DNA from: Gammaproteobacteria bacterium
GTDB taxonomy: Bacteria; Pseudomonadota; Gammaproteobacteria; SZUA-152
Reading direction: 5' to 3'
Assembly (NCBI GenBank): GCA_021647505.1
Contig: JAKIUN010000004.1
Coordinates: 37,118-101,117 of the forward strand
DNA: 64,000 nucleotides
Shown: one piece after another, positions 1 through 64,000 of the stretch
Layout: each line of letters starts with the position of its first letter
How positions within the stretch are numbered: the first letter of the stretch is position 1
Made by a program: the position numbers and the translations under genes
Notes under the pieces: generated by a model
Seen by the model: only the letters and a program-made list of their open reading frames with translations
Told to the model about the DNA's origin: nothing
Database searches by the model: none

Positions 1-371
1 TCATCGATAAAAGCGCATAGCACATAACGGCCTGTGTAGGTGACATCATTGGCCAAACCCAGTGCCCTGGCCTTGCCTTCAAAGCCTTTGATTTCGTCCA
101 TGGCCTGCCTGCGCAGACCTTCAACATCGTGATGTGAAACCATGTTGCTTGTGCTACTGGCCAGTTTGAGCAGGGCGGATGCCGTGCCCACCAGCGGGTT
201 GATGCCCGAGCTTGTGAGTGACAGTTGTTCCGGTGCAATGTAAGACGGTGGAGGTGGGGGCGCAGGAGGTGGTGTAGCTGCGCTCGGTATTGCGCTGCGC
301 CCGCCCGGTCGGGGGATAAATACGGTTCTGTCATTGTCGCCCGGATGGTCGGATGAGTCGTCGATGGCCAT
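1..371 (-). CDS. tssL: Type VI secretion protein TssL (DotU family), N-terminal part
   Basis: This is the start of a gene that runs off the left edge of the window; about 123 residues are visible. The first 45 or so residues are a disordered segment with a run of prolines. The DotU family pattern follows: a 'NPLVGTASALLKLAS' segment, a helix ending in 'EIKGFEGKARALG', and 'RYVLCAFIDE' at the edge, all typical of TssL/ImpK before its membrane anchor. In the family TssL is an inner-membrane protein that forms the T6SS membrane complex with TssM and TssJ. It starts 9 bp after tssK ends, so it is the last visible gene of the minus-strand T6SS operon. The part that would show an OmpA-like C-terminus lies outside the window. 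Confidence 0.85.
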   Translation of the reverse strand, partial: MAIDDSSDHPGDNDRTVFIPRPGGRSAIPSAATPPPAPPPPPSYIAPEQLSLTSSGINPLVGTASALLKLASSTSNMVSHHDVEGLRRQAMDEIKGFEGKARALGLANDVTYTGRYVLCAFID

Positions 372-380
372 GCTTGTTAC

Positions 381-1718
381 CTAGGTGCTTCCCTTGATCG
401 CCCAAAGTTCCATTTCCAGACCGGAAAACGTTCCCGATACATGGACAGCAATTGCCCCGGATTTTTCCAGTCCCTGCCAATACTCGCTGCTTCGATCAAG
501 TTCGAAATAGGTATATCCGGCATGGTAGGGAATGTGGCGAGGGGCGACCGGTAGCAGGCGCAAGCCGATGCCGGGCAGCCCGGAATTCACCATCTGACGA
601 ATATAGTCAGAGGGACCGATTTTTACCTGTGCCGGAAATTGGGCCTGCAATGCCTCCTGGCGCAGATTGGCTTTAACCGCCAGAACAAACTGCGCCTGCT
701 TGAACAAGTCGGTATCGGAAACCGTTGCCAGGTGAATGCCGTAATTGCGTTTTTCCAGCGCTACGGCGATGGCGTTTTGTTCCAGCACCAGGGTAAGTGA
801 ACGCCGCAGTTCATCCATCACAGTGGCAAAGCTGTTTTCATGGTCATCCTGTTGATAGGCGGGAAAGGCGGGCGGACGCTTCCCGTCTGCGGTGAATGTT
901 GCCAGTTCTCCGGCGAGTTGGACGGCAGTGCGATAAAAACTCTCTGGATGCAGCCTGGGTAGCTTGTCCAGGTGTTCGATGAGTGGCGTTACACGATTGA
1001 CCAGTTGCAACATCATGAAGTCTGAGATTTCAGCCACTCCGGCACCGATGCCGGATGTCCGGTCAACCAAGGCTTTGCTCCGATGCTTCAACAAACCGAG
1101 CAGCTCAGTGATGAAGCCCTTGAGCTTCGGGCTGGCGGAACAGTCGAGGCAGGGAGGAATAAAGGCCTCGTCGAGGACAACGCCCTTGTCCGGGCGGGTT
1201 TCCTGGATGCGCGCCAAACCAAGACAGGAAAAGTGATCACGCTCTTCATCGGCCAGCATCAAACGCATTTGCAGCTGGCCAACTTGAAGCGGAACGGTTT
1301 TGTCATGGCCGGTCACATTATCGCTCACATCCAGTTCAAACGGGCGATAGCGGGCCAACAGTACATTATTGCCGCTGATGTCGGTTTCGGCCATGCCCTG
1401 GCGGCTCAGGGGTAATGATAGAAATACCGTCTGTTGATGCAGTTCTTCCGGGATACTTAATGGCGGCGGTGGTGGGGCGTCAGCCGGAATATTGAAAGCC
1501 GTGCCATCAGGCATGATGCCCCGGCACGAGCGAATAGAAAACTTCCCCAGCACCAGCAATTCACTATCAATATCCAGGGAGGTGATGCCCCAGCTCCAGG
1601 CTTGCAGGCTTTCACTGCGCGCATCAATCAGGCTTTCAAGATAGCGATCATGTTGTTGAAAATGATGAGGGTGAAGGAAGGTGCCTTCCGACCAGATAAC
1701 CTTGTTACGCCATGACAT
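381..1718 (-). CDS. tssK: Type VI secretion baseplate protein TssK
   Basis: The protein has 445 residues, the usual TssK length. TssK is a trimeric cytoplasmic protein that joins the T6SS baseplate to the TssJLM membrane complex. The family start 'MSWRNKVIWSEGTFLHPHHF' is at position 1718. The longer ORF beginning at 1877 adds about 53 residues that look like translated spacer, so I use 1718. The C-terminus ('YTYFELDRSSEYW', 'GLEMELWAIKG') also matches TssK. It lies between tssJ and tssL in the common TssJ-K-L order. Confidence 0.92.
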   Translation of the reverse strand: MSWRNKVIWSEGTFLHPHHFQQHDRYLESLIDARSESLQAWSWGITSLDIDSELLVLGKFSIRSCRGIMPDGTAFNIPADAPPPPPLSIPEELHQQTVFLSLPLSRQGMAETDISGNNVLLARYRPFELDVSDNVTGHDKTVPLQVGQLQMRLMLADEERDHFSCLGLARIQETRPDKGVVLDEAFIPPCLDCSASPKLKGFITELLGLLKHRSKALVDRTSGIGAGVAEISDFMMLQLVNRVTPLIEHLDKLPRLHPESFYRTAVQLAGELATFTADGKRPPAFPAYQQDDHENSFATVMDELRRSLTLVLEQNAIAVALEKRNYGIHLATVSDTDLFKQAQFVLAVKANLRQEALQAQFPAQVKIGPSDYIRQMVNSGLPGIGLRLLPVAPRHIPYHAGYTYFELDRSSEYWQGLEKSGAIAVHVSGTFSGLEMELWAIKGST

Positions 1719-1786
1719 AGGTCTTTTCCAAATTAGGGGCCGTCCATCAATCACTGACCCAGTAATTGATGGACGGCCCCATTGCC

Positions 1787-2272
1787 TTATTTGTGGTCTA
1801 TTGTGACAGATTGTTTTCCAATCTTTACGATAAATGTGTTGGTCTTGTTCAGTTTCAGTTCTGCCGTGGCACGCCATATGGCCTGATCGATATCACGGAA
1901 TGCCGCCAATACAGCAAAGACGCGGGTATTATCCTGGGGTTTGAACATCAGTTCACGCCCTTCACCCGGTGAAACTTCAAATTCCTGGCGGGCGATCAGA
2001 TCCCCCCCCAGGGTTGCCGCCTCGTCGTCGTAAAGTTGAAAAAACTCTGCACTATTAAAGATATCCGTTGAGGTTAATTCGTAGATACGAACCACAAGCG
2101 GTGAGGGACGGTTGTTGATGTCCGGGTTGATCTCATGTGATGCCAGGATCTGCGCCTTGATTTTGGTGGGGAAAATGGTCGGCAACTTGGAAGCGCAGGC
2201 GGTCAATGCGAGCAGTACGAAGATGCAGCCTAGAAGGCGTATCATGTGGTGAGCGGTTTTGCCCATAATCAT
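1787..2272 (-). CDS. tssJ: Type VI secretion lipoprotein TssJ
   Basis: This is a short lipoprotein of about 161 residues. It has a signal peptide ending in the lipobox 'LTAC', then a small beta-rich domain with 'SPLVVRIYELTSTDIFNSAEFFQLYDDE', which is characteristic of TssJ/VasD/SciN. TssJ sits on the periplasmic face of the outer membrane and anchors TssM. Two starts are possible. One at 2296 overlaps the stop of the upstream FHA gene as TAATG. The other at 2272 has a good AAGGAA ribosome site just before it, and the encoded signal peptide is of normal length, so I prefer 2272. Confidence 0.88.
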   Translation of the reverse strand: MIMGKTAHHMIRLLGCIFVLLALTACASKLPTIFPTKIKAQILASHEINPDINNRPSPLVVRIYELTSTDIFNSAEFFQLYDDEAATLGGDLIARQEFEVSPGEGRELMFKPQDNTRVFAVLAAFRDIDQAIWRATAELKLNKTNTFIVKIGKQSVTIDHK

Positions 2273-2295
2273 AGTTCCTTTCTCTTTTGTTCGCA

Positions 2296-3654
2296 TTATT
2301 TTTTGGCACGCTTAAGCTCTGCGATCTGTTGCTCGTAGGCACTGGCGAATTCATCGCCGAGGAGATGCAAAAAGTCGTTTTCCGCATCGGCCTCGGCTAT
2401 CCGGTAGCGGTGCTTGAATAAATCCCAATACTTGGCCTTTCTAATAAATGGAAGCAGGCCATCAATGGTGGATACGCTCTGGAATTCTTTTTCCACACTT
2501 TCCGGGTCAAAGCGGTGTACCAGGGTGCTCAGTGCGCCCCGCAGGCCGGATAGTGTAGCCATCTGGTGGGCCTGGATGTCGTCAATGGCCTCCTGTACCG
2601 ATTCGATGGGAGGAAGATAGCCTTTTTCTGTTGGGAACAGAAGCTTGGCCAAGGCGCCATTTGCATCAATCGAGAATTTGAAGGGATTGTTCTGCGCCGG
2701 ACGGATGGTCGTGACGCCGAGACGAAATTCACTCTTCAGGCTGGTTCGTGTTTCAAGGATCTGTTTATAGCCTTCACTCATAACACCTAACAGTCTTCCC
2801 GCAGAAGCCATAAATTCATTGATTTCATCCGGCGAGAGCGTGCTTGACTCAAGCCCGGCGCCCTGTAAAAAGGCATTCACAGCTTGATTGCCGGCGGTGG
2901 AGTCGATGGGTGCATCGGGTTTTGCGGCAGGTATTTTTTTCTCCTGCTGGGTTTGGCTTGGCTGGAGCCTGGCTTCTATGGGTTCGCTTATGGGCTCACT
3001 GCTAGACGGAAACGGGACGGACTCCTCCGGGCCGGTTTTTTCCTCAGCCTGGATATCCCAGCCTTCAGGAATTGCCTGTGGTGGTTGGAAAAACTGTTGA
3101 TCTGCCGCACCATGTTCGGCGGCAGTGGCAGGTTTTTCTGCAGCCGATACGGCCAGACTGCTAAAATCAAAATCGTCAAAAAGGTTTTCCGGGCCTGGTT
3201 TCTCCCCATGCATTAAAGATTCGGGTATTGCTGCGTAGGGGGGAGAAATCTCCGGCTGATTTTCTACAGCACCCCAAAGTTTCCCCGGGGGCTCTGCCAC
3301 AAGGCCGGCTTCAGGTCTGGGGATACCGGCTTCCTCCTGGCTCAGTGAAATGCGGCATTCGTATTCACCGATCGTGAGGGTGTCGCCGTCATAGAGCTGG
3401 ACACTGTGTCCCCGGCCAACGGGTTCAGGCGCGTGGTTGATGAAGGTGCCATTGGTACTGTTGTCACTGAGATAATAATGGCCGTTCTCGTAATAAACAG
3501 AGGCATGTTGGTGGGAAACTATTCTGTCAGCATCTGGAAGAACGAAGTCGTTATCAGGGGCACGGCCAATGCTGCAGTCTTCACGGCCTATAGTGATAGT
3601 AAGCTTTTCATGTGTTCGATTTTGATAGCTTGTAACACACAGGACAAGAGTCAT
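2296..3654 (-). CDS. tagH: T6SS-associated FHA-domain protein (TagH/Fha/ImpI)
   Basis: The first ~100 residues form a forkhead-associated phosphothreonine-binding domain with 'IGRAPDNDFVLPD', 'SHQHASV' and 'NSTNGTFIN'. A long proline- and glutamate-rich linker follows. The last ~190 residues form the helical TagH domain found only in T6SS FHA proteins ('LLGVMSEGYKQILETRTSLKSE'). Fha proteins relay the PpkA/PppA threonine phosphorylation signal in T6SS activation; no kinase gene is visible here. The internal ATG at 3654 is better placed after AGGA than the ATG at 3663. It is the first gene of the visible operon, with a ~740-bp gene-free region in front of it. Confidence 0.9.
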   Translation of the reverse strand: MTLVLCVTSYQNRTHEKLTITIGREDCSIGRAPDNDFVLPDADRIVSHQHASVYYENGHYYLSDNSTNGTFINHAPEPVGRGHSVQLYDGDTLTIGEYECRISLSQEEAGIPRPEAGLVAEPPGKLWGAVENQPEISPPYAAIPESLMHGEKPGPENLFDDFDFSSLAVSAAEKPATAAEHGAADQQFFQPPQAIPEGWDIQAEEKTGPEESVPFPSSSEPISEPIEARLQPSQTQQEKKIPAAKPDAPIDSTAGNQAVNAFLQGAGLESSTLSPDEINEFMASAGRLLGVMSEGYKQILETRTSLKSEFRLGVTTIRPAQNNPFKFSIDANGALAKLLFPTEKGYLPPIESVQEAIDDIQAHQMATLSGLRGALSTLVHRFDPESVEKEFQSVSTIDGLLPFIRKAKYWDLFKHRYRIAEADAENDFLHLLGDEFASAYEQQIAELKRAKK

Positions 3655-3663
3655 TGAGTGCAT

Positions 3664-4397
3664 CCTGTTTTACGAAAATAAAAAACCCCTTCGAGTTGAC
3701 TTCCCTATAACTGCCCTGACATCTAGCTTGTTGTTTTTTATGGCATTTGTTCACAATGCTGACAGTATAGGCAAAACAGTCACGATCAGGGGGCTTTGTC
3801 CTTAATTGAGAAAACTTAAAACAATAGCCTACTCTAATCCATCTACCTGAGCAGTGACACTTTCCGTTAAGATTTCGTGAAAACATCCAGAGATGTGCAT
3901 CAAAGAGTAATGATGTTAGGAAACTTGTTGGTTCTTTCTCGGCGTTGAAGCTCTTTTACAAATCGATCATATAGTCAGAGACTAAGCCAGATATAGCGCA
4001 TAAGCAAGTTCCAGTCAGGGAGACGTCACCCTTAAATAAAGGCCTACTTTTATCAGGCGAATGGCGGGGAATCCGATCCAGAGAGATCAAGCGATACCGC
4101 CTGTAGCTGCCTGTTATGAGAAAATATATTCTATTATGCGGGTGGTCATGAGAGACTCCCCATACTGCTTTTCCTGGCGACCGCCTAACCCTTTGTTTTG
4201 ATGGAGCTTTAGCCGCAGTGGCTATAATGACAAGTTGTTTGCGACGGCTAAAGCCGCTCCTGCAACATAATTCCCTCCCCGCCAGCTTGCAGTGGAGTCG
4301 TTGATTGCGCTGTCATAGCGTCGCAGATTCGGGGTGATAGTTAAAGGTACGCCTGCTGTGCACAATACCCCTAAATAAAGACGGTTGAGCGAGCACT
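3664..4397. other. Gene-free divergent region with a REP-like inverted repeat
   Basis: About 730 bp separate the T6SS operon (leftward) from the gldG-like gene (rightward). I see no convincing ORF. The only clear structure is an inverted pair around 4203–4260 (separate entry). Promoters for both operons should lie here, but no site could be assigned with confidence. Confidence 0.5.
4203..4260. repeat. REP-like inverted repeat
   Basis: GGAGCTTTAGCCG (4203–4215) faces CGGCTAAAGCCGCTCC (4245–4260) across a ~30-bp loop. The shape and the 'GGAGCGGCTTTAGCCG' core resemble the REP/BIME elements of gammaproteobacteria. A related GGAGNGGGCCATGCCC version occurs at 39.8, 50.7 and 54.55 kb in this window. 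Confidence 0.6.
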
Positions 4398-5741
4398 ATG
4401 TTTGTCAACGGTAAAACCCGGCGCGCCACGCGCATTCAGAACACCCTGTTTCTAATCCTGTTCCTCGCCCTGGTGGGGATGCTGGCGTGGCTCAGCACGC
4501 GCTACACCTTTACCGCAGATTGGACCACCACGGGCCGCAACACCCTCTCCACCGCCAGCAGCGAGCTGCTCGAACAGCTCGATGATCCGGTCAGCATCAC
4601 CGCCTTCGCCACCGAGGACCAGTCGATACGGCATGCCATCCGTGATCTGTTGGCACGCTATCAGCGCCACAAGCGTGACATCACCCTGGAATTCATCAAC
4701 CCGGATCTGCAACCGGCACGGGTACGCGAGCTGGGTATCCGCGTCAACGGTGAGCTGCTGATCGAGTATCAGGGCCGGCAGGAAAAACTCGCCAGTGTGT
4801 CCGAGCAAAGTATCACCAACGCCTTGCAGCGGCTGGCGCGCAGCGGTGAGCGCTGGCTAGTATTCCTCGAAGGCCACGGCGAACGCAGGCCGCTGGGCGA
4901 GGCTAATCACGACCTCGGTGCCTGGGGTAAGCGCCTGGAGGAGAAGGGTTTCAAGATCCAGTCGTTGAATCTGGCTGCCACTCCGCCCATTCCCGACAAC
5001 ACGGCGGTGCTGGTGCTGGCCGGCCCGCAGACGAACCTGATGCCAGGTGAGGTGGCGCTGATCCAGCAGTTCATTGAGGGTGGAGGTAATCTGCTGTGGC
5101 TTGGCGATCCCGGTGATCTGCACGGTTTGCAGCCGTTGGCCGATGCCCTGGGCGTGCATTTTGTGCCCGGCATCATCGTCGACCCGACCACCCAGGTGCT
5201 GGGCATTTCCGACCCGCGCCTGGCCATCGCCAGCACCTACCCACCCCACCCGGTGACGCGTAATTTCGATGTCATTACCCTGTTTCCGCAGGCTGCTGGC
5301 ATCAAGCACGAGCTGCCCGCCGGTTGGCAGGGGCAGGCCATTCTTGTTTCGGCCGAGCGCAGCTGGTCTGAAACAAGTGAGCTGAGCGGGCAGATCGCCT
5401 TCGACGAAGGGCGGGACACCCTGGGGCCGCTGACTTTCGGCGTGGTGATGAGCCGCGCGCGCGGCGATGCCGGTGAACAGCGTGTGGTGATTATCGGCGA
5501 CGGTGACTTTCTTTCCAATGCTTACCTGGGCAACGGTGGCAATCTCCCCCTGGGCATGAATCTCATCAACTGGCTGGCCCACGATGATCGCTTCATTGAC
5601 ATCCCGGTGAAGGTCGCGCCGGATCGCACCCTGAGCTTTTCTCCACTGGCGCAGGGCGTCATTGGTTTTGGCTGGCTAATACTGTTGCCGCTGGGGCTGG
5701 CAGCGACCGGTGCCGTTATTTGGTGGCGGCGCGGGCGTTGA
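4398..5741 (+). CDS. GldG-like ABC transporter auxiliary protein
   Basis: The protein has 447 residues. It has one membrane segment near residues 15–35, a large extracytoplasmic part and a C-terminal membrane segment near 418–440 followed by a basic tail. The body contains 'VFLEGHGERRPLGEANHDLGAWGKRL' (quoted in part: 'VFLEGHGERRPL') and 'VVIIGDGDFLSNAYLGNGGN', which are typical of GldG/DUF7088 proteins. These normally sit in an operon with an ABC ATPase and a GldF-type permease. Here neither gene is present upstream: 730 bp of gene-free DNA and then the T6SS operon. The DUF4340 partner follows 46 bp downstream. The family is tied to gliding in Bacteroidetes; in gammaproteobacteria the transported substrate is unknown. 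Confidence 0.75.
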   Translation: MFVNGKTRRATRIQNTLFLILFLALVGMLAWLSTRYTFTADWTTTGRNTLSTASSELLEQLDDPVSITAFATEDQSIRHAIRDLLARYQRHKRDITLEFINPDLQPARVRELGIRVNGELLIEYQGRQEKLASVSEQSITNALQRLARSGERWLVFLEGHGERRPLGEANHDLGAWGKRLEEKGFKIQSLNLAATPPIPDNTAVLVLAGPQTNLMPGEVALIQQFIEGGGNLLWLGDPGDLHGLQPLADALGVHFVPGIIVDPTTQVLGISDPRLAIASTYPPHPVTRNFDVITLFPQAAGIKHELPAGWQGQAILVSAERSWSETSELSGQIAFDEGRDTLGPLTFGVVMSRARGDAGEQRVVIIGDGDFLSNAYLGNGGNLPLGMNLINWLAHDDRFIDIPVKVAPDRTLSFSPLAQGVIGFGWLILLPLGLAATGAVIWWRRGR

Positions 5742-5787
5742 TACAGGAGGTTTTGCCACCACTACGCTGAGAAATCGAGAGATAAAT

Positions 5788-6657
5788 ATGAATTCCCGCA
5801 ATCTGCTCAATCTGGCATTGGCTGCGGTGGTGTTCGCGCTGGGTACGCTGATCTGGTTTAGCCAGCAGGCGCCGCCGGCGCCCGAGCCTGAACGGCTGAC
5901 CACGCTCACCGAGGCCGACATCACGCGCATCGAGATCCGCCCCGCACGCCATGCCGATGTGGTGCTGGAACGGCGCGGCAGCGAATGGTGGCTGGTCAAG
6001 CCCCTCACCGCCCGTGCCGACATGGCCCGGGTCGATGCCGCCATCGGCCTTGCCCGCGCGCGCAGTCTGGCCGGCTACGCTACCAGCGCGATGGATGTGC
6101 AACAGGCCGGGTTGGTATCGCCGGATCTGGTGTTGCGTGTCAACGATGTCACCCTGGAGCTCGGCGGTACCGAGCCCCTGCGCGGACAGCGTTTTGTGCG
6201 CCTGGGTGATCGTGTGCACCTGATCGTCGACCGTTACAGCTATCTACTACAGGGTGGGTTGGCCTCACTGGTCAGCCCCCAGCTGTTGCCGACGGGCGCG
6301 CGTCTGCAGGAGATCGTACTGCCGGGGCTGCACCTGTTGCAGCGCAACGGCCTTTGGCAGTTGGCCGATAGTGAGGCCGGCTCTGCCGATGCACTGCAAG
6401 CACTGGTGGACGAATGGCGGCATGCCCACGCCCTGCGCGTCAGTCGCCGTGATGGCGACGAGGACGGTGAGACCATCACCTTGCGCTTGGCCGCCGACGC
6501 ATCACCGGTTTACTTCATTCTCCAGCGCGACGAGGATGAGGTTCTGTTCATCCGTCCGGATCTGGGCCTGGCTTATCATTTCCTGCCGGCCGTCGCCGAA
6601 CGTCTGCTGGCCTTGCCTTCTGTCGAAAGCGTGACTGGCGGAGACACCGATGCCTGA
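5788..6657 (+). CDS. DUF4340 domain protein, partner of the GldG-like protein
   Basis: The protein has 289 residues with an N-terminal membrane anchor ('LLNLALAAVVFALGTLIWF') and an extracytoplasmic domain with the DUF4340 pattern 'ADITRIEI...LERRGSEWWLVKP'. The longer ORF from 5710 overlaps gldG and lacks a ribosome site; the ATG at 5788 is preceded by GAGA and directly gives the signal anchor. DUF4340 proteins almost always follow a GldG gene, as here. The stop overlaps the mutM start by 8 bp, so the two are probably co-transcribed. Confidence 0.75.
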   Translation: MNSRNLLNLALAAVVFALGTLIWFSQQAPPAPEPERLTTLTEADITRIEIRPARHADVVLERRGSEWWLVKPLTARADMARVDAAIGLARARSLAGYATSAMDVQQAGLVSPDLVLRVNDVTLELGGTEPLRGQRFVRLGDRVHLIVDRYSYLLQGGLASLVSPQLLPTGARLQEIVLPGLHLLQRNGLWQLADSEAGSADALQALVDEWRHAHALRVSRRDGDEDGETITLRLAADASPVYFILQRDEDEVLFIRPDLGLAYHFLPAVAERLLALPSVESVTGGDTDA

Positions 6658-7465
6658 ACTGCCGGAGGTCGAAACCACCCGTCGCGGCATCGCGCCGCAC
6701 ATCGAGGGTGAACGGGTGCGTGAGGTGGTGGTACGACAGCCGCGCCTGCGCTGGCCGGTACCGGTGCGGCTGAAGGCAGCACTGTGCGGGCAAACCATCG
6801 ACACGGTACACCGCCGGGGTAAATACTTGTTGTTAAGGTCTGCCACCGGCACGGTGATTCTGCACCTCGGCATGTCCGGCAGTTTGCACGTGGTGGCAGC
6901 CGGGACGCCTGCGGGCAAGCACGATCACGTCGATATCATCTTCACCAATGGTTGCTGCCTGCGCCTGCGTGACCCGCGGCGATTCGGTGCCGTACTGTGG
7001 ACTACGCGTGCGGTGGAGGCTCATAAACTGCTACAGGGACTGGGACCGGAGCCCTTGTCTGATAGCTTCGATACGGATTATTTGTTGACTGCCTCTCGCG
7101 CCCGCCGCGTCAGTATCAAGGCCTTTATCATGGACAGCAAAGTGGTGGTGGGGGTGGGTAACATCTACGCCAGTGAATCGCTGTTCATGGCCGGTATCCA
7201 CCCGAAGACCGCCGCCGGTCGTATTGGAAGGGTACGCTATGAACGGCTGGTTAGGGCGATAAAACAGGTGCTGGACAGAGCCATCGAACAGGGTGGCACG
7301 ACCCTGCGTGATTTCACCAATAGCGAGGGCAAGCCGGGTTATTTCCAGCAACAGCTGCGGGTTTATGGTCGTGCTGGCGAGGCCTGCCTGAGTTGTAACG
7401 GCCGCATCCGCAGTCTGCAGTTAGGGCAGAGGAATACCTTTTATTGCCCACAGTGCCAGCATTGA
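6650..7465 (+). CDS. mutM: Formamidopyrimidine-DNA glycosylase MutM (Fpg)
   Basis: This is a base-excision repair enzyme that removes 8-oxoguanine and other oxidised purines and cuts the abasic site. The protein has 271 residues, the normal length. It begins with the catalytic 'PELPEVE' (Pro2 nucleophile, Glu3) and ends with the DNA-binding zinc finger, where CxxC around residue 246 pairs with 'CPQCQ' at the end. The central 'VVVGVGNIYASESLF' is the family's helix-two-turn-helix signature. It overlaps the DUF4340 gene by 8 bp. Confidence 0.97.
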   Translation: MPELPEVETTRRGIAPHIEGERVREVVVRQPRLRWPVPVRLKAALCGQTIDTVHRRGKYLLLRSATGTVILHLGMSGSLHVVAAGTPAGKHDHVDIIFTNGCCLRLRDPRRFGAVLWTTRAVEAHKLLQGLGPEPLSDSFDTDYLLTASRARRVSIKAFIMDSKVVVGVGNIYASESLFMAGIHPKTAAGRIGRVRYERLVRAIKQVLDRAIEQGGTTLRDFTNSEGKPGYFQQQLRVYGRAGEACLSCNGRIRSLQLGQRNTFYCPQCQH

Positions 7466-7489
7466 TGGATCACTCGTGTAGCGGCGTGC

Positions 7490-7514
7490 AAAAAAAGCCC
7501 GCAGGTGCGGGCTT
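7490..7514 (-). terminator. Rho-independent terminator for the cold-shock gene
   Basis: Read on the minus strand, AAGCCCGC/GCGGGCTT forms an 8-bp GC-rich stem with a 4-base loop followed by seven T residues. It lies about 115 bp past the csp stop codon. Read rightward, there is no T tract, so it would be a poor terminator for mutM. Confidence 0.75.
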
Positions 7515-7629
7515 AGGAGATCGTCGGATTTGGGTCATCGTCACGGGAATGACGGAATATTGGTCGCCCTTCTGGTGTTGTCGACGGCACAACCCATTAT
7601 TTCCGAACTCGACCGACTCCAGGTATGTT

Positions 7630-7836
7630 TTAACAAGGCTGGACGTTGACCGCCGAGAGTCCTTTTTGGCCATTTTCAACCTCAAATGAAACGGTTTGGC
7701 CTTCGGCGAGGCTCTTGAAGCCGGTGCCTGTAATACTGGAATGATGTACGAACACATCCTCCCCACCTTCTTGCGGTTCGATGAATCCAAAACCCTTAGC
7801 GTCATTAAACCACTTGACGGTACCTTGTTGCGCCAT
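7630..7836 (-). CDS. Cold-shock-like protein (CspA family)
   Basis: This is a 68-residue single-stranded nucleic acid-binding protein. '[14 protein letters not shown]' contains RNP1 (KGFGFI) and 'DVFVHHSSI' contains RNP2. The family acts as RNA chaperones. The ORF from 7881 adds 15 glutamine- and asparagine-rich residues. The ATG at 7836 has AAGGAG seven bases upstream and gives the canonical length, so it is the start. A gene-free stretch of about 330 bp lies upstream and may hold a long 5' UTR, as is common for csp genes, though I cannot define one. Which Csp paralogue it is cannot be told. Confidence 0.92.
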
Positions 7837-8165
7837 TTTGCTACTCCTTTGTTGTTGATTGTTGTTTTCTTGACCAGACAAGCGCCTGAATCGGGTGCCG
7901 AAACAGCCTACCCAAGTCCGGCAGGCTCTCAGCAGACAGCGTCAGTGGTACCGATACTGGACTGGCGGGGCACTTTTCGATGCCCCCGCTGACAAGCCCG
8001 GCTGTCTGCAGGCTGCTAAGTATACCTTCCCATTATGAAAAATGTCGCACTTGTCACACTTGTGTGTACTTATCCGCTCAGTAGCAGCCTGCTCAGCTGG
8101 CCGGTTCACTCAACGGCTTCCAGGTAGGCCCTGCGTGGTTTGGCCTGACGCTGCGGTCGTGCAGA
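7837..8165. other. Gene-free spacer upstream of csp
   Basis: About 330 bp between the csp start and the dctM stop. GC-rich imperfect repeats ('GTCCGGCAGGCT' and 'GTCTGCAGGCTGC') are visible. It probably holds the csp promoter and 5' leader. No gene is supported. Confidence 0.4.
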
Positions 8166-9479
8166 TCAGCGGGCGAGCTGATCCATCAATTCCGGCAGCC
8201 AGAGGGCGATCTGCGGGAACAGTATCACCAGGCTCAGTGCCACCAGTTGAATAGCGACAAAGGGCAGGACACCACGGTAAATCTGCTGCATGCGTATTTC
8301 GGGGGGGGCGGCGGCTTTGAGATAGAACAGCGAAAAGCCAAAGGGCGGAGTCAGGAAGGAGGTTTGCAGGTTCAGTGCGATGAGCACCGCAAACCACAGC
8401 GGATCCACGCCCAGGTACATGGCGATGGGGGCGAGGATAGGCACCACGATGAAGCTGATCTCGATGAAGTCGAGGAAGAAACCGAGCACGAAGATGATCA
8501 GCATGCTGACGAGCAGGAAGCCCCACTGACCACCGGGCAAAGAGGTCATTAACTCCAGTACCAGGTCGTCTCCGCCAAGGCCGCGAAAGACCAGGCCGAA
8601 GGCCGTGGCGCCCATCAGAATGAGGAACACCATACTGGTCATGCGCGTGGTACTACGCATGGCCTCGCGCAGATTGTTCAAGTTCAGGCGGCGGTGTATG
8701 GCGGCCAGCAGCATGGCGCCCAGAGCACCCACGGCGGCGGATTCTGTGGGTGAGGCAACGCCGAAGAAGATGGAGCCGAGCACGGCAAAAATGAGTAGCA
8801 GCGGCGGGATCAGGCTCTTGATGACCTGGGGCAGCAGGGGGCCAGCGCCAGCCTTGGGTGTTATCGCTGGGGCCGAGTCCGGCCGCCAGCGCGCCACCAG
8901 CAAAATATAGATAATGAACAGCACGATGAGCAGCCCTCCCGGGATGACAGCCGCCGCAAACAGCTGCCCGACCGGCACGCCGATGATATCGCCGAGCAGG
9001 ATCAAAACGATGCTGGGTGGCACGATCTGCCCCAGGGTACCGGAGGCGGCAATGGTACCGGTGGCCAGCTCAGGCTTGTAGCCGTGACGTAGCATTACCG
9101 GCAGGGCAATCACTGCCATGGTCACCACCGTCGCCCCGACCACGCCGGTGGTGGCGGCCAGCAAGGCGCCGACCAGAACGATAGATATGCCCATGCCGCC
9201 GCGTAGCTGCCCGAACAGGCGACTCATGGTCTCCAGCAGTTCTTCCGCCAGGCCGGATTTCTCCAGTATCACCCCCATGAAGACGAACAACGGCACCGCC
9301 AGCAGGGTGAAGTTGGTCATGATGCCCCAGATACGCAAGGGCAGCAGGGCGAAAAAATCGAGGCCCAGGAGCACGCCGCCGAACAGCAGTGACACCGCGC
9401 CCAGGGTGAAAGCTACCGGGTAGCCCAGCAGGAGCAGGGCCACGGTGGCGGCTAGCATGATTAGCGCCCAGATTTCCAT
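8166..9479 (-). CDS. dctM: TRAP transporter large membrane subunit (DctM-like)
   Basis: The protein has 437 residues and about twelve hydrophobic helices. It shows DctM signatures such as 'GIMTNFTLLAVPLFVFMGVI' and 'ATTGVVGATVVTMAVIALP'. TRAP large subunits form the Na+-coupled translocation path for organic acids delivered by a periplasmic DctP protein. Its start overlaps the dctQ stop as ATGA, giving a tightly coupled QM pair. No DctP gene is next to it, so the substrate cannot be inferred. Confidence 0.93.
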   Translation of the reverse strand: MEIWALIMLAATVALLLLGYPVAFTLGAVSLLFGGVLLGLDFFALLPLRIWGIMTNFTLLAVPLFVFMGVILEKSGLAEELLETMSRLFGQLRGGMGISIVLVGALLAATTGVVGATVVTMAVIALPVMLRHGYKPELATGTIAASGTLGQIVPPSIVLILLGDIIGVPVGQLFAAAVIPGGLLIVLFIIYILLVARWRPDSAPAITPKAGAGPLLPQVIKSLIPPLLLIFAVLGSIFFGVASPTESAAVGALGAMLLAAIHRRLNLNNLREAMRSTTRMTSMVFLILMGATAFGLVFRGLGGDDLVLELMTSLPGGQWGFLLVSMLIIFVLGFFLDFIEISFIVVPILAPIAMYLGVDPLWFAVLIALNLQTSFLTPPFGFSLFYLKAAAPPEIRMQQIYRGVLPFVAIQLVALSLVILFPQIALWLPELMDQLAR

Positions 9480-10000
9480 CAGCGCTGTTTCTCCAGAAGA
9501 ATGCAGAGGCTGCGCAGCATATTGGCCACGCCCTGTAGCAATAGCAGGCTGAAGCCCAGCGGGATCGCTGCCTTGAGCAGAAAGCGGTACGGTAGGCCGC
9601 CAGGGTCGGGTGAGCCCTCGCCCATGCCATAGCTGTTGGCGACGAAGGGTAACGAGCTAATAATAATCATCAGGCAGAAGGGCAATAACAGAAACAGGCC
9701 GCCGAACAGATCGATCATGGCGCGGTGGCGATCAGTCATCCACTGGCTGTTATAGAAAATATCCACCCGTACATGGCCGTTGTGTTTGAGGGTGTAGGCG
9801 GCACCGAGCAGGAACAGCAGTGCGAACAGATGCCATTCCAGTTCTTGCAAGGCCACTGAGCCACTTTGCAACAGGTAGCGCATGGCGACGTCGTAGGTGA
9901 TGACCAACACCATTGCCAACACCAGCCAGGCCACGGCGCGGCCACTCCACTCGCTGATGAACTCGATGGCCGCGATGAGGCGTTTAAGGGTCGCTTGCAA
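9479..10000 (-). CDS. dctQ: TRAP transporter small membrane subunit (DctQ-like)
   Basis: The protein has 173 residues and four membrane helices. It carries the DctQ pattern 'VITYDVAMRYLLQSGSVALQELEWHLFALLFLLGAAYTL' (core: 'ELEWHLFALLFLLGAAY'), followed by 'HVRVDIFY'. It partners the large subunit DctM, whose start codon overlaps its stop. No binding-protein gene precedes it; upstream lies a ~250-bp region shared with a divergent outer-membrane protein gene. Confidence 0.92.
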   Translation of the reverse strand: MQATLKRLIAAIEFISEWSGRAVAWLVLAMVLVITYDVAMRYLLQSGSVALQELEWHLFALLFLLGAAYTLKHNGHVRVDIFYNSQWMTDRHRAMIDLFGGLFLLLPFCLMIIISSLPFVANSYGMGEGSPDPGGLPYRFLLKAAIPLGFSLLLLQGVANMLRSLCILLEKQR

Positions 10001-10251
10001 GGGGGTATCCCGGGTCGAAAAACGCCGGCATTCTACCGCAAATCCGTGTTGCCTGCTGCAATTCGTTGGGTACGGCAGGCGGAGGTGGCTTAGGACATCC
10101 CGGTGGTTTGTATGAATGTCATCATAAAGGTAATCGGTAAATGGGCAATTGATGGATATAAAGGCTAAAGTTAAGCGTTATATAAGTCGATCGACATCGG
10201 TGATCACAAGAATCGCCCTGAATAACCCTCAATAAATGGAGATTTACATAA

Positions 10252-11670
10252 ATGGAGATTTGTACGCGACGTTTGCTCTGCTCCCTGATATTGATTGTTG
10301 CGGTGTCGGTTGCCTATGCCGCACCGGTCTATCATCCCCCGGGCTCCAATCTGAGTGCCGGTGATGTCAGCAATGGCCAGTCCATCATTTCGGATATCAC
10401 CAATCCTGCCGCCAGCGCCGTACAGCTGAAGAATGATGGCGCGCATGTGCAGTTCGGACTTATCAGTAATATCGGGATCGGCTTCGAATACGGCCAGGTG
10501 GACAACGTCTTCGACATCATCGATGAGAAGGCCGAGGCCTACTCCGATGGCCTGAGGGTGACTGTGCCGGCATTTACCGGGAATCCGACTAACCCTGGCG
10601 ATGTGAGTCAGTATATTGCTGACATCCAACAGGCCATTGATATACCGGTGGCTGACATCAATAACGTACTTGCTACGGTGGCCGCCGACGGCTATGGCAA
10701 GGTCTTCGGTTCCATGAACCTGCCCTTGACGCCGGTCGTGGTGGGCAACGATTTTCTTGCTGGAGTACTGGTGTTTGATGCCAGCGTTTCGGTCGCGACA
10801 AAGGCCGTTGGGTTATATGACAGCATCGACATCGACTTTGCCGATGTGCAGGCCCAGTTGCTGAGTGGAAACACGGTGCTGGATCTGGGCGAAGTGGATC
10901 TCGATCTTAGCAATCCCAGTGACCCGCTTATGAAGGTAACCAATGACACCACCTTGCTGACCCGTGCCGCAGGTGTGAGTGAATTTGCTCTCGGCTATAG
11001 CCGGCAATTGTTCAGGCATGAGGCCGGTGATCTGTTCGGTGGATTGCGTGCCAAGTACTACCGGGTGGGTATGGCCCAGGCGGCAACCCGGCTTGGCAAC
11101 CTGACAGATGCCGAACAGCTGTTCCAGGATGCCCGCGATGCTCCCCTCAATTACGACAGCAACTTTGGGCTCGACCTGGGAGTCTTATGGGTGAGTGAGA
11201 ACTACCGCCTTGGCGCGACGCTGATGAATCTCAATGCACCCACCTTTCGCTTTTCCGGCCTGAATGTCAGCGGGTATTCAGATGGCCCCATTGCCCACCT
11301 GCTGGCCCAGGATTACGTCTACAAAATGGAGACTCAGCTCAAACTGGAAGCCGCGTTATTTTCCAGCAACCGCCAGTGGGCGATCAATGCAGGCCTGGAT
11401 GCCAATGCGGTTCCCGACCCGTTTAGTGACGACTATCAGTGGGCGACCTTGAGTGCGGCCTATTTGACCGACAGCTGGTGGATTCCGGGCGCCCGCATCG
11501 GTTATCGCGCCAACTTGGCCGGAGAAAATATGAACTATGCCACCCTGGGAGCCACCCTGTTCAAAGTCTTCAATATTGACCTGGCCCGGGCACTGAATAC
11601 GGTCACCATCGATGGTTCCAGGGTGCCGCGTGGCGCGATGCTCAATATGGGGCTTGAGTTGTCTTTCTGA
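10252..11670 (+). CDS. TraF-like outer-membrane beta-barrel protein
   Basis: The protein has 472 residues with a signal peptide ending 'VSVAYA'. The mature part is rich in alternating beta strands and ends in a hydrophobic strand with terminal Phe ('MLNMGLELSF'), as outer-membrane barrels do. 'NPAASAVQL' near the N-terminus and the overall layout resemble the family often named 'conjugal transfer protein TraF' (PF13729). No conjugation genes are nearby, so the name says little about function. A convergent relative lies 70 bp downstream on the other strand. An imperfect AAATGGAGATTT repeat overlaps the start, which leaves some doubt between neighbouring ATGs. Confidence 0.6.
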   Translation: MEICTRRLLCSLILIVAVSVAYAAPVYHPPGSNLSAGDVSNGQSIISDITNPAASAVQLKNDGAHVQFGLISNIGIGFEYGQVDNVFDIIDEKAEAYSDGLRVTVPAFTGNPTNPGDVSQYIADIQQAIDIPVADINNVLATVAADGYGKVFGSMNLPLTPVVVGNDFLAGVLVFDASVSVATKAVGLYDSIDIDFADVQAQLLSGNTVLDLGEVDLDLSNPSDPLMKVTNDTTLLTRAAGVSEFALGYSRQLFRHEAGDLFGGLRAKYYRVGMAQAATRLGNLTDAEQLFQDARDAPLNYDSNFGLDLGVLWVSENYRLGATLMNLNAPTFRFSGLNVSGYSDGPIAHLLAQDYVYKMETQLKLEAALFSSNRQWAINAGLDANAVPDPFSDDYQWATLSAAYLTDSWWIPGARIGYRANLAGENMNYATLGATLFKVFNIDLARALNTVTIDGSRVPRGAMLNMGLELSF

Positions 11671-11739
11671 TCACTCAATCTTTCCGGGTTGGATTTCCCA
11701 TTCCGGTTTTTAGTGGTACTTCGGGATTTCTGGCATCTT

Positions 11740-12879
11740 TTAGAACTGGATGCCGAGTTGCGCGTGGGCGCCATCCTGTTCTTTACTGTGTGAAGCCGCT
11801 ATATCGAGCGCCAGAAAACCAAAGGCGATGCCCAAGCCGAGTGATGCAGTACCAAGCTGGGTGCCGGTCAGGTTCTGCTGATAGCCGCTACGCAAGGCGA
11901 GCCAGCGCCAGGGCTTGAATTCCACGCCCAGTGCGGCCATTTGAGTGGCGGAATCGAAGCCGGAACCCTGGTTTCGCATCAGATCGAGATCAAATTCGAA
12001 CACCGTACGCCGGCTTTGATAGGCAAAGCCGGCGCGCAGCTGCGGGGCAATATCGAAGTAGTCTCCTGTGTTGCCGTACTCGAAGCTGCCGGAAAACAGG
12101 TTCTTGGCCATCAGGCCCAGCTTCCAGACGCCGAATTCTTTCAGCACGCCGATATCCAAATTGAAGGCCGCATTGCCGCTGTACTGATTGCGCTCAATGC
12201 CGGTCTTGGCAACGCGGACATCCTCGCTGTAGCCATAACCCTCGATAAAGAGAAATTTGACGTTAAAGCCCACGGCCAGCTGGCGGCGCCAGCCGGTGCC
12301 GCTGATAGACTTGGCGGCAGTGATGCCGTTTTCCAATACCTGGGCGCCACGGTGCTCGATACGGGAGGTGTATTGGGGATTGGCGGGATCACTCAGGTTA
12401 TCGCCCACAACGCTGGCGCGGGCATTGGCCCAGTCATAGATGTGTATATAGGCGGCGGCACTGAGGAGGCGACTAGGGATGGCGAGCAGGATGGCGCTGT
12501 TGCCGCTTTCCCGGTAGATGCCGTCGCCCATGGCATTGAGGCTGGCCAGTGCAGCATCCCGGTTGGCGATGGTGGGGCCGGCGTCCAGGGTGTTAGCGGC
12601 CCGTTTGAAAGTGGCCAGCTTGTCTTTCAGGTCATCGGGATCGCCGCGTTGGCGGCCCATGCCGGGCACCATCAGAAACCACTCGCGTTGTTCCTCGGTG
12701 GTGGTCAACAGTGCCGGGTTGTTGAAGGTGGCATAGCGGGCGCCGGTAGCGACGCCGACTCCGCCCATTCCGGCGGCACGCACGTCAAAAACGCCAAAAG
12801 GTTGCGCCTGAACGAAGCCGGAGTAAGTCATCAGTAGGCCGAGACAGGTCAGGGCTGCGCGGATATGCTGGGGGTGCAT
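11740..12879 (-). CDS. TraF-like (PF13729-type) outer-membrane protein
   Basis: The protein has 379 residues with a signal peptide ending 'FVQAQ'. It has the typical N-terminal motif 'RAAGMGGVGVATG' followed by 'FNNPALL', and a C-terminal barrel strand ending 'GAHAQLGIQF'. The longer ORF to 13077 extends into serB in another frame. The ATG at 12879 overlaps the serB stop as ATGA and gives the signal peptide, so the two genes are translationally coupled. The role is unknown. The convergent gene on its right is a distant relative. Confidence 0.7.
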   Translation of the reverse strand: MHPQHIRAALTCLGLLMTYSGFVQAQPFGVFDVRAAGMGGVGVATGARYATFNNPALLTTTEEQREWFLMVPGMGRQRGDPDDLKDKLATFKRAANTLDAGPTIANRDAALASLNAMGDGIYRESGNSAILLAIPSRLLSAAAYIHIYDWANARASVVGDNLSDPANPQYTSRIEHRGAQVLENGITAAKSISGTGWRRQLAVGFNVKFLFIEGYGYSEDVRVAKTGIERNQYSGNAAFNLDIGVLKEFGVWKLGLMAKNLFSGSFEYGNTGDYFDIAPQLRAGFAYQSRRTVFEFDLDLMRNQGSGFDSATQMAALGVEFKPWRWLALRSGYQQNLTGTQLGTASLGLGIAFGFLALDIAASHSKEQDGAHAQLGIQF

Positions 12880-13727
12880 CAGCTGTTTTCTCCCGTCCAG
12901 AGCATGTCCAGCACGGCATCCAGGCCTCGGTGATGGAGGGTAGCGTCTGCCTGTGCGCGTACGGCGGGTTTGGCGTGATAAGCCACGCCGAGGCCGGCTA
13001 CGGCGAGCATTTTCAGATCGTTGGCGCCGTCGCCCATGGCCACGACTTGTGAGGGGTGGATCTCCAGCTCGTGGCACAGGGCGGAGAGATAAGAGGCCTT
13101 GGTTTCGGCGCCGACGATGGCGCCCTCCACCGAACCCAGCAGCTGACTATTTTTCTCTGCCAGCACATTGGCGAGGGTGAAATCCAGTCCCAGGCGTGTT
13201 TTCAGGCGGTCAGTAAAGAAAGTGAAGCCGCCTGAGACCAGGGCCAGCTTGATACCACGAGTCTTGAGGCCGTCAATAAGAATTTCCGCGCCCGGGTTGA
13301 GGTGCAGACGTTCATCGTAAACCTGCTGCAGGGCCGATGTATCCAGTCCTTTTAGCAGGGCGACACGCTGGCGTAGCGAGGCTTCGAAGTCTATTTCACC
13401 GCGCATGGCAGCCTCGGTGATGGCTGCCACCTGGGGTTTGACACCGACGAAGTCAGCAATTTCGTCCACGCACTCGATGCTGATGAGGGTAGAATCCATG
13501 TCCGTGATCAGTAGGCCGACACGGGCAGGATCGAAGTCGGTGGGCAGGATGTTGATATCCAGGTGCAGTTTTGCACGCAGGGCTTCCAGTGCCGTATGAT
13601 CCGGTGTGTCGGTGTGCTGGATACGGAAATGACTACCGCAGTCCTGTAGCTCACCCGCCAAGTGTTTACTTAGAGTGGTGCGCTGATCGGTTGTCAGTTC
13701 GGCATTGTGGATGAGAGTTGTGGGCAT
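12879..13727 (-). CDS. serB: Phosphoserine phosphatase SerB
   Basis: This enzyme catalyses the last step of serine synthesis, phosphoserine to serine. The protein has 282 residues with HAD-family motifs: 'DMDSTLI' (nucleophile Asp76, acid Asp78), 'LVSGGFTFF', and 'GDGANDLKML' for the metal-binding aspartates. The N-terminal ~65 residues form the SerB regulatory region. GGAAGG lies just before the ATG. Its stop overlaps the start of the following outer-membrane protein gene. Confidence 0.96.
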   Translation of the reverse strand: MPTTLIHNAELTTDQRTTLSKHLAGELQDCGSHFRIQHTDTPDHTALEALRAKLHLDINILPTDFDPARVGLLITDMDSTLISIECVDEIADFVGVKPQVAAITEAAMRGEIDFEASLRQRVALLKGLDTSALQQVYDERLHLNPGAEILIDGLKTRGIKLALVSGGFTFFTDRLKTRLGLDFTLANVLAEKNSQLLGSVEGAIVGAETKASYLSALCHELEIHPSQVVAMGDGANDLKMLAVAGLGVAYHAKPAVRAQADATLHHRGLDAVLDMLWTGENS

Positions 13728-13884
13728 AAGCCTTCCCGCGAATCGAATCGCTATTTTTCTTACATTCTAACCCGAATACCTTGCATCAATGCATCAAGGA
13801 ACATGAGGTATAGTAGTTCAAACTAGTGTGGTGTCCAAGAATCAAAATAAGGAGGAGCTATATCTTTATTTTTTTCTTTAGTCA

Positions 13885-14043
13885 GGGCTCGAAAAACAAT
13901 AATTTTCCGAATTTTGGAAGTCGAAGCGCCCGTCTGGCGAGGCGCGAAAACGCAGAAATATGGGTTATATTTCAAGTTTTCGCAATGTGGGCAGGCGGGA
14001 TAAATCGGCCTTCAAAAACGGAAAATTATTGTTGTGCGAGCCC
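13885..14043. repeat. 159-bp palindromic MITE-like element
   Basis: Outer inverted repeats GGGCTCGAAAAACAATAATT (left) and, on the other strand from the right end, GGGCTCGCACAACAATAATT continue as a near match for about 30 bp. An inner inverted repeat GCGAAAAC...GTTTTCGC sits in the middle, so the whole unit can fold into one long hairpin. It contains no ORF. Its right end coincides with the point where the adjacent hydrolase reading frame loses homology. Confidence 0.7.
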
Positions 14044-14256
14044 TAGCCCCCTGAGAGCTTCAACGATAAGGCAGCCGCTCTGCATTTCTTTTGCCTTATC
14101 GCTTTCCCCTACTCCAAGTCTATTGCAACTAAAAACTACACCGTATTTCTCAAGCTCGGGAACTGTTTGATTCCACGAGTCGAGCTTCATACCATACCCT
14201 GACAACAAAATTACTGATGGATTTCCACCACTTGATATTGACAGCCCATTAAGCAT
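14026..14256 (-). pseudogene. Truncated alpha/beta hydrolase (N-terminal fragment)
   Basis: A 76-residue ORF encodes the first part of an alpha/beta hydrolase: 'SVILLSGYGMKLDSWNQTVP', then 'RLGVGESDKA', then 'IVEALRGL'. This covers the oxyanion strand and the first helix only. The nucleophile elbow and catalytic His are absent, and intact family members are about 250–300 residues. The frame ends where the 159-bp palindromic element begins, which suggests that insertion or an associated deletion removed the rest. Confidence 0.7.
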
Positions 14257-14561
14257 GTTTGGTTTATTATTTTCATTCAGACCTTATTCCCAGAAAATCA
14301 CTGTGTCAAGCCAAAATCCCAGGAAAATATACTGGCGAAAATGCGTGATTTGGTGCGGCTTCTCCACTTTATGTTCACACCTAATGGGTTTATTGTGACT
14401 GGGTTTCACACTTTATTCGTTTTCAGCAATTAGTTTCAAATCTGACACTTTTCTGGTGTATGGTATCAATGGGAATGCCCTTTCAACGCTCCCGTTTTCA
14501 CCCGGTCGCCGTCCCTTGCCCGACGGACAATGTCGCTTCAGTTGTGGAGATCAGATCAAAC
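14257..14561. other. AT-rich gene-free spacer
   Basis: About 300 bp of AT-rich DNA between the hydrolase fragment and the small exported protein. I see no gene, hairpin or repeat that I can support. Confidence 0.4.
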
Positions 14562-14945
14562 ATGAATACCCTATGGCACGGCCTTCTCATCACCTCTTTC
14601 ATCCTCGCCTGTATGCTTGGCGGCCTCACAATGGCGGCTCCGACGGAGGACAATTATCAACCGATGGGGCCTCGTGACGTAAGATGCGGAATCACTAATT
14701 TCAGTTATGACGGGGTAATGGACGGCCTACGGATGGTAAAGCCGACAAGCGGAAAAGTTGGGCTTTTCCTCTGTGAAAACCAAAAAATTGAACTGGCAAG
14801 CCCGAACTTTGAAGACGGCTTCATCCTCACCCGGAATTACGGCAAAATTAAGGTGCGCTTTGGTATGTCATTGTCGGGCACCCTGTTTACTCTATGGATG
14901 ACCCCCGAGCAGAAAGAGATGCTGATAAAGCTGCGCCAACAGTGA
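14562..14945 (+). CDS. Small exported protein of unknown function
   Basis: The protein has 127 residues. The ATG at 14562 gives a clear signal peptide ('LLITSFILACMLGGLTMAA'). The ORF start at 14460 adds 34 residues without a leader, so I prefer the inner start. The mature part has two cysteines ('DVRCGITNF' and 'LFLCENQ') that could form one disulphide, and several short beta stretches. I do not recognise a family. A 145-bp inverted-repeat element begins 10 bp after the stop. Confidence 0.55.
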   Translation: MNTLWHGLLITSFILACMLGGLTMAAPTEDNYQPMGPRDVRCGITNFSYDGVMDGLRMVKPTSGKVGLFLCENQKIELASPNFEDGFILTRNYGKIKVRFGMSLSGTLFTLWMTPEQKEMLIKLRQQ

Positions 14946-14954
14946 GATGCTTGC

Positions 14955-15099
14955 AAAACCCCTGAGGGAGTTTCCGGCAAGGCAAAAATAGCCAAGTCAA
15001 CAACCACCCGCCAATGCCGACGGGTTGGCTTTACAGGCTGGAAGTCTGCATACGAGTCGATTTTTAACACGGGTCAGGAGAAACTATCTCAGGGGTTTT
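14955..15099. repeat. 145-bp inverted-repeat element
   Basis: AAAACCCCTGAGGGAGTTTC at the left end faces GAAACTATCTCAGGGGTTTT at the right end. Inside it, the stretch from 'CAACCACCCGCC' to 'GCATACGAGTCG' is similar to DNA just downstream of metH (54.58–54.65 kb), so it is a dispersed element. No protein is encoded. Confidence 0.6.
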
Positions 15100-15273
15100 A
15101 CACATAGCTCCAGAAATCCGGGATCCCAATACCACAACAGAACAGGCGGCAGGTACGCATATACCTGCAAAGACCGAGTAAGCCGTTCAGCAAATATACA
15201 TTCATGGCCCCATACCCTCCTATGTAAATCCCGATAACAGCAGGGACATGCACGGCACCAGAGGTAACAGATC

Positions 15274-16044
15274 ATGAGCTGGCGATTTTTCATTCCATTC
15301 ACGGAACTCCCCCTAGTACAGCGCGTGGTCTACACCAGCACCCTGCTGATCCTCGGCCTTGGCTACGCCTTTGCCAGCCTGTACGTGTTTGAGTCCCATG
15401 CGGGACGGGACGGCGACCCCATGCTGACGGTGGAAGACCTGATCATCGCCTACAGCGGCAGCAAGACCAGCACTCGTCTGGAGTCCTCTCTGATGGGCCC
15501 CATGTCGAACATGCTGCCGCCGGAAGAAAACCTACAAATCATCGACTGGGTACGCCGCGGTGCGAGTGAAGAGGAATACAAAAACACCACCGCCGCCATT
15601 TTCAAACAACGCTGCGTAGCCTGCCACAACAACCGCAACCCCCACCTCGCCAGCCTGGAAGGCTACGAGAACATCAAGCTGACGGCTGAACAGGACACCG
15701 GCGTAGATATCTATACCCTGGTGCGCGTCTCACATATCCACCTGTTCGGGCTGACCTTCATCTTCTTCATTGTCAGCACTATCTTCAGCCACGCCTACCT
15801 ACGCCACGAGTGGCTCAAGATCGCCATCGTCACCACCCCCTTCGTCGCCATTGTCCTGGACATCTCCTCCTGGTATATCACCAAGATATACGAACCCTAC
15901 GCATGGATGCTGATCATCAGCGGCGCCTTCATGGGCGCGAGCTTTGCCGTGCAGTTTGTCATCTCTCTGTATCAAATGTGGTTCTTCACACTGCCTGAAG
16001 ATGCCGAGACCGTCAGCGACATCGTTCGTCACCAGTACGACTAA
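15274..16044 (+). CDS. Membrane-bound monohaem cytochrome c-like protein
   Basis: The protein has 256 residues with a membrane helix at about 18–38 and three or four more in the C-terminal half (from about 145). A single haem c motif, CVACH, lies at residues 114–118 in the periplasmic part between them. It is followed 12 bp later by a six-haem lipoprotein cytochrome, so the pair probably forms an electron-transfer unit in the inner membrane and periplasm. AGAGG lies before the ATG. I do not know a characterised homologue. Confidence 0.75.
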   Translation: MSWRFFIPFTELPLVQRVVYTSTLLILGLGYAFASLYVFESHAGRDGDPMLTVEDLIIAYSGSKTSTRLESSLMGPMSNMLPPEENLQIIDWVRRGASEEEYKNTTAAIFKQRCVACHNNRNPHLASLEGYENIKLTAEQDTGVDIYTLVRVSHIHLFGLTFIFFIVSTIFSHAYLRHEWLKIAIVTTPFVAIVLDISSWYITKIYEPYAWMLIISGAFMGASFAVQFVISLYQMWFFTLPEDAETVSDIVRHQYD

Positions 16045-16056
16045 AATACACACATC

Positions 16057-17826
16057 ATGATCTGGCGATACGGCACTATCATTCTCCTCACCTGGCTACT
16101 CGTGGCCTGTGAGGACGGCAAAGAAACCGCCACCATTGAGTCCATCCCCACGCCTCGGGAGGTCATCGAGAAACCGCTGCTGGTCGGTGACGTCGAAGCC
16201 GGCAAGGCCCTCGCCGCAGACTGCGCCACATGCCATGGCATGGACGGCGTGCTGGCTCAAAGCGGCTCCCCCTTCATTGCCGGACTGGAGCAGGACTACC
16301 TGATCCGTTCCCTGCTAGCCTACGCCGACGGCTCACGAAAACACGACAAGATGAAGGCCATCGTCGACGCTCTTGGCCCCGACAAACTGGCCGATGTCTC
16401 CGCCTATTACGCACAACTGGACACCCCCTGGCGCGGCGCCGTGCGGAGTACGCAATCCAAACTCACCCTGCAGGACAAACAGACTATCGCCGCCGGAGCA
16501 AAGCTCGCCGAACGCTGTAACTCCTGCCACGGCGCTGACGGCAATGCCGCACGTTCGGACGTGGTGCCCCGCCTCGCCGGCATGTCCCTGGAATACTTCA
16601 TCCCCGCCATGGAAAGCTATTTCAACGGCAAGCGTCAGCACGGCATCATGAAACTGTTCAAGACATCCACCAACGAACGAGATATCCACAACCTTGCCGC
16701 CTACTACGCCACCCGCACACCGAAGATGGCCCCCCCTTCTCGCCATCACAAGGCAGACCCGGCCGCAGGCAAGGTCGTCGCCGCCACCGCCTGTGCCGGC
16801 TGCCACGGTTATGACGGCAACAGCCTCAACCCCTACATGCCCAACCTCGCCGGCCAGCCCATGGAATACCTAATCAAGGCCACCAAAGACTACCGCGACG
16901 GGCGGCGCAAAGAAGTGCTGATGCAGGAACCCGTCAACCACCTGAGCAACAAAACCATTGCCAACATCGCCGCCTACTACGCACACCAGCGGCCGCAAAC
17001 ACCACTCAGCGAAGGCCCCAATGACAGTGGCGCCTTCGACCCGCTGGCCGACGGCGCGAAGATCGCCGCCTCCTGTAACGGCTGCCACGGTGACCGCGGC
17101 AACAGCCAGAAGGCCGGCGTCCCCAGCCTCACCGGCCTGCACGAAAAATACCTGGTTACTGTCATCAAGGCCTACCAACGAGGCACCCGCCAGCACGACC
17201 TGATGCGTAAGCTGGTCTCCCACTTCAGCGACACCGATATCGAAAAAGTCAGTTTTTACTATGCCCTGCAGGAACCGGGAAAACGGCAAAACACCGCCGA
17301 GGGCGACCCCGCCGCCGGCCACCGACTCAGCGAATCCTGTGCCGTATGCCACGGCGAAGGCGGCATCAGTAAAGACCCCTTCACCCCCAGCCTAGCCGGA
17401 CAGGACGCCCGCTACCTTGTCCACGCCACGCAAGCCTATGCCAGCGGCGTGTACCAAAACGACAAGATGCAGGCCCCAGCCCAGGCCCTCAGCGAGACCG
17501 AGATCCGCGACCTCAGTGCCTACTACGCCGCCCAGCCACCGCAGCGCTCGGAAACCTGGCCACCGGAGCCACCACAATTTCTCATCAAAGAACGCTGCGA
17601 CCGCTGCCACGGCGAACGCGGCTTCAGCACCCACCCCGGCAATCCGCGTCTGGCCGGACAATCCGAGGCCTACCTGATTCTCGCCATGCAGGAATATCAG
17701 GACGGCACTCGCACCAGCCAGACCATGCACGCCATGGCCGATGTGTTGAGCCTGTTGGAAATCAAGGCCGTAGCGGCCTATTACGCCCGGCAGACAGCGG
17801 ACGGAGAAGAAAACAGCGCCCCGTAA
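16057..17826 (+). CDS. Six-haem c-type cytochrome lipoprotein
   Basis: The protein has 589 residues. It begins with a lipoprotein signal ending in lipobox 'LVAC'. Six tandem cytochrome c domains of ~90 residues follow, with haem motifs CATCH (56), CNSCH (154), CAGCH (246), CNGCH (340), CAVCH (428) and CDRCH (514). Each repeat also has 'LAGQ..YL' and ends in '..AYYA', a c4/c553-type pattern. The protein should be membrane-anchored and face the periplasm, passing electrons along the haem chain. It is coupled to the upstream membrane cytochrome gene. The electron donor and acceptor are unknown. Confidence 0.85.
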   Translation: MIWRYGTIILLTWLLVACEDGKETATIESIPTPREVIEKPLLVGDVEAGKALAADCATCHGMDGVLAQSGSPFIAGLEQDYLIRSLLAYADGSRKHDKMKAIVDALGPDKLADVSAYYAQLDTPWRGAVRSTQSKLTLQDKQTIAAGAKLAERCNSCHGADGNAARSDVVPRLAGMSLEYFIPAMESYFNGKRQHGIMKLFKTSTNERDIHNLAAYYATRTPKMAPPSRHHKADPAAGKVVAATACAGCHGYDGNSLNPYMPNLAGQPMEYLIKATKDYRDGRRKEVLMQEPVNHLSNKTIANIAAYYAHQRPQTPLSEGPNDSGAFDPLADGAKIAASCNGCHGDRGNSQKAGVPSLTGLHEKYLVTVIKAYQRGTRQHDLMRKLVSHFSDTDIEKVSFYYALQEPGKRQNTAEGDPAAGHRLSESCAVCHGEGGISKDPFTPSLAGQDARYLVHATQAYASGVYQNDKMQAPAQALSETEIRDLSAYYAAQPPQRSETWPPEPPQFLIKERCDRCHGERGFSTHPGNPRLAGQSEAYLILAMQEYQDGTRTSQTMHAMADVLSLLEIKAVAAYYARQTADGEENSAP

Positions 17827-17929
17827 GGGCGAGGCACGCCGAGAAAGCCCGTATTGATTAGGATGTTGCGCCAGACTCATGGCACCCGTCTCTGTGGACA
17901 CGCTGCGTGCCTCTTCGGAGCTAACTCCG

Positions 17930-18180
17930 AATTATTACAGATTTCGTCATTAAACCCACAGAGATTAAATGACTGCATCGTGACAATAGATGCGATGGGA
18001 TGCCAAAAAATATGGCCAAGCAGATTGTTACAGGCGGTGGTGATTATGTTCTTGCGCTGAAAGGCAATCAAGGTGCTCTTTCGGAGCAAGTAAAAAGTTT
18101 TTTTAGGAAACCAATAAATCCAACTTCGAAGGTTACAATGTTGGCAACTACTCAGCCAAAAAAGACGAAAACCCATTAAA
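17930..18180 (+). pseudogene. Remnant of an ISAs1-family transposase
   Basis: Reading the plus strand, 'LNDCIVTIDAMGCQK' is followed, after a one-base frameshift, by 'MAKQIVTGGGDYVLALKGNQ' and 'GALSEQVKSFF'. This is the DDE region of ISAs1-type transposases, which normally read '..TIDAMGCQKKIA..'. Both ends are missing, and the frame breaks again soon after. Nearby at ~18270–18330 an out-of-context fragment 'EELAARCINLAIDLLYP' may be debris of another gene. The element is not functional. Confidence 0.75.
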
Positions 18181-18395
18181 AAAACAACAGGCTATGATAT
18201 AAGATTACTGTTATGGAAGCACGGCTCGATTTAAAAAGAACTCAGCACCTTTGAAAAAGAAGAACTGGCTGCACGTTGCATCAACCTCGCAATTGACCTG
18301 TTATACCCAAGGCACTTCGTGGGCACATAAAACGTGCCCACCCTTCTACCGGTCTAATTCACCAGATATTTTTCTTTCCGTATATCACGCGTAGA

Positions 18396-19310
18396 CTACC
18401 TTGCTACGTTTGGCTGTAAAAACCCACCAATGACATGGCTTGCCAAGCATCGTCTTAGCTCATCATCCATAACCCAACCACAATCACCATTACGTTGCGT
18501 TGAACAGCTTGCGCTATGGTAACAAGCGTACTCGGGCCGCCATTCACAGGTTGTAGTTACGTCAGTGTCCGCACATATCTGCCCAGAACACCCTGTTGGA
18601 AAGCACATTTTTTGTTTCGTACTTTCAACCTTTAGATAAAACTGGCTCGCGGTAATACCCTGCGCTGAACCACCTGAACCCGTCACCTCAATAAAGCGGC
18701 CTGCCATCATGAGTCCATCTCCTGAATTAGCAGCTTCCCGTGCTAGCGTGAGCTGTTCATCGTCTGTCTCAATCTCGCTTAAATCGTAGTCTGCCAAGCT
18801 TTTTACAACATACTTATTGAGAATTTCTCCGTCATAGCTTGGGCAGGGGTCTATGATACAATGTATGCCGTTATCACTAACATTAACAAATATACCACTG
18901 GGCGGCTGATCAGAGGCACTCAACCAAGCGTTGTCGATTATCAGCAAACCATAGTCAACAATACCTGCTAACCTCCCCTGGATGAGAATTCTCGATTCTC
19001 TCATTGCCTGGCGAATTTCAGTAATCTGGATATCCGACAGACCAACAATATTAATTCTCTCCGCACCAACATAACACTCTTCTTTTACACTGCCATCGGG
19101 GCATTGAGATACGTCACGATTAACTGCTTTGACGAACCAACCACCACAAATGGGTGCAACACATTTTCTAAAGTCTGGCTTGATCGTAAAATAAGTAATA
19201 CCCAATGGAGATACCATCGGTGCAGGCTTAACATTTAAACCATCATTAACTGCATGAGCGGCAAAACTACTTAGAAAAAGAATAACAAATATTAATTTTG
19301 ATTTCCTCAC
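18396..19310 (-). CDS. Exported cysteine-rich protein (DUF6748-like)
   Basis: The protein has 304 residues with a signal peptide ending 'SFAAHA'. The first part resembles DUF6748 ('YFTIKPDFRKCVAPICGGWF'). The last ~60 residues form a dense cysteine cluster ('CFPTGCSGQICAD', 'CEWRPEYACYHSA', 'CGWVMDDELRRCL'), like the eight-cysteine-cluster domain of exported bacterial proteins. All cysteines are likely in disulphides, so it is probably extracytoplasmic. The function is unknown. It is a lone gene between repeats and remnants, with AT-rich DNA around its start. Confidence 0.65.
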   Translation of the reverse strand: MRKSKLIFVILFLSSFAAHAVNDGLNVKPAPMVSPLGITYFTIKPDFRKCVAPICGGWFVKAVNRDVSQCPDGSVKEECYVGAERINIVGLSDIQITEIRQAMRESRILIQGRLAGIVDYGLLIIDNAWLSASDQPPSGIFVNVSDNGIHCIIDPCPSYDGEILNKYVVKSLADYDLSEIETDDEQLTLAREAANSGDGLMMAGRFIEVTGSGGSAQGITASQFYLKVESTKQKMCFPTGCSGQICADTDVTTTCEWRPEYACYHSASCSTQRNGDCGWVMDDELRRCLASHVIGGFLQPNVAR

Positions 19311-19825
19311 TGTTCTCTCCTTAATAAATAAATTTTACGCTGTAAGGAAATATTGTAGTATCGCTGATAGTGATGTAAACCACTCCCTTTTACGGGAGAG
19401 TCCGGATCAAGCCCGGGAAAACCATTGACAAATAAGAGTAATGCAACTCAAAAAAAATCTCTATATAGCCCTTAAACGCCCCACCTATCCTATGAAATAC
19501 CCACTTTAAGGATGTGTTTTGCAGCAAAGTAAAATTGCCGCGCTTCGTCTGACATATTGCCCAGCGCCGATGTTTTGGAGTTCGCTGCAAAGTACGCCTC
19601 ACCCCAAAGCCGCACAAATTGACTCCACCCTCGAGGAGGGTGAGGCAGAGGTAGAAGTCTCTGTCCTGCCAGGGGGCAAAGAACACCCGTTAATGCTGAG
19701 GTCTTTAGAGAGAGAGAAAGAGTAGCAACGAGCTACGTGGATAACGTTCAAATGATGGCATAAAAGGTAACACCTGCATTCCTGAGAACCTGCTGGGGTC
19801 TCCCCATAGCCAAGACAGAATCCGT
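19311..19825. other. Gene-free region
   Basis: About 515 bp. The ORF on the minus strand at 19390–19686 has no signal, no ribosome site and an amino-acid composition unlike a folded protein, so I do not call it. No clear repeat or RNA could be assigned. Confidence 0.4.
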
Positions 19826-20821
19826 TTAGCGCGCAAAACCCAGAATCACCGCCCTCAGCTCATCCTCCAGCGTGCGGTCAATGAGCTGCATCAGTCGCGG
19901 CTGCAACAATGCCTTTTCCTGCGCCGACACCTTCAGCGGCCAGCTAGCCGTGCCACGTACATTGTCACCACGATCCACCAGCTTCAATTCAAGGTTACCG
20001 CGCAGCCAGTACCAACTCTCACGCTGCGCCGCCGGCCCGGCAGAAAAACGGGTCTGCAACGTATAGAGCGCCTCTTCCTCGGAGCCGGTCATGAAGCCGG
20101 CCGCCGTCAGGCCGCCCGCCACCACCGAAGCTAAGGTGCCGTCATCGGCCTGCACGCGGATCTTCAGGCGTGATTGCAAATCCAACAACTCACCTTGCAA
20201 ATTGGCCAACTTCCACTTCGGTGACACACCCTGCCCACCCCGGCCCACCACTCGCAGTACGCGCTGCAATTCGCTGCGCTGCCGCTGTTTATCAACGGCG
20301 CGCTGGGCGGAGGCAATCTTCTGCAACAGATCGTCCGTCTGTCGGGCACGTTCGATGGCCACGCGGGTCTGATCATCGAGGAGGGACATCTCATCGCGCA
20401 GACGACGCGCGGTCTCGGCCCGGTTAAGGCTCACCAGTACATGGATATCACCACTTTGCGGATTCTGCCAGGTGTCCGCTACCCGAGCGCCACGAATCAC
20501 CTGCCGGGTGGAGGTCACGATGTCGCGCCCGGCGGCCTCACTGAATGTCTCAACCACCTCACCATCCTGTGTCTGGCGCTGGGCGCTGACCGTATCCCGG
20601 CTTTCCGCCACCACCTGTACTTCGATGTTCTTGGCCAGATCCGCACGGGCGCGATCCGTCGCCATATCACGTAACGATGCCTGACCACGACCGACCAGGT
20701 ATTGCGAAACCGGAAACTGGCTGCTCTTGCCGCTAATCCAGTCCGGTTGCGAGTCGGATCCGTCACCTGTCGATGCGCAGGCCGTCATCAGGCTCATTAG
20801 TGCCAGCAATACTATTCTCAT
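19826..20821 (-). CDS. LPP20-like lipoprotein
   Basis: The protein has 331 residues. The ATG at 20821 overlaps the upstream stop as ATGA and gives a lipoprotein signal with lipobox 'MTAC'. Residues ~25–140 form an LPP20/FlgO-type domain ('YLVGRGQASLRDMATDRARADLAKNI'). The rest is helical with a beta-rich C-terminus. It is the last of four lipoprotein genes in one operon and a distant paralogue of the first. LPP20-domain proteins are usually found at the outer membrane. The function here is unknown. Confidence 0.72.
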   Translation of the reverse strand: MRIVLLALMSLMTACASTGDGSDSQPDWISGKSSQFPVSQYLVGRGQASLRDMATDRARADLAKNIEVQVVAESRDTVSAQRQTQDGEVVETFSEAAGRDIVTSTRQVIRGARVADTWQNPQSGDIHVLVSLNRAETARRLRDEMSLLDDQTRVAIERARQTDDLLQKIASAQRAVDKQRQRSELQRVLRVVGRGGQGVSPKWKLANLQGELLDLQSRLKIRVQADDGTLASVVAGGLTAAGFMTGSEEEALYTLQTRFSAGPAAQRESWYWLRGNLELKLVDRGDNVRGTASWPLKVSAQEKALLQPRLMQLIDRTLEDELRAVILGFAR

Positions 20822-22131
20822 GATCCTTTTCCTCCCCGGGTATGTGGTGAAATCCAGCGCCACGTCAAGTAGACCTTTTTGCCCGCCTCGATGGCCACCC
20901 CGGTAAATTGCTTCTGCGCCAATACCTGGCCGCCGTGTCCCAGCAGCTGCACTGAAACCTCATGCCGCCCCGGCGGCAGAAACCGGCGCGCCAGATAGAT
21001 ACGTTGTGGCAGGGTGGACCAACTGCGGGTATCGGCCTGCTCACTGAGCATACCGGCAACATTGAGTAGCAGGCCCAATCCCTGATCACGCTCGCCGGCC
21101 TCCCTGACAGCCCGATACTTCACCACCGCTCGCGCCAGCGCACGAGCGGTGATCACAGGCATCTGTGCTTGTAGGGTTTTTACAGCAATGACGTCGATGT
21201 CTTCCACCAGATCGGCAGCCACCATTTCATCGTCCGCCAACAGGCGCACCTCACCGACCGGCTGGGCCCTTGTCTCATAGCGTGGCAAGGCGACGCGCAC
21301 CATCACACCCGCCTCGGGCGCTAAAATGGACATGGCTTCCTCGCGCTTGCGGGACGCCAGTCCGGTGCCGATGACCAGTACCACCTCTCCCTTCTCTTGC
21401 AAAGCCGCTAATGAGGGCCACTGCTCAATGGCAAAGGCTTTGCGGTACTCGCGCAGCTCCTCCTTGAGGCCCAGGTGCCCGGCCATACGCAAAAGCGCCA
21501 AACCCAGGGAGTGCGGCGGTTTCACTCCCAGGTGTTTGCGGTATTTCTGATAGTCCTGGTAAGCCCTGCGGTAGGCAATCATGGCGTCACTCCATTCACC
21601 TTGCTGCTCGAAGACAAGACCACTCAGATAGCGGGCGAAGGCATCTTCCGTCTGCGTATCACCTTGGCCATCGGCCTGTAGGCTCAGCAACACGTCCAGC
21701 TGCAATACCTCGACCCGCGCCTCGTCAGGCATGTCCATCTGGAGATAATTCAGCGCTGCATAGACATGCAGCAGGGCGCGTTCGAAATCACTGCCGATAT
21801 AGCTCTGCAGGGTATCATTGACGGTCAGCGCAATGGCCTGCTCTCTGACACTAATGGCATCCAGCTCGTCGATCAGTCGCTTGGCCTGCTCCAGTGTCTC
21901 ATTGCTCTGTCGGTACTCACCCTGCATACGCAGCAGCATGGCACGGTTCAGCAGATACAGCACCTCGTCACGCTGGCCGTTGCCCCGGTTCTTTTCCAGC
22001 ACCTGCAAGGCAGTTGAGGGATTCCCCGCGACCAGCTGTGCTTCGATGGCATCGAAACGCTGGCTGTAGCCGGCACACCCGGAAAGCAGCAGGGCCGCGC
22101 CCAGACACAGCCAGCCTCTGGCCCGTTTCAA
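20818..22131 (-). CDS. TPR-containing lipoprotein (COG3014 type)
   Basis: The protein has 437 residues with lipobox 'LSGC' after a short signal peptide. The N-terminal half is helical with tetratricopeptide-like repeats (for example 'LLNRAMLLRMQGEYRQSNET'). The C-terminal half is beta-rich. The arrangement matches COG3014 proteins, which are often next to LpoB and LPP20 genes. It is coupled to the next gene by an ATGA overlap and lies 10 bp after lpoB. It may be a scaffold for the neighbouring lipoproteins, but this is inference from context. Confidence 0.7.
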   Translation of the reverse strand: MKRARGWLCLGAALLLSGCAGYSQRFDAIEAQLVAGNPSTALQVLEKNRGNGQRDEVLYLLNRAMLLRMQGEYRQSNETLEQAKRLIDELDAISVREQAIALTVNDTLQSYIGSDFERALLHVYAALNYLQMDMPDEARVEVLQLDVLLSLQADGQGDTQTEDAFARYLSGLVFEQQGEWSDAMIAYRRAYQDYQKYRKHLGVKPPHSLGLALLRMAGHLGLKEELREYRKAFAIEQWPSLAALQEKGEVVLVIGTGLASRKREEAMSILAPEAGVMVRVALPRYETRAQPVGEVRLLADDEMVAADLVEDIDVIAVKTLQAQMPVITARALARAVVKYRAVREAGERDQGLGLLLNVAGMLSEQADTRSWSTLPQRIYLARRFLPPGRHEVSVQLLGHGGQVLAQKQFTGVAIEAGKKVYLTWRWISPHTRGGKGS

Positions 22132-22141
22132 AAATAAATAG

Positions 22142-22747
22142 TCAGAAACGCAGTGAACGCTTATCGACGAACTTCTTGATCTTTTTCTGTCCCACCCAGA
22201 CCTTGCGATTATCCGCCATGCTGATCAGGGTGAGATCAACCTGGTAAAACTTTACCTGTTTCTTACCCTCGGCATCGATGATGGTATTGATGGTGCCCTT
22301 AAGCATGAAGTCGGCGCCGGCCTCCTCCCCCATGACGTTACGGGTGCCCTCGCTGGAGTGCAGATCCTGATCCTTGCGCTCACCACGCACTTCGCCACGC
22401 TCCGTACTCGACGCCACCACCTCGACATTGCCGGAATTGATCAGTGCACGCTCCATGTCGGCGACGAAGGTATTGACGTTGATATGCTCATGGCTGAGGT
22501 TGCGCACCTCGCCAACGATCACCACCGGCGGCTCACCACCGTGACTGCGGGTGTAGCGGTTGATCCAGGGACGCGATAATACGTCACGGATCATCTCTTC
22601 CGAGACCAGCCGTGAGTCGGTGTCGTTCCAGTTACCGCTCAGGTCGCGAACCTCTTCGCTATCGATACGCTCCACCTTGGTCGCGCAGGCGCTCAGGGCC
22701 ACGGCCAGCAACAGTACCCACAGGGTTTTCATACGCTTCGACAACAT
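22142..22747 (-). CDS. lpoB: LpoB-like penicillin-binding protein activator
   Basis: The protein has 201 residues with a lipoprotein signal ending 'LSAC'. The folded domain has 'GEVRNLSHEHINVNTFVADMERALINSGNVEV' (core: 'HINVNTFVADMERALI'), 'GADFMLKGTI' and 'VDLTLISMADNRKVW', matching LpoB/COG3417. In E. coli, LpoB reaches from the outer membrane to activate PBP1b. AGGAGG lies about 10 bases before the ATG at 22747. It is the second gene of a four-lipoprotein operon, so it may be a specialised paralogue rather than the housekeeping LpoB; I cannot tell which. Confidence 0.78.
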   Translation of the reverse strand: MLSKRMKTLWVLLLAVALSACATKVERIDSEEVRDLSGNWNDTDSRLVSEEMIRDVLSRPWINRYTRSHGGEPPVVIVGEVRNLSHEHINVNTFVADMERALINSGNVEVVASSTERGEVRGERKDQDLHSSEGTRNVMGEEAGADFMLKGTINTIIDAEGKKQVKFYQVDLTLISMADNRKVWVGQKKIKKFVDKRSLRF

Positions 22748-22751
22748 CCCT

Positions 22752-23324
22752 TTACTCCTCCTGCTTGGTGGCAATACGGTCAAAAATCTTGCCGCCACGG
22801 GTATCGAGATAGTCTTTCAGGCCCGAATTCATGGCCTCAACGCCTTCCAGGGTCTTCTTCACCTGATTCATATCCAGTTCGGCAATGGCATAGACCGTGT
22901 CCATTTTCTTATCACGCCAGTGGCCGATGATGCGCACACCGGTGAGGTTGATCTTGGTGATATTGTCGATCTGGCGTGACACGCTCTGCTCGGTGAAGCC
23001 CGCCTCATCGGCCTTGCCACTGGCGATATAGTCACGCGAGACGATCTCCATGTAGGACGACAGAATACGCGCAACCTCGGCACGGGCACGATTGTCGGCG
23101 GTGGAGGTCTGCAGCGAGAAATCACCCAGCGGTGGTGCCAAGCCCACGCCGTGGAACAGACGGCCATCCTTGGTCTTAAGGATATTGGTGCCCTCATTGA
23201 CCCAGTCCGGCGCCCCTTTGATGCCGAGATCACTCTCGACCGTGGTCTTGCTGGAACAGGCCGCCAGCAGGGCCAGCAAAACCAGCAGGGCAAAACCCCG
23301 CGACCATTGAATACGTGCGTCCAT
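22752..23324 (-). CDS. LPP20 family lipoprotein
   Basis: The protein has 190 residues with a lipoprotein signal and lipobox 'LAAC'. It has the LPP20 pattern 'FHGVGLAP...ADNRARAEVARILSSYM' and 'VYAIAELDMNQVKK'. It is the first gene of the lipoprotein operon, 4 bp before lpoB. It shares the domain, but not the length, of the last gene of the operon. Confidence 0.75.
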   Translation of the reverse strand: MDARIQWSRGFALLVLLALLAACSSKTTVESDLGIKGAPDWVNEGTNILKTKDGRLFHGVGLAPPLGDFSLQTSTADNRARAEVARILSSYMEIVSRDYIASGKADEAGFTEQSVSRQIDNITKINLTGVRIIGHWRDKKMDTVYAIAELDMNQVKKTLEGVEAMNSGLKDYLDTRGGKIFDRIATKQEE

Positions 23325-23411
23325 ACCAACCTCCGAGCAGAAAAACTGTTCACAATAACCGGCAATAACAAATGATTGACAAGATTACGCTGGCAACCCG
23401 CCTGCTGCAAC

Positions 23412-23443
23412 GAAAAAGGCCGCCATGTCGAAACATGGCGGCC
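23412..23443 (-). terminator. Rho-independent terminator after the Sel1 gene
   Basis: On the minus strand an 11-bp perfect stem (GGCCGCCATGT with ACATGGCGGCC) and a 4-base loop are followed by TTTTTC. It sits 29 bp past the Sel1 gene stop, and separates that gene from the lipoprotein operon. Confidence 0.88.
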
Positions 23444-23471
23444 GGAAAACATTATCACTGGTGATATGTGG

Positions 23472-23840
23472 TTACTGATTCAGGCGGGCTTCCCAGTACT
23501 GCGCCAGCTGACTATCCTGCGGCAGACCGAACCAACCCTTGTCATAGGCTGCGGAAAGAAACTCCTGCGCATACTGACTACCGTTATCGGCCGCCCGGTG
23601 ATACCAGCCCACCGCGCGCGCCTCATCGGCCGCCACACCCAGTCCCTTGTGATAGATCAGCGCCATGTTGAATTGCGCATTGGCGTCACCGCTCTCCGCC
23701 AGCGGCTGCCATTTGGCCACGGCTGTCACATAATCACCGGCCTCTGCCGCCAGGAAACCCTCATTGTAATCCTGTGCCTGCAGCGATCCCCCCATAGTGG
23801 CCAGAGCCATTGATGCGGCCAGTAAAATACCCTTCTTCAT
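23472..23840 (-). CDS. Exported Sel1-repeat protein
   Basis: The protein has 122 residues with a signal peptide ending 'GSLQA'. About three Sel1-type helical repeats follow ('GDANAQFNMALIYHKGLGV', then 'AVGWYHRAADNGSQYAQEF'). The inner ATG at 23840 gives a normal signal peptide; the longer ORF start at 23876 does not. Sel1 proteins bind other proteins in the periplasm, but the partner is unknown. A strong terminator follows. Confidence 0.78.
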   Translation of the reverse strand: MKKGILLAASMALATMGGSLQAQDYNEGFLAAEAGDYVTAVAKWQPLAESGDANAQFNMALIYHKGLGVAADEARAVGWYHRAADNGSQYAQEFLSAAYDKGWFGLPQDSQLAQYWEARLNQ

Positions 23841-23915
23841 TCGTCGGTTTCCCCGTGAGTGGTTGTGATTACTCACGGTTATCGGCGCAAACAGCGGACT
23901 ATTTCGTGATGCCGT

Positions 23916-24491
23916 TCACGGTTTTTCACCCCCCCACATCCAGCGCCGCAGGGCCGGTGCCGCACCTACCGCCCTTGCCGCCAACGCACCCAGCAGCAGG
24001 CCGAAACCAGCACCTGCCAATACCTGGCCGGAATAATGCACACCGAGATAAACCCGCGATAGGGCCACCAGCACAGCTATCCCACCCAGCACCAACCCCC
24101 AGCGCCAAGAGCGCAAAACCATACCGAGAAAGGCCGCGGTGAGAAAAAAATTGAGGGCGTGGTTGGAAGGCATACCGGTGGGCTTGAAGGCGCAGCCGAC
24201 ACGGAAGGGCTCCATCACCAGACGCACCCGTTCCGACAGCTCAGCACAGGGTCGCAGTTGGCCGAACAGGTGTTTGAGGCCGTTGCCGATGGCGTCACCC
24301 AGCAACACACAGACGATCAGCAACAACCACAGGCGCAGCCCGGCACGTCCCTCGCGGCGCCACAGGAGCCACAGGATCAGCACCAGCAGCGGCAGGGAAA
24401 AGGTCTTCTTTTGAGAGATCCAGCCAAAAAAGACGTCCAGCACCGGACTGGCCCAGCCCTGGTTGACGGCCAATAGCAGGTCGAGACCCAT
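23916..24491 (-). CDS. PAP2-family membrane phosphatase
   Basis: The protein has 191 residues with five or six membrane helices. The three PAP2 motifs are visible: K73..R80-P81, 'PSNH' at 108–111, and S145-R146...H152. The usual acid at His+4 is Gln156 instead of Asp ('HYSGQVLAG'), so the charge relay to the nucleophilic His is altered and activity is uncertain. PAP2 proteins remove phosphate from undecaprenyl diphosphate, lipid A or phosphatidate. It lies 6 bp after hldE in an LPS-core operon, which points to a lipid or LPS substrate. Confidence 0.82.
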   Translation of the reverse strand: MGLDLLLAVNQGWASPVLDVFFGWISQKKTFSLPLLVLILWLLWRREGRAGLRLWLLLIVCVLLGDAIGNGLKHLFGQLRPCAELSERVRLVMEPFRVGCAFKPTGMPSNHALNFFLTAAFLGMVLRSWRWGLVLGGIAVLVALSRVYLGVHYSGQVLAGAGFGLLLGALAARAVGAAPALRRWMWGGEKP

Positions 24492-24497
24492 CCCCGT

Positions 24498-25910
24498 TCA
24501 GCCGTCGCCGCGGATGGTGTCGACGATGCGCGAGGTTGAATGTCCGTCGAGAAAGGGCAGGATGCGCACCTCGCCGGCACAGGCGCCGCCGGCCACCTGC
24601 TCGGGCCGGTAGTCACCGCCCTTCACCAGGATGTCCGGACGCACGGCGCAGATGAGCCGCTCCGGGGTGTCCTCGCCGAACGGCACCACCCAGTCCACCA
24701 CCGACAGTCCGGCCAACACCGCCATGCGTTGCGCCAGCGGCACCACCGGCCGTTCGGGCCCCTTGAGGCGCGCCACCGAGGCGTCATCGTTGACCGCCAC
24801 GATGAGCCGATCGCCGAGACGTGCGGCCTGTTCCAGATAGGCCACGTGGCCGGCGTGCAGAATGTCGAAGCAGCCATTGGTCATGACGATGCTCTCACCA
24901 TGGGCGCGCGCCTCGGCGACCATAGCCAGCAAGCCTGGTTCGTCCAGCACCCCGCGATGGGAGGCATCGAAGCCGACCAGGGCGCGGCGCAGCTCGTCCA
25001 CCGACACAGTGGCGGTACCCAGCTTGCCCACCACGATGCCGGCGGCCATATTGGCCAGACGCACCGCGTTGGGCAGGGCAAGCCCGGCGGCGAGTCCGGC
25101 GGCGACGGTGGCGATCACTGTGTCACCGGCACCGGTGACATCGTACACCTCGCGTGCCTGCGCCGGGATCGTCAGGGGCGCCTCACCGCGTTGTAGCAAG
25201 ATCATGCCCTGCTCGCTGCGAGTAACCAGCAGGGCCGCGATATCATGGGTCTGCATCAAGGCCTCGCCACGCGCCACCAGGGTGGCCTCGTCGGCACAAT
25301 GTCCCACCGCGGCCTCGAACTCGCCCAGGTTGGGTGTCAACAGACTGGCGCCGCCATAGGCGGAAAAATCGGTCTGCTTGGGATCCACCAATACCGGTTT
25401 GCCCGCCGCGCGGGCCTGTTCGATGAGGTGGGTGCAGGGCAGCAGGGCACCCTTGCCGTAATCGGAGAGCACCACCACATCCGCCGCCGTCAATGCCTCG
25501 GCGAAGCCCTCGCTCAGCTGCTCACCGCCGGGTTGCGGCCGCGCGGCCTCGAAGTCGAGACGGATCAGCTGCTGATGGCGACTGAGTACCCGCAGCTTGG
25601 TGATGGTCGCCATGTCGGTAGGGTGCAGCTTGGGAGTGATGCCTTCCCAGCCGCTCAGCAAGGTCTCCAGAGCCGCACCCGCTTCGTCCTCGCCCACCAG
25701 GCCCAACACCGCAGCCTGGCCACCCAGGGCGGCGATGCCCAAAGCCACATTGCCGGCGCCGCCGGGACGTTCCTCGACCTCCACCACCCGCACCACCGGC
25801 ACCGGCGCCTCGGGTGAAATACGCGAGGTGTCGCCGGACCAGTAGCGGTCGAGAAGGACGTCGCCCGCCACCAGGACACGGGCCGAAGAAAAATCAGGCA
25901 GTTGAAACAT
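24498..25910 (-). CDS. hldE: Bifunctional heptose-7-phosphate kinase/heptose-1-phosphate adenylyltransferase HldE
   Basis: The protein has 470 residues. Residues 1–~315 form a PfkB-type sugar kinase ('VAGDVLLDRYWSGDTSRISP' and the ATP motif 'DVTGAGDTVIATVAAG'). Residues ~340–470 form a nucleotidyltransferase with 'TNGCFDILHAGHVAYLEQA' (HxGH) and 'KGGDY'. It makes ADP-heptose for the LPS inner core. The ORF to 26006 extends too far; the start at 25910 is the family start 'MFQLPDFSSARVLVAGD'. A glycosyltransferase precedes it and a PAP2 protein follows. Confidence 0.97.
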   Translation of the reverse strand: MFQLPDFSSARVLVAGDVLLDRYWSGDTSRISPEAPVPVVRVVEVEERPGGAGNVALGIAALGGQAAVLGLVGEDEAGAALETLLSGWEGITPKLHPTDMATITKLRVLSRHQQLIRLDFEAARPQPGGEQLSEGFAEALTAADVVVLSDYGKGALLPCTHLIEQARAAGKPVLVDPKQTDFSAYGGASLLTPNLGEFEAAVGHCADEATLVARGEALMQTHDIAALLVTRSEQGMILLQRGEAPLTIPAQAREVYDVTGAGDTVIATVAAGLAAGLALPNAVRLANMAAGIVVGKLGTATVSVDELRRALVGFDASHRGVLDEPGLLAMVAEARAHGESIVMTNGCFDILHAGHVAYLEQAARLGDRLIVAVNDDASVARLKGPERPVVPLAQRMAVLAGLSVVDWVVPFGEDTPERLICAVRPDILVKGGDYRPEQVAGGACAGEVRILPFLDGHSTSRIVDTIRGDG

Positions 25911-25977
25911 GGCTTCCCAAGGATCGGTAAGAAAAGTAAGGTGCGGTGAAAAAATCCGCATGCTATCACAGAGCGAC

Positions 25978-27048
25978 TCAGCGCAGGTGACGCAACAGCT
26001 CGTCATACAGGGAAAGATAGCTCTCTACCACCGCAGCACGGCCATATTGACCGTCCGCCACCGCGCGCCCGGCGGCGGCGATCTGGCGCTGTGCCGACTC
26101 ATCCGCCAGCAAGGCCTGCAGAACCTCAGCCATGCGCGGTGGCTCCTCGCAGGGCACCAGCACGCCGCTCTCATCCGGGGTAATCAGCTCCAGGGCGCCG
26201 TGGCTGGCAGTGGAGAGCACCGGCCGGCCATGGCTCCAGGCTTCGAGGATGACGTTGCCCAGAGGCTCGTGACGCGAAGGGCAAACAAACACCTCGGCCA
26301 GCTGGTAGACGAGCGCCGGGTCACGCTGCCAGCCGGCCCAATGCACGCGGGATCCCAGGCCAAGAGTGCGGGTCTGCTTGCGCAGGGGCTCGCTGAGGGG
26401 GCCGTCACCGGCGATGAGTAGGTGCAGGGGCCGTCCCTCCAGCTCAGCGGGCAGGCGGGCGAAGGCCTCCAGCAGATCCTGAAAACCCTTCTTCTCCACC
26501 AGCCGGCCGACGCCAGAGATCACTCGCGCATCGGCGGGGATGCCGAAGCGCTCCCGGGCGGCGTCCAGCTCGGCCTCGGCCAGGGGCGGCGCGAGATCAA
26601 CGAAGTTGTGGATATGAAATACCCGATCGGCGGGAAAGCCACCCTCGCGCAGGTAATCGCAGATAGCGGTGGTATTGCCCACCCAGGCCTCGGCGTGGTG
26701 ATAGCCATCCAGCTTGTAGAAACCGCCCAGACGGGCGATATGCACTGGGCCACGTCCCTTTAGGCGGGTCAGGCGCATGGCGCGGCCCATGTAGGTTTGC
26801 ACGATGTCAGGCCGTCGTTCGCGCACCAGTCGACGGATGGCCCAGCGCGAGGGCAGATCCAGCACGTTGCGCAGAGGCACCCCGTGGTGCTCGATTTCCG
26901 GCCTCAGTTCCGGCATCACCATGCCGCCGGGACGGCTCACGGCGGCCACTGGCTGGCCGGCCTCGTGCAGGGCGTGCACCAAGCGCACGAAAAAGCGCTC
27001 GGCACCGCCAAAACCGCCACTGCCGATGATGTGTAGGCTGGAGATCAT
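25978..27048 (-). CDS. GT4-type glycosyltransferase, likely LPS core
   Basis: The protein has 356 residues with a GT-B fold. The N-terminus has 'GSGGFGGAERFFVRLVHAL'. The C-terminal nucleotide-sugar site has 'EVFVCPSRHEPLGNVILEAW' (E-x7-E). Members of this group add core sugars to LPS. The position 67 bp in front of hldE supports that role. The sugar donor cannot be read from the sequence. Confidence 0.88.
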   Translation of the reverse strand: MISSLHIIGSGGFGGAERFFVRLVHALHEAGQPVAAVSRPGGMVMPELRPEIEHHGVPLRNVLDLPSRWAIRRLVRERRPDIVQTYMGRAMRLTRLKGRGPVHIARLGGFYKLDGYHHAEAWVGNTTAICDYLREGGFPADRVFHIHNFVDLAPPLAEAELDAARERFGIPADARVISGVGRLVEKKGFQDLLEAFARLPAELEGRPLHLLIAGDGPLSEPLRKQTRTLGLGSRVHWAGWQRDPALVYQLAEVFVCPSRHEPLGNVILEAWSHGRPVLSTASHGALELITPDESGVLVPCEEPPRMAEVLQALLADESAQRQIAAAGRAVADGQYGRAAVVESYLSLYDELLRHLR

Positions 27049-27151
27049 GGTGTCATCCGTTCCTTCATCATTCGGGAATAAAAAAACTCAAAACGCAAAG
27101 GGCACAAAGAAAAAATCATTGTGGAATATGCTCGGTCAAAGGATGGCTGGC

Positions 27152-27298
27152 CAATGCCATTAAGTTAAGCCTGAGATCCTGCTTGTTGTAGGTTGGTGGT
27201 GAGCCTGCGAACCCCAACGAAGCCAACAATGTTAGGGTTCCTTCGTCACTGCCAACCTACAAAACAGTCGTGATTTTGTTAACTTATGGTGGCATTGC
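27152..27298. mobile_element. MITE-like element, copy 1
   Basis: The element has terminal repeats CAATGCCATTAAGTTAAGCC (left) and, inverted, CAATGCCACCATAAGTTAAC (right). They enclose an inner palindrome GTAGGTTGGTGGTGAG... facing ...CACTGCCAACCTAC. It has no ORF. The ends recall those of IS4-type elements. A second copy in the same orientation lies at 30409–30542, so the Ig-repeat gene is bracketed by two copies. Confidence 0.75.
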
Positions 27299-27335
27299 CT
27301 ACCAACCCTCTCCGGGCTGGTGATGTAACAAGCCG

Positions 27336-30227
27336 CTACGGTGGATTGGAGTACACCACACCGAAACGGGCCGTCTGTCCACTGTTGGGGTCAAGCAGCC
27401 GATAATAGGCACCGAGCCCCTGATCCACCACCGCCTCGTCGAGGATCACGACAAAACCGAGCTGCATGCCGCCAGCCAGCCAACCACTATTGAGCAGAGC
27501 AGGATCGCTGATAGCCAGCAGCTCGGTGCCACCGTTCTCCAATACGAAGCCCAGCAGGGGAATGGGCCGGTTAGAGGTGTTGAACAGGAAGAAGCCAAAA
27601 CGCGCCCCGGCCTGCACGACATCGTCAATACGCTCGGCATCGGCAAAGGCCGCGGGAATAATCACCACCAGCGGCTGCTCACCAGCGTAGAGCAGCCCAC
27701 GCCCCATCACCTCACTGCCCACCACCTGCGCCTCGATCAACAACAGGCCATTGGCCATGGTGGTGAAATCGAAACCGGCCTCTCCGCCACTGGTGCTTAC
27801 GGTGGTGCTGAATAATACCTGTCCACCCTGGCTTACGCTCACTACCACCAGGGTGCCATCGACCACTGTTGCCATGGCGCCGGCCGCCCGCAGGCGCAAG
27901 GTGATACGCGAACTGTCGGTATCGTTGTTGCGCAGCACGTTGGGGCTGGGCAGCACCACCAACGACACCGGGCGCTGCGGCTCAAAGGTGATATCCAGCA
28001 ACTGCTCAGCACTCAGCCCGGCGTACTCGGCGCGAATGCGCACGCTGCCGCCACGGTCGCTGGCCGCCACGACCCGGGCGCGGCTATCGGTCGTGTTGCC
28101 GACACTGGCCAGGGCTGGATCACTGCTAGACCAGATCACGTCATCGTCCAGCGGCTGGCTGCTGTCATCGGAAAAATCGGCGATGGCACTCAGGCGCACG
28201 CTTTCGCCACTGGCCAGCACCGTGACCGGGGCCGTGATACGCAGCCCGACCGGGGTGGCATCGGTCACCGCCACATCCAAGACCCGCTCGAGCCCGCCGA
28301 AGCGCGCCGTCAAACGCGCAGAACCCATAGCCCCGGCACGCACCCGAAACGGGTCACCATTGCTGACGCTGAGCACCGTCGGATTCGCGGAGGCCCATAC
28401 CGCCTGTGCCGTGACATCGCGGCGGCTGCCATCGGAATACACCGCTACGACACTGAAGCCCATCGTAGTACCACTGGCCAGGCGGGGGCTGGCCGGGGTG
28501 ATCTCCAGATCCATCAGGGTGGCAGTGCTCACCTGCACAGGGATACTGCCCGTTATCCCGTCCAGACTGGCACTGATGCGCGCCTCACCCGACTGCAAAG
28601 CCAACAGTTCACCGGCTTCGTCGATGCGCACGACATCCAGCTGCGCCGACTCCCAGCGCACCGCTGCACCAAGCGGCTGGGTGGAACCGTCGGAGAAACC
28701 ACCCACGGCACGCAGCATGAGACGCTCGCCGCTGGCCAGGCTGATCTCTGCCGGCTCGATGGTGATGACCTCAAGATACGCCGCCGTCACGCTCAATGGC
28801 ACGCTGGCCGAGATCCCACCGAGCTGGACACGAATACGCGTATCACCGACCGCCAGTCCCTGTACCTGCCCGGCCTGACCGTCGATATTGGCGACGGCGG
28901 CAATAGTCGGCTCATCGCTGGACCAGGTTACCTGGTCACTCAGTATTTTCAGGGAAGCGTCAGAATAGCGCCCCAGGGCCTGCATCCGCAGACCTGTGCC
29001 GACGGCCAAGCGCGGCGCCACCGGCTCCAGCTCCAGTGTTTGCAGGTTGGCGGCGCTGACGATCAACGTGGCCTGAACCTCAACTCCGTCCAGGGCGGCG
29101 CCGACCGTGACGGTACCGGCGGCCAGCGCCGTGGCCAGCCCCTCGTTGCCGACGGCGTTGGCGATGGCCAGACGGGCATCGTCGCTGCTGCGCCAGATGA
29201 CCTGTGCAGTGAGGTCACGCAGGCTACCGTCACTGAAGTGGCCCAGGGCCCGGAGCAGACGACTGAGGCCGGTCGGCAGATCCGCGCCGCCCAGATCCAG
29301 TTCCAGGCGGCTCAACACGGCATCGGTGACACGCACCGGTACCTCGATGCCCAGTCCGCCCACATCGGCGCGCAGGCTGGTGTCACCACTGACGAGGCCC
29401 CGCAACAGGCCACCCTCCAGGCTGGCAACGGCGGGTGTGTCGATCTGCCAGCGAGCCTGAACACTGAGATCCTGCTGGCTGCCGTCACTATAGAAACCAT
29501 CGATACGCAGCATGACCTCACTGCCAACGGGCAGCTCAACACTGGCGGGGGTAACACGCAGGGTGGTGAGGTCGGCATCGCTGACGGTGACATCGATCTG
29601 CGCGTTGAGGCCACCGAAACCGGCCTGTAAGACACCGCTGCCGACCGCCAGTGCAGTCAGGCGACCGGTGGTGGAAATACTGAAAAGAGTAGGATTGAGC
29701 GCCGTCCAGACAACCTGATCGTCCAGCGCCTGGCGGCTGCCATCACTGAACAGGCCAAAAACATTGAGCGGATATTGTGTGCCCTTGGCCAGTCGCAGCC
29801 CGGCGGGCTCAATATCGAGGCGTCGCAAAGTAGCCGCTGTAACCTCGATGGACGCCTCGGCATCATGCCCGTCAAAGCTGGCACGAATGTGGGTACGAGC
29901 GGCTGACAGGGCATGAATACGGCCATTCTCAGCCACGCTGAGCGCCGTTGTATCGTCGCTGCGCCAGGCAACGCTGTCGCTAAGATCGCGCCGGCTGCCA
30001 TCGCTGTACAGGCCAGTGGCATGGAGGCTCAGCTCGGTGCCGACGGCCAGGCTGGCGGATGCCGGGCTGAGTTCAAGGCGTTGCAAACCCGCTTGCCCGC
30101 CATCCGGAGTCGGCGCTGGGGTCGGAGTGCTCGAACCACCACAAGCAACGAGCAACAACAGACACAAAATGGCAAGCAGCCGATAAAAGCAGCACCGGAA
30201 ATGATGCTGATCGCTGGTATTTTCCAC
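27336..30227 (-). CDS. Giant Ig-like (BIG2) repeat lipoprotein
   Basis: The protein has 963 residues with a lipoprotein signal ending in 'LLVAC'. A short Pro/Thr linker is followed by about eight BIG2-type domains of ~85 residues. Each begins like 'LQRLELSPASASLAVGTEL' and contains 'YSDGSRRDLSDSVAW'. A ninth, more divergent Ig/invasin-like domain and a ~120-residue C-terminal domain follow. Such proteins are usually outer-membrane or surface adhesins. It stands alone between two MITE-like copies. Near-identical repeats could recombine, giving length variants. The C-terminal domain is unknown to me. Confidence 0.85.
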   Translation of the reverse strand: MENTSDQHHFRCCFYRLLAILCLLLLVACGGSSTPTPAPTPDGGQAGLQRLELSPASASLAVGTELSLHATGLYSDGSRRDLSDSVAWRSDDTTALSVAENGRIHALSAARTHIRASFDGHDAEASIEVTAATLRRLDIEPAGLRLAKGTQYPLNVFGLFSDGSRQALDDQVVWTALNPTLFSISTTGRLTALAVGSGVLQAGFGGLNAQIDVTVSDADLTTLRVTPASVELPVGSEVMLRIDGFYSDGSQQDLSVQARWQIDTPAVASLEGGLLRGLVSGDTSLRADVGGLGIEVPVRVTDAVLSRLELDLGGADLPTGLSRLLRALGHFSDGSLRDLTAQVIWRSSDDARLAIANAVGNEGLATALAAGTVTVGAALDGVEVQATLIVSAANLQTLELEPVAPRLAVGTGLRMQALGRYSDASLKILSDQVTWSSDEPTIAAVANIDGQAGQVQGLAVGDTRIRVQLGGISASVPLSVTAAYLEVITIEPAEISLASGERLMLRAVGGFSDGSTQPLGAAVRWESAQLDVVRIDEAGELLALQSGEARISASLDGITGSIPVQVSTATLMDLEITPASPRLASGTTMGFSVVAVYSDGSRRDVTAQAVWASANPTVLSVSNGDPFRVRAGAMGSARLTARFGGLERVLDVAVTDATPVGLRITAPVTVLASGESVRLSAIADFSDDSSQPLDDDVIWSSSDPALASVGNTTDSRARVVAASDRGGSVRIRAEYAGLSAEQLLDITFEPQRPVSLVVLPSPNVLRNNDTDSSRITLRLRAAGAMATVVDGTLVVVSVSQGGQVLFSTTVSTSGGEAGFDFTTMANGLLLIEAQVVGSEVMGRGLLYAGEQPLVVIIPAAFADAERIDDVVQAGARFGFFLFNTSNRPIPLLGFVLENGGTELLAISDPALLNSGWLAGGMQLGFVVILDEAVVDQGLGAYYRLLDPNSGQTARFGVVYSNPP

Positions 30228-30408
30228 GTCCTGCCCTCACTGTCGAGACGGAGAACCAAATCTCCCTCAGGCACACACCGAAGATGGCGTGAAATATGCC
30301 CAGTTCCTGTCAGTTTATAGCGGCCCACCGGGGTTTTCCTTGATCTTGACCCGGGAATTAACGGTCTATCACTTGGACATTTGCGCGGGCTTGACCAGGG
30401 TCTTTACT

Positions 30409-30542
30409 CAATGCCATTAAGCTAGTGTAGGTTGGCGGTGAGCCTGCGAACCCCAACCAAACCAACCCTGTTGGAGTTCCTGCGTCACCACCAACCACCA
30501 ACCACCAACAAGCAGGACGTCAGGCTTAACTTAATGGCATTG
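30409..30542. mobile_element. MITE-like element, copy 2
   Basis: CAATGCCATTAAGCTAGTG begins this copy and, on the other strand from the right end, CAATGCCATTAAGTTAAGCC closes it. The inner GTAGGTTGGCGGTGAGCCTG matches copy 1. The right end contains a small array of CCAACCA units. It ends 5 bp before the stop codon of the DUF3187 gene and may also act as its terminator. Confidence 0.75.
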
Positions 30543-30547
30543 AGTCG

Positions 30548-31546
30548 TTACTGCTGTACAACGATGGCGGCATGAAACACCACGTCGGGGGCGGTAGCGA
30601 CGGCGATATCCTCCACCACCGCCAGCTCAATGCGGGTATGTTTAGCCAGACGCAGGCTGCCACCCACGCTGAGCTGCAGGGAATCGTCGCCCAGCTGGGT
30701 CAATTCACTGTCTCGATAGATGGCCTCATTGAAATCCAGCTGCACCTTCAGTGACAGCCGCGGCAGCACCCAGACACCCGCACCCAGACTGCCAAATAGG
30801 ACACTGCTGCGCTGCTGCTCGGGCAGCACATCACCCCTGTCCATCAGCAGCACGCCCAGGCCACCAAACACCGAGGCCGACGGCCCCAGCCCATAACCGC
30901 CATAGCCACCATTCAACCACAAAGCCAAATCCGTGCCACCACTGCCGTGCAGCTGTTCACTGTCGCCGGTGGGAAGTTTCAGACTGGCTCGCAGAGCAAC
31001 AGCGGTGTCGTCGCCCGCGCCCGGACGCAGCAGCTGCCAGCCACCGCTGAGACGGATATCACCCACACCATCGCCTTCCAGCGCCTGACTGACCAACGTC
31101 TGGCCATCGCGCACATACCGGTAATTCAACGCATTATCGGGTACGTCTGTCCGCCCACCTTGCGACATACCGAAAGTATCGTGCCAACGTCGGATAAAAC
31201 TATCCAGCACGCCCCCACTGTGCGACACATAGGGGATCTGTATCCCCCATTCGAAATTGCGTCCGCCATGGCCGCTGAAGACCAGGGTCAGGCGCGTGGT
31301 CTCGCCATCGAGAATAATGGATTCCGTACCCGACCGGCCGACGCTGAAGTTGTTGGCGAGATCCATTTGCAGGCGGTAGCTCTGTTCACCCGGATCGAGA
31401 ATACGCGCCGCTTCGATGGCCGGCAGACCATAGAGCTGCACCAGCGGGCTCTGATTGAAGGTAAAGAATGGCGTTACCGGGCGTGCCTGTGCGCCCAGTG
31501 ACAGCAACAAGAAGGTGCCGAGGACAATGCAACAAAACCATTTCAT
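30548..31546 (-). CDS. DUF3187 family exported protein
   Basis: The protein has 332 residues with a signal peptide ending 'LSLGAQA'. It is a beta-rich protein with '[20 protein letters not shown]' near the start and '[20 protein letters not shown]', as in DUF3187 (PF11383). Alternating strands suggest an outer-membrane barrel. The ATG at 31546 overlaps the argH stop as ATGA, so it is coupled to argH, which has no obvious functional link. The role is unknown. Confidence 0.78.
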
Positions 31547-32952
31547 GCGCCTGTAACACCCTCTGTTTCCTGCAACCACTGCCGTGCACGGGTGCAGGCG
31601 GCGCGCACTTGTGCGGGCGCGGTGCCACCGATGTGATTGCGCGCCGCCACCGAACCATCAAGGCTCAGCACGTCGAACACATCAGCGTCGATATGGCCGG
31701 AAAACGACTGCAACTGTGCCAGCGTCATATCGGCCAGGTCACAATTCTCTTTCACACCCAGGGCCACAGCCTTACCCACCACCTCGTGGGCATCGCGGAA
31801 GGGCACACCCTTGCGTACCAGGTAGTCGGCCAGATCCGTGGCGGTCGAGAAGCCGGAACGCGCCGCCTCGCGCATGCTGTCGCGCCTGGGTGTGATAGCG
31901 GGAATCATGTCGGCAAAGACATGCAGGCAGGCGCGCAGGGTATCGACGGTGTCGAACAGCGGCTCTTTATCCTCCTGGTTGTCTTTGTTATAGGCCAGTG
32001 GCTGGCCCTTCATCAGGGTCAACAGGGCGACCAGGTGGCCGTTGACGCGGCCGGTCTTGCCACGGATCAATTCCGGCACATCCGGATTCTTCTTCTGCGG
32101 CATGATGCTGGAGCCGGTGCAGAAGCTATCGCCCAGCTCGATGAAGTTGAACTGCGCCGAGGCCCAAATCACCAACTCCTCGGAGAAGCGTGACAGGTGC
32201 ATCATCAGTAGTGCGGCATCGGCGACAAATTCGATAGCGAAGTCACGATCGCTCACCGCGTCCAACGAGTTTTCGCACACGCCATCGAAGCCTAATAGTT
32301 CAGCGCTGTATTCACGGTCAATGGGATAAGAGGTGCCGGCCAGGGCGGCGGCGCCCAGGGGCAGCACGTTGAGCCGCTCGGCGCAGTCCGTCAGGCGGCC
32401 GTGGTCGCGTTTGAGCATCTCGAACCAGGCCAGCAAGTGATGCCCGAAGGTTACCGGTTGAGCGGTCTGCAGGTGGGTGAAGCCGGGCATGATGGTGTCG
32501 GCCTCGGCTTCCGCCAAAACCACCAGTGCGGCCTGCAAGCGTGTGAGTCCACTGATGATCGCGGCCAGTTCATCGCGCAGATAGAGACGAATATCGGTGG
32601 CTACCTGATCGTTGCGCGAGCGGCCGGTGTGCAGTTTCTTGCCCACATCACCGATAAGCTCGATGAGGCGTGCCTCGATATTCATGTGCACGTCTTCGCG
32701 GGCAATGGACCAGTCGAACTCACCGCGTTCAATCTCCGCTTCGATGACCTGCAAGCCATCGATGATGGCATTACATTCAGTCTCCGTGAGCACGCCCACC
32801 CGGGCCAGCATGGTGGCGTGAGCGGTGGAGCCTCTGATGTCGTGGGCGTAAAGGCGCTTGTCAAAGGTGACCGAGGCGGTAAAGGCCTCGACAAAGGCGT
32901 CGGTGGGTTCGCTGAAACGGCCACCCCAGGGTTTTTCGATGTGCTTGCTCAT
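31543..32952 (-). CDS. argH: Argininosuccinate lyase ArgH
   Basis: This enzyme catalyses the last step of arginine synthesis, argininosuccinate to arginine plus fumarate. The protein has 469 residues, full length. It has the fumarase/aspartase superfamily signature '[12 protein letters not shown]' and the ArgH N-terminus '[19 protein letters not shown]'. It is transcribed away from algZ, an arrangement also known from pseudomonads. Its stop overlaps the start of the DUF3187 gene. Confidence 0.97.
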
Positions 32953-33086
32953 TGTTTCGTAAACTCGGGTATCTATGCTTTAAACTGGCAAAATCAAGAA
33001 TCCGCGCAGTATAGCCGATATTGCCCGCAGACCGGGCGCAAGCCGCATCGACGATGCCACGACTGACACGCTACACTCGGCCACAA

Positions 33087-34181
33087 ATGAACACGCAAAC
33101 CCATTCTAAAGCCACCACCGACAACTTTTTCCTGCCGGACTTCTGTTCCGTGCGCATGGTCTTCGCAGTGGTGGTCATCAGTGAGTTGCTGGCCATCGTC
33201 CTGACCCTGGCGCCCCTGGAAAGCCGTGCTGGGCGCTGGGAAGATCTCAGCATCATCTCCCTGTTTGTACAGTGGGTTGGCCTGAGCAGCGCCGCCGTAC
33301 TGTGCCTTTGCCGCCCTCGACTGAGCCGCATGAGCGAAACACGGGCCGCCATTGTCAGCTATTTATTGTTGCTCACCACCACCCTGGTGATTACCGAACT
33401 AGCTCGCTGGATCGGCCAGGCGATGCCCTATGCTGATATCGGCAACCACTGGAACTCCGGCAACTGGCACAGCGACCTGCTGCTGCGCAATCTCGGCATC
33501 AGCGCTATCGTCAGCGCCCTGGTTCTGCGCTACTTTTACGTTCAGCATCAATGGAAACAAAACATACGTGCCGAGGCCGAGGCGCGCCTGCAGGCATTAC
33601 AATCGCGCATCCGTCCACACTTCCTGTTCAACAGCCTTAACACTATCGCCAGCCTTACACAGATCAACCCGCAGCAAGCTGAGGAAGCCGTCGAAAATCT
33701 CGCCGACCTGTTCCGCAACAGCATGGCCGATGCCAGTCACCAGATTACCCTGAAAGAGGAACTCGCCCTGTCGCGGCGCTATCTGGAAATCGAGAAACTG
33801 CGTCTCGGCGAACGCCTGCAACTGCGCTGGTGTGTCGACGAACTGCCGGATAACGCCCTGGTGCCACGCCTCATTATTCAGCCTTTGCTGGAAAATGCCA
33901 TTTACCACGGCATTGAAACCTTGGGGGCGGGCGGTATTATCGGCATCGACGGCCACCGGTATGGCGAGGAAATATGTATCAGTATTACTAACCCTCTCGC
34001 CGCGCGGGGGGATACCAGACAGCACGAAGGTAACCGCATCGCAGTGGAAAATATCCGTCAGCGCCTGGCCGCCATCTATGGCGAACAGGGAAACCTCACC
34101 ACACAGTCCGATACCGACAGCTATATCACCACCATTACACTCCCCTACATAACACTCAACGATGTGGGGCCCCGGCAATGA
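33087..34181 (+). CDS. algZ: Sensor histidine kinase AlgZ/FimS (LytS type)
   Basis: The protein has 364 residues with four membrane helices in the first ~150 residues, then a His_kinase domain. The motif 'LQSRIRPHFLFNSLNTIASL' carries the phospho-accepting His178. The ATPase region follows with 'LIIQPLLENAIYHGIE'. The start at 33087 avoids 22 residues of the longer ORF that look like spacer. It overlaps algR by 4 bp. In Pseudomonas this pair controls alginate, twitching motility and virulence genes. Confidence 0.9.
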   Translation: MNTQTHSKATTDNFFLPDFCSVRMVFAVVVISELLAIVLTLAPLESRAGRWEDLSIISLFVQWVGLSSAAVLCLCRPRLSRMSETRAAIVSYLLLLTTTLVITELARWIGQAMPYADIGNHWNSGNWHSDLLLRNLGISAIVSALVLRYFYVQHQWKQNIRAEAEARLQALQSRIRPHFLFNSLNTIASLTQINPQQAEEAVENLADLFRNSMADASHQITLKEELALSRRYLEIEKLRLGERLQLRWCVDELPDNALVPRLIIQPLLENAIYHGIETLGAGGIIGIDGHRYGEEICISITNPLAARGDTRQHEGNRIAVENIRQRLAAIYGEQGNLTTQSDTDSYITTITLPYITLNDVGPRQ

Positions 34182-34930
34182 AGGTATTGATCGTCGATGA
34201 TGAACCGCTGGCCCGCACCCGCCTGGTACGCCTGCTGAATGATATGGACGAGATCGAAACCGCTGGCGAAGCCGGCACCGGGCGCGAGGCGATTGAGCTG
34301 ACCGATGAGCTAAGTCCGGATATCGTCCTGCTCGATATCCGTATGCCGGAAATGGACGGACTTGAGGCCGCCATGCACCTGTCACAACTCGACAGCCCAC
34401 CGGCAATCATTTTCACCACCGCCTACAATGAGCACGCCCTGGCCGCCTTCGAGGCCAATGCCGTGGACTATCTATTGAAACCCATTCGCCACGAACGTCT
34501 GGCGGATGCCTTGGCCCGGGCACGACGTATCAACCGTGCCCAGTTGCTCGACATCGGCCAACAGGAAGGCAACGAAGAGGGTGCACATGCACGCACCCAC
34601 ATCAGCGCCACCATAGGCGGCAGTTTGCAGTTAATTCCCGCTGCAGAAATAATCTATTTTCAGGCTGAACAGAAATACGTCACGGTACGACATCTTGGTG
34701 GACAGTTGCTAATCGATGATCCACTGAAGTCACTGGAGGTGGAATTCGGTGACCGCTTCCTACGCGTGCACCGCAACTCCCTGGTCGCCATGCAGTCGGT
34801 GCAGGGCCTGGAGCGTATCCCCGGCGGGCGCTATGAAATCTTTTTCCGCACCATCGATGACCGGCTAGAGGTCAGCCGGCGACTGGCAACGACCGTGCGC
34901 AAACGCTTGAAGGGTTTGGGTCAGGGCTGA
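34178..34930 (+). CDS. algR: LytTR-type response regulator AlgR
   Basis: The protein has 250 residues. Residues 1–~120 form a receiver domain with acidic pocket 'VDDEP', phosphorylated Asp53 in 'LLDIRMPEMDG' and the conserved 'LLKPI' lysine. Residues ~145–248 form a LytTR DNA-binding domain ('FQAEQKYVTVRHLGGQLLID', 'LRVHRNSLVA'). It is coupled to algZ by a 4-bp overlap. In pseudomonads hemC follows; here a block of exported proteins follows instead. Confidence 0.93.
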   Translation: MKVLIVDDEPLARTRLVRLLNDMDEIETAGEAGTGREAIELTDELSPDIVLLDIRMPEMDGLEAAMHLSQLDSPPAIIFTTAYNEHALAAFEANAVDYLLKPIRHERLADALARARRINRAQLLDIGQQEGNEEGAHARTHISATIGGSLQLIPAAEIIYFQAEQKYVTVRHLGGQLLIDDPLKSLEVEFGDRFLRVHRNSLVAMQSVQGLERIPGGRYEIFFRTIDDRLEVSRRLATTVRKRLKGLGQG

Positions 34931-35250
34931 ATCAGGCACATAGCAATAAAAACTGTTCACCATGGAGGCACGGAGCACAACCGTTCTCACCATCAAATAT
35001 TTACTGACAAAAATGCAAACGACGCGATTCGCTAGCAAACACCAGCATCCTACATTAACGATCAAAGCAATTTTCCTGCGAACTTCATCAGCAACAAACG
35101 ATCCAGCAGAAAACTATTTCGCTATAAAAAACAAGGCATACAGGGTATTGTACTGTCGGTTCAAACGCTTAGACATTTGAATAAAAGGCCTAAGCAGTAG
35201 GCTGCGAGGAACTCACCCCAAAGAGATTAACAATAAACGGGCGGGAAGAA
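34931..35250. other. AT-rich spacer at a synteny break
   Basis: About 320 bp, clearly more AT-rich than the genes to the left. No gene is supported; the 72-residue ORF at 34962 has no ribosome site and no recognisable fold. It marks the border between the conserved argH–algZR block and the Ig-lipoprotein cluster. Confidence 0.45.
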
Positions 35251-36258
35251 ATGAAACAATCAACTATAATTACCAGGTTTTTACTGGCCTCGCTGATATC
35301 AGTATTACTACTGGCATGCGCCAGTGAAAATAATGATGATAACGGGAAAGGTGACGGCAATCAGGTGCCGGTGATCAGCGGCACTCCCGCCACTACCGTC
35401 AATGAAGGCAGCGCCTATCACTTTACACCAACAGCCTCCGATGGTGACAGCGATGACAGCCTTACCTTCGCGATAAGCAACAAACCCGCCTGGGCCAGCT
35501 TCAATAACCAGATGGGTGTTCTTAGAGGCACACCCGGCCTGGACGATGCGGCTGATTATAACAACATCATCATCAGCGTCAGTGACGGTAGCGCCTCGGC
35601 CCAGCTGCCCGCCTTTACCATCACGGTCGTCGATGTCAGCCCAGCACTTGAGGTTAACACGCACAGCCCCACCACCCTGGCGAACGACACAGCGTTGCAC
35701 AGCAACATCACGATCACGTTCAATGCCCCACTGGATATGGCGACGGTGACAAGCACTTCGGTAACACTGCAAGGAACAAGCAACACAGCCATCCAAACCA
35801 CACTGAGCACGAACAATCAAACCATTACCATTGACCCAGCCAGTAACCTTGAGCCGCTTACAACCTACACCGTCACCATCACTACCGCCGTTACCAGTGC
35901 AGATGGGGCGGTATTGGATCGTGATTATTCCTGGGGTTTCACCACCGTGGAAAGCTCTGTGATTGATCCATCAAGAGTGACTGTCAACCTCGGTTGGAAT
36001 GCCGGTGATGTTACCAATACCGACATATCGCCCAGCGGTTACTCGATCTATTACGGTCGCCAAAGTGGCAGTCTCACCGACAACATTGATGTTGGCATGA
36101 CCACATCAAGAGCATTAAGTGGCAGCGAATTCAATTTCACTGACATTGGTGAATACTACTTCCATGTCGTGGCCTATAACGTAGATAAGTCCCTGTTCTC
36201 TGCGCCCAGCACAGAAGTAATGATTGATATCCGTCCACAATTTACAGGGCAAAAATAA
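35251..36258 (+). CDS. Ig-module lipoprotein A (He_PIG, Big_5, FN3-like)
   Basis: The protein has 335 residues with lipobox 'LLAC'. An Asn/Asp-rich linker is followed by a putative-Ig (He_PIG) module at ~40–128 ('NEGSAYHFTPTASD', 'WASFNNQMGVLRGTPG'), a Big_5-type module at ~130–232 ('ITITFNAPLDMATVTSTSV', 'YSWGFTT'), and a C-terminal FN3-like module ('VTVNLGWNAGDVTNTD', 'YYFHVVAYNVDKS'). The first two modules are nearly the same as in the lipoprotein at 37888. Its stop overlaps the start of the hydrolase gene as TAATG. Surface carbohydrate binding is plausible but not shown. Confidence 0.75.
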   Translation: MKQSTIITRFLLASLISVLLLACASENNDDNGKGDGNQVPVISGTPATTVNEGSAYHFTPTASDGDSDDSLTFAISNKPAWASFNNQMGVLRGTPGLDDAADYNNIIISVSDGSASAQLPAFTITVVDVSPALEVNTHSPTTLANDTALHSNITITFNAPLDMATVTSTSVTLQGTSNTAIQTTLSTNNQTITIDPASNLEPLTTYTVTITTAVTSADGAVLDRDYSWGFTTVESSVIDPSRVTVNLGWNAGDVTNTDISPSGYSIYYGRQSGSLTDNIDVGMTTSRALSGSEFNFTDIGEYYFHVVAYNVDKSLFSAPSTEVMIDIRPQFTGQK

Positions 36259-37799
36259 TGACGTTTTTTACACAACAACAAAAACACAAACTTTTTCAAT
36301 ACCCGCTCCAGAGGCATTCTTTACTCGGCGCTGTCATGGTCTCACTGGCACTACTGGCCGGCTCGGCAAGCGCACAAAACTTCCCGCACATAAAAACATT
36401 TGGTTTTGACTATGCTCCCCTGAATAATCGCCTAGCGGAGGCCACATGGCTGGCACAGCATCATGATTGGATTATAGGGGGTGGCAACAACTGGGACACA
36501 CAGCTCTATAACACTATTAAGGAGGCAAACCCTGACACCAAGATCATGCGTTATTTGGCTTACCATAGCATCGCCCCTGATGCTATGACTTGGCTTGAAA
36601 ACTGGGCAGATAATAATGGCTACGATCCGGAAGATATTTACTATCACTATCATACTGACTCTGAAGTGAAAACACTCAGCGGCAGCATAACCGTACCGGG
36701 CTTTGGGCCAAATGGTAGTGCGGCCATGCTTGAAGAGGCACGCGCACGTGTACGCTGGAATGGTGGTTGGGTAGGCATTAACCCATCTTCAACAGTTTTC
36801 CGGCGCGCCTTTGAGGCATATGCACTGTATGAAATCAGCGTCGCCGGATCTCCCGGCACCTTTTTGGACGGTGTATTTCTGGATACTTTCGATGGCATAC
36901 AAAATAGCGGGCCATGGACCAGCAATTTACAAAACACGATTGAACTAAACCCGGATGGCAGCCGTAGTATTGAGGCGGTCTACAACCAAGTGCAGCAAGA
37001 CCTCCTAGACGCCAAAATGGAGCTGGAAGCATTTCTCAAACGACAGACCGGTAATAATTCATTTGTAGTCAACGTCAACGCCGCTGATGCCGATATTGTC
37101 TATCAGTGGTTCCCTGACCTTTATGTGGACGAGCGCGACAAAACAATGCATCTCACTATCGAGTATATGGTGACAAGTACCAGCGGAAGGTCTCGCATTC
37201 CCCGCCTTAGGGATGTTTATGACGATCTAGAAAATGGTCGCAAAATGCTAATCCGCAGTCAAACCAATGTCAGCTCAAATATGCAGGATATTCCCTATGG
37301 ATTTACCCGCTTCATCCTGGCAACACATTATCTGATAAACCACGAAAATGCCCATTTTATGTATCATGAAGGTAATGCCGGCAACTATGGTGGCACTCCC
37401 TATGGCAACTTCCGAACCAGTCATTGGCATAGAAACATGGAGATAAATATTGGCGTGCCTGCCACGCGAGCAGGTACTGACTCGTGGGGCACTGAAAATA
37501 CTGACCGTTTTTATGAGCTTGCCGGCGGCAGCGGCTACAGTGTCCTGGCCCGTGAGTATTCCAACGCACTGGTAGTGGCAAAATTTGGACGTGGTGGATG
37601 GGCGAATATTGGCAACAACTCGGCCATTTATCAACTGGGTGGCAACTATTACCCCCTGCTCGAAGACAACAGCACGGGTGCTGCCGTTACCAGTGTGACG
37701 CTGGGTGAGAGCGAGGGTGTTATTTTACTTAAAAACCCGGTGATTGGCCACCTTCCACGCCCACAAATCACCGAATCGAGCTTTGCAATAAGGCCATAA
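36258..37799 (+). CDS. Putative secreted glycoside hydrolase (GHL15-like)
   Basis: The protein has 513 residues with an N-terminal export signal ending 'LLAGSASAQ'. The body looks like a TIM-barrel hydrolase of the uncharacterised GHL15 group: 'HIKTFGFDYAPLNNRLAEA', 'DTKIMRYLAYHSI', and 'GTFLDGVFLDTFDG', the last with acidic residues at a strand end that are candidate catalytic groups. The family and reaction are unproven. It is translationally coupled to the preceding Ig lipoprotein and followed by a second one, suggesting the three proteins work on the same polysaccharide. Confidence 0.62.
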   Translation: MTFFTQQQKHKLFQYPLQRHSLLGAVMVSLALLAGSASAQNFPHIKTFGFDYAPLNNRLAEATWLAQHHDWIIGGGNNWDTQLYNTIKEANPDTKIMRYLAYHSIAPDAMTWLENWADNNGYDPEDIYYHYHTDSEVKTLSGSITVPGFGPNGSAAMLEEARARVRWNGGWVGINPSSTVFRRAFEAYALYEISVAGSPGTFLDGVFLDTFDGIQNSGPWTSNLQNTIELNPDGSRSIEAVYNQVQQDLLDAKMELEAFLKRQTGNNSFVVNVNAADADIVYQWFPDLYVDERDKTMHLTIEYMVTSTSGRSRIPRLRDVYDDLENGRKMLIRSQTNVSSNMQDIPYGFTRFILATHYLINHENAHFMYHEGNAGNYGGTPYGNFRTSHWHRNMEINIGVPATRAGTDSWGTENTDRFYELAGGSGYSVLAREYSNALVVAKFGRGGWANIGNNSAIYQLGGNYYPLLEDNSTGAAVTSVTLGESEGVILLKNPVIGHLPRPQITESSFAIRP

Positions 37800-37887
37800 A
37801 TTACGGATATCAAACGGCACAATGAAGATGTCGCTAATTGGAATTAAGGGTTCGCACAACAATAACTTAAATTCGGCAGGTAAAGAA

Positions 37888-39681
37888 ATGAAACAAGAAA
37901 ATATTATCTTTAGGCTTTTATTGACCGGACTTGTATCAGGATTATTAATGTCATGCGATGGCGAAAGTGACAATGGCGGGGAAGGTGATATCAATCAGGA
38001 ACCAACGATCACTGGCACTCCTGCTAACAGCGTCGATGAAGGCGCCAGCTACAGCTTTACTCCGACGGCCTCCGACAGTGATGGTGATGCACTCACATTC
38101 TCAGTCATCAACAAGCCGTCTTGGGCCAGCTTTAATAACCAGACGGGTATTCTCGACGGCACACCCGGCCCGGACGATGCGGATGATTATCGCAACATTA
38201 TCATCAGCGTCAGCGACGGCACCGCCTCAGCCCAGCTGTCCGCCTTTACAATCTCGGTCGCCGATGTCAGCCAGGCACTTGTGGTTGGCACACACAGCCC
38301 CACCTCCCAGGCAGCGGGTACACCACTGCACAGCAAGATTACCATCACCTTTAATGCCCCACTGGATTCAGCAACGGTGACAGACACTTCGATTACACTG
38401 CAAGGAACAAGCAACACAGTCATTTCCGCCGCACTGAGCACGGATAATCAAACCATTACCATTGACCCAGCCAGTGATCTTGAACCACTCACGACCTACG
38501 CCGTCACCGTCACCACTGCCGTTACCAGTACAAATGGGGAGGCATTGGATAGCGATTATTCCTGGAGCTTCACCACCCTGGCAGGCTCACCCATCCCGGA
38601 AATTGCACAATGGGAAGCGAACATGCTGGCAGCAGGTGAACGATGGGGACAGTTTCTGAGCGATCTGAACCCGGCCCTGGGCACCTATAACGAGATGAAC
38701 ACAAATTATTATGATGGACAGAGAGTGTATTTCCAGATCGCCGATTATACCGGCCAGGAAGAACCATGGAATACCTATGCCCAGGAGGCAGAGCGTATCT
38801 ATATGAACTATTTGGTGCCGCATGATTTTAGCATGCCGGGCTACCGACGCTTTGCAGAAGGTATCTACATGGATTATGTCCGCACCGGCGATAGCTTTGC
38901 CTACGAGAATATTGTCAAAATCCGTGATAACCCCGCATTTTCAAACGCGGGTACCCGGCGAATCTCTGTTCCAGCATGGTACAGAGAGCGCAGTTCACGA
39001 GAGATTGCTTATTCGCTGGAAGCCCATATCTTTGCTGAACGCGTCGATCACCCACGAGATGAAGCCGACGTAGCCCGCTATGTGACCATGGCGTTGAACC
39101 ATATCAACGAGTGGATTACCGGTGAATTTAGTGATCCCGACAGGCATCGCCGCGCACCGTTTATGTTTGGCCTTACCGCCGAGGCATTGATCATGTTCTA
39201 TGAATGGGAGCTGGATAATGGCCGCGACCCCACGGCCCTTTACAACCATGCCTCCGTACCCACGGAGTTTGTCCCCACCCTGACGATTCCGGAAGCCCTC
39301 AAGGCAATGGCGGATTATCTATACGATGAGGCCGTCGTGGAATCCGGCGATAACATAGGGAAGCCTATGTGGGTGGCCGATCTTGGCGGCACCCGAGGCA
39401 ACTGGAATGATCTGGGGGGAACTGGCTATGCCGCCTTTCGTTACGAGGATATCAAGGGAGGAGCACCCGCTCCAGATTTGAATTTGATGATTGCACCGAT
39501 TTATGCCTGGCTGTTCCAGTATTATGGTGAGATGAAGCACATCACGATTGCGGATCAGTTGTTTATCGGTGGTGTTAATCTCTCCAACGTCAACAGGAAT
39601 ACCAAGATTTTCAATCAGAATTACCGCTGGAGTTTTAACTATATCAAATGGCGCAATGAAGGTTTTGCCAAGTGGAATTAA
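37888..39681 (+). CDS. Ig-module lipoprotein B with a large unknown C-terminal domain
   Basis: The protein has 597 residues. The ATG at 37888 follows AGG and gives a lipoprotein signal with 'LMSC'; the ORF start at 37822 adds spacer residues. Residues ~35–230 repeat the He_PIG and Big_5 modules of lipoprotein A ('WASFNNQTGILDGTPG', 'ITITFNAPLDSATVTDTSI'). The remaining ~365 residues are mostly helical, with many Tyr/Trp and short helix-turn repeats, and could be an alpha/alpha-toroid catalytic domain of a polysaccharide enzyme. That is an inference from composition only. Confidence 0.68.
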   Translation: MKQENIIFRLLLTGLVSGLLMSCDGESDNGGEGDINQEPTITGTPANSVDEGASYSFTPTASDSDGDALTFSVINKPSWASFNNQTGILDGTPGPDDADDYRNIIISVSDGTASAQLSAFTISVADVSQALVVGTHSPTSQAAGTPLHSKITITFNAPLDSATVTDTSITLQGTSNTVISAALSTDNQTITIDPASDLEPLTTYAVTVTTAVTSTNGEALDSDYSWSFTTLAGSPIPEIAQWEANMLAAGERWGQFLSDLNPALGTYNEMNTNYYDGQRVYFQIADYTGQEEPWNTYAQEAERIYMNYLVPHDFSMPGYRRFAEGIYMDYVRTGDSFAYENIVKIRDNPAFSNAGTRRISVPAWYRERSSREIAYSLEAHIFAERVDHPRDEADVARYVTMALNHINEWITGEFSDPDRHRRAPFMFGLTAEALIMFYEWELDNGRDPTALYNHASVPTEFVPTLTIPEALKAMADYLYDEAVVESGDNIGKPMWVADLGGTRGNWNDLGGTGYAAFRYEDIKGGAPAPDLNLMIAPIYAWLFQYYGEMKHITIADQLFIGGVNLSNVNRNTKIFNQNYRWSFNYIKWRNEGFAKWN

Positions 39682-39778
39682 TCCTGGATTCCACTTCATT
39701 CCATCCAGGCTACTTTTCTTTGCAGCCTTTCTGGTAAACGATAAACCGAAGAAGGAGTTTGCGGTATTTGGAAAAACC

Positions 39779-39806
39779 ATCGCGGGCATGGCCCGCTCCT
39801 ACGGGG
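39779..39806. repeat. REP-like element
   Basis: ATCGCGGGCATGGCCCGCTC followed by CTACGGGG; the core GCGGGCATGGCCCGC forms a hairpin. It is the same family as the pair at 50.7 kb. It lies between two convergent genes and overlaps the last bases of the thioredoxin-like gene. Confidence 0.65.
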
Positions 39807-40329
39807 TTTTACTCTGGCGTAACAGTACACGTGCCACATCAATGGCCTGATCCAGGTAGGCGGGGTAAAAATCCGGTGAGGTGTAGCCAACGATCTTGGG
39901 CACCAGTTCGCGGCCGTCGCCATCCAGCAGATAGAGGGTGGGCACCATGCCAACCCTCTTCTGTCGGGCCAACTCGTCGGCACTGATTTCCCGCCCCTGG
40001 AAATCACGTAGACTGTCCGGTGTCTCCAGCATGATCTTGCGCAGCAGCACCCGACGCGGGTCGTCACCAGCCAACGTCATCGGCCCCAGTACCTCGGCCT
40101 CCAGTCGCTCACAAAAATGACAGTCTTCACTGGCAAACATCAACAGGATCGGCACACCGGCCTCGCGCACCATGCGGCCCAGTGCCTGCAAGTCGTTGAC
40201 TTCCGTCAGCACCGTGTGGGGACCATTCCCCGCCCTATCGTCTTCATTGGCCAGAGCCGGCCCGGAAAACAGACAAAGCAGCGCCAGTACGGGCCATCGT
40301 TGGGTGATAAAACTCTGTAATCTGATCAT
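39799..40329 (-). CDS. Periplasmic thioredoxin-like protein
   Basis: The protein has 176 residues with a signal peptide ending 'GPALA'. The thioredoxin fold contains the redox motif CHFC in 'LMFASEDCHFCERLEAEVL' and the cis-Pro 'VGMVPTLYLLDGDGREL'. It resembles SoxW/DsbD-gamma-like reductants that deliver electrons to periplasmic partners. No sox or cytochrome maturation genes are adjacent, so the partner is unknown. Confidence 0.8.
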   Translation of the reverse strand: MIRLQSFITQRWPVLALLCLFSGPALANEDDRAGNGPHTVLTEVNDLQALGRMVREAGVPILLMFASEDCHFCERLEAEVLGPMTLAGDDPRRVLLRKIMLETPDSLRDFQGREISADELARQKRVGMVPTLYLLDGDGRELVPKIVGYTSPDFYPAYLDQAIDVARVLLRQSKTP

Positions 40330-40420
40330 CTACCGCTATCCGTTTACCACTCGGCCATCACCCACTTCATCGGCCTTCAGGGCACTTCTATTAATTGCTT
40401 GTCGCCTCTGAGCCTGGGGT

Positions 40421-40677
40421 TCACCCCAGCAACATCCACAGACCCAGCAGGGCGAGGCACAGGGCAAACACCCGCTTCAGCGCCGGCCCCGACAGGTTGT
40501 GCGCCAAACGCGCACCCAGCGGGGCGAACATCACACTGGCGACCACCACGCCGAGCAGGGCCGGCAGATAAACGAATCCCAGCGCCGCTGGCGGCAGTCC
40601 TTCTGCATTCCAGCCTATGAGCACATAGGTAAAGCTGCCGGCCAGGGCGATAAGTACATCAACAGGGCCGTCATTTA
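40421..40677 (-). pseudogene. C-terminal fragment of a TauE/SafE permease
   Basis: About 84 residues match the end of a TauE/SafE sulfite-exporter-type permease: 'LIALAGSFTYVLIGW', 'LPPAALGFVYLPALLGVV', 'FAPLGARLAHNLSGPALKRV'. Intact members have about 260–270 residues. The upstream two thirds are missing: the frame runs directly into the 3' end of the GGDEF/EAL gene, where it is only a shadow. No start codon with a ribosome site is present. A deletion joining the two genes is the simplest explanation. Confidence 0.8.
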
Positions 40678-43600
40678 TCTCCTGTTTCCGGCACCAGGGG
40701 TTCCGGGTTGGCAATAAAGTAGCCCTGAGCGTAGTCGACACCAATTTCATCCAGTGCCTCCAGCACACCCAGGCGGGTGACAAACTCGGCGACAGTCTGG
40801 ATGCCCATCAGGTGGCCGATTTCGTTGATGGCCACCACCATGGCCCGGTCGACGGGATTGCGATCCATGTCCTTGACGAAGCTGCCATCTATTTTCAGAT
40901 AGTCCACGGGCAGGTTCTTGAGGTAACTGAAGGAACTCAGGCCGCTGCCGAAGTCGTCCAGGGCGAAGTGGCAACCCATGCGTTTGAGTTCACTGATCAG
41001 GCCCACGGCACGGCTCAGGTTAGTGATAGCGGTGGTCTCGGTCACTTCGAAACACAACCACGCCGGCGGCACACCGCTGGCCAGCACTGCGGTGGTGACA
41101 AAGGCCGGGAAGTCCTCATCACACAGGGACTGACCGGACAGGTTGATGGACAGATTCATCACTCCACCCTGCGCTCGCAGGGCACGCAGGAAGGCCAGCA
41201 CCTGTCTCACCACCCAGCGATCAATCTGCGGCATCAGGTGGTAGCGCTCTGCGGCAGGCAGAAAGCTGCTGGGCGCAACCACTCCCCCCCCCTCGGTACG
41301 CAAGCGCAGCAGAATCTCGCTGTGTGGCGTATCATCCCCTGCCGGGGGGATCCCCTTCATGGGCCGGATGGCCTGCTGATACAGTACGAAGTCGTCGTTT
41401 TCCAGGGCCTGGCGGATGATTTGCAGCCACTGCATCTCGCCCTTCTGATGCAACAGGATCAGATTGTCCGGTTCGAAGACGTGCAACCGGTTGCGGCCCT
41501 GATCTTTGGCCATGTAGCAGGCGGAATCGGCGGCGTTGAGGACGTCGGTGATACTGCCACTCTGCGCACTGATGGGCGCCAGGCCAATACTGACCCCCAC
41601 ATCGAAGGCCTTATCGGCCCAGACGAAACGGAACTCGGACACCATCTGTAATAGCGTATTCACCACCGCGCGCGCCTGTGCCAGGTGGCAACTCTCCAGC
41701 AACAGGCCAAACTCGTCACCACCCAAACGGGCAAGGGTATCGGCCTCGCGGATTGAAGCCCGCATACGCGTGGCCAGTTGCTTCAGCAGCTCATCACCAG
41801 CCACATGGCCACAGGTATCATTGACCACCTTGAAGCGATCCAGATCCATGTAGCACAGAACATGCTCGATATTCTCATGCCGGGCGCTCTCCAACGCCAG
41901 TTCCAGGCGTGCTTCGAACTCATGCCGGTTGAGCAAGCCGGTAAGGGAATCATGGCTGGCCTGATAAGACAGGCGATGGCTGAGTGAGGTCAGTTCGGTG
42001 GTGTCATGAAATACCAGCACCACGCCCAGGGCCTGCTGATCCGCGCCCCGGATCGCCGAGACACGCACCTCCACCGCGAACTCCCTGTCGCCTTCGCGGC
42101 TCAGCAGATCCAGCGGGCCAGGCAAGGAAAAGCTGTCGCCCGAAGCCAGACAACGCGCCACTGGATCCGCCACGGGCCGATCACTGCCTTCATTAATCAA
42201 GCGCAACACGGTTGCCAGCGGCTGCCCCATGGCTTCCTCACGGATCCAGCCAGTGAGTTTTTCGGCCACGCCATTGAGGTAGTCCACCCGTCCTTCGGTA
42301 TCCGTCGTCACCACACCATCGGCAATGGACTGCAGCGTCGCACGGGCAAACTCGTCGGCCTTGTGAAACTGGGCCTCGGCCTCGCGGCGGCGCGCTTGCA
42401 GCTGTAGGGTATGCACCACACTGGCCGCCTCCCGCGCCAGCACATCAATCAGCGCACAGTCCTCTGTGCTGTAGTGACGCCCCGGTCGCTGATCGGCACT
42501 CATGAGGATGCCGATGACCTTATCCTCGACACGCAGGGGGGCGGCGATGGCCGCACAGATATTGAACTTCGCAACCATATCCGGACTAACTCGCGGATCG
42601 CTGTGCACATCGTCGATGGCTACCAGCCTTCCCTGGCGAAAGACGAAAACGGCCAGTGAGGTGGCATCCAGCGGAATCCGATGGTGCCCCTGTGATCGAT
42701 AGGGAACACCGGTCTGCGCCACCCCGACCAACTCCTGCGCTGCTTCATCGAACAGCAGCAGAAAGGCGATATCGGCACGCAAGGCCTCCTGGCAGAGCGC
42801 CACCACCTGTTCAAAAGCCTTTCCCGACGCGGATTCCACATCCCGATCCGCCAGAATCAGGCTGCCCACTTGCAGCGCCTTGCCGTGAAAGTGCAGCCGT
42901 TCCAGCAAATCCTGATAACGCCCGGCCAGCACGCCCAGTTCGTCGGTGGATGACGGTCGGATCGAGGGACGTCGGTCGAGTAGGGCTGGCGCATTTTCCA
43001 CCACCGCCTCCAGTGGCTGCAGCGACTGCCCCAGGCTGCGGGCAAATATCAGCGCACCCAACACCGCCAGCAGCTGCAACAGGCCCCAGACAAACAGCGT
43101 CTCCATACTGAAATAGCCCGTACGCGTCCAGTAGTACTGCACCAGCAGGGTCTCCATCAGCAACGGCATCAGCGCCCCCACCATGAACACCTTGGTACGA
43201 ATAGAAAATACCGGACGCGGCTGGCGCAGGCCACTCAGGGCACGGCCAAACAGATCAAAGATGGCAAAGAAGACCGGCAGACCAACGATGATGGAAACGA
43301 TCAGCGCCACCAAGTGAATGCGCAACCAGTCTCCGGACGTGGCCACGAACTGCGTGGCCATCTCGGCGCTGATGATAACCGAGGCCGGAGCCAACAGCAG
43401 ATAAAACAGAAACACCCCCCAGAAGTGACGGGGAAAGGCCCGCACCCGGGCCAGCGCGGCGGCGGCGGCCGGCTCGCCGGGCTGTATCAGCCAATCTGCC
43501 ACTGGGCGCACAAAGCGGCTGAAATACCACTGCGAAAGCAGCAGCCAGCCCAATACGAAACCCAGCTCCAGTGGCGTGACCAGCAGTTGCAGGATCTGCG

Positions 43601-43694
43601 GCGGCGAAAACATGCCGATGAGCAGCAGAAAAGACATGCCGAACAGCGGTGGAATCAGCCATGCCAGCAGGATCAGCAGACGGAAACGCCGCAT
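40671..43694 (-). CDS. Membrane GAF-PAS-GGDEF-EAL protein (c-di-GMP turnover)
   Basis: The protein has 1007 residues. It has about six N-terminal membrane helices, a HAMP-like segment near 270–320, a GAF domain, a PAS domain ('SIADGVVTTDTEGRVDYLNG'), a GGDEF domain with intact 'RLGGDEFGLLLES', and an EAL domain. The EAL signature reads 'SEILLRL' (EIL), while 'DDFGSG' and 'YLKIDGSFV' are intact, so both cyclase and phosphodiesterase activity are possible. The ORF to 43994 overlaps the dehydrogenase gene; the ATG at 43694 gives a proper first helix. Its last bases abut the TauE fragment. Confidence 0.9.
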   Translation of the reverse strand: MRRFRLLILLAWLIPPLFGMSFLLLIGMFSPPQILQLLVTPLELGFVLGWLLLSQWYFSRFVRPVADWLIQPGEPAAAAALARVRAFPRHFWGVFLFYLLLAPASVIISAEMATQFVATSGDWLRIHLVALIVSIIVGLPVFFAIFDLFGRALSGLRQPRPVFSIRTKVFMVGALMPLLMETLLVQYYWTRTGYFSMETLFVWGLLQLLAVLGALIFARSLGQSLQPLEAVVENAPALLDRRPSIRPSSTDELGVLAGRYQDLLERLHFHGKALQVGSLILADRDVESASGKAFEQVVALCQEALRADIAFLLLFDEAAQELVGVAQTGVPYRSQGHHRIPLDATSLAVFVFRQGRLVAIDDVHSDPRVSPDMVAKFNICAAIAAPLRVEDKVIGILMSADQRPGRHYSTEDCALIDVLAREAASVVHTLQLQARRREAEAQFHKADEFARATLQSIADGVVTTDTEGRVDYLNGVAEKLTGWIREEAMGQPLATVLRLINEGSDRPVADPVARCLASGDSFSLPGPLDLLSREGDREFAVEVRVSAIRGADQQALGVVLVFHDTTELTSLSHRLSYQASHDSLTGLLNRHEFEARLELALESARHENIEHVLCYMDLDRFKVVNDTCGHVAGDELLKQLATRMRASIREADTLARLGGDEFGLLLESCHLAQARAVVNTLLQMVSEFRFVWADKAFDVGVSIGLAPISAQSGSITDVLNAADSACYMAKDQGRNRLHVFEPDNLILLHQKGEMQWLQIIRQALENDDFVLYQQAIRPMKGIPPAGDDTPHSEILLRLRTEGGGVVAPSSFLPAAERYHLMPQIDRWVVRQVLAFLRALRAQGGVMNLSINLSGQSLCDEDFPAFVTTAVLASGVPPAWLCFEVTETTAITNLSRAVGLISELKRMGCHFALDDFGSGLSSFSYLKNLPVDYLKIDGSFVKDMDRNPVDRAMVVAINEIGHLMGIQTVAEFVTRLGVLEALDEIGVDYAQGYFIANPEPLVPETGDK

Positions 43695-43734
43695 GAAATC
43701 GGCGCCGGAAAGAGGACACGCCGCAGACACCCGC

Positions 43735-45099
43735 TCAGCGCACCCAAATCGTCTTGGCGTTGACGAACTCACGGATACCGTGCAACGACAGCTCGCGTCC
43801 ATAGCCCGAGGCCTTGACGCCGCCAAAGGGCAGGCGCGGGTCGCTCTTGACCATGCCGTTGACGAAGGCCACACCGGACTGCAGACGGCGCGCAAACCGC
43901 TCACCACGCGCCGTGTCTGCGCTCCACACGCTGCCACCGAGACCGAAACGCGAGCCGTTCGCCACCGCCAGCGCCTCGGCCTCATCGGCGACACGGATCA
44001 CCGCCGCCACCGGGCCGAACAGCTCCTCATCGAAGGCCGGCATACCCGCCGTCACACGATCAAGGATGGTGGCCTGATACCACCAGCCGGGGCCCTCCAC
44101 GGGCGCACCGCCGGTTACCAGCTGTGCACCGGCGGCGATGCTATCGAGCACTTGCCGGTGCAGCTCGTCGCGCAGGTCGAGCCGCGCCATGGGCGCAAAG
44201 GTCGTGGCCTCATCACGTGGATCACCAGAACGCAACACCTCCACCGCCGCGCGGAAACGCGTCACGAACACATCGGCAATAGCATCCACGACGATAAAAC
44301 GCTTGGCGGCGATACAGCTCTGGCCGCTGTTAATGAAACGCGAACTCAGCGCCTGTGGCACTGTGAGGTCGAGATCGGCGTCCTCCAGCACCACAAAGGC
44401 ATCGGAGCCGCCCAACTCCAGCACACTTTTTTTCAGATGCTCGCCCGCACACGCCGCCACCTGGCGCCCGGCCGACTCACTGCCAGTGAGAGTCACGGCA
44501 TGCACGCGTGGATCGCGGATCACCTCCGCCACCTGGCGGGCATCAATCATTAAGGTGCGGAACACGTTGTCGGCAAAGCCTGCCTCGCGGATCACGGACT
44601 CGATGGCGAGCGCGCACTGGGGTACATTGGAGGCATGCTTGAGCAAACCACTATTGCCCGCCATCAGCGCCGGAATCGCAAAGCGAAACACCTGCCAGAG
44701 GGGAAAATTCCAGGGCATCACCGCCAATACCGTGCCCAACGGCTGATAGGCGACGTAACTCTTACCGGCGTCGCTGGTGATGGGTTCGTCGGCGAGAAAG
44801 CGTGGCGCGTGTTCGGCGTAGTAGTCGCAGCCCAAGGCGCATTTCTCCACCTCGGCGCGGGCCTCGCCGGTCAGCTTGCCCATCTCCAGGGTCATCAGCG
44901 CCGCCAGCTCGTCACGGCGGCCGCGCAGTATTTCACCCAACCGGCGCATCAGGGCGCTGCGCCCGGCCATCGCCGTCGCCGACCAGGCCGGGTGTGCAGC
45001 GTCCACGGCAGCCAACGCCGCGTCGAGCTGCTCCGCATCCCAACTGGCAAACTGTTCTCCCGCCTCGCCGGTGGCGGGGTTGATACTCCGATAGGCCAC
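43735..45099 (-). CDS. NAD(P)-dependent succinate-semialdehyde dehydrogenase-like aldehyde dehydrogenase
   Basis: The protein has 454 residues and an aldehyde dehydrogenase fold. It has 'MPWNFPLWQVFRFAIPAL' for cofactor entry, catalytic Glu in 'LELGGSD' and catalytic Cys in 'NSGQSCIAAKRF'. The short form and the 'INPATGE' start fit the Sad/GabD-like group that oxidises succinate semialdehyde. The exact substrate is not certain. It stands alone upstream of the GGDEF/EAL gene. Confidence 0.87.
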   Translation of the reverse strand: MAYRSINPATGEAGEQFASWDAEQLDAALAAVDAAHPAWSATAMAGRSALMRRLGEILRGRRDELAALMTLEMGKLTGEARAEVEKCALGCDYYAEHAPRFLADEPITSDAGKSYVAYQPLGTVLAVMPWNFPLWQVFRFAIPALMAGNSGLLKHASNVPQCALAIESVIREAGFADNVFRTLMIDARQVAEVIRDPRVHAVTLTGSESAGRQVAACAGEHLKKSVLELGGSDAFVVLEDADLDLTVPQALSSRFINSGQSCIAAKRFIVVDAIADVFVTRFRAAVEVLRSGDPRDEATTFAPMARLDLRDELHRQVLDSIAAGAQLVTGGAPVEGPGWWYQATILDRVTAGMPAFDEELFGPVAAVIRVADEAEALAVANGSRFGLGGSVWSADTARGERFARRLQSGVAFVNGMVKSDPRLPFGGVKASGYGRELSLHGIREFVNAKTIWVR

Positions 45100-45222
45100 G
45101 CTGTTCTCCCGTCTTCAGCATTGAGCCCCGGAGTATACCGTGCACGACACGGCTTGACCGACCCGCATTGGGATAACAAAATCCACTGACACACCAAAAA
45201 TCACCCCAAGAGGCACGCACGC

Positions 45223-46176
45223 ATGAATAAACAACAGATCTGTATCATCGGTGGCAGCGGTTTCGTCGGCCTGCACCTGTGTGCGCACCTGGTGAAGCAG
45301 GGCTACCGGATACGCGTACTGACGCGCAATGCCGAGGCGGCAAAAAACATCCGCGTGCTACCCGGCGTCGAGCTGCGGCAGGCCGATGTCCACGACCCGG
45401 CGGCACTGGCGGCACAATTTCGGGGCCAGGCGGCGGTGATCAACCTGGTCGGTATCCTCAACGAGCGCCGCCAAGGCGGCTTCCAGGCCGCGCACGTCGA
45501 GCTGCCGCGCCGCATCGTTGCCGCCTGCCAGACCGCAGGGGTACGCCGCTTGCTGCATATGAGCGCCCTCAAGGCCGACTTGCCGGATCCACCCAGCGAA
45601 TATCTGCGCAGCAAGGGCGAGGGAGAAAGGCTGGTGCTGGCGGCGCAAGACCTGGACGTGAGCGTATTCCGTCCCTCGGTAATCTTCGGCCCGGAGGACG
45701 ACTTCTTCAACCGCTTCGCCGGCCTGCTGGCCCTGGCCCCCGGCATGTTCCCGCTGGCCTGCGCCGAGGCACGCTTCGCGCCGGTGTATGTGGGCGACGT
45801 GGCCGAGGCCTTCGTGCGCGCCCTAGGCATCAAGGAGACCATCGGCCAGGGCTATGAACTGTGTGGGCCAAGGCCCTATTCACTGCGCGAGATCGTCACT
45901 TACGTCGCGCAACTCAGGGGCTATCGGCGTCACATCATCGGCCTCGGCCCGCGCTTGTCACAGTTGCAGGCCCGGGTGATGGAATTCCTGCCGGGCAAAC
46001 CCTTCACACGCGACAACTACCGCTCCACGCTGTGCGACAGTCTGTGCAAGTCGCACTTTCCCGAGGTCTTCGGCATCACACCGACACCGGTGGAGGCGAT
46101 AGTGCCTGGCTATCTCGGCCCGCGCGAGCATAATCACTATCTCTCGCGTCTGCGCCAACGGGCGCGCCGTGACTGA
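45223..46176 (+). CDS. NDUFA9-like NAD(P)-binding protein (atypical SDR)
   Basis: The protein has 317 residues with a Rossmann start 'ICIIGGSGFVGLHLCAHL'. It has 'INLVGILNE', 'HMSALKAD' and 'YLRSKGEGERLV' (YxxxK), which fits the complex I NDUFA9 subgroup of atypical SDRs. In bacteria these proteins are often involved in quinone or lipid metabolism, but their reaction is not established. AGAGG lies before the ATG. Confidence 0.83.
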   Translation: MNKQQICIIGGSGFVGLHLCAHLVKQGYRIRVLTRNAEAAKNIRVLPGVELRQADVHDPAALAAQFRGQAAVINLVGILNERRQGGFQAAHVELPRRIVAACQTAGVRRLLHMSALKADLPDPPSEYLRSKGEGERLVLAAQDLDVSVFRPSVIFGPEDDFFNRFAGLLALAPGMFPLACAEARFAPVYVGDVAEAFVRALGIKETIGQGYELCGPRPYSLREIVTYVAQLRGYRRHIIGLGPRLSQLQARVMEFLPGKPFTRDNYRSTLCDSLCKSHFPEVFGITPTPVEAIVPGYLGPREHNHYLSRLRQRARRD

Positions 46177-46253
46177 GCCCCGTTGTTTTTTGGGGATGTG
46201 CGTTTGAAGGTGAAGAACGTGCACGTCCCCACACCCACCATTAATCCGGATAA

Positions 46254-46544
46254 TCACTGTTCATAGTTATGCGTAATCTCTTCGCCACGACGGATGTCAC
46301 GCAGCGTGATCACCTCCAGCGTATCGTAATAGGCCGCGTTGGGCCTTTTGCTGTGATTAATGAAACGCAGATCACAGCGCACACGGATGCCTTCGTCTTC
46401 GCTGAGCCATAGCACATAGGCTCCGTCTCTCTTTGCCTTCACCCTCTTGACCACACCAATGACACTGCCCTTGGGGATATCACATCTCGCAAACAGTCCC
46501 TTGCCGTGAATCGGGCTGTTGTCCACATAGACCTGTTTTTTCAT
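46254..46544 (-). CDS. Mini SET-domain protein
   Basis: The protein has 96 residues and consists of a SET fold with little else: 'SPIHGKGLFARCDIPKGSVI' at the start and 'RFINHSKRPNAAYYD' with 'GEEITHNYE' at the end. The NHS and the final Tyr are the SET methyltransferase signatures. SET proteins methylate lysines; short bacterial members have few known targets. It lies 9 bp after the aminopeptidase gene, so the two are co-transcribed. The usual pre-SET and post-SET parts are absent. Confidence 0.83.
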   Translation of the reverse strand: MKKQVYVDNSPIHGKGLFARCDIPKGSVIGVVKRVKAKRDGAYVLWLSEDEGIRVRCDLRFINHSKRPNAAYYDTLEVITLRDIRRGEEITHNYEQ

Positions 46545-46553
46545 TTTCGATCC

Positions 46554-47633
46554 TCATAATAAATTGTTATTTTTCAACACAGTAAGATCCCCCGCCGACA
46601 AACCCTGTAGCCTGGCCTGCCGCTCCTTCTCCGACAATTCACCCAACGCCTCAGCCGCACGGTAGAAGGCCGGCAGGTCACCACCCTGCTCCGCCAACAG
46701 CGCCTGAAATGCCGGCACACCGTCACGGTAGGTGGTCACCGCCGCCAACTGGGGATTGTTCAGCGGCCCGGAAAACCAGGCGTCATAACCAGCATAGCCA
46801 CCCCAGCGCCGTTTCAACGCCGCATAACCGGTGCGCAGTTCGCCCGTGATCTGCGCCTTGCGGGCAGATTGTTGCGCCTCAGGCAACTCACTGGCGTACA
46901 GCCCTGCCAGGCGGTCACGGGTAGCGGTCACCAGATCCACGAAGTCACCCTGATGCTGACGGAAACGGGCGTCGTCCATTATTTGTTGCACATCACCGTT
47001 CTGCGTCAACCAGCGCCGCACGCCTTCCTGCTCTACAGCCGAGGCAAAGGCCTCGTTGAAGGCCGTGTCGCCCGGCACATAGACGCGCTGATGCGCCAGT
47101 TCGTGAAAGATCAGCCCCGCCAGACGCGCCTCTGAACGACCCATCACGGTATTGAGCAGAGGGTCATCAAACCAGCCCAGCGTGGAATAGGCACCGATAC
47201 CGGCAACGTGGGTTTCCAGTCCCTGCGCCACCAGGGTGGCGGCATAGGCTCGCGCCTCGGTCTCATCGAAATAGCCTCGGTAGCCCACGCAGCCGGCAAC
47301 CGGGAAGCACCAGGTCTCGAGCCGCATGGATAGCGGACGGGCGGCAAACACGTTCCAGACCACAAAGGGACGTCCGAGGTCGGCATAGTCACGGTAACTA
47401 CCGTTATCGGGTAGGGCCAACTGTACGCTGGCAAAGCGGCGGATCTGCTGCACGCGGTGCAGTTTTTCACGCAGCATGGCGGGGGTCTGCGGGTCGGCCA
47501 GCAGGGCTTCGATGGACTGTCGTTTGCTGATCAACTCCCACTGGCCACGGATAGATTGGCCGTAGTAGCCACAGCCGACGAGAGACGGAATGAGCAGAAC
47601 AAGGAGAAAGAGGCGTGTCAGACAGTGCGGCAT
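46554..47633 (-). CDS. Putative zinc aminopeptidase lipoprotein
   Basis: The protein has 359 residues with a lipoprotein signal ending 'SLVGC'. The zinc-metallopeptidase motif 'HELAHQ' (HExxH) is followed by 'NEAFASAVEQEG', which provides the third ligand, matching the predicted aminopeptidases of PF10023. The ATG at 47633 gives the signal peptide; the longer start at 47705 overlaps the divergent cca gene. Only 17 bp separate the two starts. The mini SET gene follows. Confidence 0.85.
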   Translation of the reverse strand: MPHCLTRLFLLVLLIPSLVGCGYYGQSIRGQWELISKRQSIEALLADPQTPAMLREKLHRVQQIRRFASVQLALPDNGSYRDYADLGRPFVVWNVFAARPLSMRLETWCFPVAGCVGYRGYFDETEARAYAATLVAQGLETHVAGIGAYSTLGWFDDPLLNTVMGRSEARLAGLIFHELAHQRVYVPGDTAFNEAFASAVEQEGVRRWLTQNGDVQQIMDDARFRQHQGDFVDLVTATRDRLAGLYASELPEAQQSARKAQITGELRTGYAALKRRWGGYAGYDAWFSGPLNNPQLAAVTTYRDGVPAFQALLAEQGGDLPAFYRAAEALGELSEKERQARLQGLSAGDLTVLKNNNLL

Positions 47634-47650
47634 GGGCGTAAAATACCCGC

Positions 47651-48880
47651 ATGGAGACATTTTTGGTAGGCGGCGCGGTGCGCGACAAATTGCTGGGACT
47701 GACACCCAAGGAGCGTGACTGGGTGGTGGTGGGCGCCACGGTGGAGGCGATGACCGCCCGTGGCTACCGCCTGGTGGGCAAGGATTTTCCGGTCTTTCTA
47801 CACCCCGAGAGCCATGAGGAGTATGCCCTGGCGCGTACCGAACGCAAGACCGCGCCGGGCTATCACGGCTTCAGCGTGCACGCCGCGCCGGACGTGACCC
47901 TGGAGCAGGATCTGCTGCGCCGCGACCTCACCGTCAACGCCATCGCCGAGACAGCGGACGGTGAGCTTGTCGACCCTTTCGGTGGCCAGCGTGACCTGCG
48001 TGATCGCATCCTGCGTCACGTCTCTCCTGCCTTTGTCGAGGATCCGGTACGCATCCTGCGCGTGGCGCGCTTCGCCGCCCGCTTTACCCACCTCGGCTTC
48101 CGTATCGCCGACGAAACCATGCAGCTGATGCGAGAGATGGTTGAAGCCGGTGAAATCGATGCCCTGGTCGCCGAGCGGGTGTGGGCGGAAACCGAACGCG
48201 CCCTGCGTACGGACAGCCCGGCGCACTATTTTGAGGTACTGCGTGACTGTGGCGCACTGGCACGACTACTACCGGAGGTCGACCGCCTGTTCGGCGTGCC
48301 GCAACCGGAGAAACATCACCCAGAGATCGACACCGGCGTGCACACGATGCTGGTACTGACACAGGCGGCGCGCCTCTCACCCGAGCCCGTAGTACGCTTC
48401 GCCGCCCTGGTGCACGATCTCGGCAAGGGCACCACGCCGAAAGAGGAATGGCCCCGCCACATTGCCCACGAGACGCGTGGCCTGCCGCTAGTAAAGGCCC
48501 TGTGTAAACGCCTGCGGATACCCAACCACTTCCGTGATCTGGCTCTGTTGGTGACGGAATTTCACCTGCACTACCACCGCGCCGCCGAGCTGCGCCCGGA
48601 GACCCTGCTGAAGCTGCTGCGACGCACGGACGCCCTGCGCCGCCCCAAGCGTTTCGAGCAATTCATCCTCGCCTGCGAGGCGGACTCCCGTGGTCGCTGG
48701 GGATTTGAGGACGCATACTTCGAGCAACCCGACATCCTGCGTCGCGTGCGTGATGCCGCAGCCGCCGTGGACAGCCGCGAGCTGTGCGAACAGGGACTGA
48801 CAGGAAAGGCCCTGGGCGAGGCCCTGCAAGTGCGGCAACTGAAAGCCATCCGCGCGGTGCAGCAGGCAACGGCAGACTAA
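47651..48880 (+). CDS. cca: tRNA nucleotidyltransferase with HD domain (Cca)
   Basis: This enzyme adds or repairs the 3' CCA of tRNAs. The protein has 409 residues. The class II nucleotidyltransferase head has '[12 protein letters not shown]', '[10 protein letters not shown]' and '[10 protein letters not shown]'. The C-terminal HD domain ('[12 protein letters not shown]') gives the phosphatase/2',3'-cyclic phosphodiesterase activity found in gammaproteobacterial Cca. It is transcribed divergently from the aminopeptidase. Confidence 0.97.
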
Positions 48881-48948
48881 TTCTACTTTGTCACATTTAA
48901 CGCATTGTTTTTAAACATAGCCATGATTTTAAGCGGAAAATTTGTTTT

Positions 48949-49111
48949 CAACTTGAGTGGCCACTACCTGTTGAATACAAAGCTGTTCACCTTGATTGTG
49001 GCTGTCGTATAGATTGTATTGGCGCTGAAAAGTATAGAAACATTGCCGGGTATCCATGAGGCACAATTGCTGGCCTATCTAACGGCTTGCAAAAAAACAA
49101 CAGGGCACTAG
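48949..49111 (+). pseudogene. Remnant of a GxxExxY/PDDEXK_3 protein
   Basis: In one plus-strand frame, 'EWPLPVEYKAVHLDCGCRID' is readable. After a loss of part of the middle and a frameshift, 'KSIETLPGIHEAQLLAYL' follows and the frame ends at a stop. The PDDEXK_3 family reads '..PVEYKG..LDCG.R.D..V...ELKS.E.L.PIHEAQLLTYL'. The nuclease-like core strand is missing and no start remains. It is too short for the ORF track. It overlaps the end of the lipid A acyltransferase gene. Confidence 0.7.
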
Positions 49112-50010
49112 TCGTCTTTCACATCCCGCGCATAAAAATCCGCCTCGCCCTCGGGCTGGCCCTTGAAGCGTTTGTAGCCCCATTGATACTGTGCCGGCAG
49201 CTGGCGCACGCATGCCTCCACGCCTCGATTGAGACTCGCGGCGGCGCTACCGAGGTCAGCGTCATCGATGCCGATGGGCGCCGGACGGATGTGCAGGCGG
49301 AAACCGCGTCCCCGGGGCAGACGTTCAGCATAGGCGAATAACACCGTGGCGCCGGATTTTCGCGCCAGCTTGGGCAACAGCACCATGGTGTTGGCCGGAT
49401 GGCCAAAAAAAGGAGCAAACACGCCGGAGTCCCGCTCCGGATCCTGGTCGGGCAGGATGCCGATCATCTCGCCCTGGCGCAGGGCTCGCAACAGGGCGCG
49501 TACACCACTCGCATCAGTGGGCGCCAGGCGGGCGCCGCCGCGTTCGCGGCCATGCCGCATGAGTTCATTCATTGCCACCAACTTGGGCGGACGATACATG
49601 CAGGTAATACTCCACTGGGCCGACAGATAGAGCCCGGTCATCTCCCAGCTGCCCAGATGCGGCGAGAGCACGATCACACCGCGCCCCCAGGCCATGCCCT
49701 GTTGCAGCAATTCCTCCCCCTCTACCTCGCGCACCAACGGCAGCACCTGCGGCAGTGGTCGTAGCCAGAGAATGGCCGTTTCGGCGGCGGTGCGGCCGGT
49801 CTGCATCAGGCTTTGACGCAACAGGCGGCGGCGCTGCGCTCGGCTCCAGTCGGGGAAACAACGGTAGATGTTGCGCCGCGCCACCCGCCGGGTCTCGTTA
49901 GGAAACAGGTTCAGCAGTCCGCCCAGTGCCGCCCCCAGCCCCTGCGCCAGCGGCAACGATAGATAAGCAGTCGCCCTGAACAGGATGTAGATGATTCGAC
50001 CACGGATCAC
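49108..50010 (-). CDS. Lipid A biosynthesis acyltransferase (LpxL/HtrB family)
   Basis: The protein has 300 residues with an N-terminal hydrophobic helix. The acyltransferase motif is 'SPHLGSWEM' (HX4E, His118 and Glu123), followed by 'YRPPK' and 'ILPDQDP'. The family transfers a secondary acyl chain to Kdo2-lipid IVA at the inner membrane. Whether it is the LpxL or LpxM type cannot be told. Confidence 0.9.
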   Translation of the reverse strand: MIRGRIIYILFRATAYLSLPLAQGLGAALGGLLNLFPNETRRVARRNIYRCFPDWSRAQRRRLLRQSLMQTGRTAAETAILWLRPLPQVLPLVREVEGEELLQQGMAWGRGVIVLSPHLGSWEMTGLYLSAQWSITCMYRPPKLVAMNELMRHGRERGGARLAPTDASGVRALLRALRQGEMIGILPDQDPERDSGVFAPFFGHPANTMVLLPKLARKSGATVLFAYAERLPRGRGFRLHIRPAPIGIDDADLGSAAASLNRGVEACVRQLPAQYQWGYKRFKGQPEGEADFYARDVKDD

Positions 50011-50243
50011 GCCCCTTGCTCTCCCCGCTGGCAGGCGTAGAATTTACCGCTTGGCATAAACCGCCTGATGGCCAGCATCGCTCTCATGCGCCGGCCCAGA
50101 ACGGCCAACAGTGAAGCCCTGAAACCATCAAGACAATGTTGACAGATCAGCAGACATCCAGGATATGTTGCAAAGGTTTCCATAGGTGCATAGTGTACCG
50201 ATGCGGGATCACCGTAGCGATCACTCATACGAAGGATACCCCC

Positions 50244-50669
50244 ATGAACAAGAGTAAAGTCAGGTCACTGAGCCCCAAAGAGGCTTACGAACTACTGGAA
50301 AAAAATCCCAGCGCCGTAATGATCGACGTACGCTCATCAATGGAATTCCTCTTCGTCGGCCACCCCAAGGGCGCCATCCACGTCGCCTGGATCGATGAGC
50401 CGGACTGGAAGGTCGACCCGGACTTCCCCGCCCATGTGCGCCAGGTGATGCTCGGCGGTCTCAGTTGCCACGATGAAAATTGCGCTCCGGTGTTGCTTAT
50501 CTGCCGCAGCGGCAAACGTTCACTGGAGGCCGGCGAGGTTCTGGTCAAGGGTGGCTTTCCGGATGTCTACAATGTGCTGGAAGGCTTCGAGGGCGAGCTG
50601 GATGACGAGCACCACCGTTCATCGCTGGGTGGCTGGCGTTTTCACGGCCTACCGTGGGAACAGTGCTGA
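50244..50669 (+). CDS. Single-domain rhodanese-like protein
   Basis: The protein has 141 residues and one rhodanese domain with 'VMIDVRSSMEFLFVGHPKGA' and the active-site loop 'CRSGKRS' (Cys87). Rhodaneses move sulfane sulfur to acceptors such as cyanide or thiols. AAGGA lies before the ATG at 50244; the ORF from 50136 adds residues without support. The insert 'GGLSCHDENC' adds a second pair of cysteines near the active site. It stands between genes on opposite strands, followed by a REP pair. Confidence 0.9.
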   Translation: MNKSKVRSLSPKEAYELLEKNPSAVMIDVRSSMEFLFVGHPKGAIHVAWIDEPDWKVDPDFPAHVRQVMLGGLSCHDENCAPVLLICRSGKRSLEAGEVLVKGGFPDVYNVLEGFEGELDDEHHRSSLGGWRFHGLPWEQC

Positions 50670-50685
50670 AAGATAAGCCTGTTTT

Positions 50686-50766
50686 GTAGCAGCGGGCCAT
50701 GCCCGCGACCTGTCGCTTTTCCCACCTGCGAACAATCGTGGGCATGGCCCACTCCTACAGATATAT
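50686..50766. repeat. REP/BIME pair
   Basis: GTAGCAGCGGGCCATGCCCG at the left and, on the other strand from the right end, GTAGGAGTGGGCCATGCCCA. The two REP units face each other across ~30 bp and can form a large stem-loop. They lie between the rhodanese gene and metH, 60 bp before the metH start. I see no cobalamin riboswitch. Confidence 0.8.
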
Positions 50767-50827
50767 CCCATGCTAGAATAACCGGCCATTTTCCCCAGCC
50801 AGCCGCCTTTTTCCGTGAGTAAGCCCC

Positions 50828-54547
<3,720 letters not shown>

Positions 54548-54548
54548 A

Positions 54549-54566
54549 GCGGGCCATGCCTGCGAT
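54549..54566. repeat. Partial REP-like element
   Basis: GCGGGCCATGCCTGCGATG directly after the metH stop is one half of the REP type seen at 39.8 and 50.7 kb. Confidence 0.55.
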
Positions 54567-54631
54567 GTCACACCACTCAACAACCACCCACTAGAGCTGG
54601 CGGGTTAACTTTACGGACTGAAAGTCCAGAT

Positions 54632-54656
54632 ACGGGTCGAAAGACCCGTTTTATTA
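54632..54656 (+). terminator. Rho-independent terminator of metH
   Basis: ACGGGTC with GACCCGT forms a 7-bp stem closed by the stable loop GAAA, followed by TTTTATT. A second small hairpin (GGACTGAAAGTCC) lies just upstream. The region around it resembles DNA inside the element at 14955–15099. Confidence 0.85.
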
Positions 54657-54714
54657 TTCAACCCAGCAATCATTTTTAAACTGAAGTTCCTTCCTTAGAA
54701 GGATTAAAAAGCGG

Positions 54715-54802
54715 AGGCAATTTACACATAATGCTAATTATGCGGCGAAGCGAACAGCACGCTTTTTGTGCTGCGCATAATTCCGCATTATGTTCATTTG
54801 CC
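54715..54802. repeat. 88-bp palindrome with dif-like arms
   Basis: Inverted arms run from GGCAATTTACACATAATGC to GCATTATGTTCATTTGCC around a small AGCAC/GTGCT hairpin. The right arm reads GCTGCGCATAA, seven bases, TTATGTTCATT. This is close to the two XerC/XerD arms of E. coli dif (GGTGCGCATAA and TTATGTTAAAT), but the spacer is seven bases, not six. The left arm has the same layout on the other strand with a six-base spacer. It sits at the border between metH and the defence island. Confidence 0.6.
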
Positions 54803-55250
54803 GACCACCGACTTTGGTTGGGTAGGCAGCACCAAGCCTTTACCGAAGCCACAAATGATGGTGGGCTGGAAAGACCAGCGCAGTGTGGTGAAAAGGCTGG
54901 CTGGGCGATAGCCGAGCCTGGCTTGGCACCATGCAAGCGACAACGAAGGGTAACCAAGCCGGAACAGGGGCACAGAGCCGGTTGCGGAGTTTACGGAGCA
55001 TCCGGTGGTGGTGAATTCCAGCACGGCATAGCCCGCTACGGAGCCGCAAGCCCTTGGCCCCGTCGTTTGGGGCTAAGGGCGCAGTGGCGGAGTGCGGGCG
55101 GGAACGGAGGGTACAGTGTCGAACGAAGCCACGTAGCCAGTCTGCCAGAGCTTGCGGAGGCAGTCTGGCGGACTCGAATCTTGGCACGGCCTAGCCCGGC
55201 GCGACGCTTGCCGCGTAGCATGCAAGCGGCGTGACGGACGATCAGACAAT
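54803..55250 (+). ncRNA. Highly structured segment, candidate RNA or mobile-element part
   Basis: About 450 GC-rich bases without a convincing protein. Several strong hairpins are present. GCCCTTGGCCCC pairs with GGGGCTAAGGGC at 55050–55080 (12 bp, one G-U). GCCAGTCTGCC pairs with GGCAGTCTGGC near 55137–55170 (one mismatch). CGCTTGC pairs with GCAAGCG near 55207–55230. GGCTGGCT pairs with AGCCGAGCC near 54897–54921. The 167-residue plus-strand ORF across it (54731–55234) has no ribosome site and a low-complexity composition. I do not know a matching RNA family. Confidence 0.35.
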
Positions 55251-55333
55251 GATCCAAAGTTTGGATTCACAGCACCAAAAATATCTCTATAGACAAATCC
55301 TGTCCGAGTACAATTGCTCCATCACAGACGCAG

Positions 55334-57106
55334 TTATTGACTCATTTCAAGCAGATCATTATCCCACTTTGCGAGTGCATAATCGTTCAGAATATTAGGC
55401 AGCGCCGATGGATCTTTCACCACTATATAGCGCCACAATCCCATTGTGCCATCTTCATTCACTGCGTTCACCCATCGTTTTGCAGCCTTGGCCTTTAGGT
55501 CAGCGTCATCACCATATTGGCCTTTGGTTTCAATCACCAGTGTAAGTCCGATATCGAGTACGGCAATAAAGTCAGGGATATAACGCGCCGGGACACCATT
55601 TTTTCGATACGGAATTACAAACCCCATGTGTTCGTTCTTAACCCATTTGATTACGCCGGGATGGGTATCCAATGCAAAACCTGCACTTTGCTCCCACTTC
55701 TTCGTATCAGCCACCATGGCATTCAAATGACAATGATTTACGGGGTAAATATTTTTTGTTGTGTGGTAGTCAACATAACGAGTGCTTCCACGTCCTGCTG
55801 ATCCTTTCGGGATACGTGGTAGCTCCCGACTCTCAGTCAATCCACACTTGCGGATAGCTTCAAACAGAATATCAACCGCTTGCTGCTGATATGTGCCAAC
55901 CCAAAGCACATCGCATGGTTGAGCAGTACTTGTCTTGCAGATAATCTTTTCTTGAATAAATCGTTTTGCTGCAAAAGCAACCTTAGGAAACAGAGTCTGA
56001 ACAGGTACAGCATCTTTAGTATCGTCAGAGGCCAACCCTTGTTCTTTTTCCCATCTATTACAAACCTCTCTCGCAAGAACAAACGCTACTTGCTGATCAC
56101 GGAATTGTTTACGCCAACCGGCCAGAGTTAAGACAGGATTTTGTCCGGGCCCATAAACGGCTAGCGCCCCTTCCGGGGCTGTCATCGAATTCATCTCGGT
56201 TTGATCGGGTATGCTCATAGGATCAATCGTCAACTGTGAGACCTGATCCCAGGCAATACTTACTTCGAAGGTTTTCGGGCTGTAGTAGCCTTCTACCAGA
56301 GGGAACTCTATTTCATATTGCTCCTTATCTGGGTCACTAAAAATATGGTTGGGCTCTTTTGGCGGCTTACTATCTTTTGGCTTAGAAACTTTGAACGGCA
56401 CCAGTTCAAAAGGCACGCCAAATACTTTGGCGGTCTCTTCTTCAAACTGATCGGTCTCTTCATTCAAGGCATAACTACGACGGCGCAGTGCACGGCCAAC
56501 GACCTGCTCACACAACAACTGAGAACCGAAAGGACGCAGACCAACGATATGAGTCACGGTGTTGGCATCCCATCCTTCGGTCAGCATGGCTACGGAGACG
56601 ATGCAGCGGATATTCCTGCCCGGAGGGATACGTTCATCAATCCATTTATAACTGCCATCATTGTCATCAGCCTCGGCCTTTTCGTTATTTTTACGAACCA
56701 GCTCTGACCATTCTTCTGGTACCTTGCCACCTGGCCAGGATTTTTTACCAATGGTATCGAGAATAAAACGCAGACGCCGAGTTTCATCTTTGCTGCCGCC
56801 TTCCTCCAGGTCTTCTACCACTTTGGAGTCAACACGAACGGTGACCTCATTACCCGTTTGATTACGAAACCATTCCGGTGCCTGGCCATAACCACCTTCG
56901 TTATAGCCTAACCAGCTATAGACCTCTGCAGCCACCTTGGTGTCACGGCAGACTACGATAAATACCGGAGGCACCGGGTGTATTTCATCCTTGCTGTCCT
57001 GTTTCCACTGCTGAAAACGCTTGTGCCAATCCTGCGCCAATGTCGTAATGGGGGCAGAAGCATAGGTCATTACGATCTGAGGATTGATTTTCTTTCCCAG
57101 GCTCCT
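55334..57106 (-). pseudogene. Type III-like restriction subunit Res, 3' part after a frameshift
   Basis: This frame continues the helicase-nuclease begun at 58481. It has helicase motifs V–VI ('MLTEGWDANTVTHIVGLRPF', 'QVVGRALRR') and, near the end, a PD-(D/E)XK nuclease site with 'YIPDFIAVLD' and 'LVIETKGQYGDDA'. Joined to the first part, the protein would have about 1048 residues, the normal length. The ORF track starts it at 57400, but residues before ~57100 are out of frame with the homologous protein. It is the last gene of the defence operon and was probably translated as one protein before the frameshift. Confidence 0.8.
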
Positions 57107-58481
57107 TTTCCGCCATCGATTCAATCCACCGCCATACATTAAAGTAACTGGCCTCTTCGGCTCCGGTAATATCGCGTGTTGGTAATTGAGGAATCTTGAC
57201 CAGCCCTGATTCAATGGCATCCAGTAAACCAAAATCGGAGACAACCCAGGGGAACGGTTTGCCCACTTCATTGCCCGAACCTTGAATGTAAAACGGGGTA
57301 GCGGAAAGGTCGAAGCAATATTTAACCCCTTTCTTTCGGCCACCCGCCAGCTTGTTGATTCGATCCAGACCTTCAATCCAGATCGTCGCTTCTCTAGCAT
57401 TCTTTTTGGCTAAAGAGGCATCTTCTTCCAGATCAACGAGATTATTGCTGTCACCACGGCGATAGGCATGATGCGATTCATCATTAAAAATAAGCCAATG
57501 CGGGCTGCGACCTTTGCCCGACCCCAGCTCCTGGCGAATACGTTTAAACCAGGCCCGGTCAGACTCAAAATACTTTACCTCGATCGACTCATTGGCCTTT
57601 CCTGCATTCTTTACAATCTCTGTTGCCTCACCGGTTTTTACGACCTTTGCCGATGTTCCATTAACACTGCTGGACTCCTTCTTCGCCAAACGGTGCCAGT
57701 TGGCAATCATCACCTCACCCCGGCGCAGTTCTTCCATGCGATGTGGCGGCACTAGCTGACGAGTGCGATAAAGACTGTTATCTCCATGGGCAGGATCGAG
57801 TTCCTGGAGTCGCTCCCGAATGGTGACATTAGGGCAGACGATGAGGATGGTATCCGAGAAACGATCATCGGTCGGTGCTGCAACACAGTTCAGAATCGAC
57901 CATGCCGAAAGCATGCCCATCACGGTGGTTTTGCCCGTCCCCGTTGCCATCTTGCAGGCGTAGCGGGTAAAAGCCCTAAACCCGGCCTCCCTCGCATTTT
58001 CACCGGGGTGATCCACAGGTATTTCAGGCATCCCCTTACGGTAGATGGGATTGGCTTCCACCAAAAAGATGATCGTCTCGACCGCTTCTACCTGGGCAAA
58101 GAAGAGGCGTTGTTTTCGCAGTGAACTGTCACCCCGCCATAAAACCAGCAGCTCTTTGGTGATGCTGGATGCGCCATCGTATGGAATGCCTGTCAATTTT
58201 CCGTCACGCCACTCCTTCGTGCGGTTACGCAGCCAATTGACCAAGGGTAGATCCTCCTGCTGGCCGATGCCTAAATCACCTTCGAGGCTCAACTGTTTTT
58301 TGTTCTTGCGCCCCCGGCCACTGCTCTCTGGAACCCGGTAGTAATAACTTGCGGGCCGTCTGCCGGTTGCCTGTATCGGCAGTTTTCCTTTCTCAATCTG
58401 CCAATGCTGGGCAGGCTCAACAAAGGGGGAGTTGATGATCGGAGACTCAACCTCATTGGGGGCAACAAGCTTTTCAGACAT
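56985..58481 (-). pseudogene. Type III-like restriction subunit Res, 5' part with frameshift
   Basis: This is the N-terminal half of a DEAD/DEAH helicase-type restriction subunit. It has Walker A 'MATGTGKTTVMGML', DEAD-like box 'NDESHHAY' and 'SATPFYIQGSG'. Homologous reading ends at residue ~462; the last ~36 residues come from the wrong frame. At ~57095 the minus strand reads GGGAAAGAAAATC. Removing one A restores 'GKKINPQIVMTY', which continues in the other frame. It starts 11 bp after the zinc-finger antitoxin gene. It is likely non-functional as a nuclease, unless the slip is corrected during expression. Confidence 0.8.
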
Positions 58482-58492
58482 GGAAACAGACC

Positions 58493-58720
58493 TCAGGCTG
58501 CAAACCGCCGCACTTCAATCTCTGCACCATTGGCAACCGCCTCTTCCGCCATGGTCAGAACCTGTTCTGTCATCTCATTGGAGAGATAATATTCACCACA
58601 ATTTTCGCAGACATCCGCCGGAACGCCTTTGATTACCATGGTTGTAGCATCCCGCTCCAGCGTTACCGTGGCTGTTCCCGGCTGAGTATCACCCTGTTTA
58701 CAGATTACACATTGCATCAC
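58493..58720 (-). CDS. YgiT-type zinc-finger antitoxin
   Basis: The protein has 75 residues. Two CxxC pairs (CVIC at 4–7 and CENC at 38–41) form the zinc knuckle of the MqsA/YgiT type. 'VPADVCENCGEYYLSNEMTE' is the family core. The helix-turn-helix that full MqsA carries is absent. The start overlaps the stop of the DUF4258 gene as ATGA, giving the toxin-first order also seen in mqsRA. It presumably neutralises that toxin. It lies 11 bp before res. Confidence 0.85.
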   Translation of the reverse strand: MMQCVICKQGDTQPGTATVTLERDATTMVIKGVPADVCENCGEYYLSNEMTEQVLTMAEEAVANGAEIEVRRFAA

Positions 58721-59001
58721 TTTATCCTCGTTTTGAACCCATTAGACCATAGCGCGCCATCTGGAATATATGCCGTAATGATAATACAGCTACCGTCTAT
58801 TTTGTTCTGTGCCAGCACAACATGAACCGGCTTTTCTGCGGCAAAACCAAGCAGCAGAAAACTGGGATGCGGTCGGTCATCCGGATAGCTGGCAACTGTC
58901 TCGCCCCTGGTAACAATATCCGTTACCTCCTGCCTTTTGATATCACGCTGAAACATACGCCGAACAGCATGGCCGCTGAATGAGATCGTGCGGCATTTCA
59001 T
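58717..59001 (-). CDS. DUF4258 toxin-like protein
   Basis: The protein has 94 residues and a BrnT/RelE-like small fold. It has the DUF4258 start 'ISFSGHAVRRMFQRDIKRQE' (HxxxRMxxR) and the strand pattern 'PVHVVLAQNKIDGSCIIITAYIPD'. DUF4258 proteins are usually toxins paired with a zinc-finger antitoxin, as here, and probably act on RNA. The start overlaps the mod stop as ATGA, so the pair is built into the restriction operon rather than merely near it. It is intact. Confidence 0.83.
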   Translation of the reverse strand: MKCRTISFSGHAVRRMFQRDIKRQEVTDIVTRGETVASYPDDRPHPSFLLLGFAAEKPVHVVLAQNKIDGSCIIITAYIPDGALWSNGFKTRIK

Positions 59002-61322
59002 AAATCGGCCTCCCGCACCACCATCAACTCATTGCCCCGCTCATCAATCACCTTCACCGCAATGCGCTGGTGTTGACCCAGCACGAACGACTCAGAGGTG
59101 GTGCCAGCCAGATGCTCCCATACAGAATCATCAAATTTTGCCTTGAGTGATTTCTGCAGATTGCTCCAGGCCGATGTTTTCGGGAAGAAGACCTGCCGCG
59201 CCATGAACACCATGCCGTTGTAGTCGGTATCCAGCATCCAGCAAGGCAGGTTTTCGGCATGGATGGATTCTGTTTCCATGTCGTGGGGGCGGAAGATGTC
59301 CAGCCCCAACAGTTCCACCTGATAGAGGGGATCGCCATTGGGCGCCTTGTCACCATTAGGTTTGAAGGCCACATCCGGCAGGCCGGTGATGGAGAAGATT
59401 TCCGAGGACTTGCTGGTCTTGAGTAGATCGGACATCACTACATCGGGGGTGACGGCCACATAGGTGCAGGGCAGTTTCAGTTTACCCCGGTCAGAAACCA
59501 GCTCACGCGCCTTGGCCTGGATGGCAAAACCGAAGATATAGAGCGCATCAAATTTTCTGAACCAGGCTTCGCGGGCAGCCTCCAGCACGGCACTAGAATC
59601 AATGGCTCCATCCTGCGGGCCGAACATCACCGCAATGCGCCGGGATGCGCCGTTTTTTTCCGTCGCCTCGGCGTGCAAATGCTCATAGTCTTCCGCCGCC
59701 AGAGGTCGTACCAGTTCCAGTTCCAGCGCCTTGTTACCGGGGAGGCGCAGGGTTTTGCTCTGGCGCAATACCTCGATCATGCGATCCAGATAGGTGCGGG
59801 GGTTCTCGGTCACTCCCGGCCTCCTGCCTCCCGTGACACTCGCACCTCCCTGTGCATCGTGGGCAGCGGCGGTCTCTTTGATGGCATCCTGCTCTTCCAG
59901 CATAGAACCGGCAGCCTGGATGGTGGCTTCCACAGTGAAGGGGCCACAGACACGAGTGATCTTTTTATTGATCTCTGGTTTATCCACCAGGGTAACGGTT
60001 TCCGGCTCGTCATTGTTTGCGATGGATTTCAATGTAATATGAGGAACCAAGCCACCGATTTCTTGACCTTTACGATTTTGTTTGCGGTTATATACAAAAC
60101 CACCAGCCGGGCCGCGTTGCGGTTCCTTCAGTTCATACCAGAGGAAAGTGGCAGTCAGCAGGCGTTGACGTGCCAAGGCTAGTGGAACACGGGAGGTATC
60201 GCAGGTAATCCAGCGGCGTCCCCATTGTTCAGCAACGTAAGCGGTAGTACCGGAGCCACAGGTGGGATCAAGAACAAGATCACCAGGATCTGTAGCCATT
60301 AGTATACATCGCTGAATAACCGTATTTAACGTCTGAACAGCATAGATAATATCTTTTGGGCCAGACATATCAGACCATAAATTTGTTAGGGTGCTCACTG
60401 GATAATCTTCATGAAAAAGCTTGTAATATAAATTCTCTCCAGCTGCAAAAACCCGCTTGGCTCTTTTTAAATTATTCATTCCGGCTTCAGTGGTTGACCA
60501 ACACCCCCCTTTAGCTGGCTTATAAATTTCCCCTTTAAACTCAACATCATAAACCATGCTATCTGAGTATCCAGATGGCCTCATAAGCACTGCACGGAAA
60601 ATCTTTGAGCCATTTAGCAATAAGGCATGATTGTTTTTTTCCTCATTTGTCATTTTGCGTTCAGTCCCATCAGGACGTTGAACGTAGACCCAATTTGGCA
60701 CGCCCTCAATATTTTGCTTCTGGAATAAGTGCCTGTATTTTAATTTTTCTTTTCGTTTAGCATAAAACAACAAGAAATCATTCATTCCCTCTAAATACTT
60801 AGAGCCAAATTGCATCGTCTTTTTTCGAAATGTAACTATGCTGATAAAGTTATCCCTTCCAAAGACTTCATCCATGACTTCCCGTACATGATGCAAATTC
60901 TTATCCGAAATCTGCACAAAAATACTACCACTCTCGGTCAATAACTCCCGCGCCAACATCAACCGATCACGCAGATAAGTCAGATAGGAGTGAATCCCCA
61001 ACTCCCAGGTATCCCGATACGCCTTCACCATCTCCGGTTCACGAATCATCTCGTCATCCTTGCCGTGCTTCACATCCCGCTTGCGCACAAAGGGCTGAAA
61101 GTTAGAACCAAACTTAACCCCATAGGGCGGGTCCATATAGATCATCTGCACCTGACCACCCAACCCCTCATACTCCAGCAGGGAGTTCATCACCTGTAGC
61201 GAATCCCCAAGCATCATGCGATTGGTCCAGGGGCCATTGTGTTCGTAGGCATCCAGCTTGTCGGTAATATCCAGATCAGGGTCGCCAAACAGATCCAGCG
61301 TGGTACCTGTTGCCTTGTTAAC
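58998..61322 (-). pseudogene. Type III-like DNA methyltransferase Mod, main part after a frameshift
   Basis: About 774 residues. This part carries catalytic motif IV 'MIYMDPPYGVKFGSNF' and, near residue 380, motif I 'DLVLDPTCGSGTTAYVAEQW', a beta-class order typical of N6-adenine methyltransferases such as type III Mod. The frame homologous to the family begins at ~61322 ('LDLFGDPDLDITDKLDAYEH'); ORF residues upstream of that are a shadow. The N-terminal 152 residues lie in another frame. The next in-frame ATG is ~100 bp inside, so a truncated but possibly active protein might be made. Its stop overlaps the DUF4258 toxin start. Confidence 0.8.
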
Positions 61323-61776
61323 CCTCCAGCGTCTCCAGAATGGCCTGCGTGGAGTGACGCTCATGGACGAACAACGGTATGGTCGGCACCGCAATCTGTC
61401 GGCGCTCCGCCTTGCCGGTCCAGTTGAGAAAGGGTTGAGTCAAACTCTTGAGCCGGGCGACGCACTCGGCAATCGAGGCAAACACCTCATTGGTGCCTTG
61501 CCATTGCTTCGATTGTGCAAAGACCGTTTGTTCGCCTTTATCTGCTGCCTCTGCAATCAAGTTCAACAACCACTCGGTCATCTCCCGCTCGGCATTTTCA
61601 TCCCAGCACAATTCGGGCGCCAGAGATGAGTCATAGCGATATTTTTTGGCTGGCTTGCGGGCATCAAATTCCGGCTGTACCCCTACGTCCGGTCGCTGTA
61701 CTGCCTCCTGCTCATGGGTGTAGGTATTGGATTGCTGCGCCTTGTCGTTACCTTGCTTGTTTTTTCTTGCGGCCAT
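61318..61776 (-). pseudogene. Type III-like DNA methyltransferase Mod, N-terminal part
   Basis: 152 residues: a lysine-rich start ('MAARKNKQGNDKAQQ'), then 'LCWDENAEREMTEWLLNLIA' and 'VPTIPLFVHERHSTQAILET'. This is the region found before the catalytic domain in ~930-residue methyltransferases of this type. It ends at TAA (61318–61320) while the continuing sequence is in the next frame, so a one-step frameshift at ~61320 splits the gene. It begins 3 bp after the original end of rhuM. Confidence 0.72.
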
Positions 61777-61779
61777 GTC

Positions 61780-61986
61780 TTAGTCCTGATTTTTTTTGGT
61801 TTTACTCAAGGTTTTTGATTGCTCAATCAGCTTGTCAAAATCTGATTTGTGCTGTTGATCCTGCTCAATGCGAAATTTCTTATATTCTTTTTCCGCCAGG
61901 GCTTTGGCGACCTGTGCAGAAACATTGCCGGGGTTGTCCAGGACTTCATAATCATTAAAGCGCAGAAAGGCATCCAGTTTTTCCAC
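61780..61986 (-). pseudogene. C-terminal part of rhuM beyond an amber codon
   Basis: 68 residues in the same frame as rhuM, directly after its TAG. 'VEKLDAFLRFNDYEVLDNPG' and 'VAKALAEKEYKKFRIEQDQQ' are the normal end of RhuM proteins. The GTG after the stop could in principle restart translation. Confidence 0.8.
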
Positions 61987-62805
61987 CTAATCTGCCATTT
62001 TCATTAAATGCTGTTTTTTGGCCTGTAGCTCGGCGTAATCGAGATACATGACAACAATGTGGTTGAGTTCATCCAGTTCCTGTTCACTCAAATAGTTTTT
62101 CGCAACGCCTACATCGGTTTTCAGGATTTTTCCTGCGGGTGCGTTTTTCCATGTGGTCAAGCCCATGTGTGGCTGGTTTTTGTTGACTCGCTGTTTTATC
62201 ACCTCTGCCGCTGTCATGCCGTGGATGGCCCAATGCAGCTTGTTTTGCACGGTTGCATAGAATGTTTGGGTGAATTCTGACGCCGGATCATAATCGGCCG
62301 AGCATTGAGCATAGATGTCGGTGATTTTCTGGTAGAAACGGCGCTCAGAGGCACGAATCTCCCGGATTTTTTCCAGCAGTTCGTCAAAATAGTCTTTGCC
62401 AAAGTGAATACCGTTTTTCAAGCGTTCACTATCCAGAGCAAAGCCCTTGATGATGAACTCTTTCAGAGTTTGGGTGGCCCAGATGCGAAACTGTGTGGCC
62501 TGAATGGAATTGACCCGGTAGCCCACAGCGATGATGGCACCCAGGCTGTAGTATTGGGTGCGATAGGTTTTGCCGTCAGTGGCAGTATGTTCCAAAATGG
62601 AACATACTGAATCCTCTTCTAACTCTTTGTTTTCATATATATTTTTCAGGTGTTTGGTGATAGTGGGCCGCTGAACGCCAAACAGCTCGGCCATGCGCTT
62701 TTGGGTCAACCAGAGAGTCTCGTCCTGTGCCAAAACATCAATCTTTACGTCGCCATCCTTACTTCGATAGAGAAGAATTTCGGAGTCTTTGGGTAAATCT
62801 TTCAT
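61987..62805 (-). CDS. rhuM: RhuM family protein, truncated by an in-frame amber stop
   Basis: 272 residues up to the TAG. The start at 62805 follows AGGAA and gives the family N-terminus ('EILLYRSKDGDVKIDVLAQD', then 'WLTQKRMAELFGVQRPTITK', a DNA-binding helix-turn-helix-like part). The RhuM core 'YYSLGAIIAVGYRVNSIQAT' and 'RIWATQTLKEFIIKGF' follows. Family members continue with '..ADW..KLDAFL..'; here Trp is replaced by TAG (TGG to TAG), followed in frame by the normal C-terminus. RhuM proteins often lie in defence and mobile regions, and their role is unclear. Confidence 0.85.
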   Translation of the reverse strand: MKDLPKDSEILLYRSKDGDVKIDVLAQDETLWLTQKRMAELFGVQRPTITKHLKNIYENKELEEDSVCSILEHTATDGKTYRTQYYSLGAIIAVGYRVNSIQATQFRIWATQTLKEFIIKGFALDSERLKNGIHFGKDYFDELLEKIREIRASERRFYQKITDIYAQCSADYDPASEFTQTFYATVQNKLHWAIHGMTAAEVIKQRVNKNQPHMGLTTWKNAPAGKILKTDVGVAKNYLSEQELDELNHIVVMYLDYAELQAKKQHLMKMAD

Positions 62806-62809
62806 TATG

Positions 62810-63872
62810 TTATTCCTGCTCCAACCAGGCACCGGAAACCCATTGGTTGTTTTCCGGGTGTAGATGTTGGTTGCTGACTTCAGCCAGCCTTCTGTCTGCG
62901 GCACCTTCTGTTGCTTCAAACCATGATCTGTTCTGTTCACGATCAATAGTAACATCCCCTGTCTGTGCCGGTTGCTTCAGCCATTCACTGAAGGCTTGCG
63001 GGTTGACGGTAACCTGTCCATCAGCTGCAATCTCGTAAGCCGTATACTCCTGTCGCATGCGTTGGCCCTGATCATTCTGCCAGCGCAGCAGGCTGGTCAG
63101 GATGGCGGCTCCATCCAGATTATCTGACTGAATAACAGCACTAAGCCCCATGAAGTCGTAGCTTTTCGCCTTGCGGATCAGGTACTGCATCAGGAAGGAG
63201 TCCAGATCCAGCATGTGCGTGCCAGGCCGGTTGATAGCGAGGATACGATCCAAAGTGACTTCGTAACGGCTCCTGGTGACGCCCAGCTCCTGTTGCACTG
63301 GCTCCGGCAGACGGATGTGCCAGAGCAGCTCGTTATGCGTGGTATCCACGACTTCTATATCCAACTGCTGGAACATGCCCTGTACAAAGGCGGCACCGTG
63401 CTCCTGGCTGATTCTCAGCTCATGACGAGTTTCGTCTGGGTCAAAGCTGGCCGCATGTTCAAACAACTCTCGCTGTTTGGCGGTTGCCGCCTTTGCTCTG
63501 GCCAGCGCTTCGTCTATGCGTTCCTGTGTACGGTGGATGCCTGCAACGGTGGCTTCTGCCAAAATCTTGCTCACATCCATCAGGTCGGCAATTTCTCCCA
63601 GAATATCGTCCTGCATCTGTTCATTAAACTCGCTGCTGACCCCGGCCATATCATTCACAACCTGATCGATACGGGTGTACATCAGATCAATGATTTGCTC
63701 ATCAGCAGTATCCGGGGAGTGAACATTGAACACAACGACGCGCTTTTGTTGGCCGTAACGATATAGTCGGCCTATACGCTGGACGAGACGCATGGGATTC
63801 CATGGCAGATCGTAGTTGACCATAATGTGGCACTTGCGCTGCAAGTTGATGCCTTCGCCACCAGCCTCAGTG
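62810..63872 (-). pseudogene. SNF2-type helicase, C-terminal fragment cut by an IS
   Basis: About 353 residues. It begins in helicase motif V ('TEAGGEGINLQRKCHIMVNY') and includes motif VI 'MRLVQRIGRLYRYGQQKRVV', followed by a ~280-residue accessory C-terminal region. The N-terminal ATPase half is missing: homology stops at ~63872, exactly where an ISL3-type end begins. SNF2 helicases of this kind accompany methyltransferases in several defence systems. The gene was first in the operon and ends 4 bp before rhuM. Confidence 0.8.
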
Positions 63873-64000
63873 GGGCTCTTCGTAAAACTGTGTGAAATTC
63901 CGGTAAAATACCCTGCTTTAGCCATTGATTGGAGCGGTTTTTTCCATGGACATAGAAGAGCATTACAGCCAGCTACTGGGTGTCAATTCCCCGTGGGATA
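63873..64000 (+). mobile_element. Left end of an ISL3-family insertion sequence (partial)
   Basis: The terminus GGGCTCTTCGTAAAACTG resembles ISL3-family inverted repeats (which start GGCTCTT). A transposase reading frame opens 72 bp inside. The helicase frame is interrupted at this base. The rest of the element is outside the window, so the right end and target duplication cannot be checked. Confidence 0.7.
63945..64000 (+). CDS. ISL3-family transposase, N-terminal start (partial)
   Basis: GGAG lies before the ATG at 63945. The visible residues 'MDIEEHYSQLLGVNSPW' match the beginning of ISL3-type transposases ('..Y..LLGI.SPW..'). Only 18 codons are in the window, so the assignment leans on the adjoining terminal repeat. 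Confidence 0.65.

Follow-up and report, generated by a model that had tools for sequence, protein, structure and literature searches.

A most likely acquired gene trio with a mosaic lipoprotein and two undescribed enzyme-like families as a candidate exopolysaccharide-depolymerising unit

In a 64,000-nucleotide stretch of a gammaproteobacterial assembly (3.7 Mb, 98% complete), here called the window, three open reading frames follow one another on the plus strand at 35251-39681, which raises the question of what they do together and how they came to lie between algR and a thioredoxin-like gene. A bacterium from a deep-sea vent is a member of the host's family. A preliminary description of the sequence had proposed a three-gene cluster in which the first lipoprotein gene is coupled by TAATG to that of a hydrolase; both the cluster and the motif were found, the latter at 36256-36260, where the stop codon of gene A and the start codon of gene B overlap by one base. 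The products A, B and C are 335, 513 and probably 597 amino acids (aa) long. The features of the locus are the following:

34920-39771, no strand assigned: segment, most likely acquired, at a variable site between algR and the thioredoxin-like gene (break in DNA homology to the relative G003; GC content)
35251-36258, plus strand: gene A, lipoprotein with an Ig anchor (Big_9/He_PIG-like and Big_5) and a C-terminal FN3-like domain (ORF, Pfam, homologue at locus L007)
35251-35319, plus strand: signal peptide of lipoprotein A, as far as the lipobox Cys23 (LLAC), read from the sequence
35962-36237, plus strand: FN3-like C-terminal domain of A (position read from the sequence, the fn3 match being to the whole protein; conserved in L007)
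36258-37799, plus strand: gene B, signal peptide (residues 1-39) and predicted TIM-barrel glycosidase-like core of 455 aa (ORF, alignment, model)
36378-37742, plus strand: B core as aligned (family alignment A6)
36882-36884, plus strand: B core residue Asp169 (in GVFLDTFDG), a candidate nucleophile, invariant in 12 of 12 homologues including that of a phage
37161-37163, plus strand: B core residue Glu262 (in LTIEY), a candidate acid/base, without exception among the 11 homologues that cover this position
37888-39681, plus strand: gene C, lipoprotein (LMSC, Cys23) with a He_PIG and Big_5 anchor and an alpha/alpha-toroid core (ORF open from 37822, with 37888 as the likely start)
37888-38583, plus strand: anchor module of C (Ig domains 71-74% identical to those of A)
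38590-39678, plus strand: core of C, a new family with a predicted alpha/alpha-toroid fold (Pfam at E<=10 without a relevant match; AlphaFold; homologues in alignment A5)

Compared with G003, a relative in which the site is empty, DNA homology ends at about 34919 and restarts at about 39772. In G003 about 240 bp lie between algR and the thioredoxin gene, and about 220 unrelated bp occupy the place of the trio. The same gap in G004 holds four different exported-looking genes and a 78-bp remnant of the algR 3' end; such a remnant was sought downstream of C in the window and was not found. The GC content of the segment is 0.43-0.51 (0.49-0.51 in the trio) and that of the flanks 0.58-0.61. The gap between algR and the thioredoxin-like gene is a variable site with the trio as its cargo, and the trio is most likely a horizontally acquired cluster. 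A sigma-70 promoter or a terminator for the trio was sought, and none was convincing. Within the genus the gap (window 34930-39799; L082:1996-6989 in G004) varies in content, the G004 set including a subtilisin-like protease and lipoproteins. Two other features of the window were recorded: a low-GC cluster at 55334-63925, probably a type III restriction-modification island, in which a ResIII-type helicase, an N6/N4 DNA methylase and RhuM are encoded, and a multi-domain cytochrome c protein (589 aa) at 14460-17826, preceded by two ORFs without Pfam matches.

Proteins A and C both begin with a lipoprotein signal whose lipobox cysteine is residue 23 (LLAC and LMSC, respectively, by inspection), and the signal peptide of B is plain. 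Translation of C probably starts at 37888 (MKQENIIFRLLL), matching the start of A (MKQSTIITRFLL), rather than at 37822. The preliminary description had regarded the two lipoproteins (its B is C here) as paralogues sharing Ig modules. The anchor supports this, with 68% protein identity over 238 aa and 80% DNA identity over 618 bp, and Big_5 was significant in both (E 1e-18 in A, 2e-19 in C); He_PIG, however, was significant in C only (E 2e-8), the first Ig module of A having no score other than a sub-threshold one for Big_9 (E 4e-4). Different C-terminal domains, also anticipated, were confirmed: about 90 aa at the C terminus of A lie outside the shared module, the whole protein scoring with fn3 (E 9e-6), and C ends in a domain of 363 aa predicted with high confidence to be all-helical. 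Against its nearest homologue, L048b, C showed 72% identity in the core, 43% in Big_5 and 25% in the He_PIG region, whereas against A the same two Ig modules were 74% and 71% identical. With a core so close to L048b and an anchor closer to A, C is, on these alignments, demonstrably a chimera, a core joined to a local A-type anchor. This mosaic is the best support for the earlier idea of a common module that presents different domains.

The lipoproteins would lie at the cell surface. In C, the Ig modules would space the toroid core from the membrane, and A would be its catalytically empty sibling, with the FN3-like domain in place of the toroid, probably serving as a spacer or binding partner. 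Adhesion or matrix binding, in which the Ig/FN3 lipoproteins and the enzyme-like folds would bind glycan without catalysis, could account for the several Ig/FN3-type modules, for A having no catalytic domain and for the different surface proteins at the same site in a relative. It is nevertheless improbable in our judgement, since the acidic pair of B is invariant across bacteria and phage, C has a conserved polar set, and homologues keep the company of polysaccharide-utilisation loci (PULs).

B matched no Pfam family, and 12 members of its family searched up to E=10 returned neither GHL15 nor any other relevant family; 15 members of the C family likewise gave no relevant match at E<=10, including GH76 (PF03663) and the PL and epimerase families. 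NCBIfam searches and single-sequence and profile searches of PDB sequences yielded nothing useful for B or for the C core. As far as these searches reach, the sequences of B and of the C core therefore form families that have not been described. Each is about 50-88% identical across two phyla, so that both are real genes under selection.

Structure prediction, proposed in the preliminary description for both proteins, gave a TIM barrel for B and an alpha/alpha-toroid for C. The AlphaFold model of B was moderate (mean pLDDT 69, pTM 0.68): strands and helices alternate as in a TIM barrel, and the C-terminal beta region behind them is modelled poorly (pLDDT <50). Its best Foldseek matches in the PDB were GH168 fucanases (E 2.7e-10 to 8e-8), with GH191 and PgaB next (E<1e-4) and PelA further down, a fold ranking that, given the quality of the model and of its C-terminal region, is not a substrate assignment. 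Viral models returned generic barrels only. The GH168 endo-fucanases (Fun168A, MeGH168, PbFucA) have a TIM barrel and then a C-terminal antiparallel beta region, as well as a catalytic Asp/Glu pair; in B the barrel is predicted, the beta region comes from the low-confidence part of the model, and D169/E262 is the candidate pair. They differ in sequence: no similarity is detectable, identity over the structural alignment is 11-15%, and the B family profile (A6) found no GH168 chain at E<=10 among all PDB chains. D169 sits at the end of a barrel strand in the B model, and D169 and E262 are invariant among B homologues down to 39% identity; H63, N135, N234, R293, H322 and H349-W-H351 are also conserved between the window and phage proteins. 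The catalytic pairs are Asp167/Glu237 in MeGH168 (PMC12210190) and Asp156/Glu225 in TmGH191 (PMC12054363); the order of the two residues is the same in B, and their spacing is 93 residues versus 70 and 69. We infer catalysis from this resemblance: as in retaining glycosidases of the GH168/GH191 type, D169 would be the nucleophile and E262 the acid/base of a secreted or periplasmic TIM-barrel enzyme, most likely one that hydrolyses a polymer internally.

The preliminary description had instead taken B for a GHL15-like hydrolase, with galactosaminoglycan-like polymers as a suggested substrate. The B model does have the TIM-barrel fold of GHL15 (PF14885), a fold common to dozens of families, and the galactosaminidase-type barrels of GH191, GH114 and GH166 (TM1410, PelA) share the general barrel and the Asp/Glu pair (PMC12054363), GH191 galactosaminidases and PelA being among the fold matches. 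However, none of the 12 family members gave a GHL15 hit or a PF03537 (GH114) hit at E<=10, and the GH191/PelA match was weaker than that to the GH168 fucanases, which fit better. An hhalign comparison of B and C with GHL15, GH114 and GH76 sequences found no match, although it was a weak comparison, most of the Bacteroidota GHL15 hits being spurious barrels and the ORF picks being mixed, and counts only as missing support. The GHL15 identity of B is not supported by sequence, a distant TIM-barrel resemblance being what is left of it, and we consider a GHL15/GH114-like galactosaminoglycan hydrolase very unlikely.

The C core was modelled well (pLDDT 89.7, pTM 0.91) as about a dozen helices in an alpha/alpha-toroid. 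Foldseek matches in the PDB all had E values of at least 0.017, the nearest folds being AprG and the GH76 (E 0.02-0.1), AGE and GH88 enzymes. The core is predicted to have the toroid topology of the GH76, GlcNAc 2-epimerase (AGE) and GH88 alpha/alpha-barrels, but the best E value is about 0.02 with a TM score of about 0.5, there is no sequence or profile link, and the invariant Asp-Asp pair of GH76 is lacking. The residues invariant in the family are E9, D42, E138, D322, Y40, Y41, H171, Y285, N298, N342, N344 and R346; since Tyr, His, Asn and Arg stand beside Asp and Glu, hydrolase and lyase/epimerase chemistry are both compatible. By either chemistry, the core would act on the same polymer as B.

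The genome collection contained six B loci with 52-83% identity: L004 and L007 from a gammaproteobacterium of the same family, L005 and L006 from Cyclobacteriaceae, and L008 and L009 from Flavobacteriaceae. The MAG codes D100SM and D96SM are those of hydrothermal chimneys, active ones, on the Southwest Indian Ridge (PMC9174799). In the B tree, the window gene and L004 were nested in an otherwise Bacteroidota clade (support 100/100), which indicates that B moved between phyla. Two B types lie side by side in Bacteroidota genomes, and one is present in the window. Among 396 sampled Bacteroidota genomes, B was found, apart from G058, only in G098 (39% identity), where it has no signal peptide and lies on a contig of 46.8 kb (contig C44, locus L053) in a run of genes, all in one direction, that also encodes an SU10-type major capsid protein, the large subunit of a terminase, an endolysin and a protein weakly matching a tail protein. 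The contig is that of a phage, and the place of B in it would suit a tail depolymerase. Like phage tail depolymerases, this candidate virion protein is encoded among virion genes and lacks a signal peptide; unlike them, it would be a TIM barrel, a beta-helix spike being the more usual fold. Searches of phage and plasmid record collections and of viral contigs revealed no relatives of B or C. The phage contig was binned in a Bacteroidota genome, with the B-family protein between structural genes, and a loop insert of about 90 aa in the phage protein also occurs in L005:7984-9675, L006:6083-7759 and L008:11783-13426.

B and C are a real pair. C homologues adjoin B in L005, L006 and L008, with two copies each in L005 and L006; all four Bacteroidota genomes with a chromosomal B also carry C (in G061 as a contig-end fragment), in most cases within or close to polysaccharide-utilisation genes, and none of 395 other sampled Bacteroidota genomes has it. 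The A-B pair is kept in L007, in which a beta-helix-like protein, an A homologue (8148-9440) and B adjoin. Conservation of the whole trio, which the preliminary description had named as a test, was not borne out, A-B-C occurring together in no other genome examined. Among gammaproteobacteria, C was present in 6 of 369 genomes, this one included, and B was absent from the other five. At L048, C lies in an exopolysaccharide (EPS) cluster with an O-antigen polymerase (Wzy), glycosyltransferases and two sulfotransferases; at L050 and L051 it is near glycosyltransferase genes, L052 is a four-copy array and L049 a contig end. A 3.3-kb C-bearing block is 98.9% identical between L050 and L051 (L050:1-3320; L051:9069-12388), which belong to different families, and has transposase genes at its borders, indicating recent movement. 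The four C-family genes of L052 (6752-13424) stand near-tandem beside glycosyltransferase and polysaccharide-modification-like genes.

In Bacteroidota, the surroundings of L005 comprise GH20, GH109, an AXE1-like esterase, two copies each of B and C, a Sortilin/BNR protein and two sulfatases, with SusC/SusD on the same contig. The Bacteroidota homologues are accompanied by PUL components (SusC/SusD with CAZymes and sulfatases), as on contig C179 of G058 with SusC/SusD, sulfatases, GH20 and GH109. On contig C48 of G060, right-handed beta-helix proteins and a GH9 enzyme surround the second C. The gene of MeGH168 likewise belongs to a PUL, a marine one that includes sulfatases (PMC12210190). Neither SusC/SusD nor sulfatases were seen next to the trio in the window. 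T9SS sorting domains (Por_Secre_tail) are found on the Bacteroidota B, C and beta-helix proteins and are absent from the gammaproteobacterial members; with a lipoprotein anchor in one host and T9SS in the other, the export route varies while the cores stay. Secreted right-handed beta-helix-like proteins accompany B or C at L007:6271-8100, L009:8338-9984 and L095:7294-14133, and may supply the set with a third enzyme; for most of them Pfam gave no catalytic match.

The expected co-occurrence with exopolysaccharide genes holds for C homologues in gammaproteobacterial clusters but not for the window, where the genes scanned around the trio included no recognisable EPS cluster. The former observation could mean that C works in the periplasm, as a toroid lyase or a C5-epimerase-like enzyme, and trims or edits the cell's own EPS at export, with B as a companion editing hydrolase, much as AlgL or PelA act on their own polymers. 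The C core, rich in invariant Tyr, His, Asn and Arg, would suit such a role, and C has Asp at position +2 after the lipobox cysteine, which by the E. coli rule would favour retention in the inner membrane. We hold it to be rather unlikely, because the scan of window genes showed no EPS cluster around the trio, the Bacteroidota pair is exported by T9SS and located within or close to catabolic PULs, B is carried by a phage, and C matches no PL or epimerase family of Pfam.

The best explanation, and in our estimate a fairly probable one, is a laterally acquired, surface-anchored unit that depolymerises a bacterial, probably sulfated, exopolysaccharide. Homologues occur in three independent settings, the catabolic PULs, the cluster for EPS biosynthesis and the structural region of a phage, and all three indicate a bacterial exopolysaccharide; sulfatases or sulfotransferases in two of them suggest that it is sulfated, and the polymer would most likely be that of vent or marine bacteria. 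Of the surface polysaccharide unit with a common anchor envisaged at the outset, the chimeric C, the predicted glycosidase-like barrel and toroid, and the PUL and EPS loci of homologues uphold the outline; GHL15 and galactosaminoglycan lack such support.

The locus is a clear case of an anchor module spliced before a different, putatively catalytic core after transfer, and it supplies two candidates for new CAZy families. More tentatively, with the balance against it, B and C may each found a new CAZyme family, one a GH and the other an alpha/alpha-toroid hydrolase or lyase, both acting on a single sulfated EPS of vent and marine gammaproteobacteria, C serving EPS processing in the producers, B-C catabolism in Bacteroidota and B phage entry, with the genes moving among these players. 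In one habitat, then, different players may produce, consume and attack the same polysaccharide. Enzyme-like families without a current Pfam model, common to two distant phyla and a phage, would suggest that vent and marine biofilms contain a polysaccharide not yet characterised.
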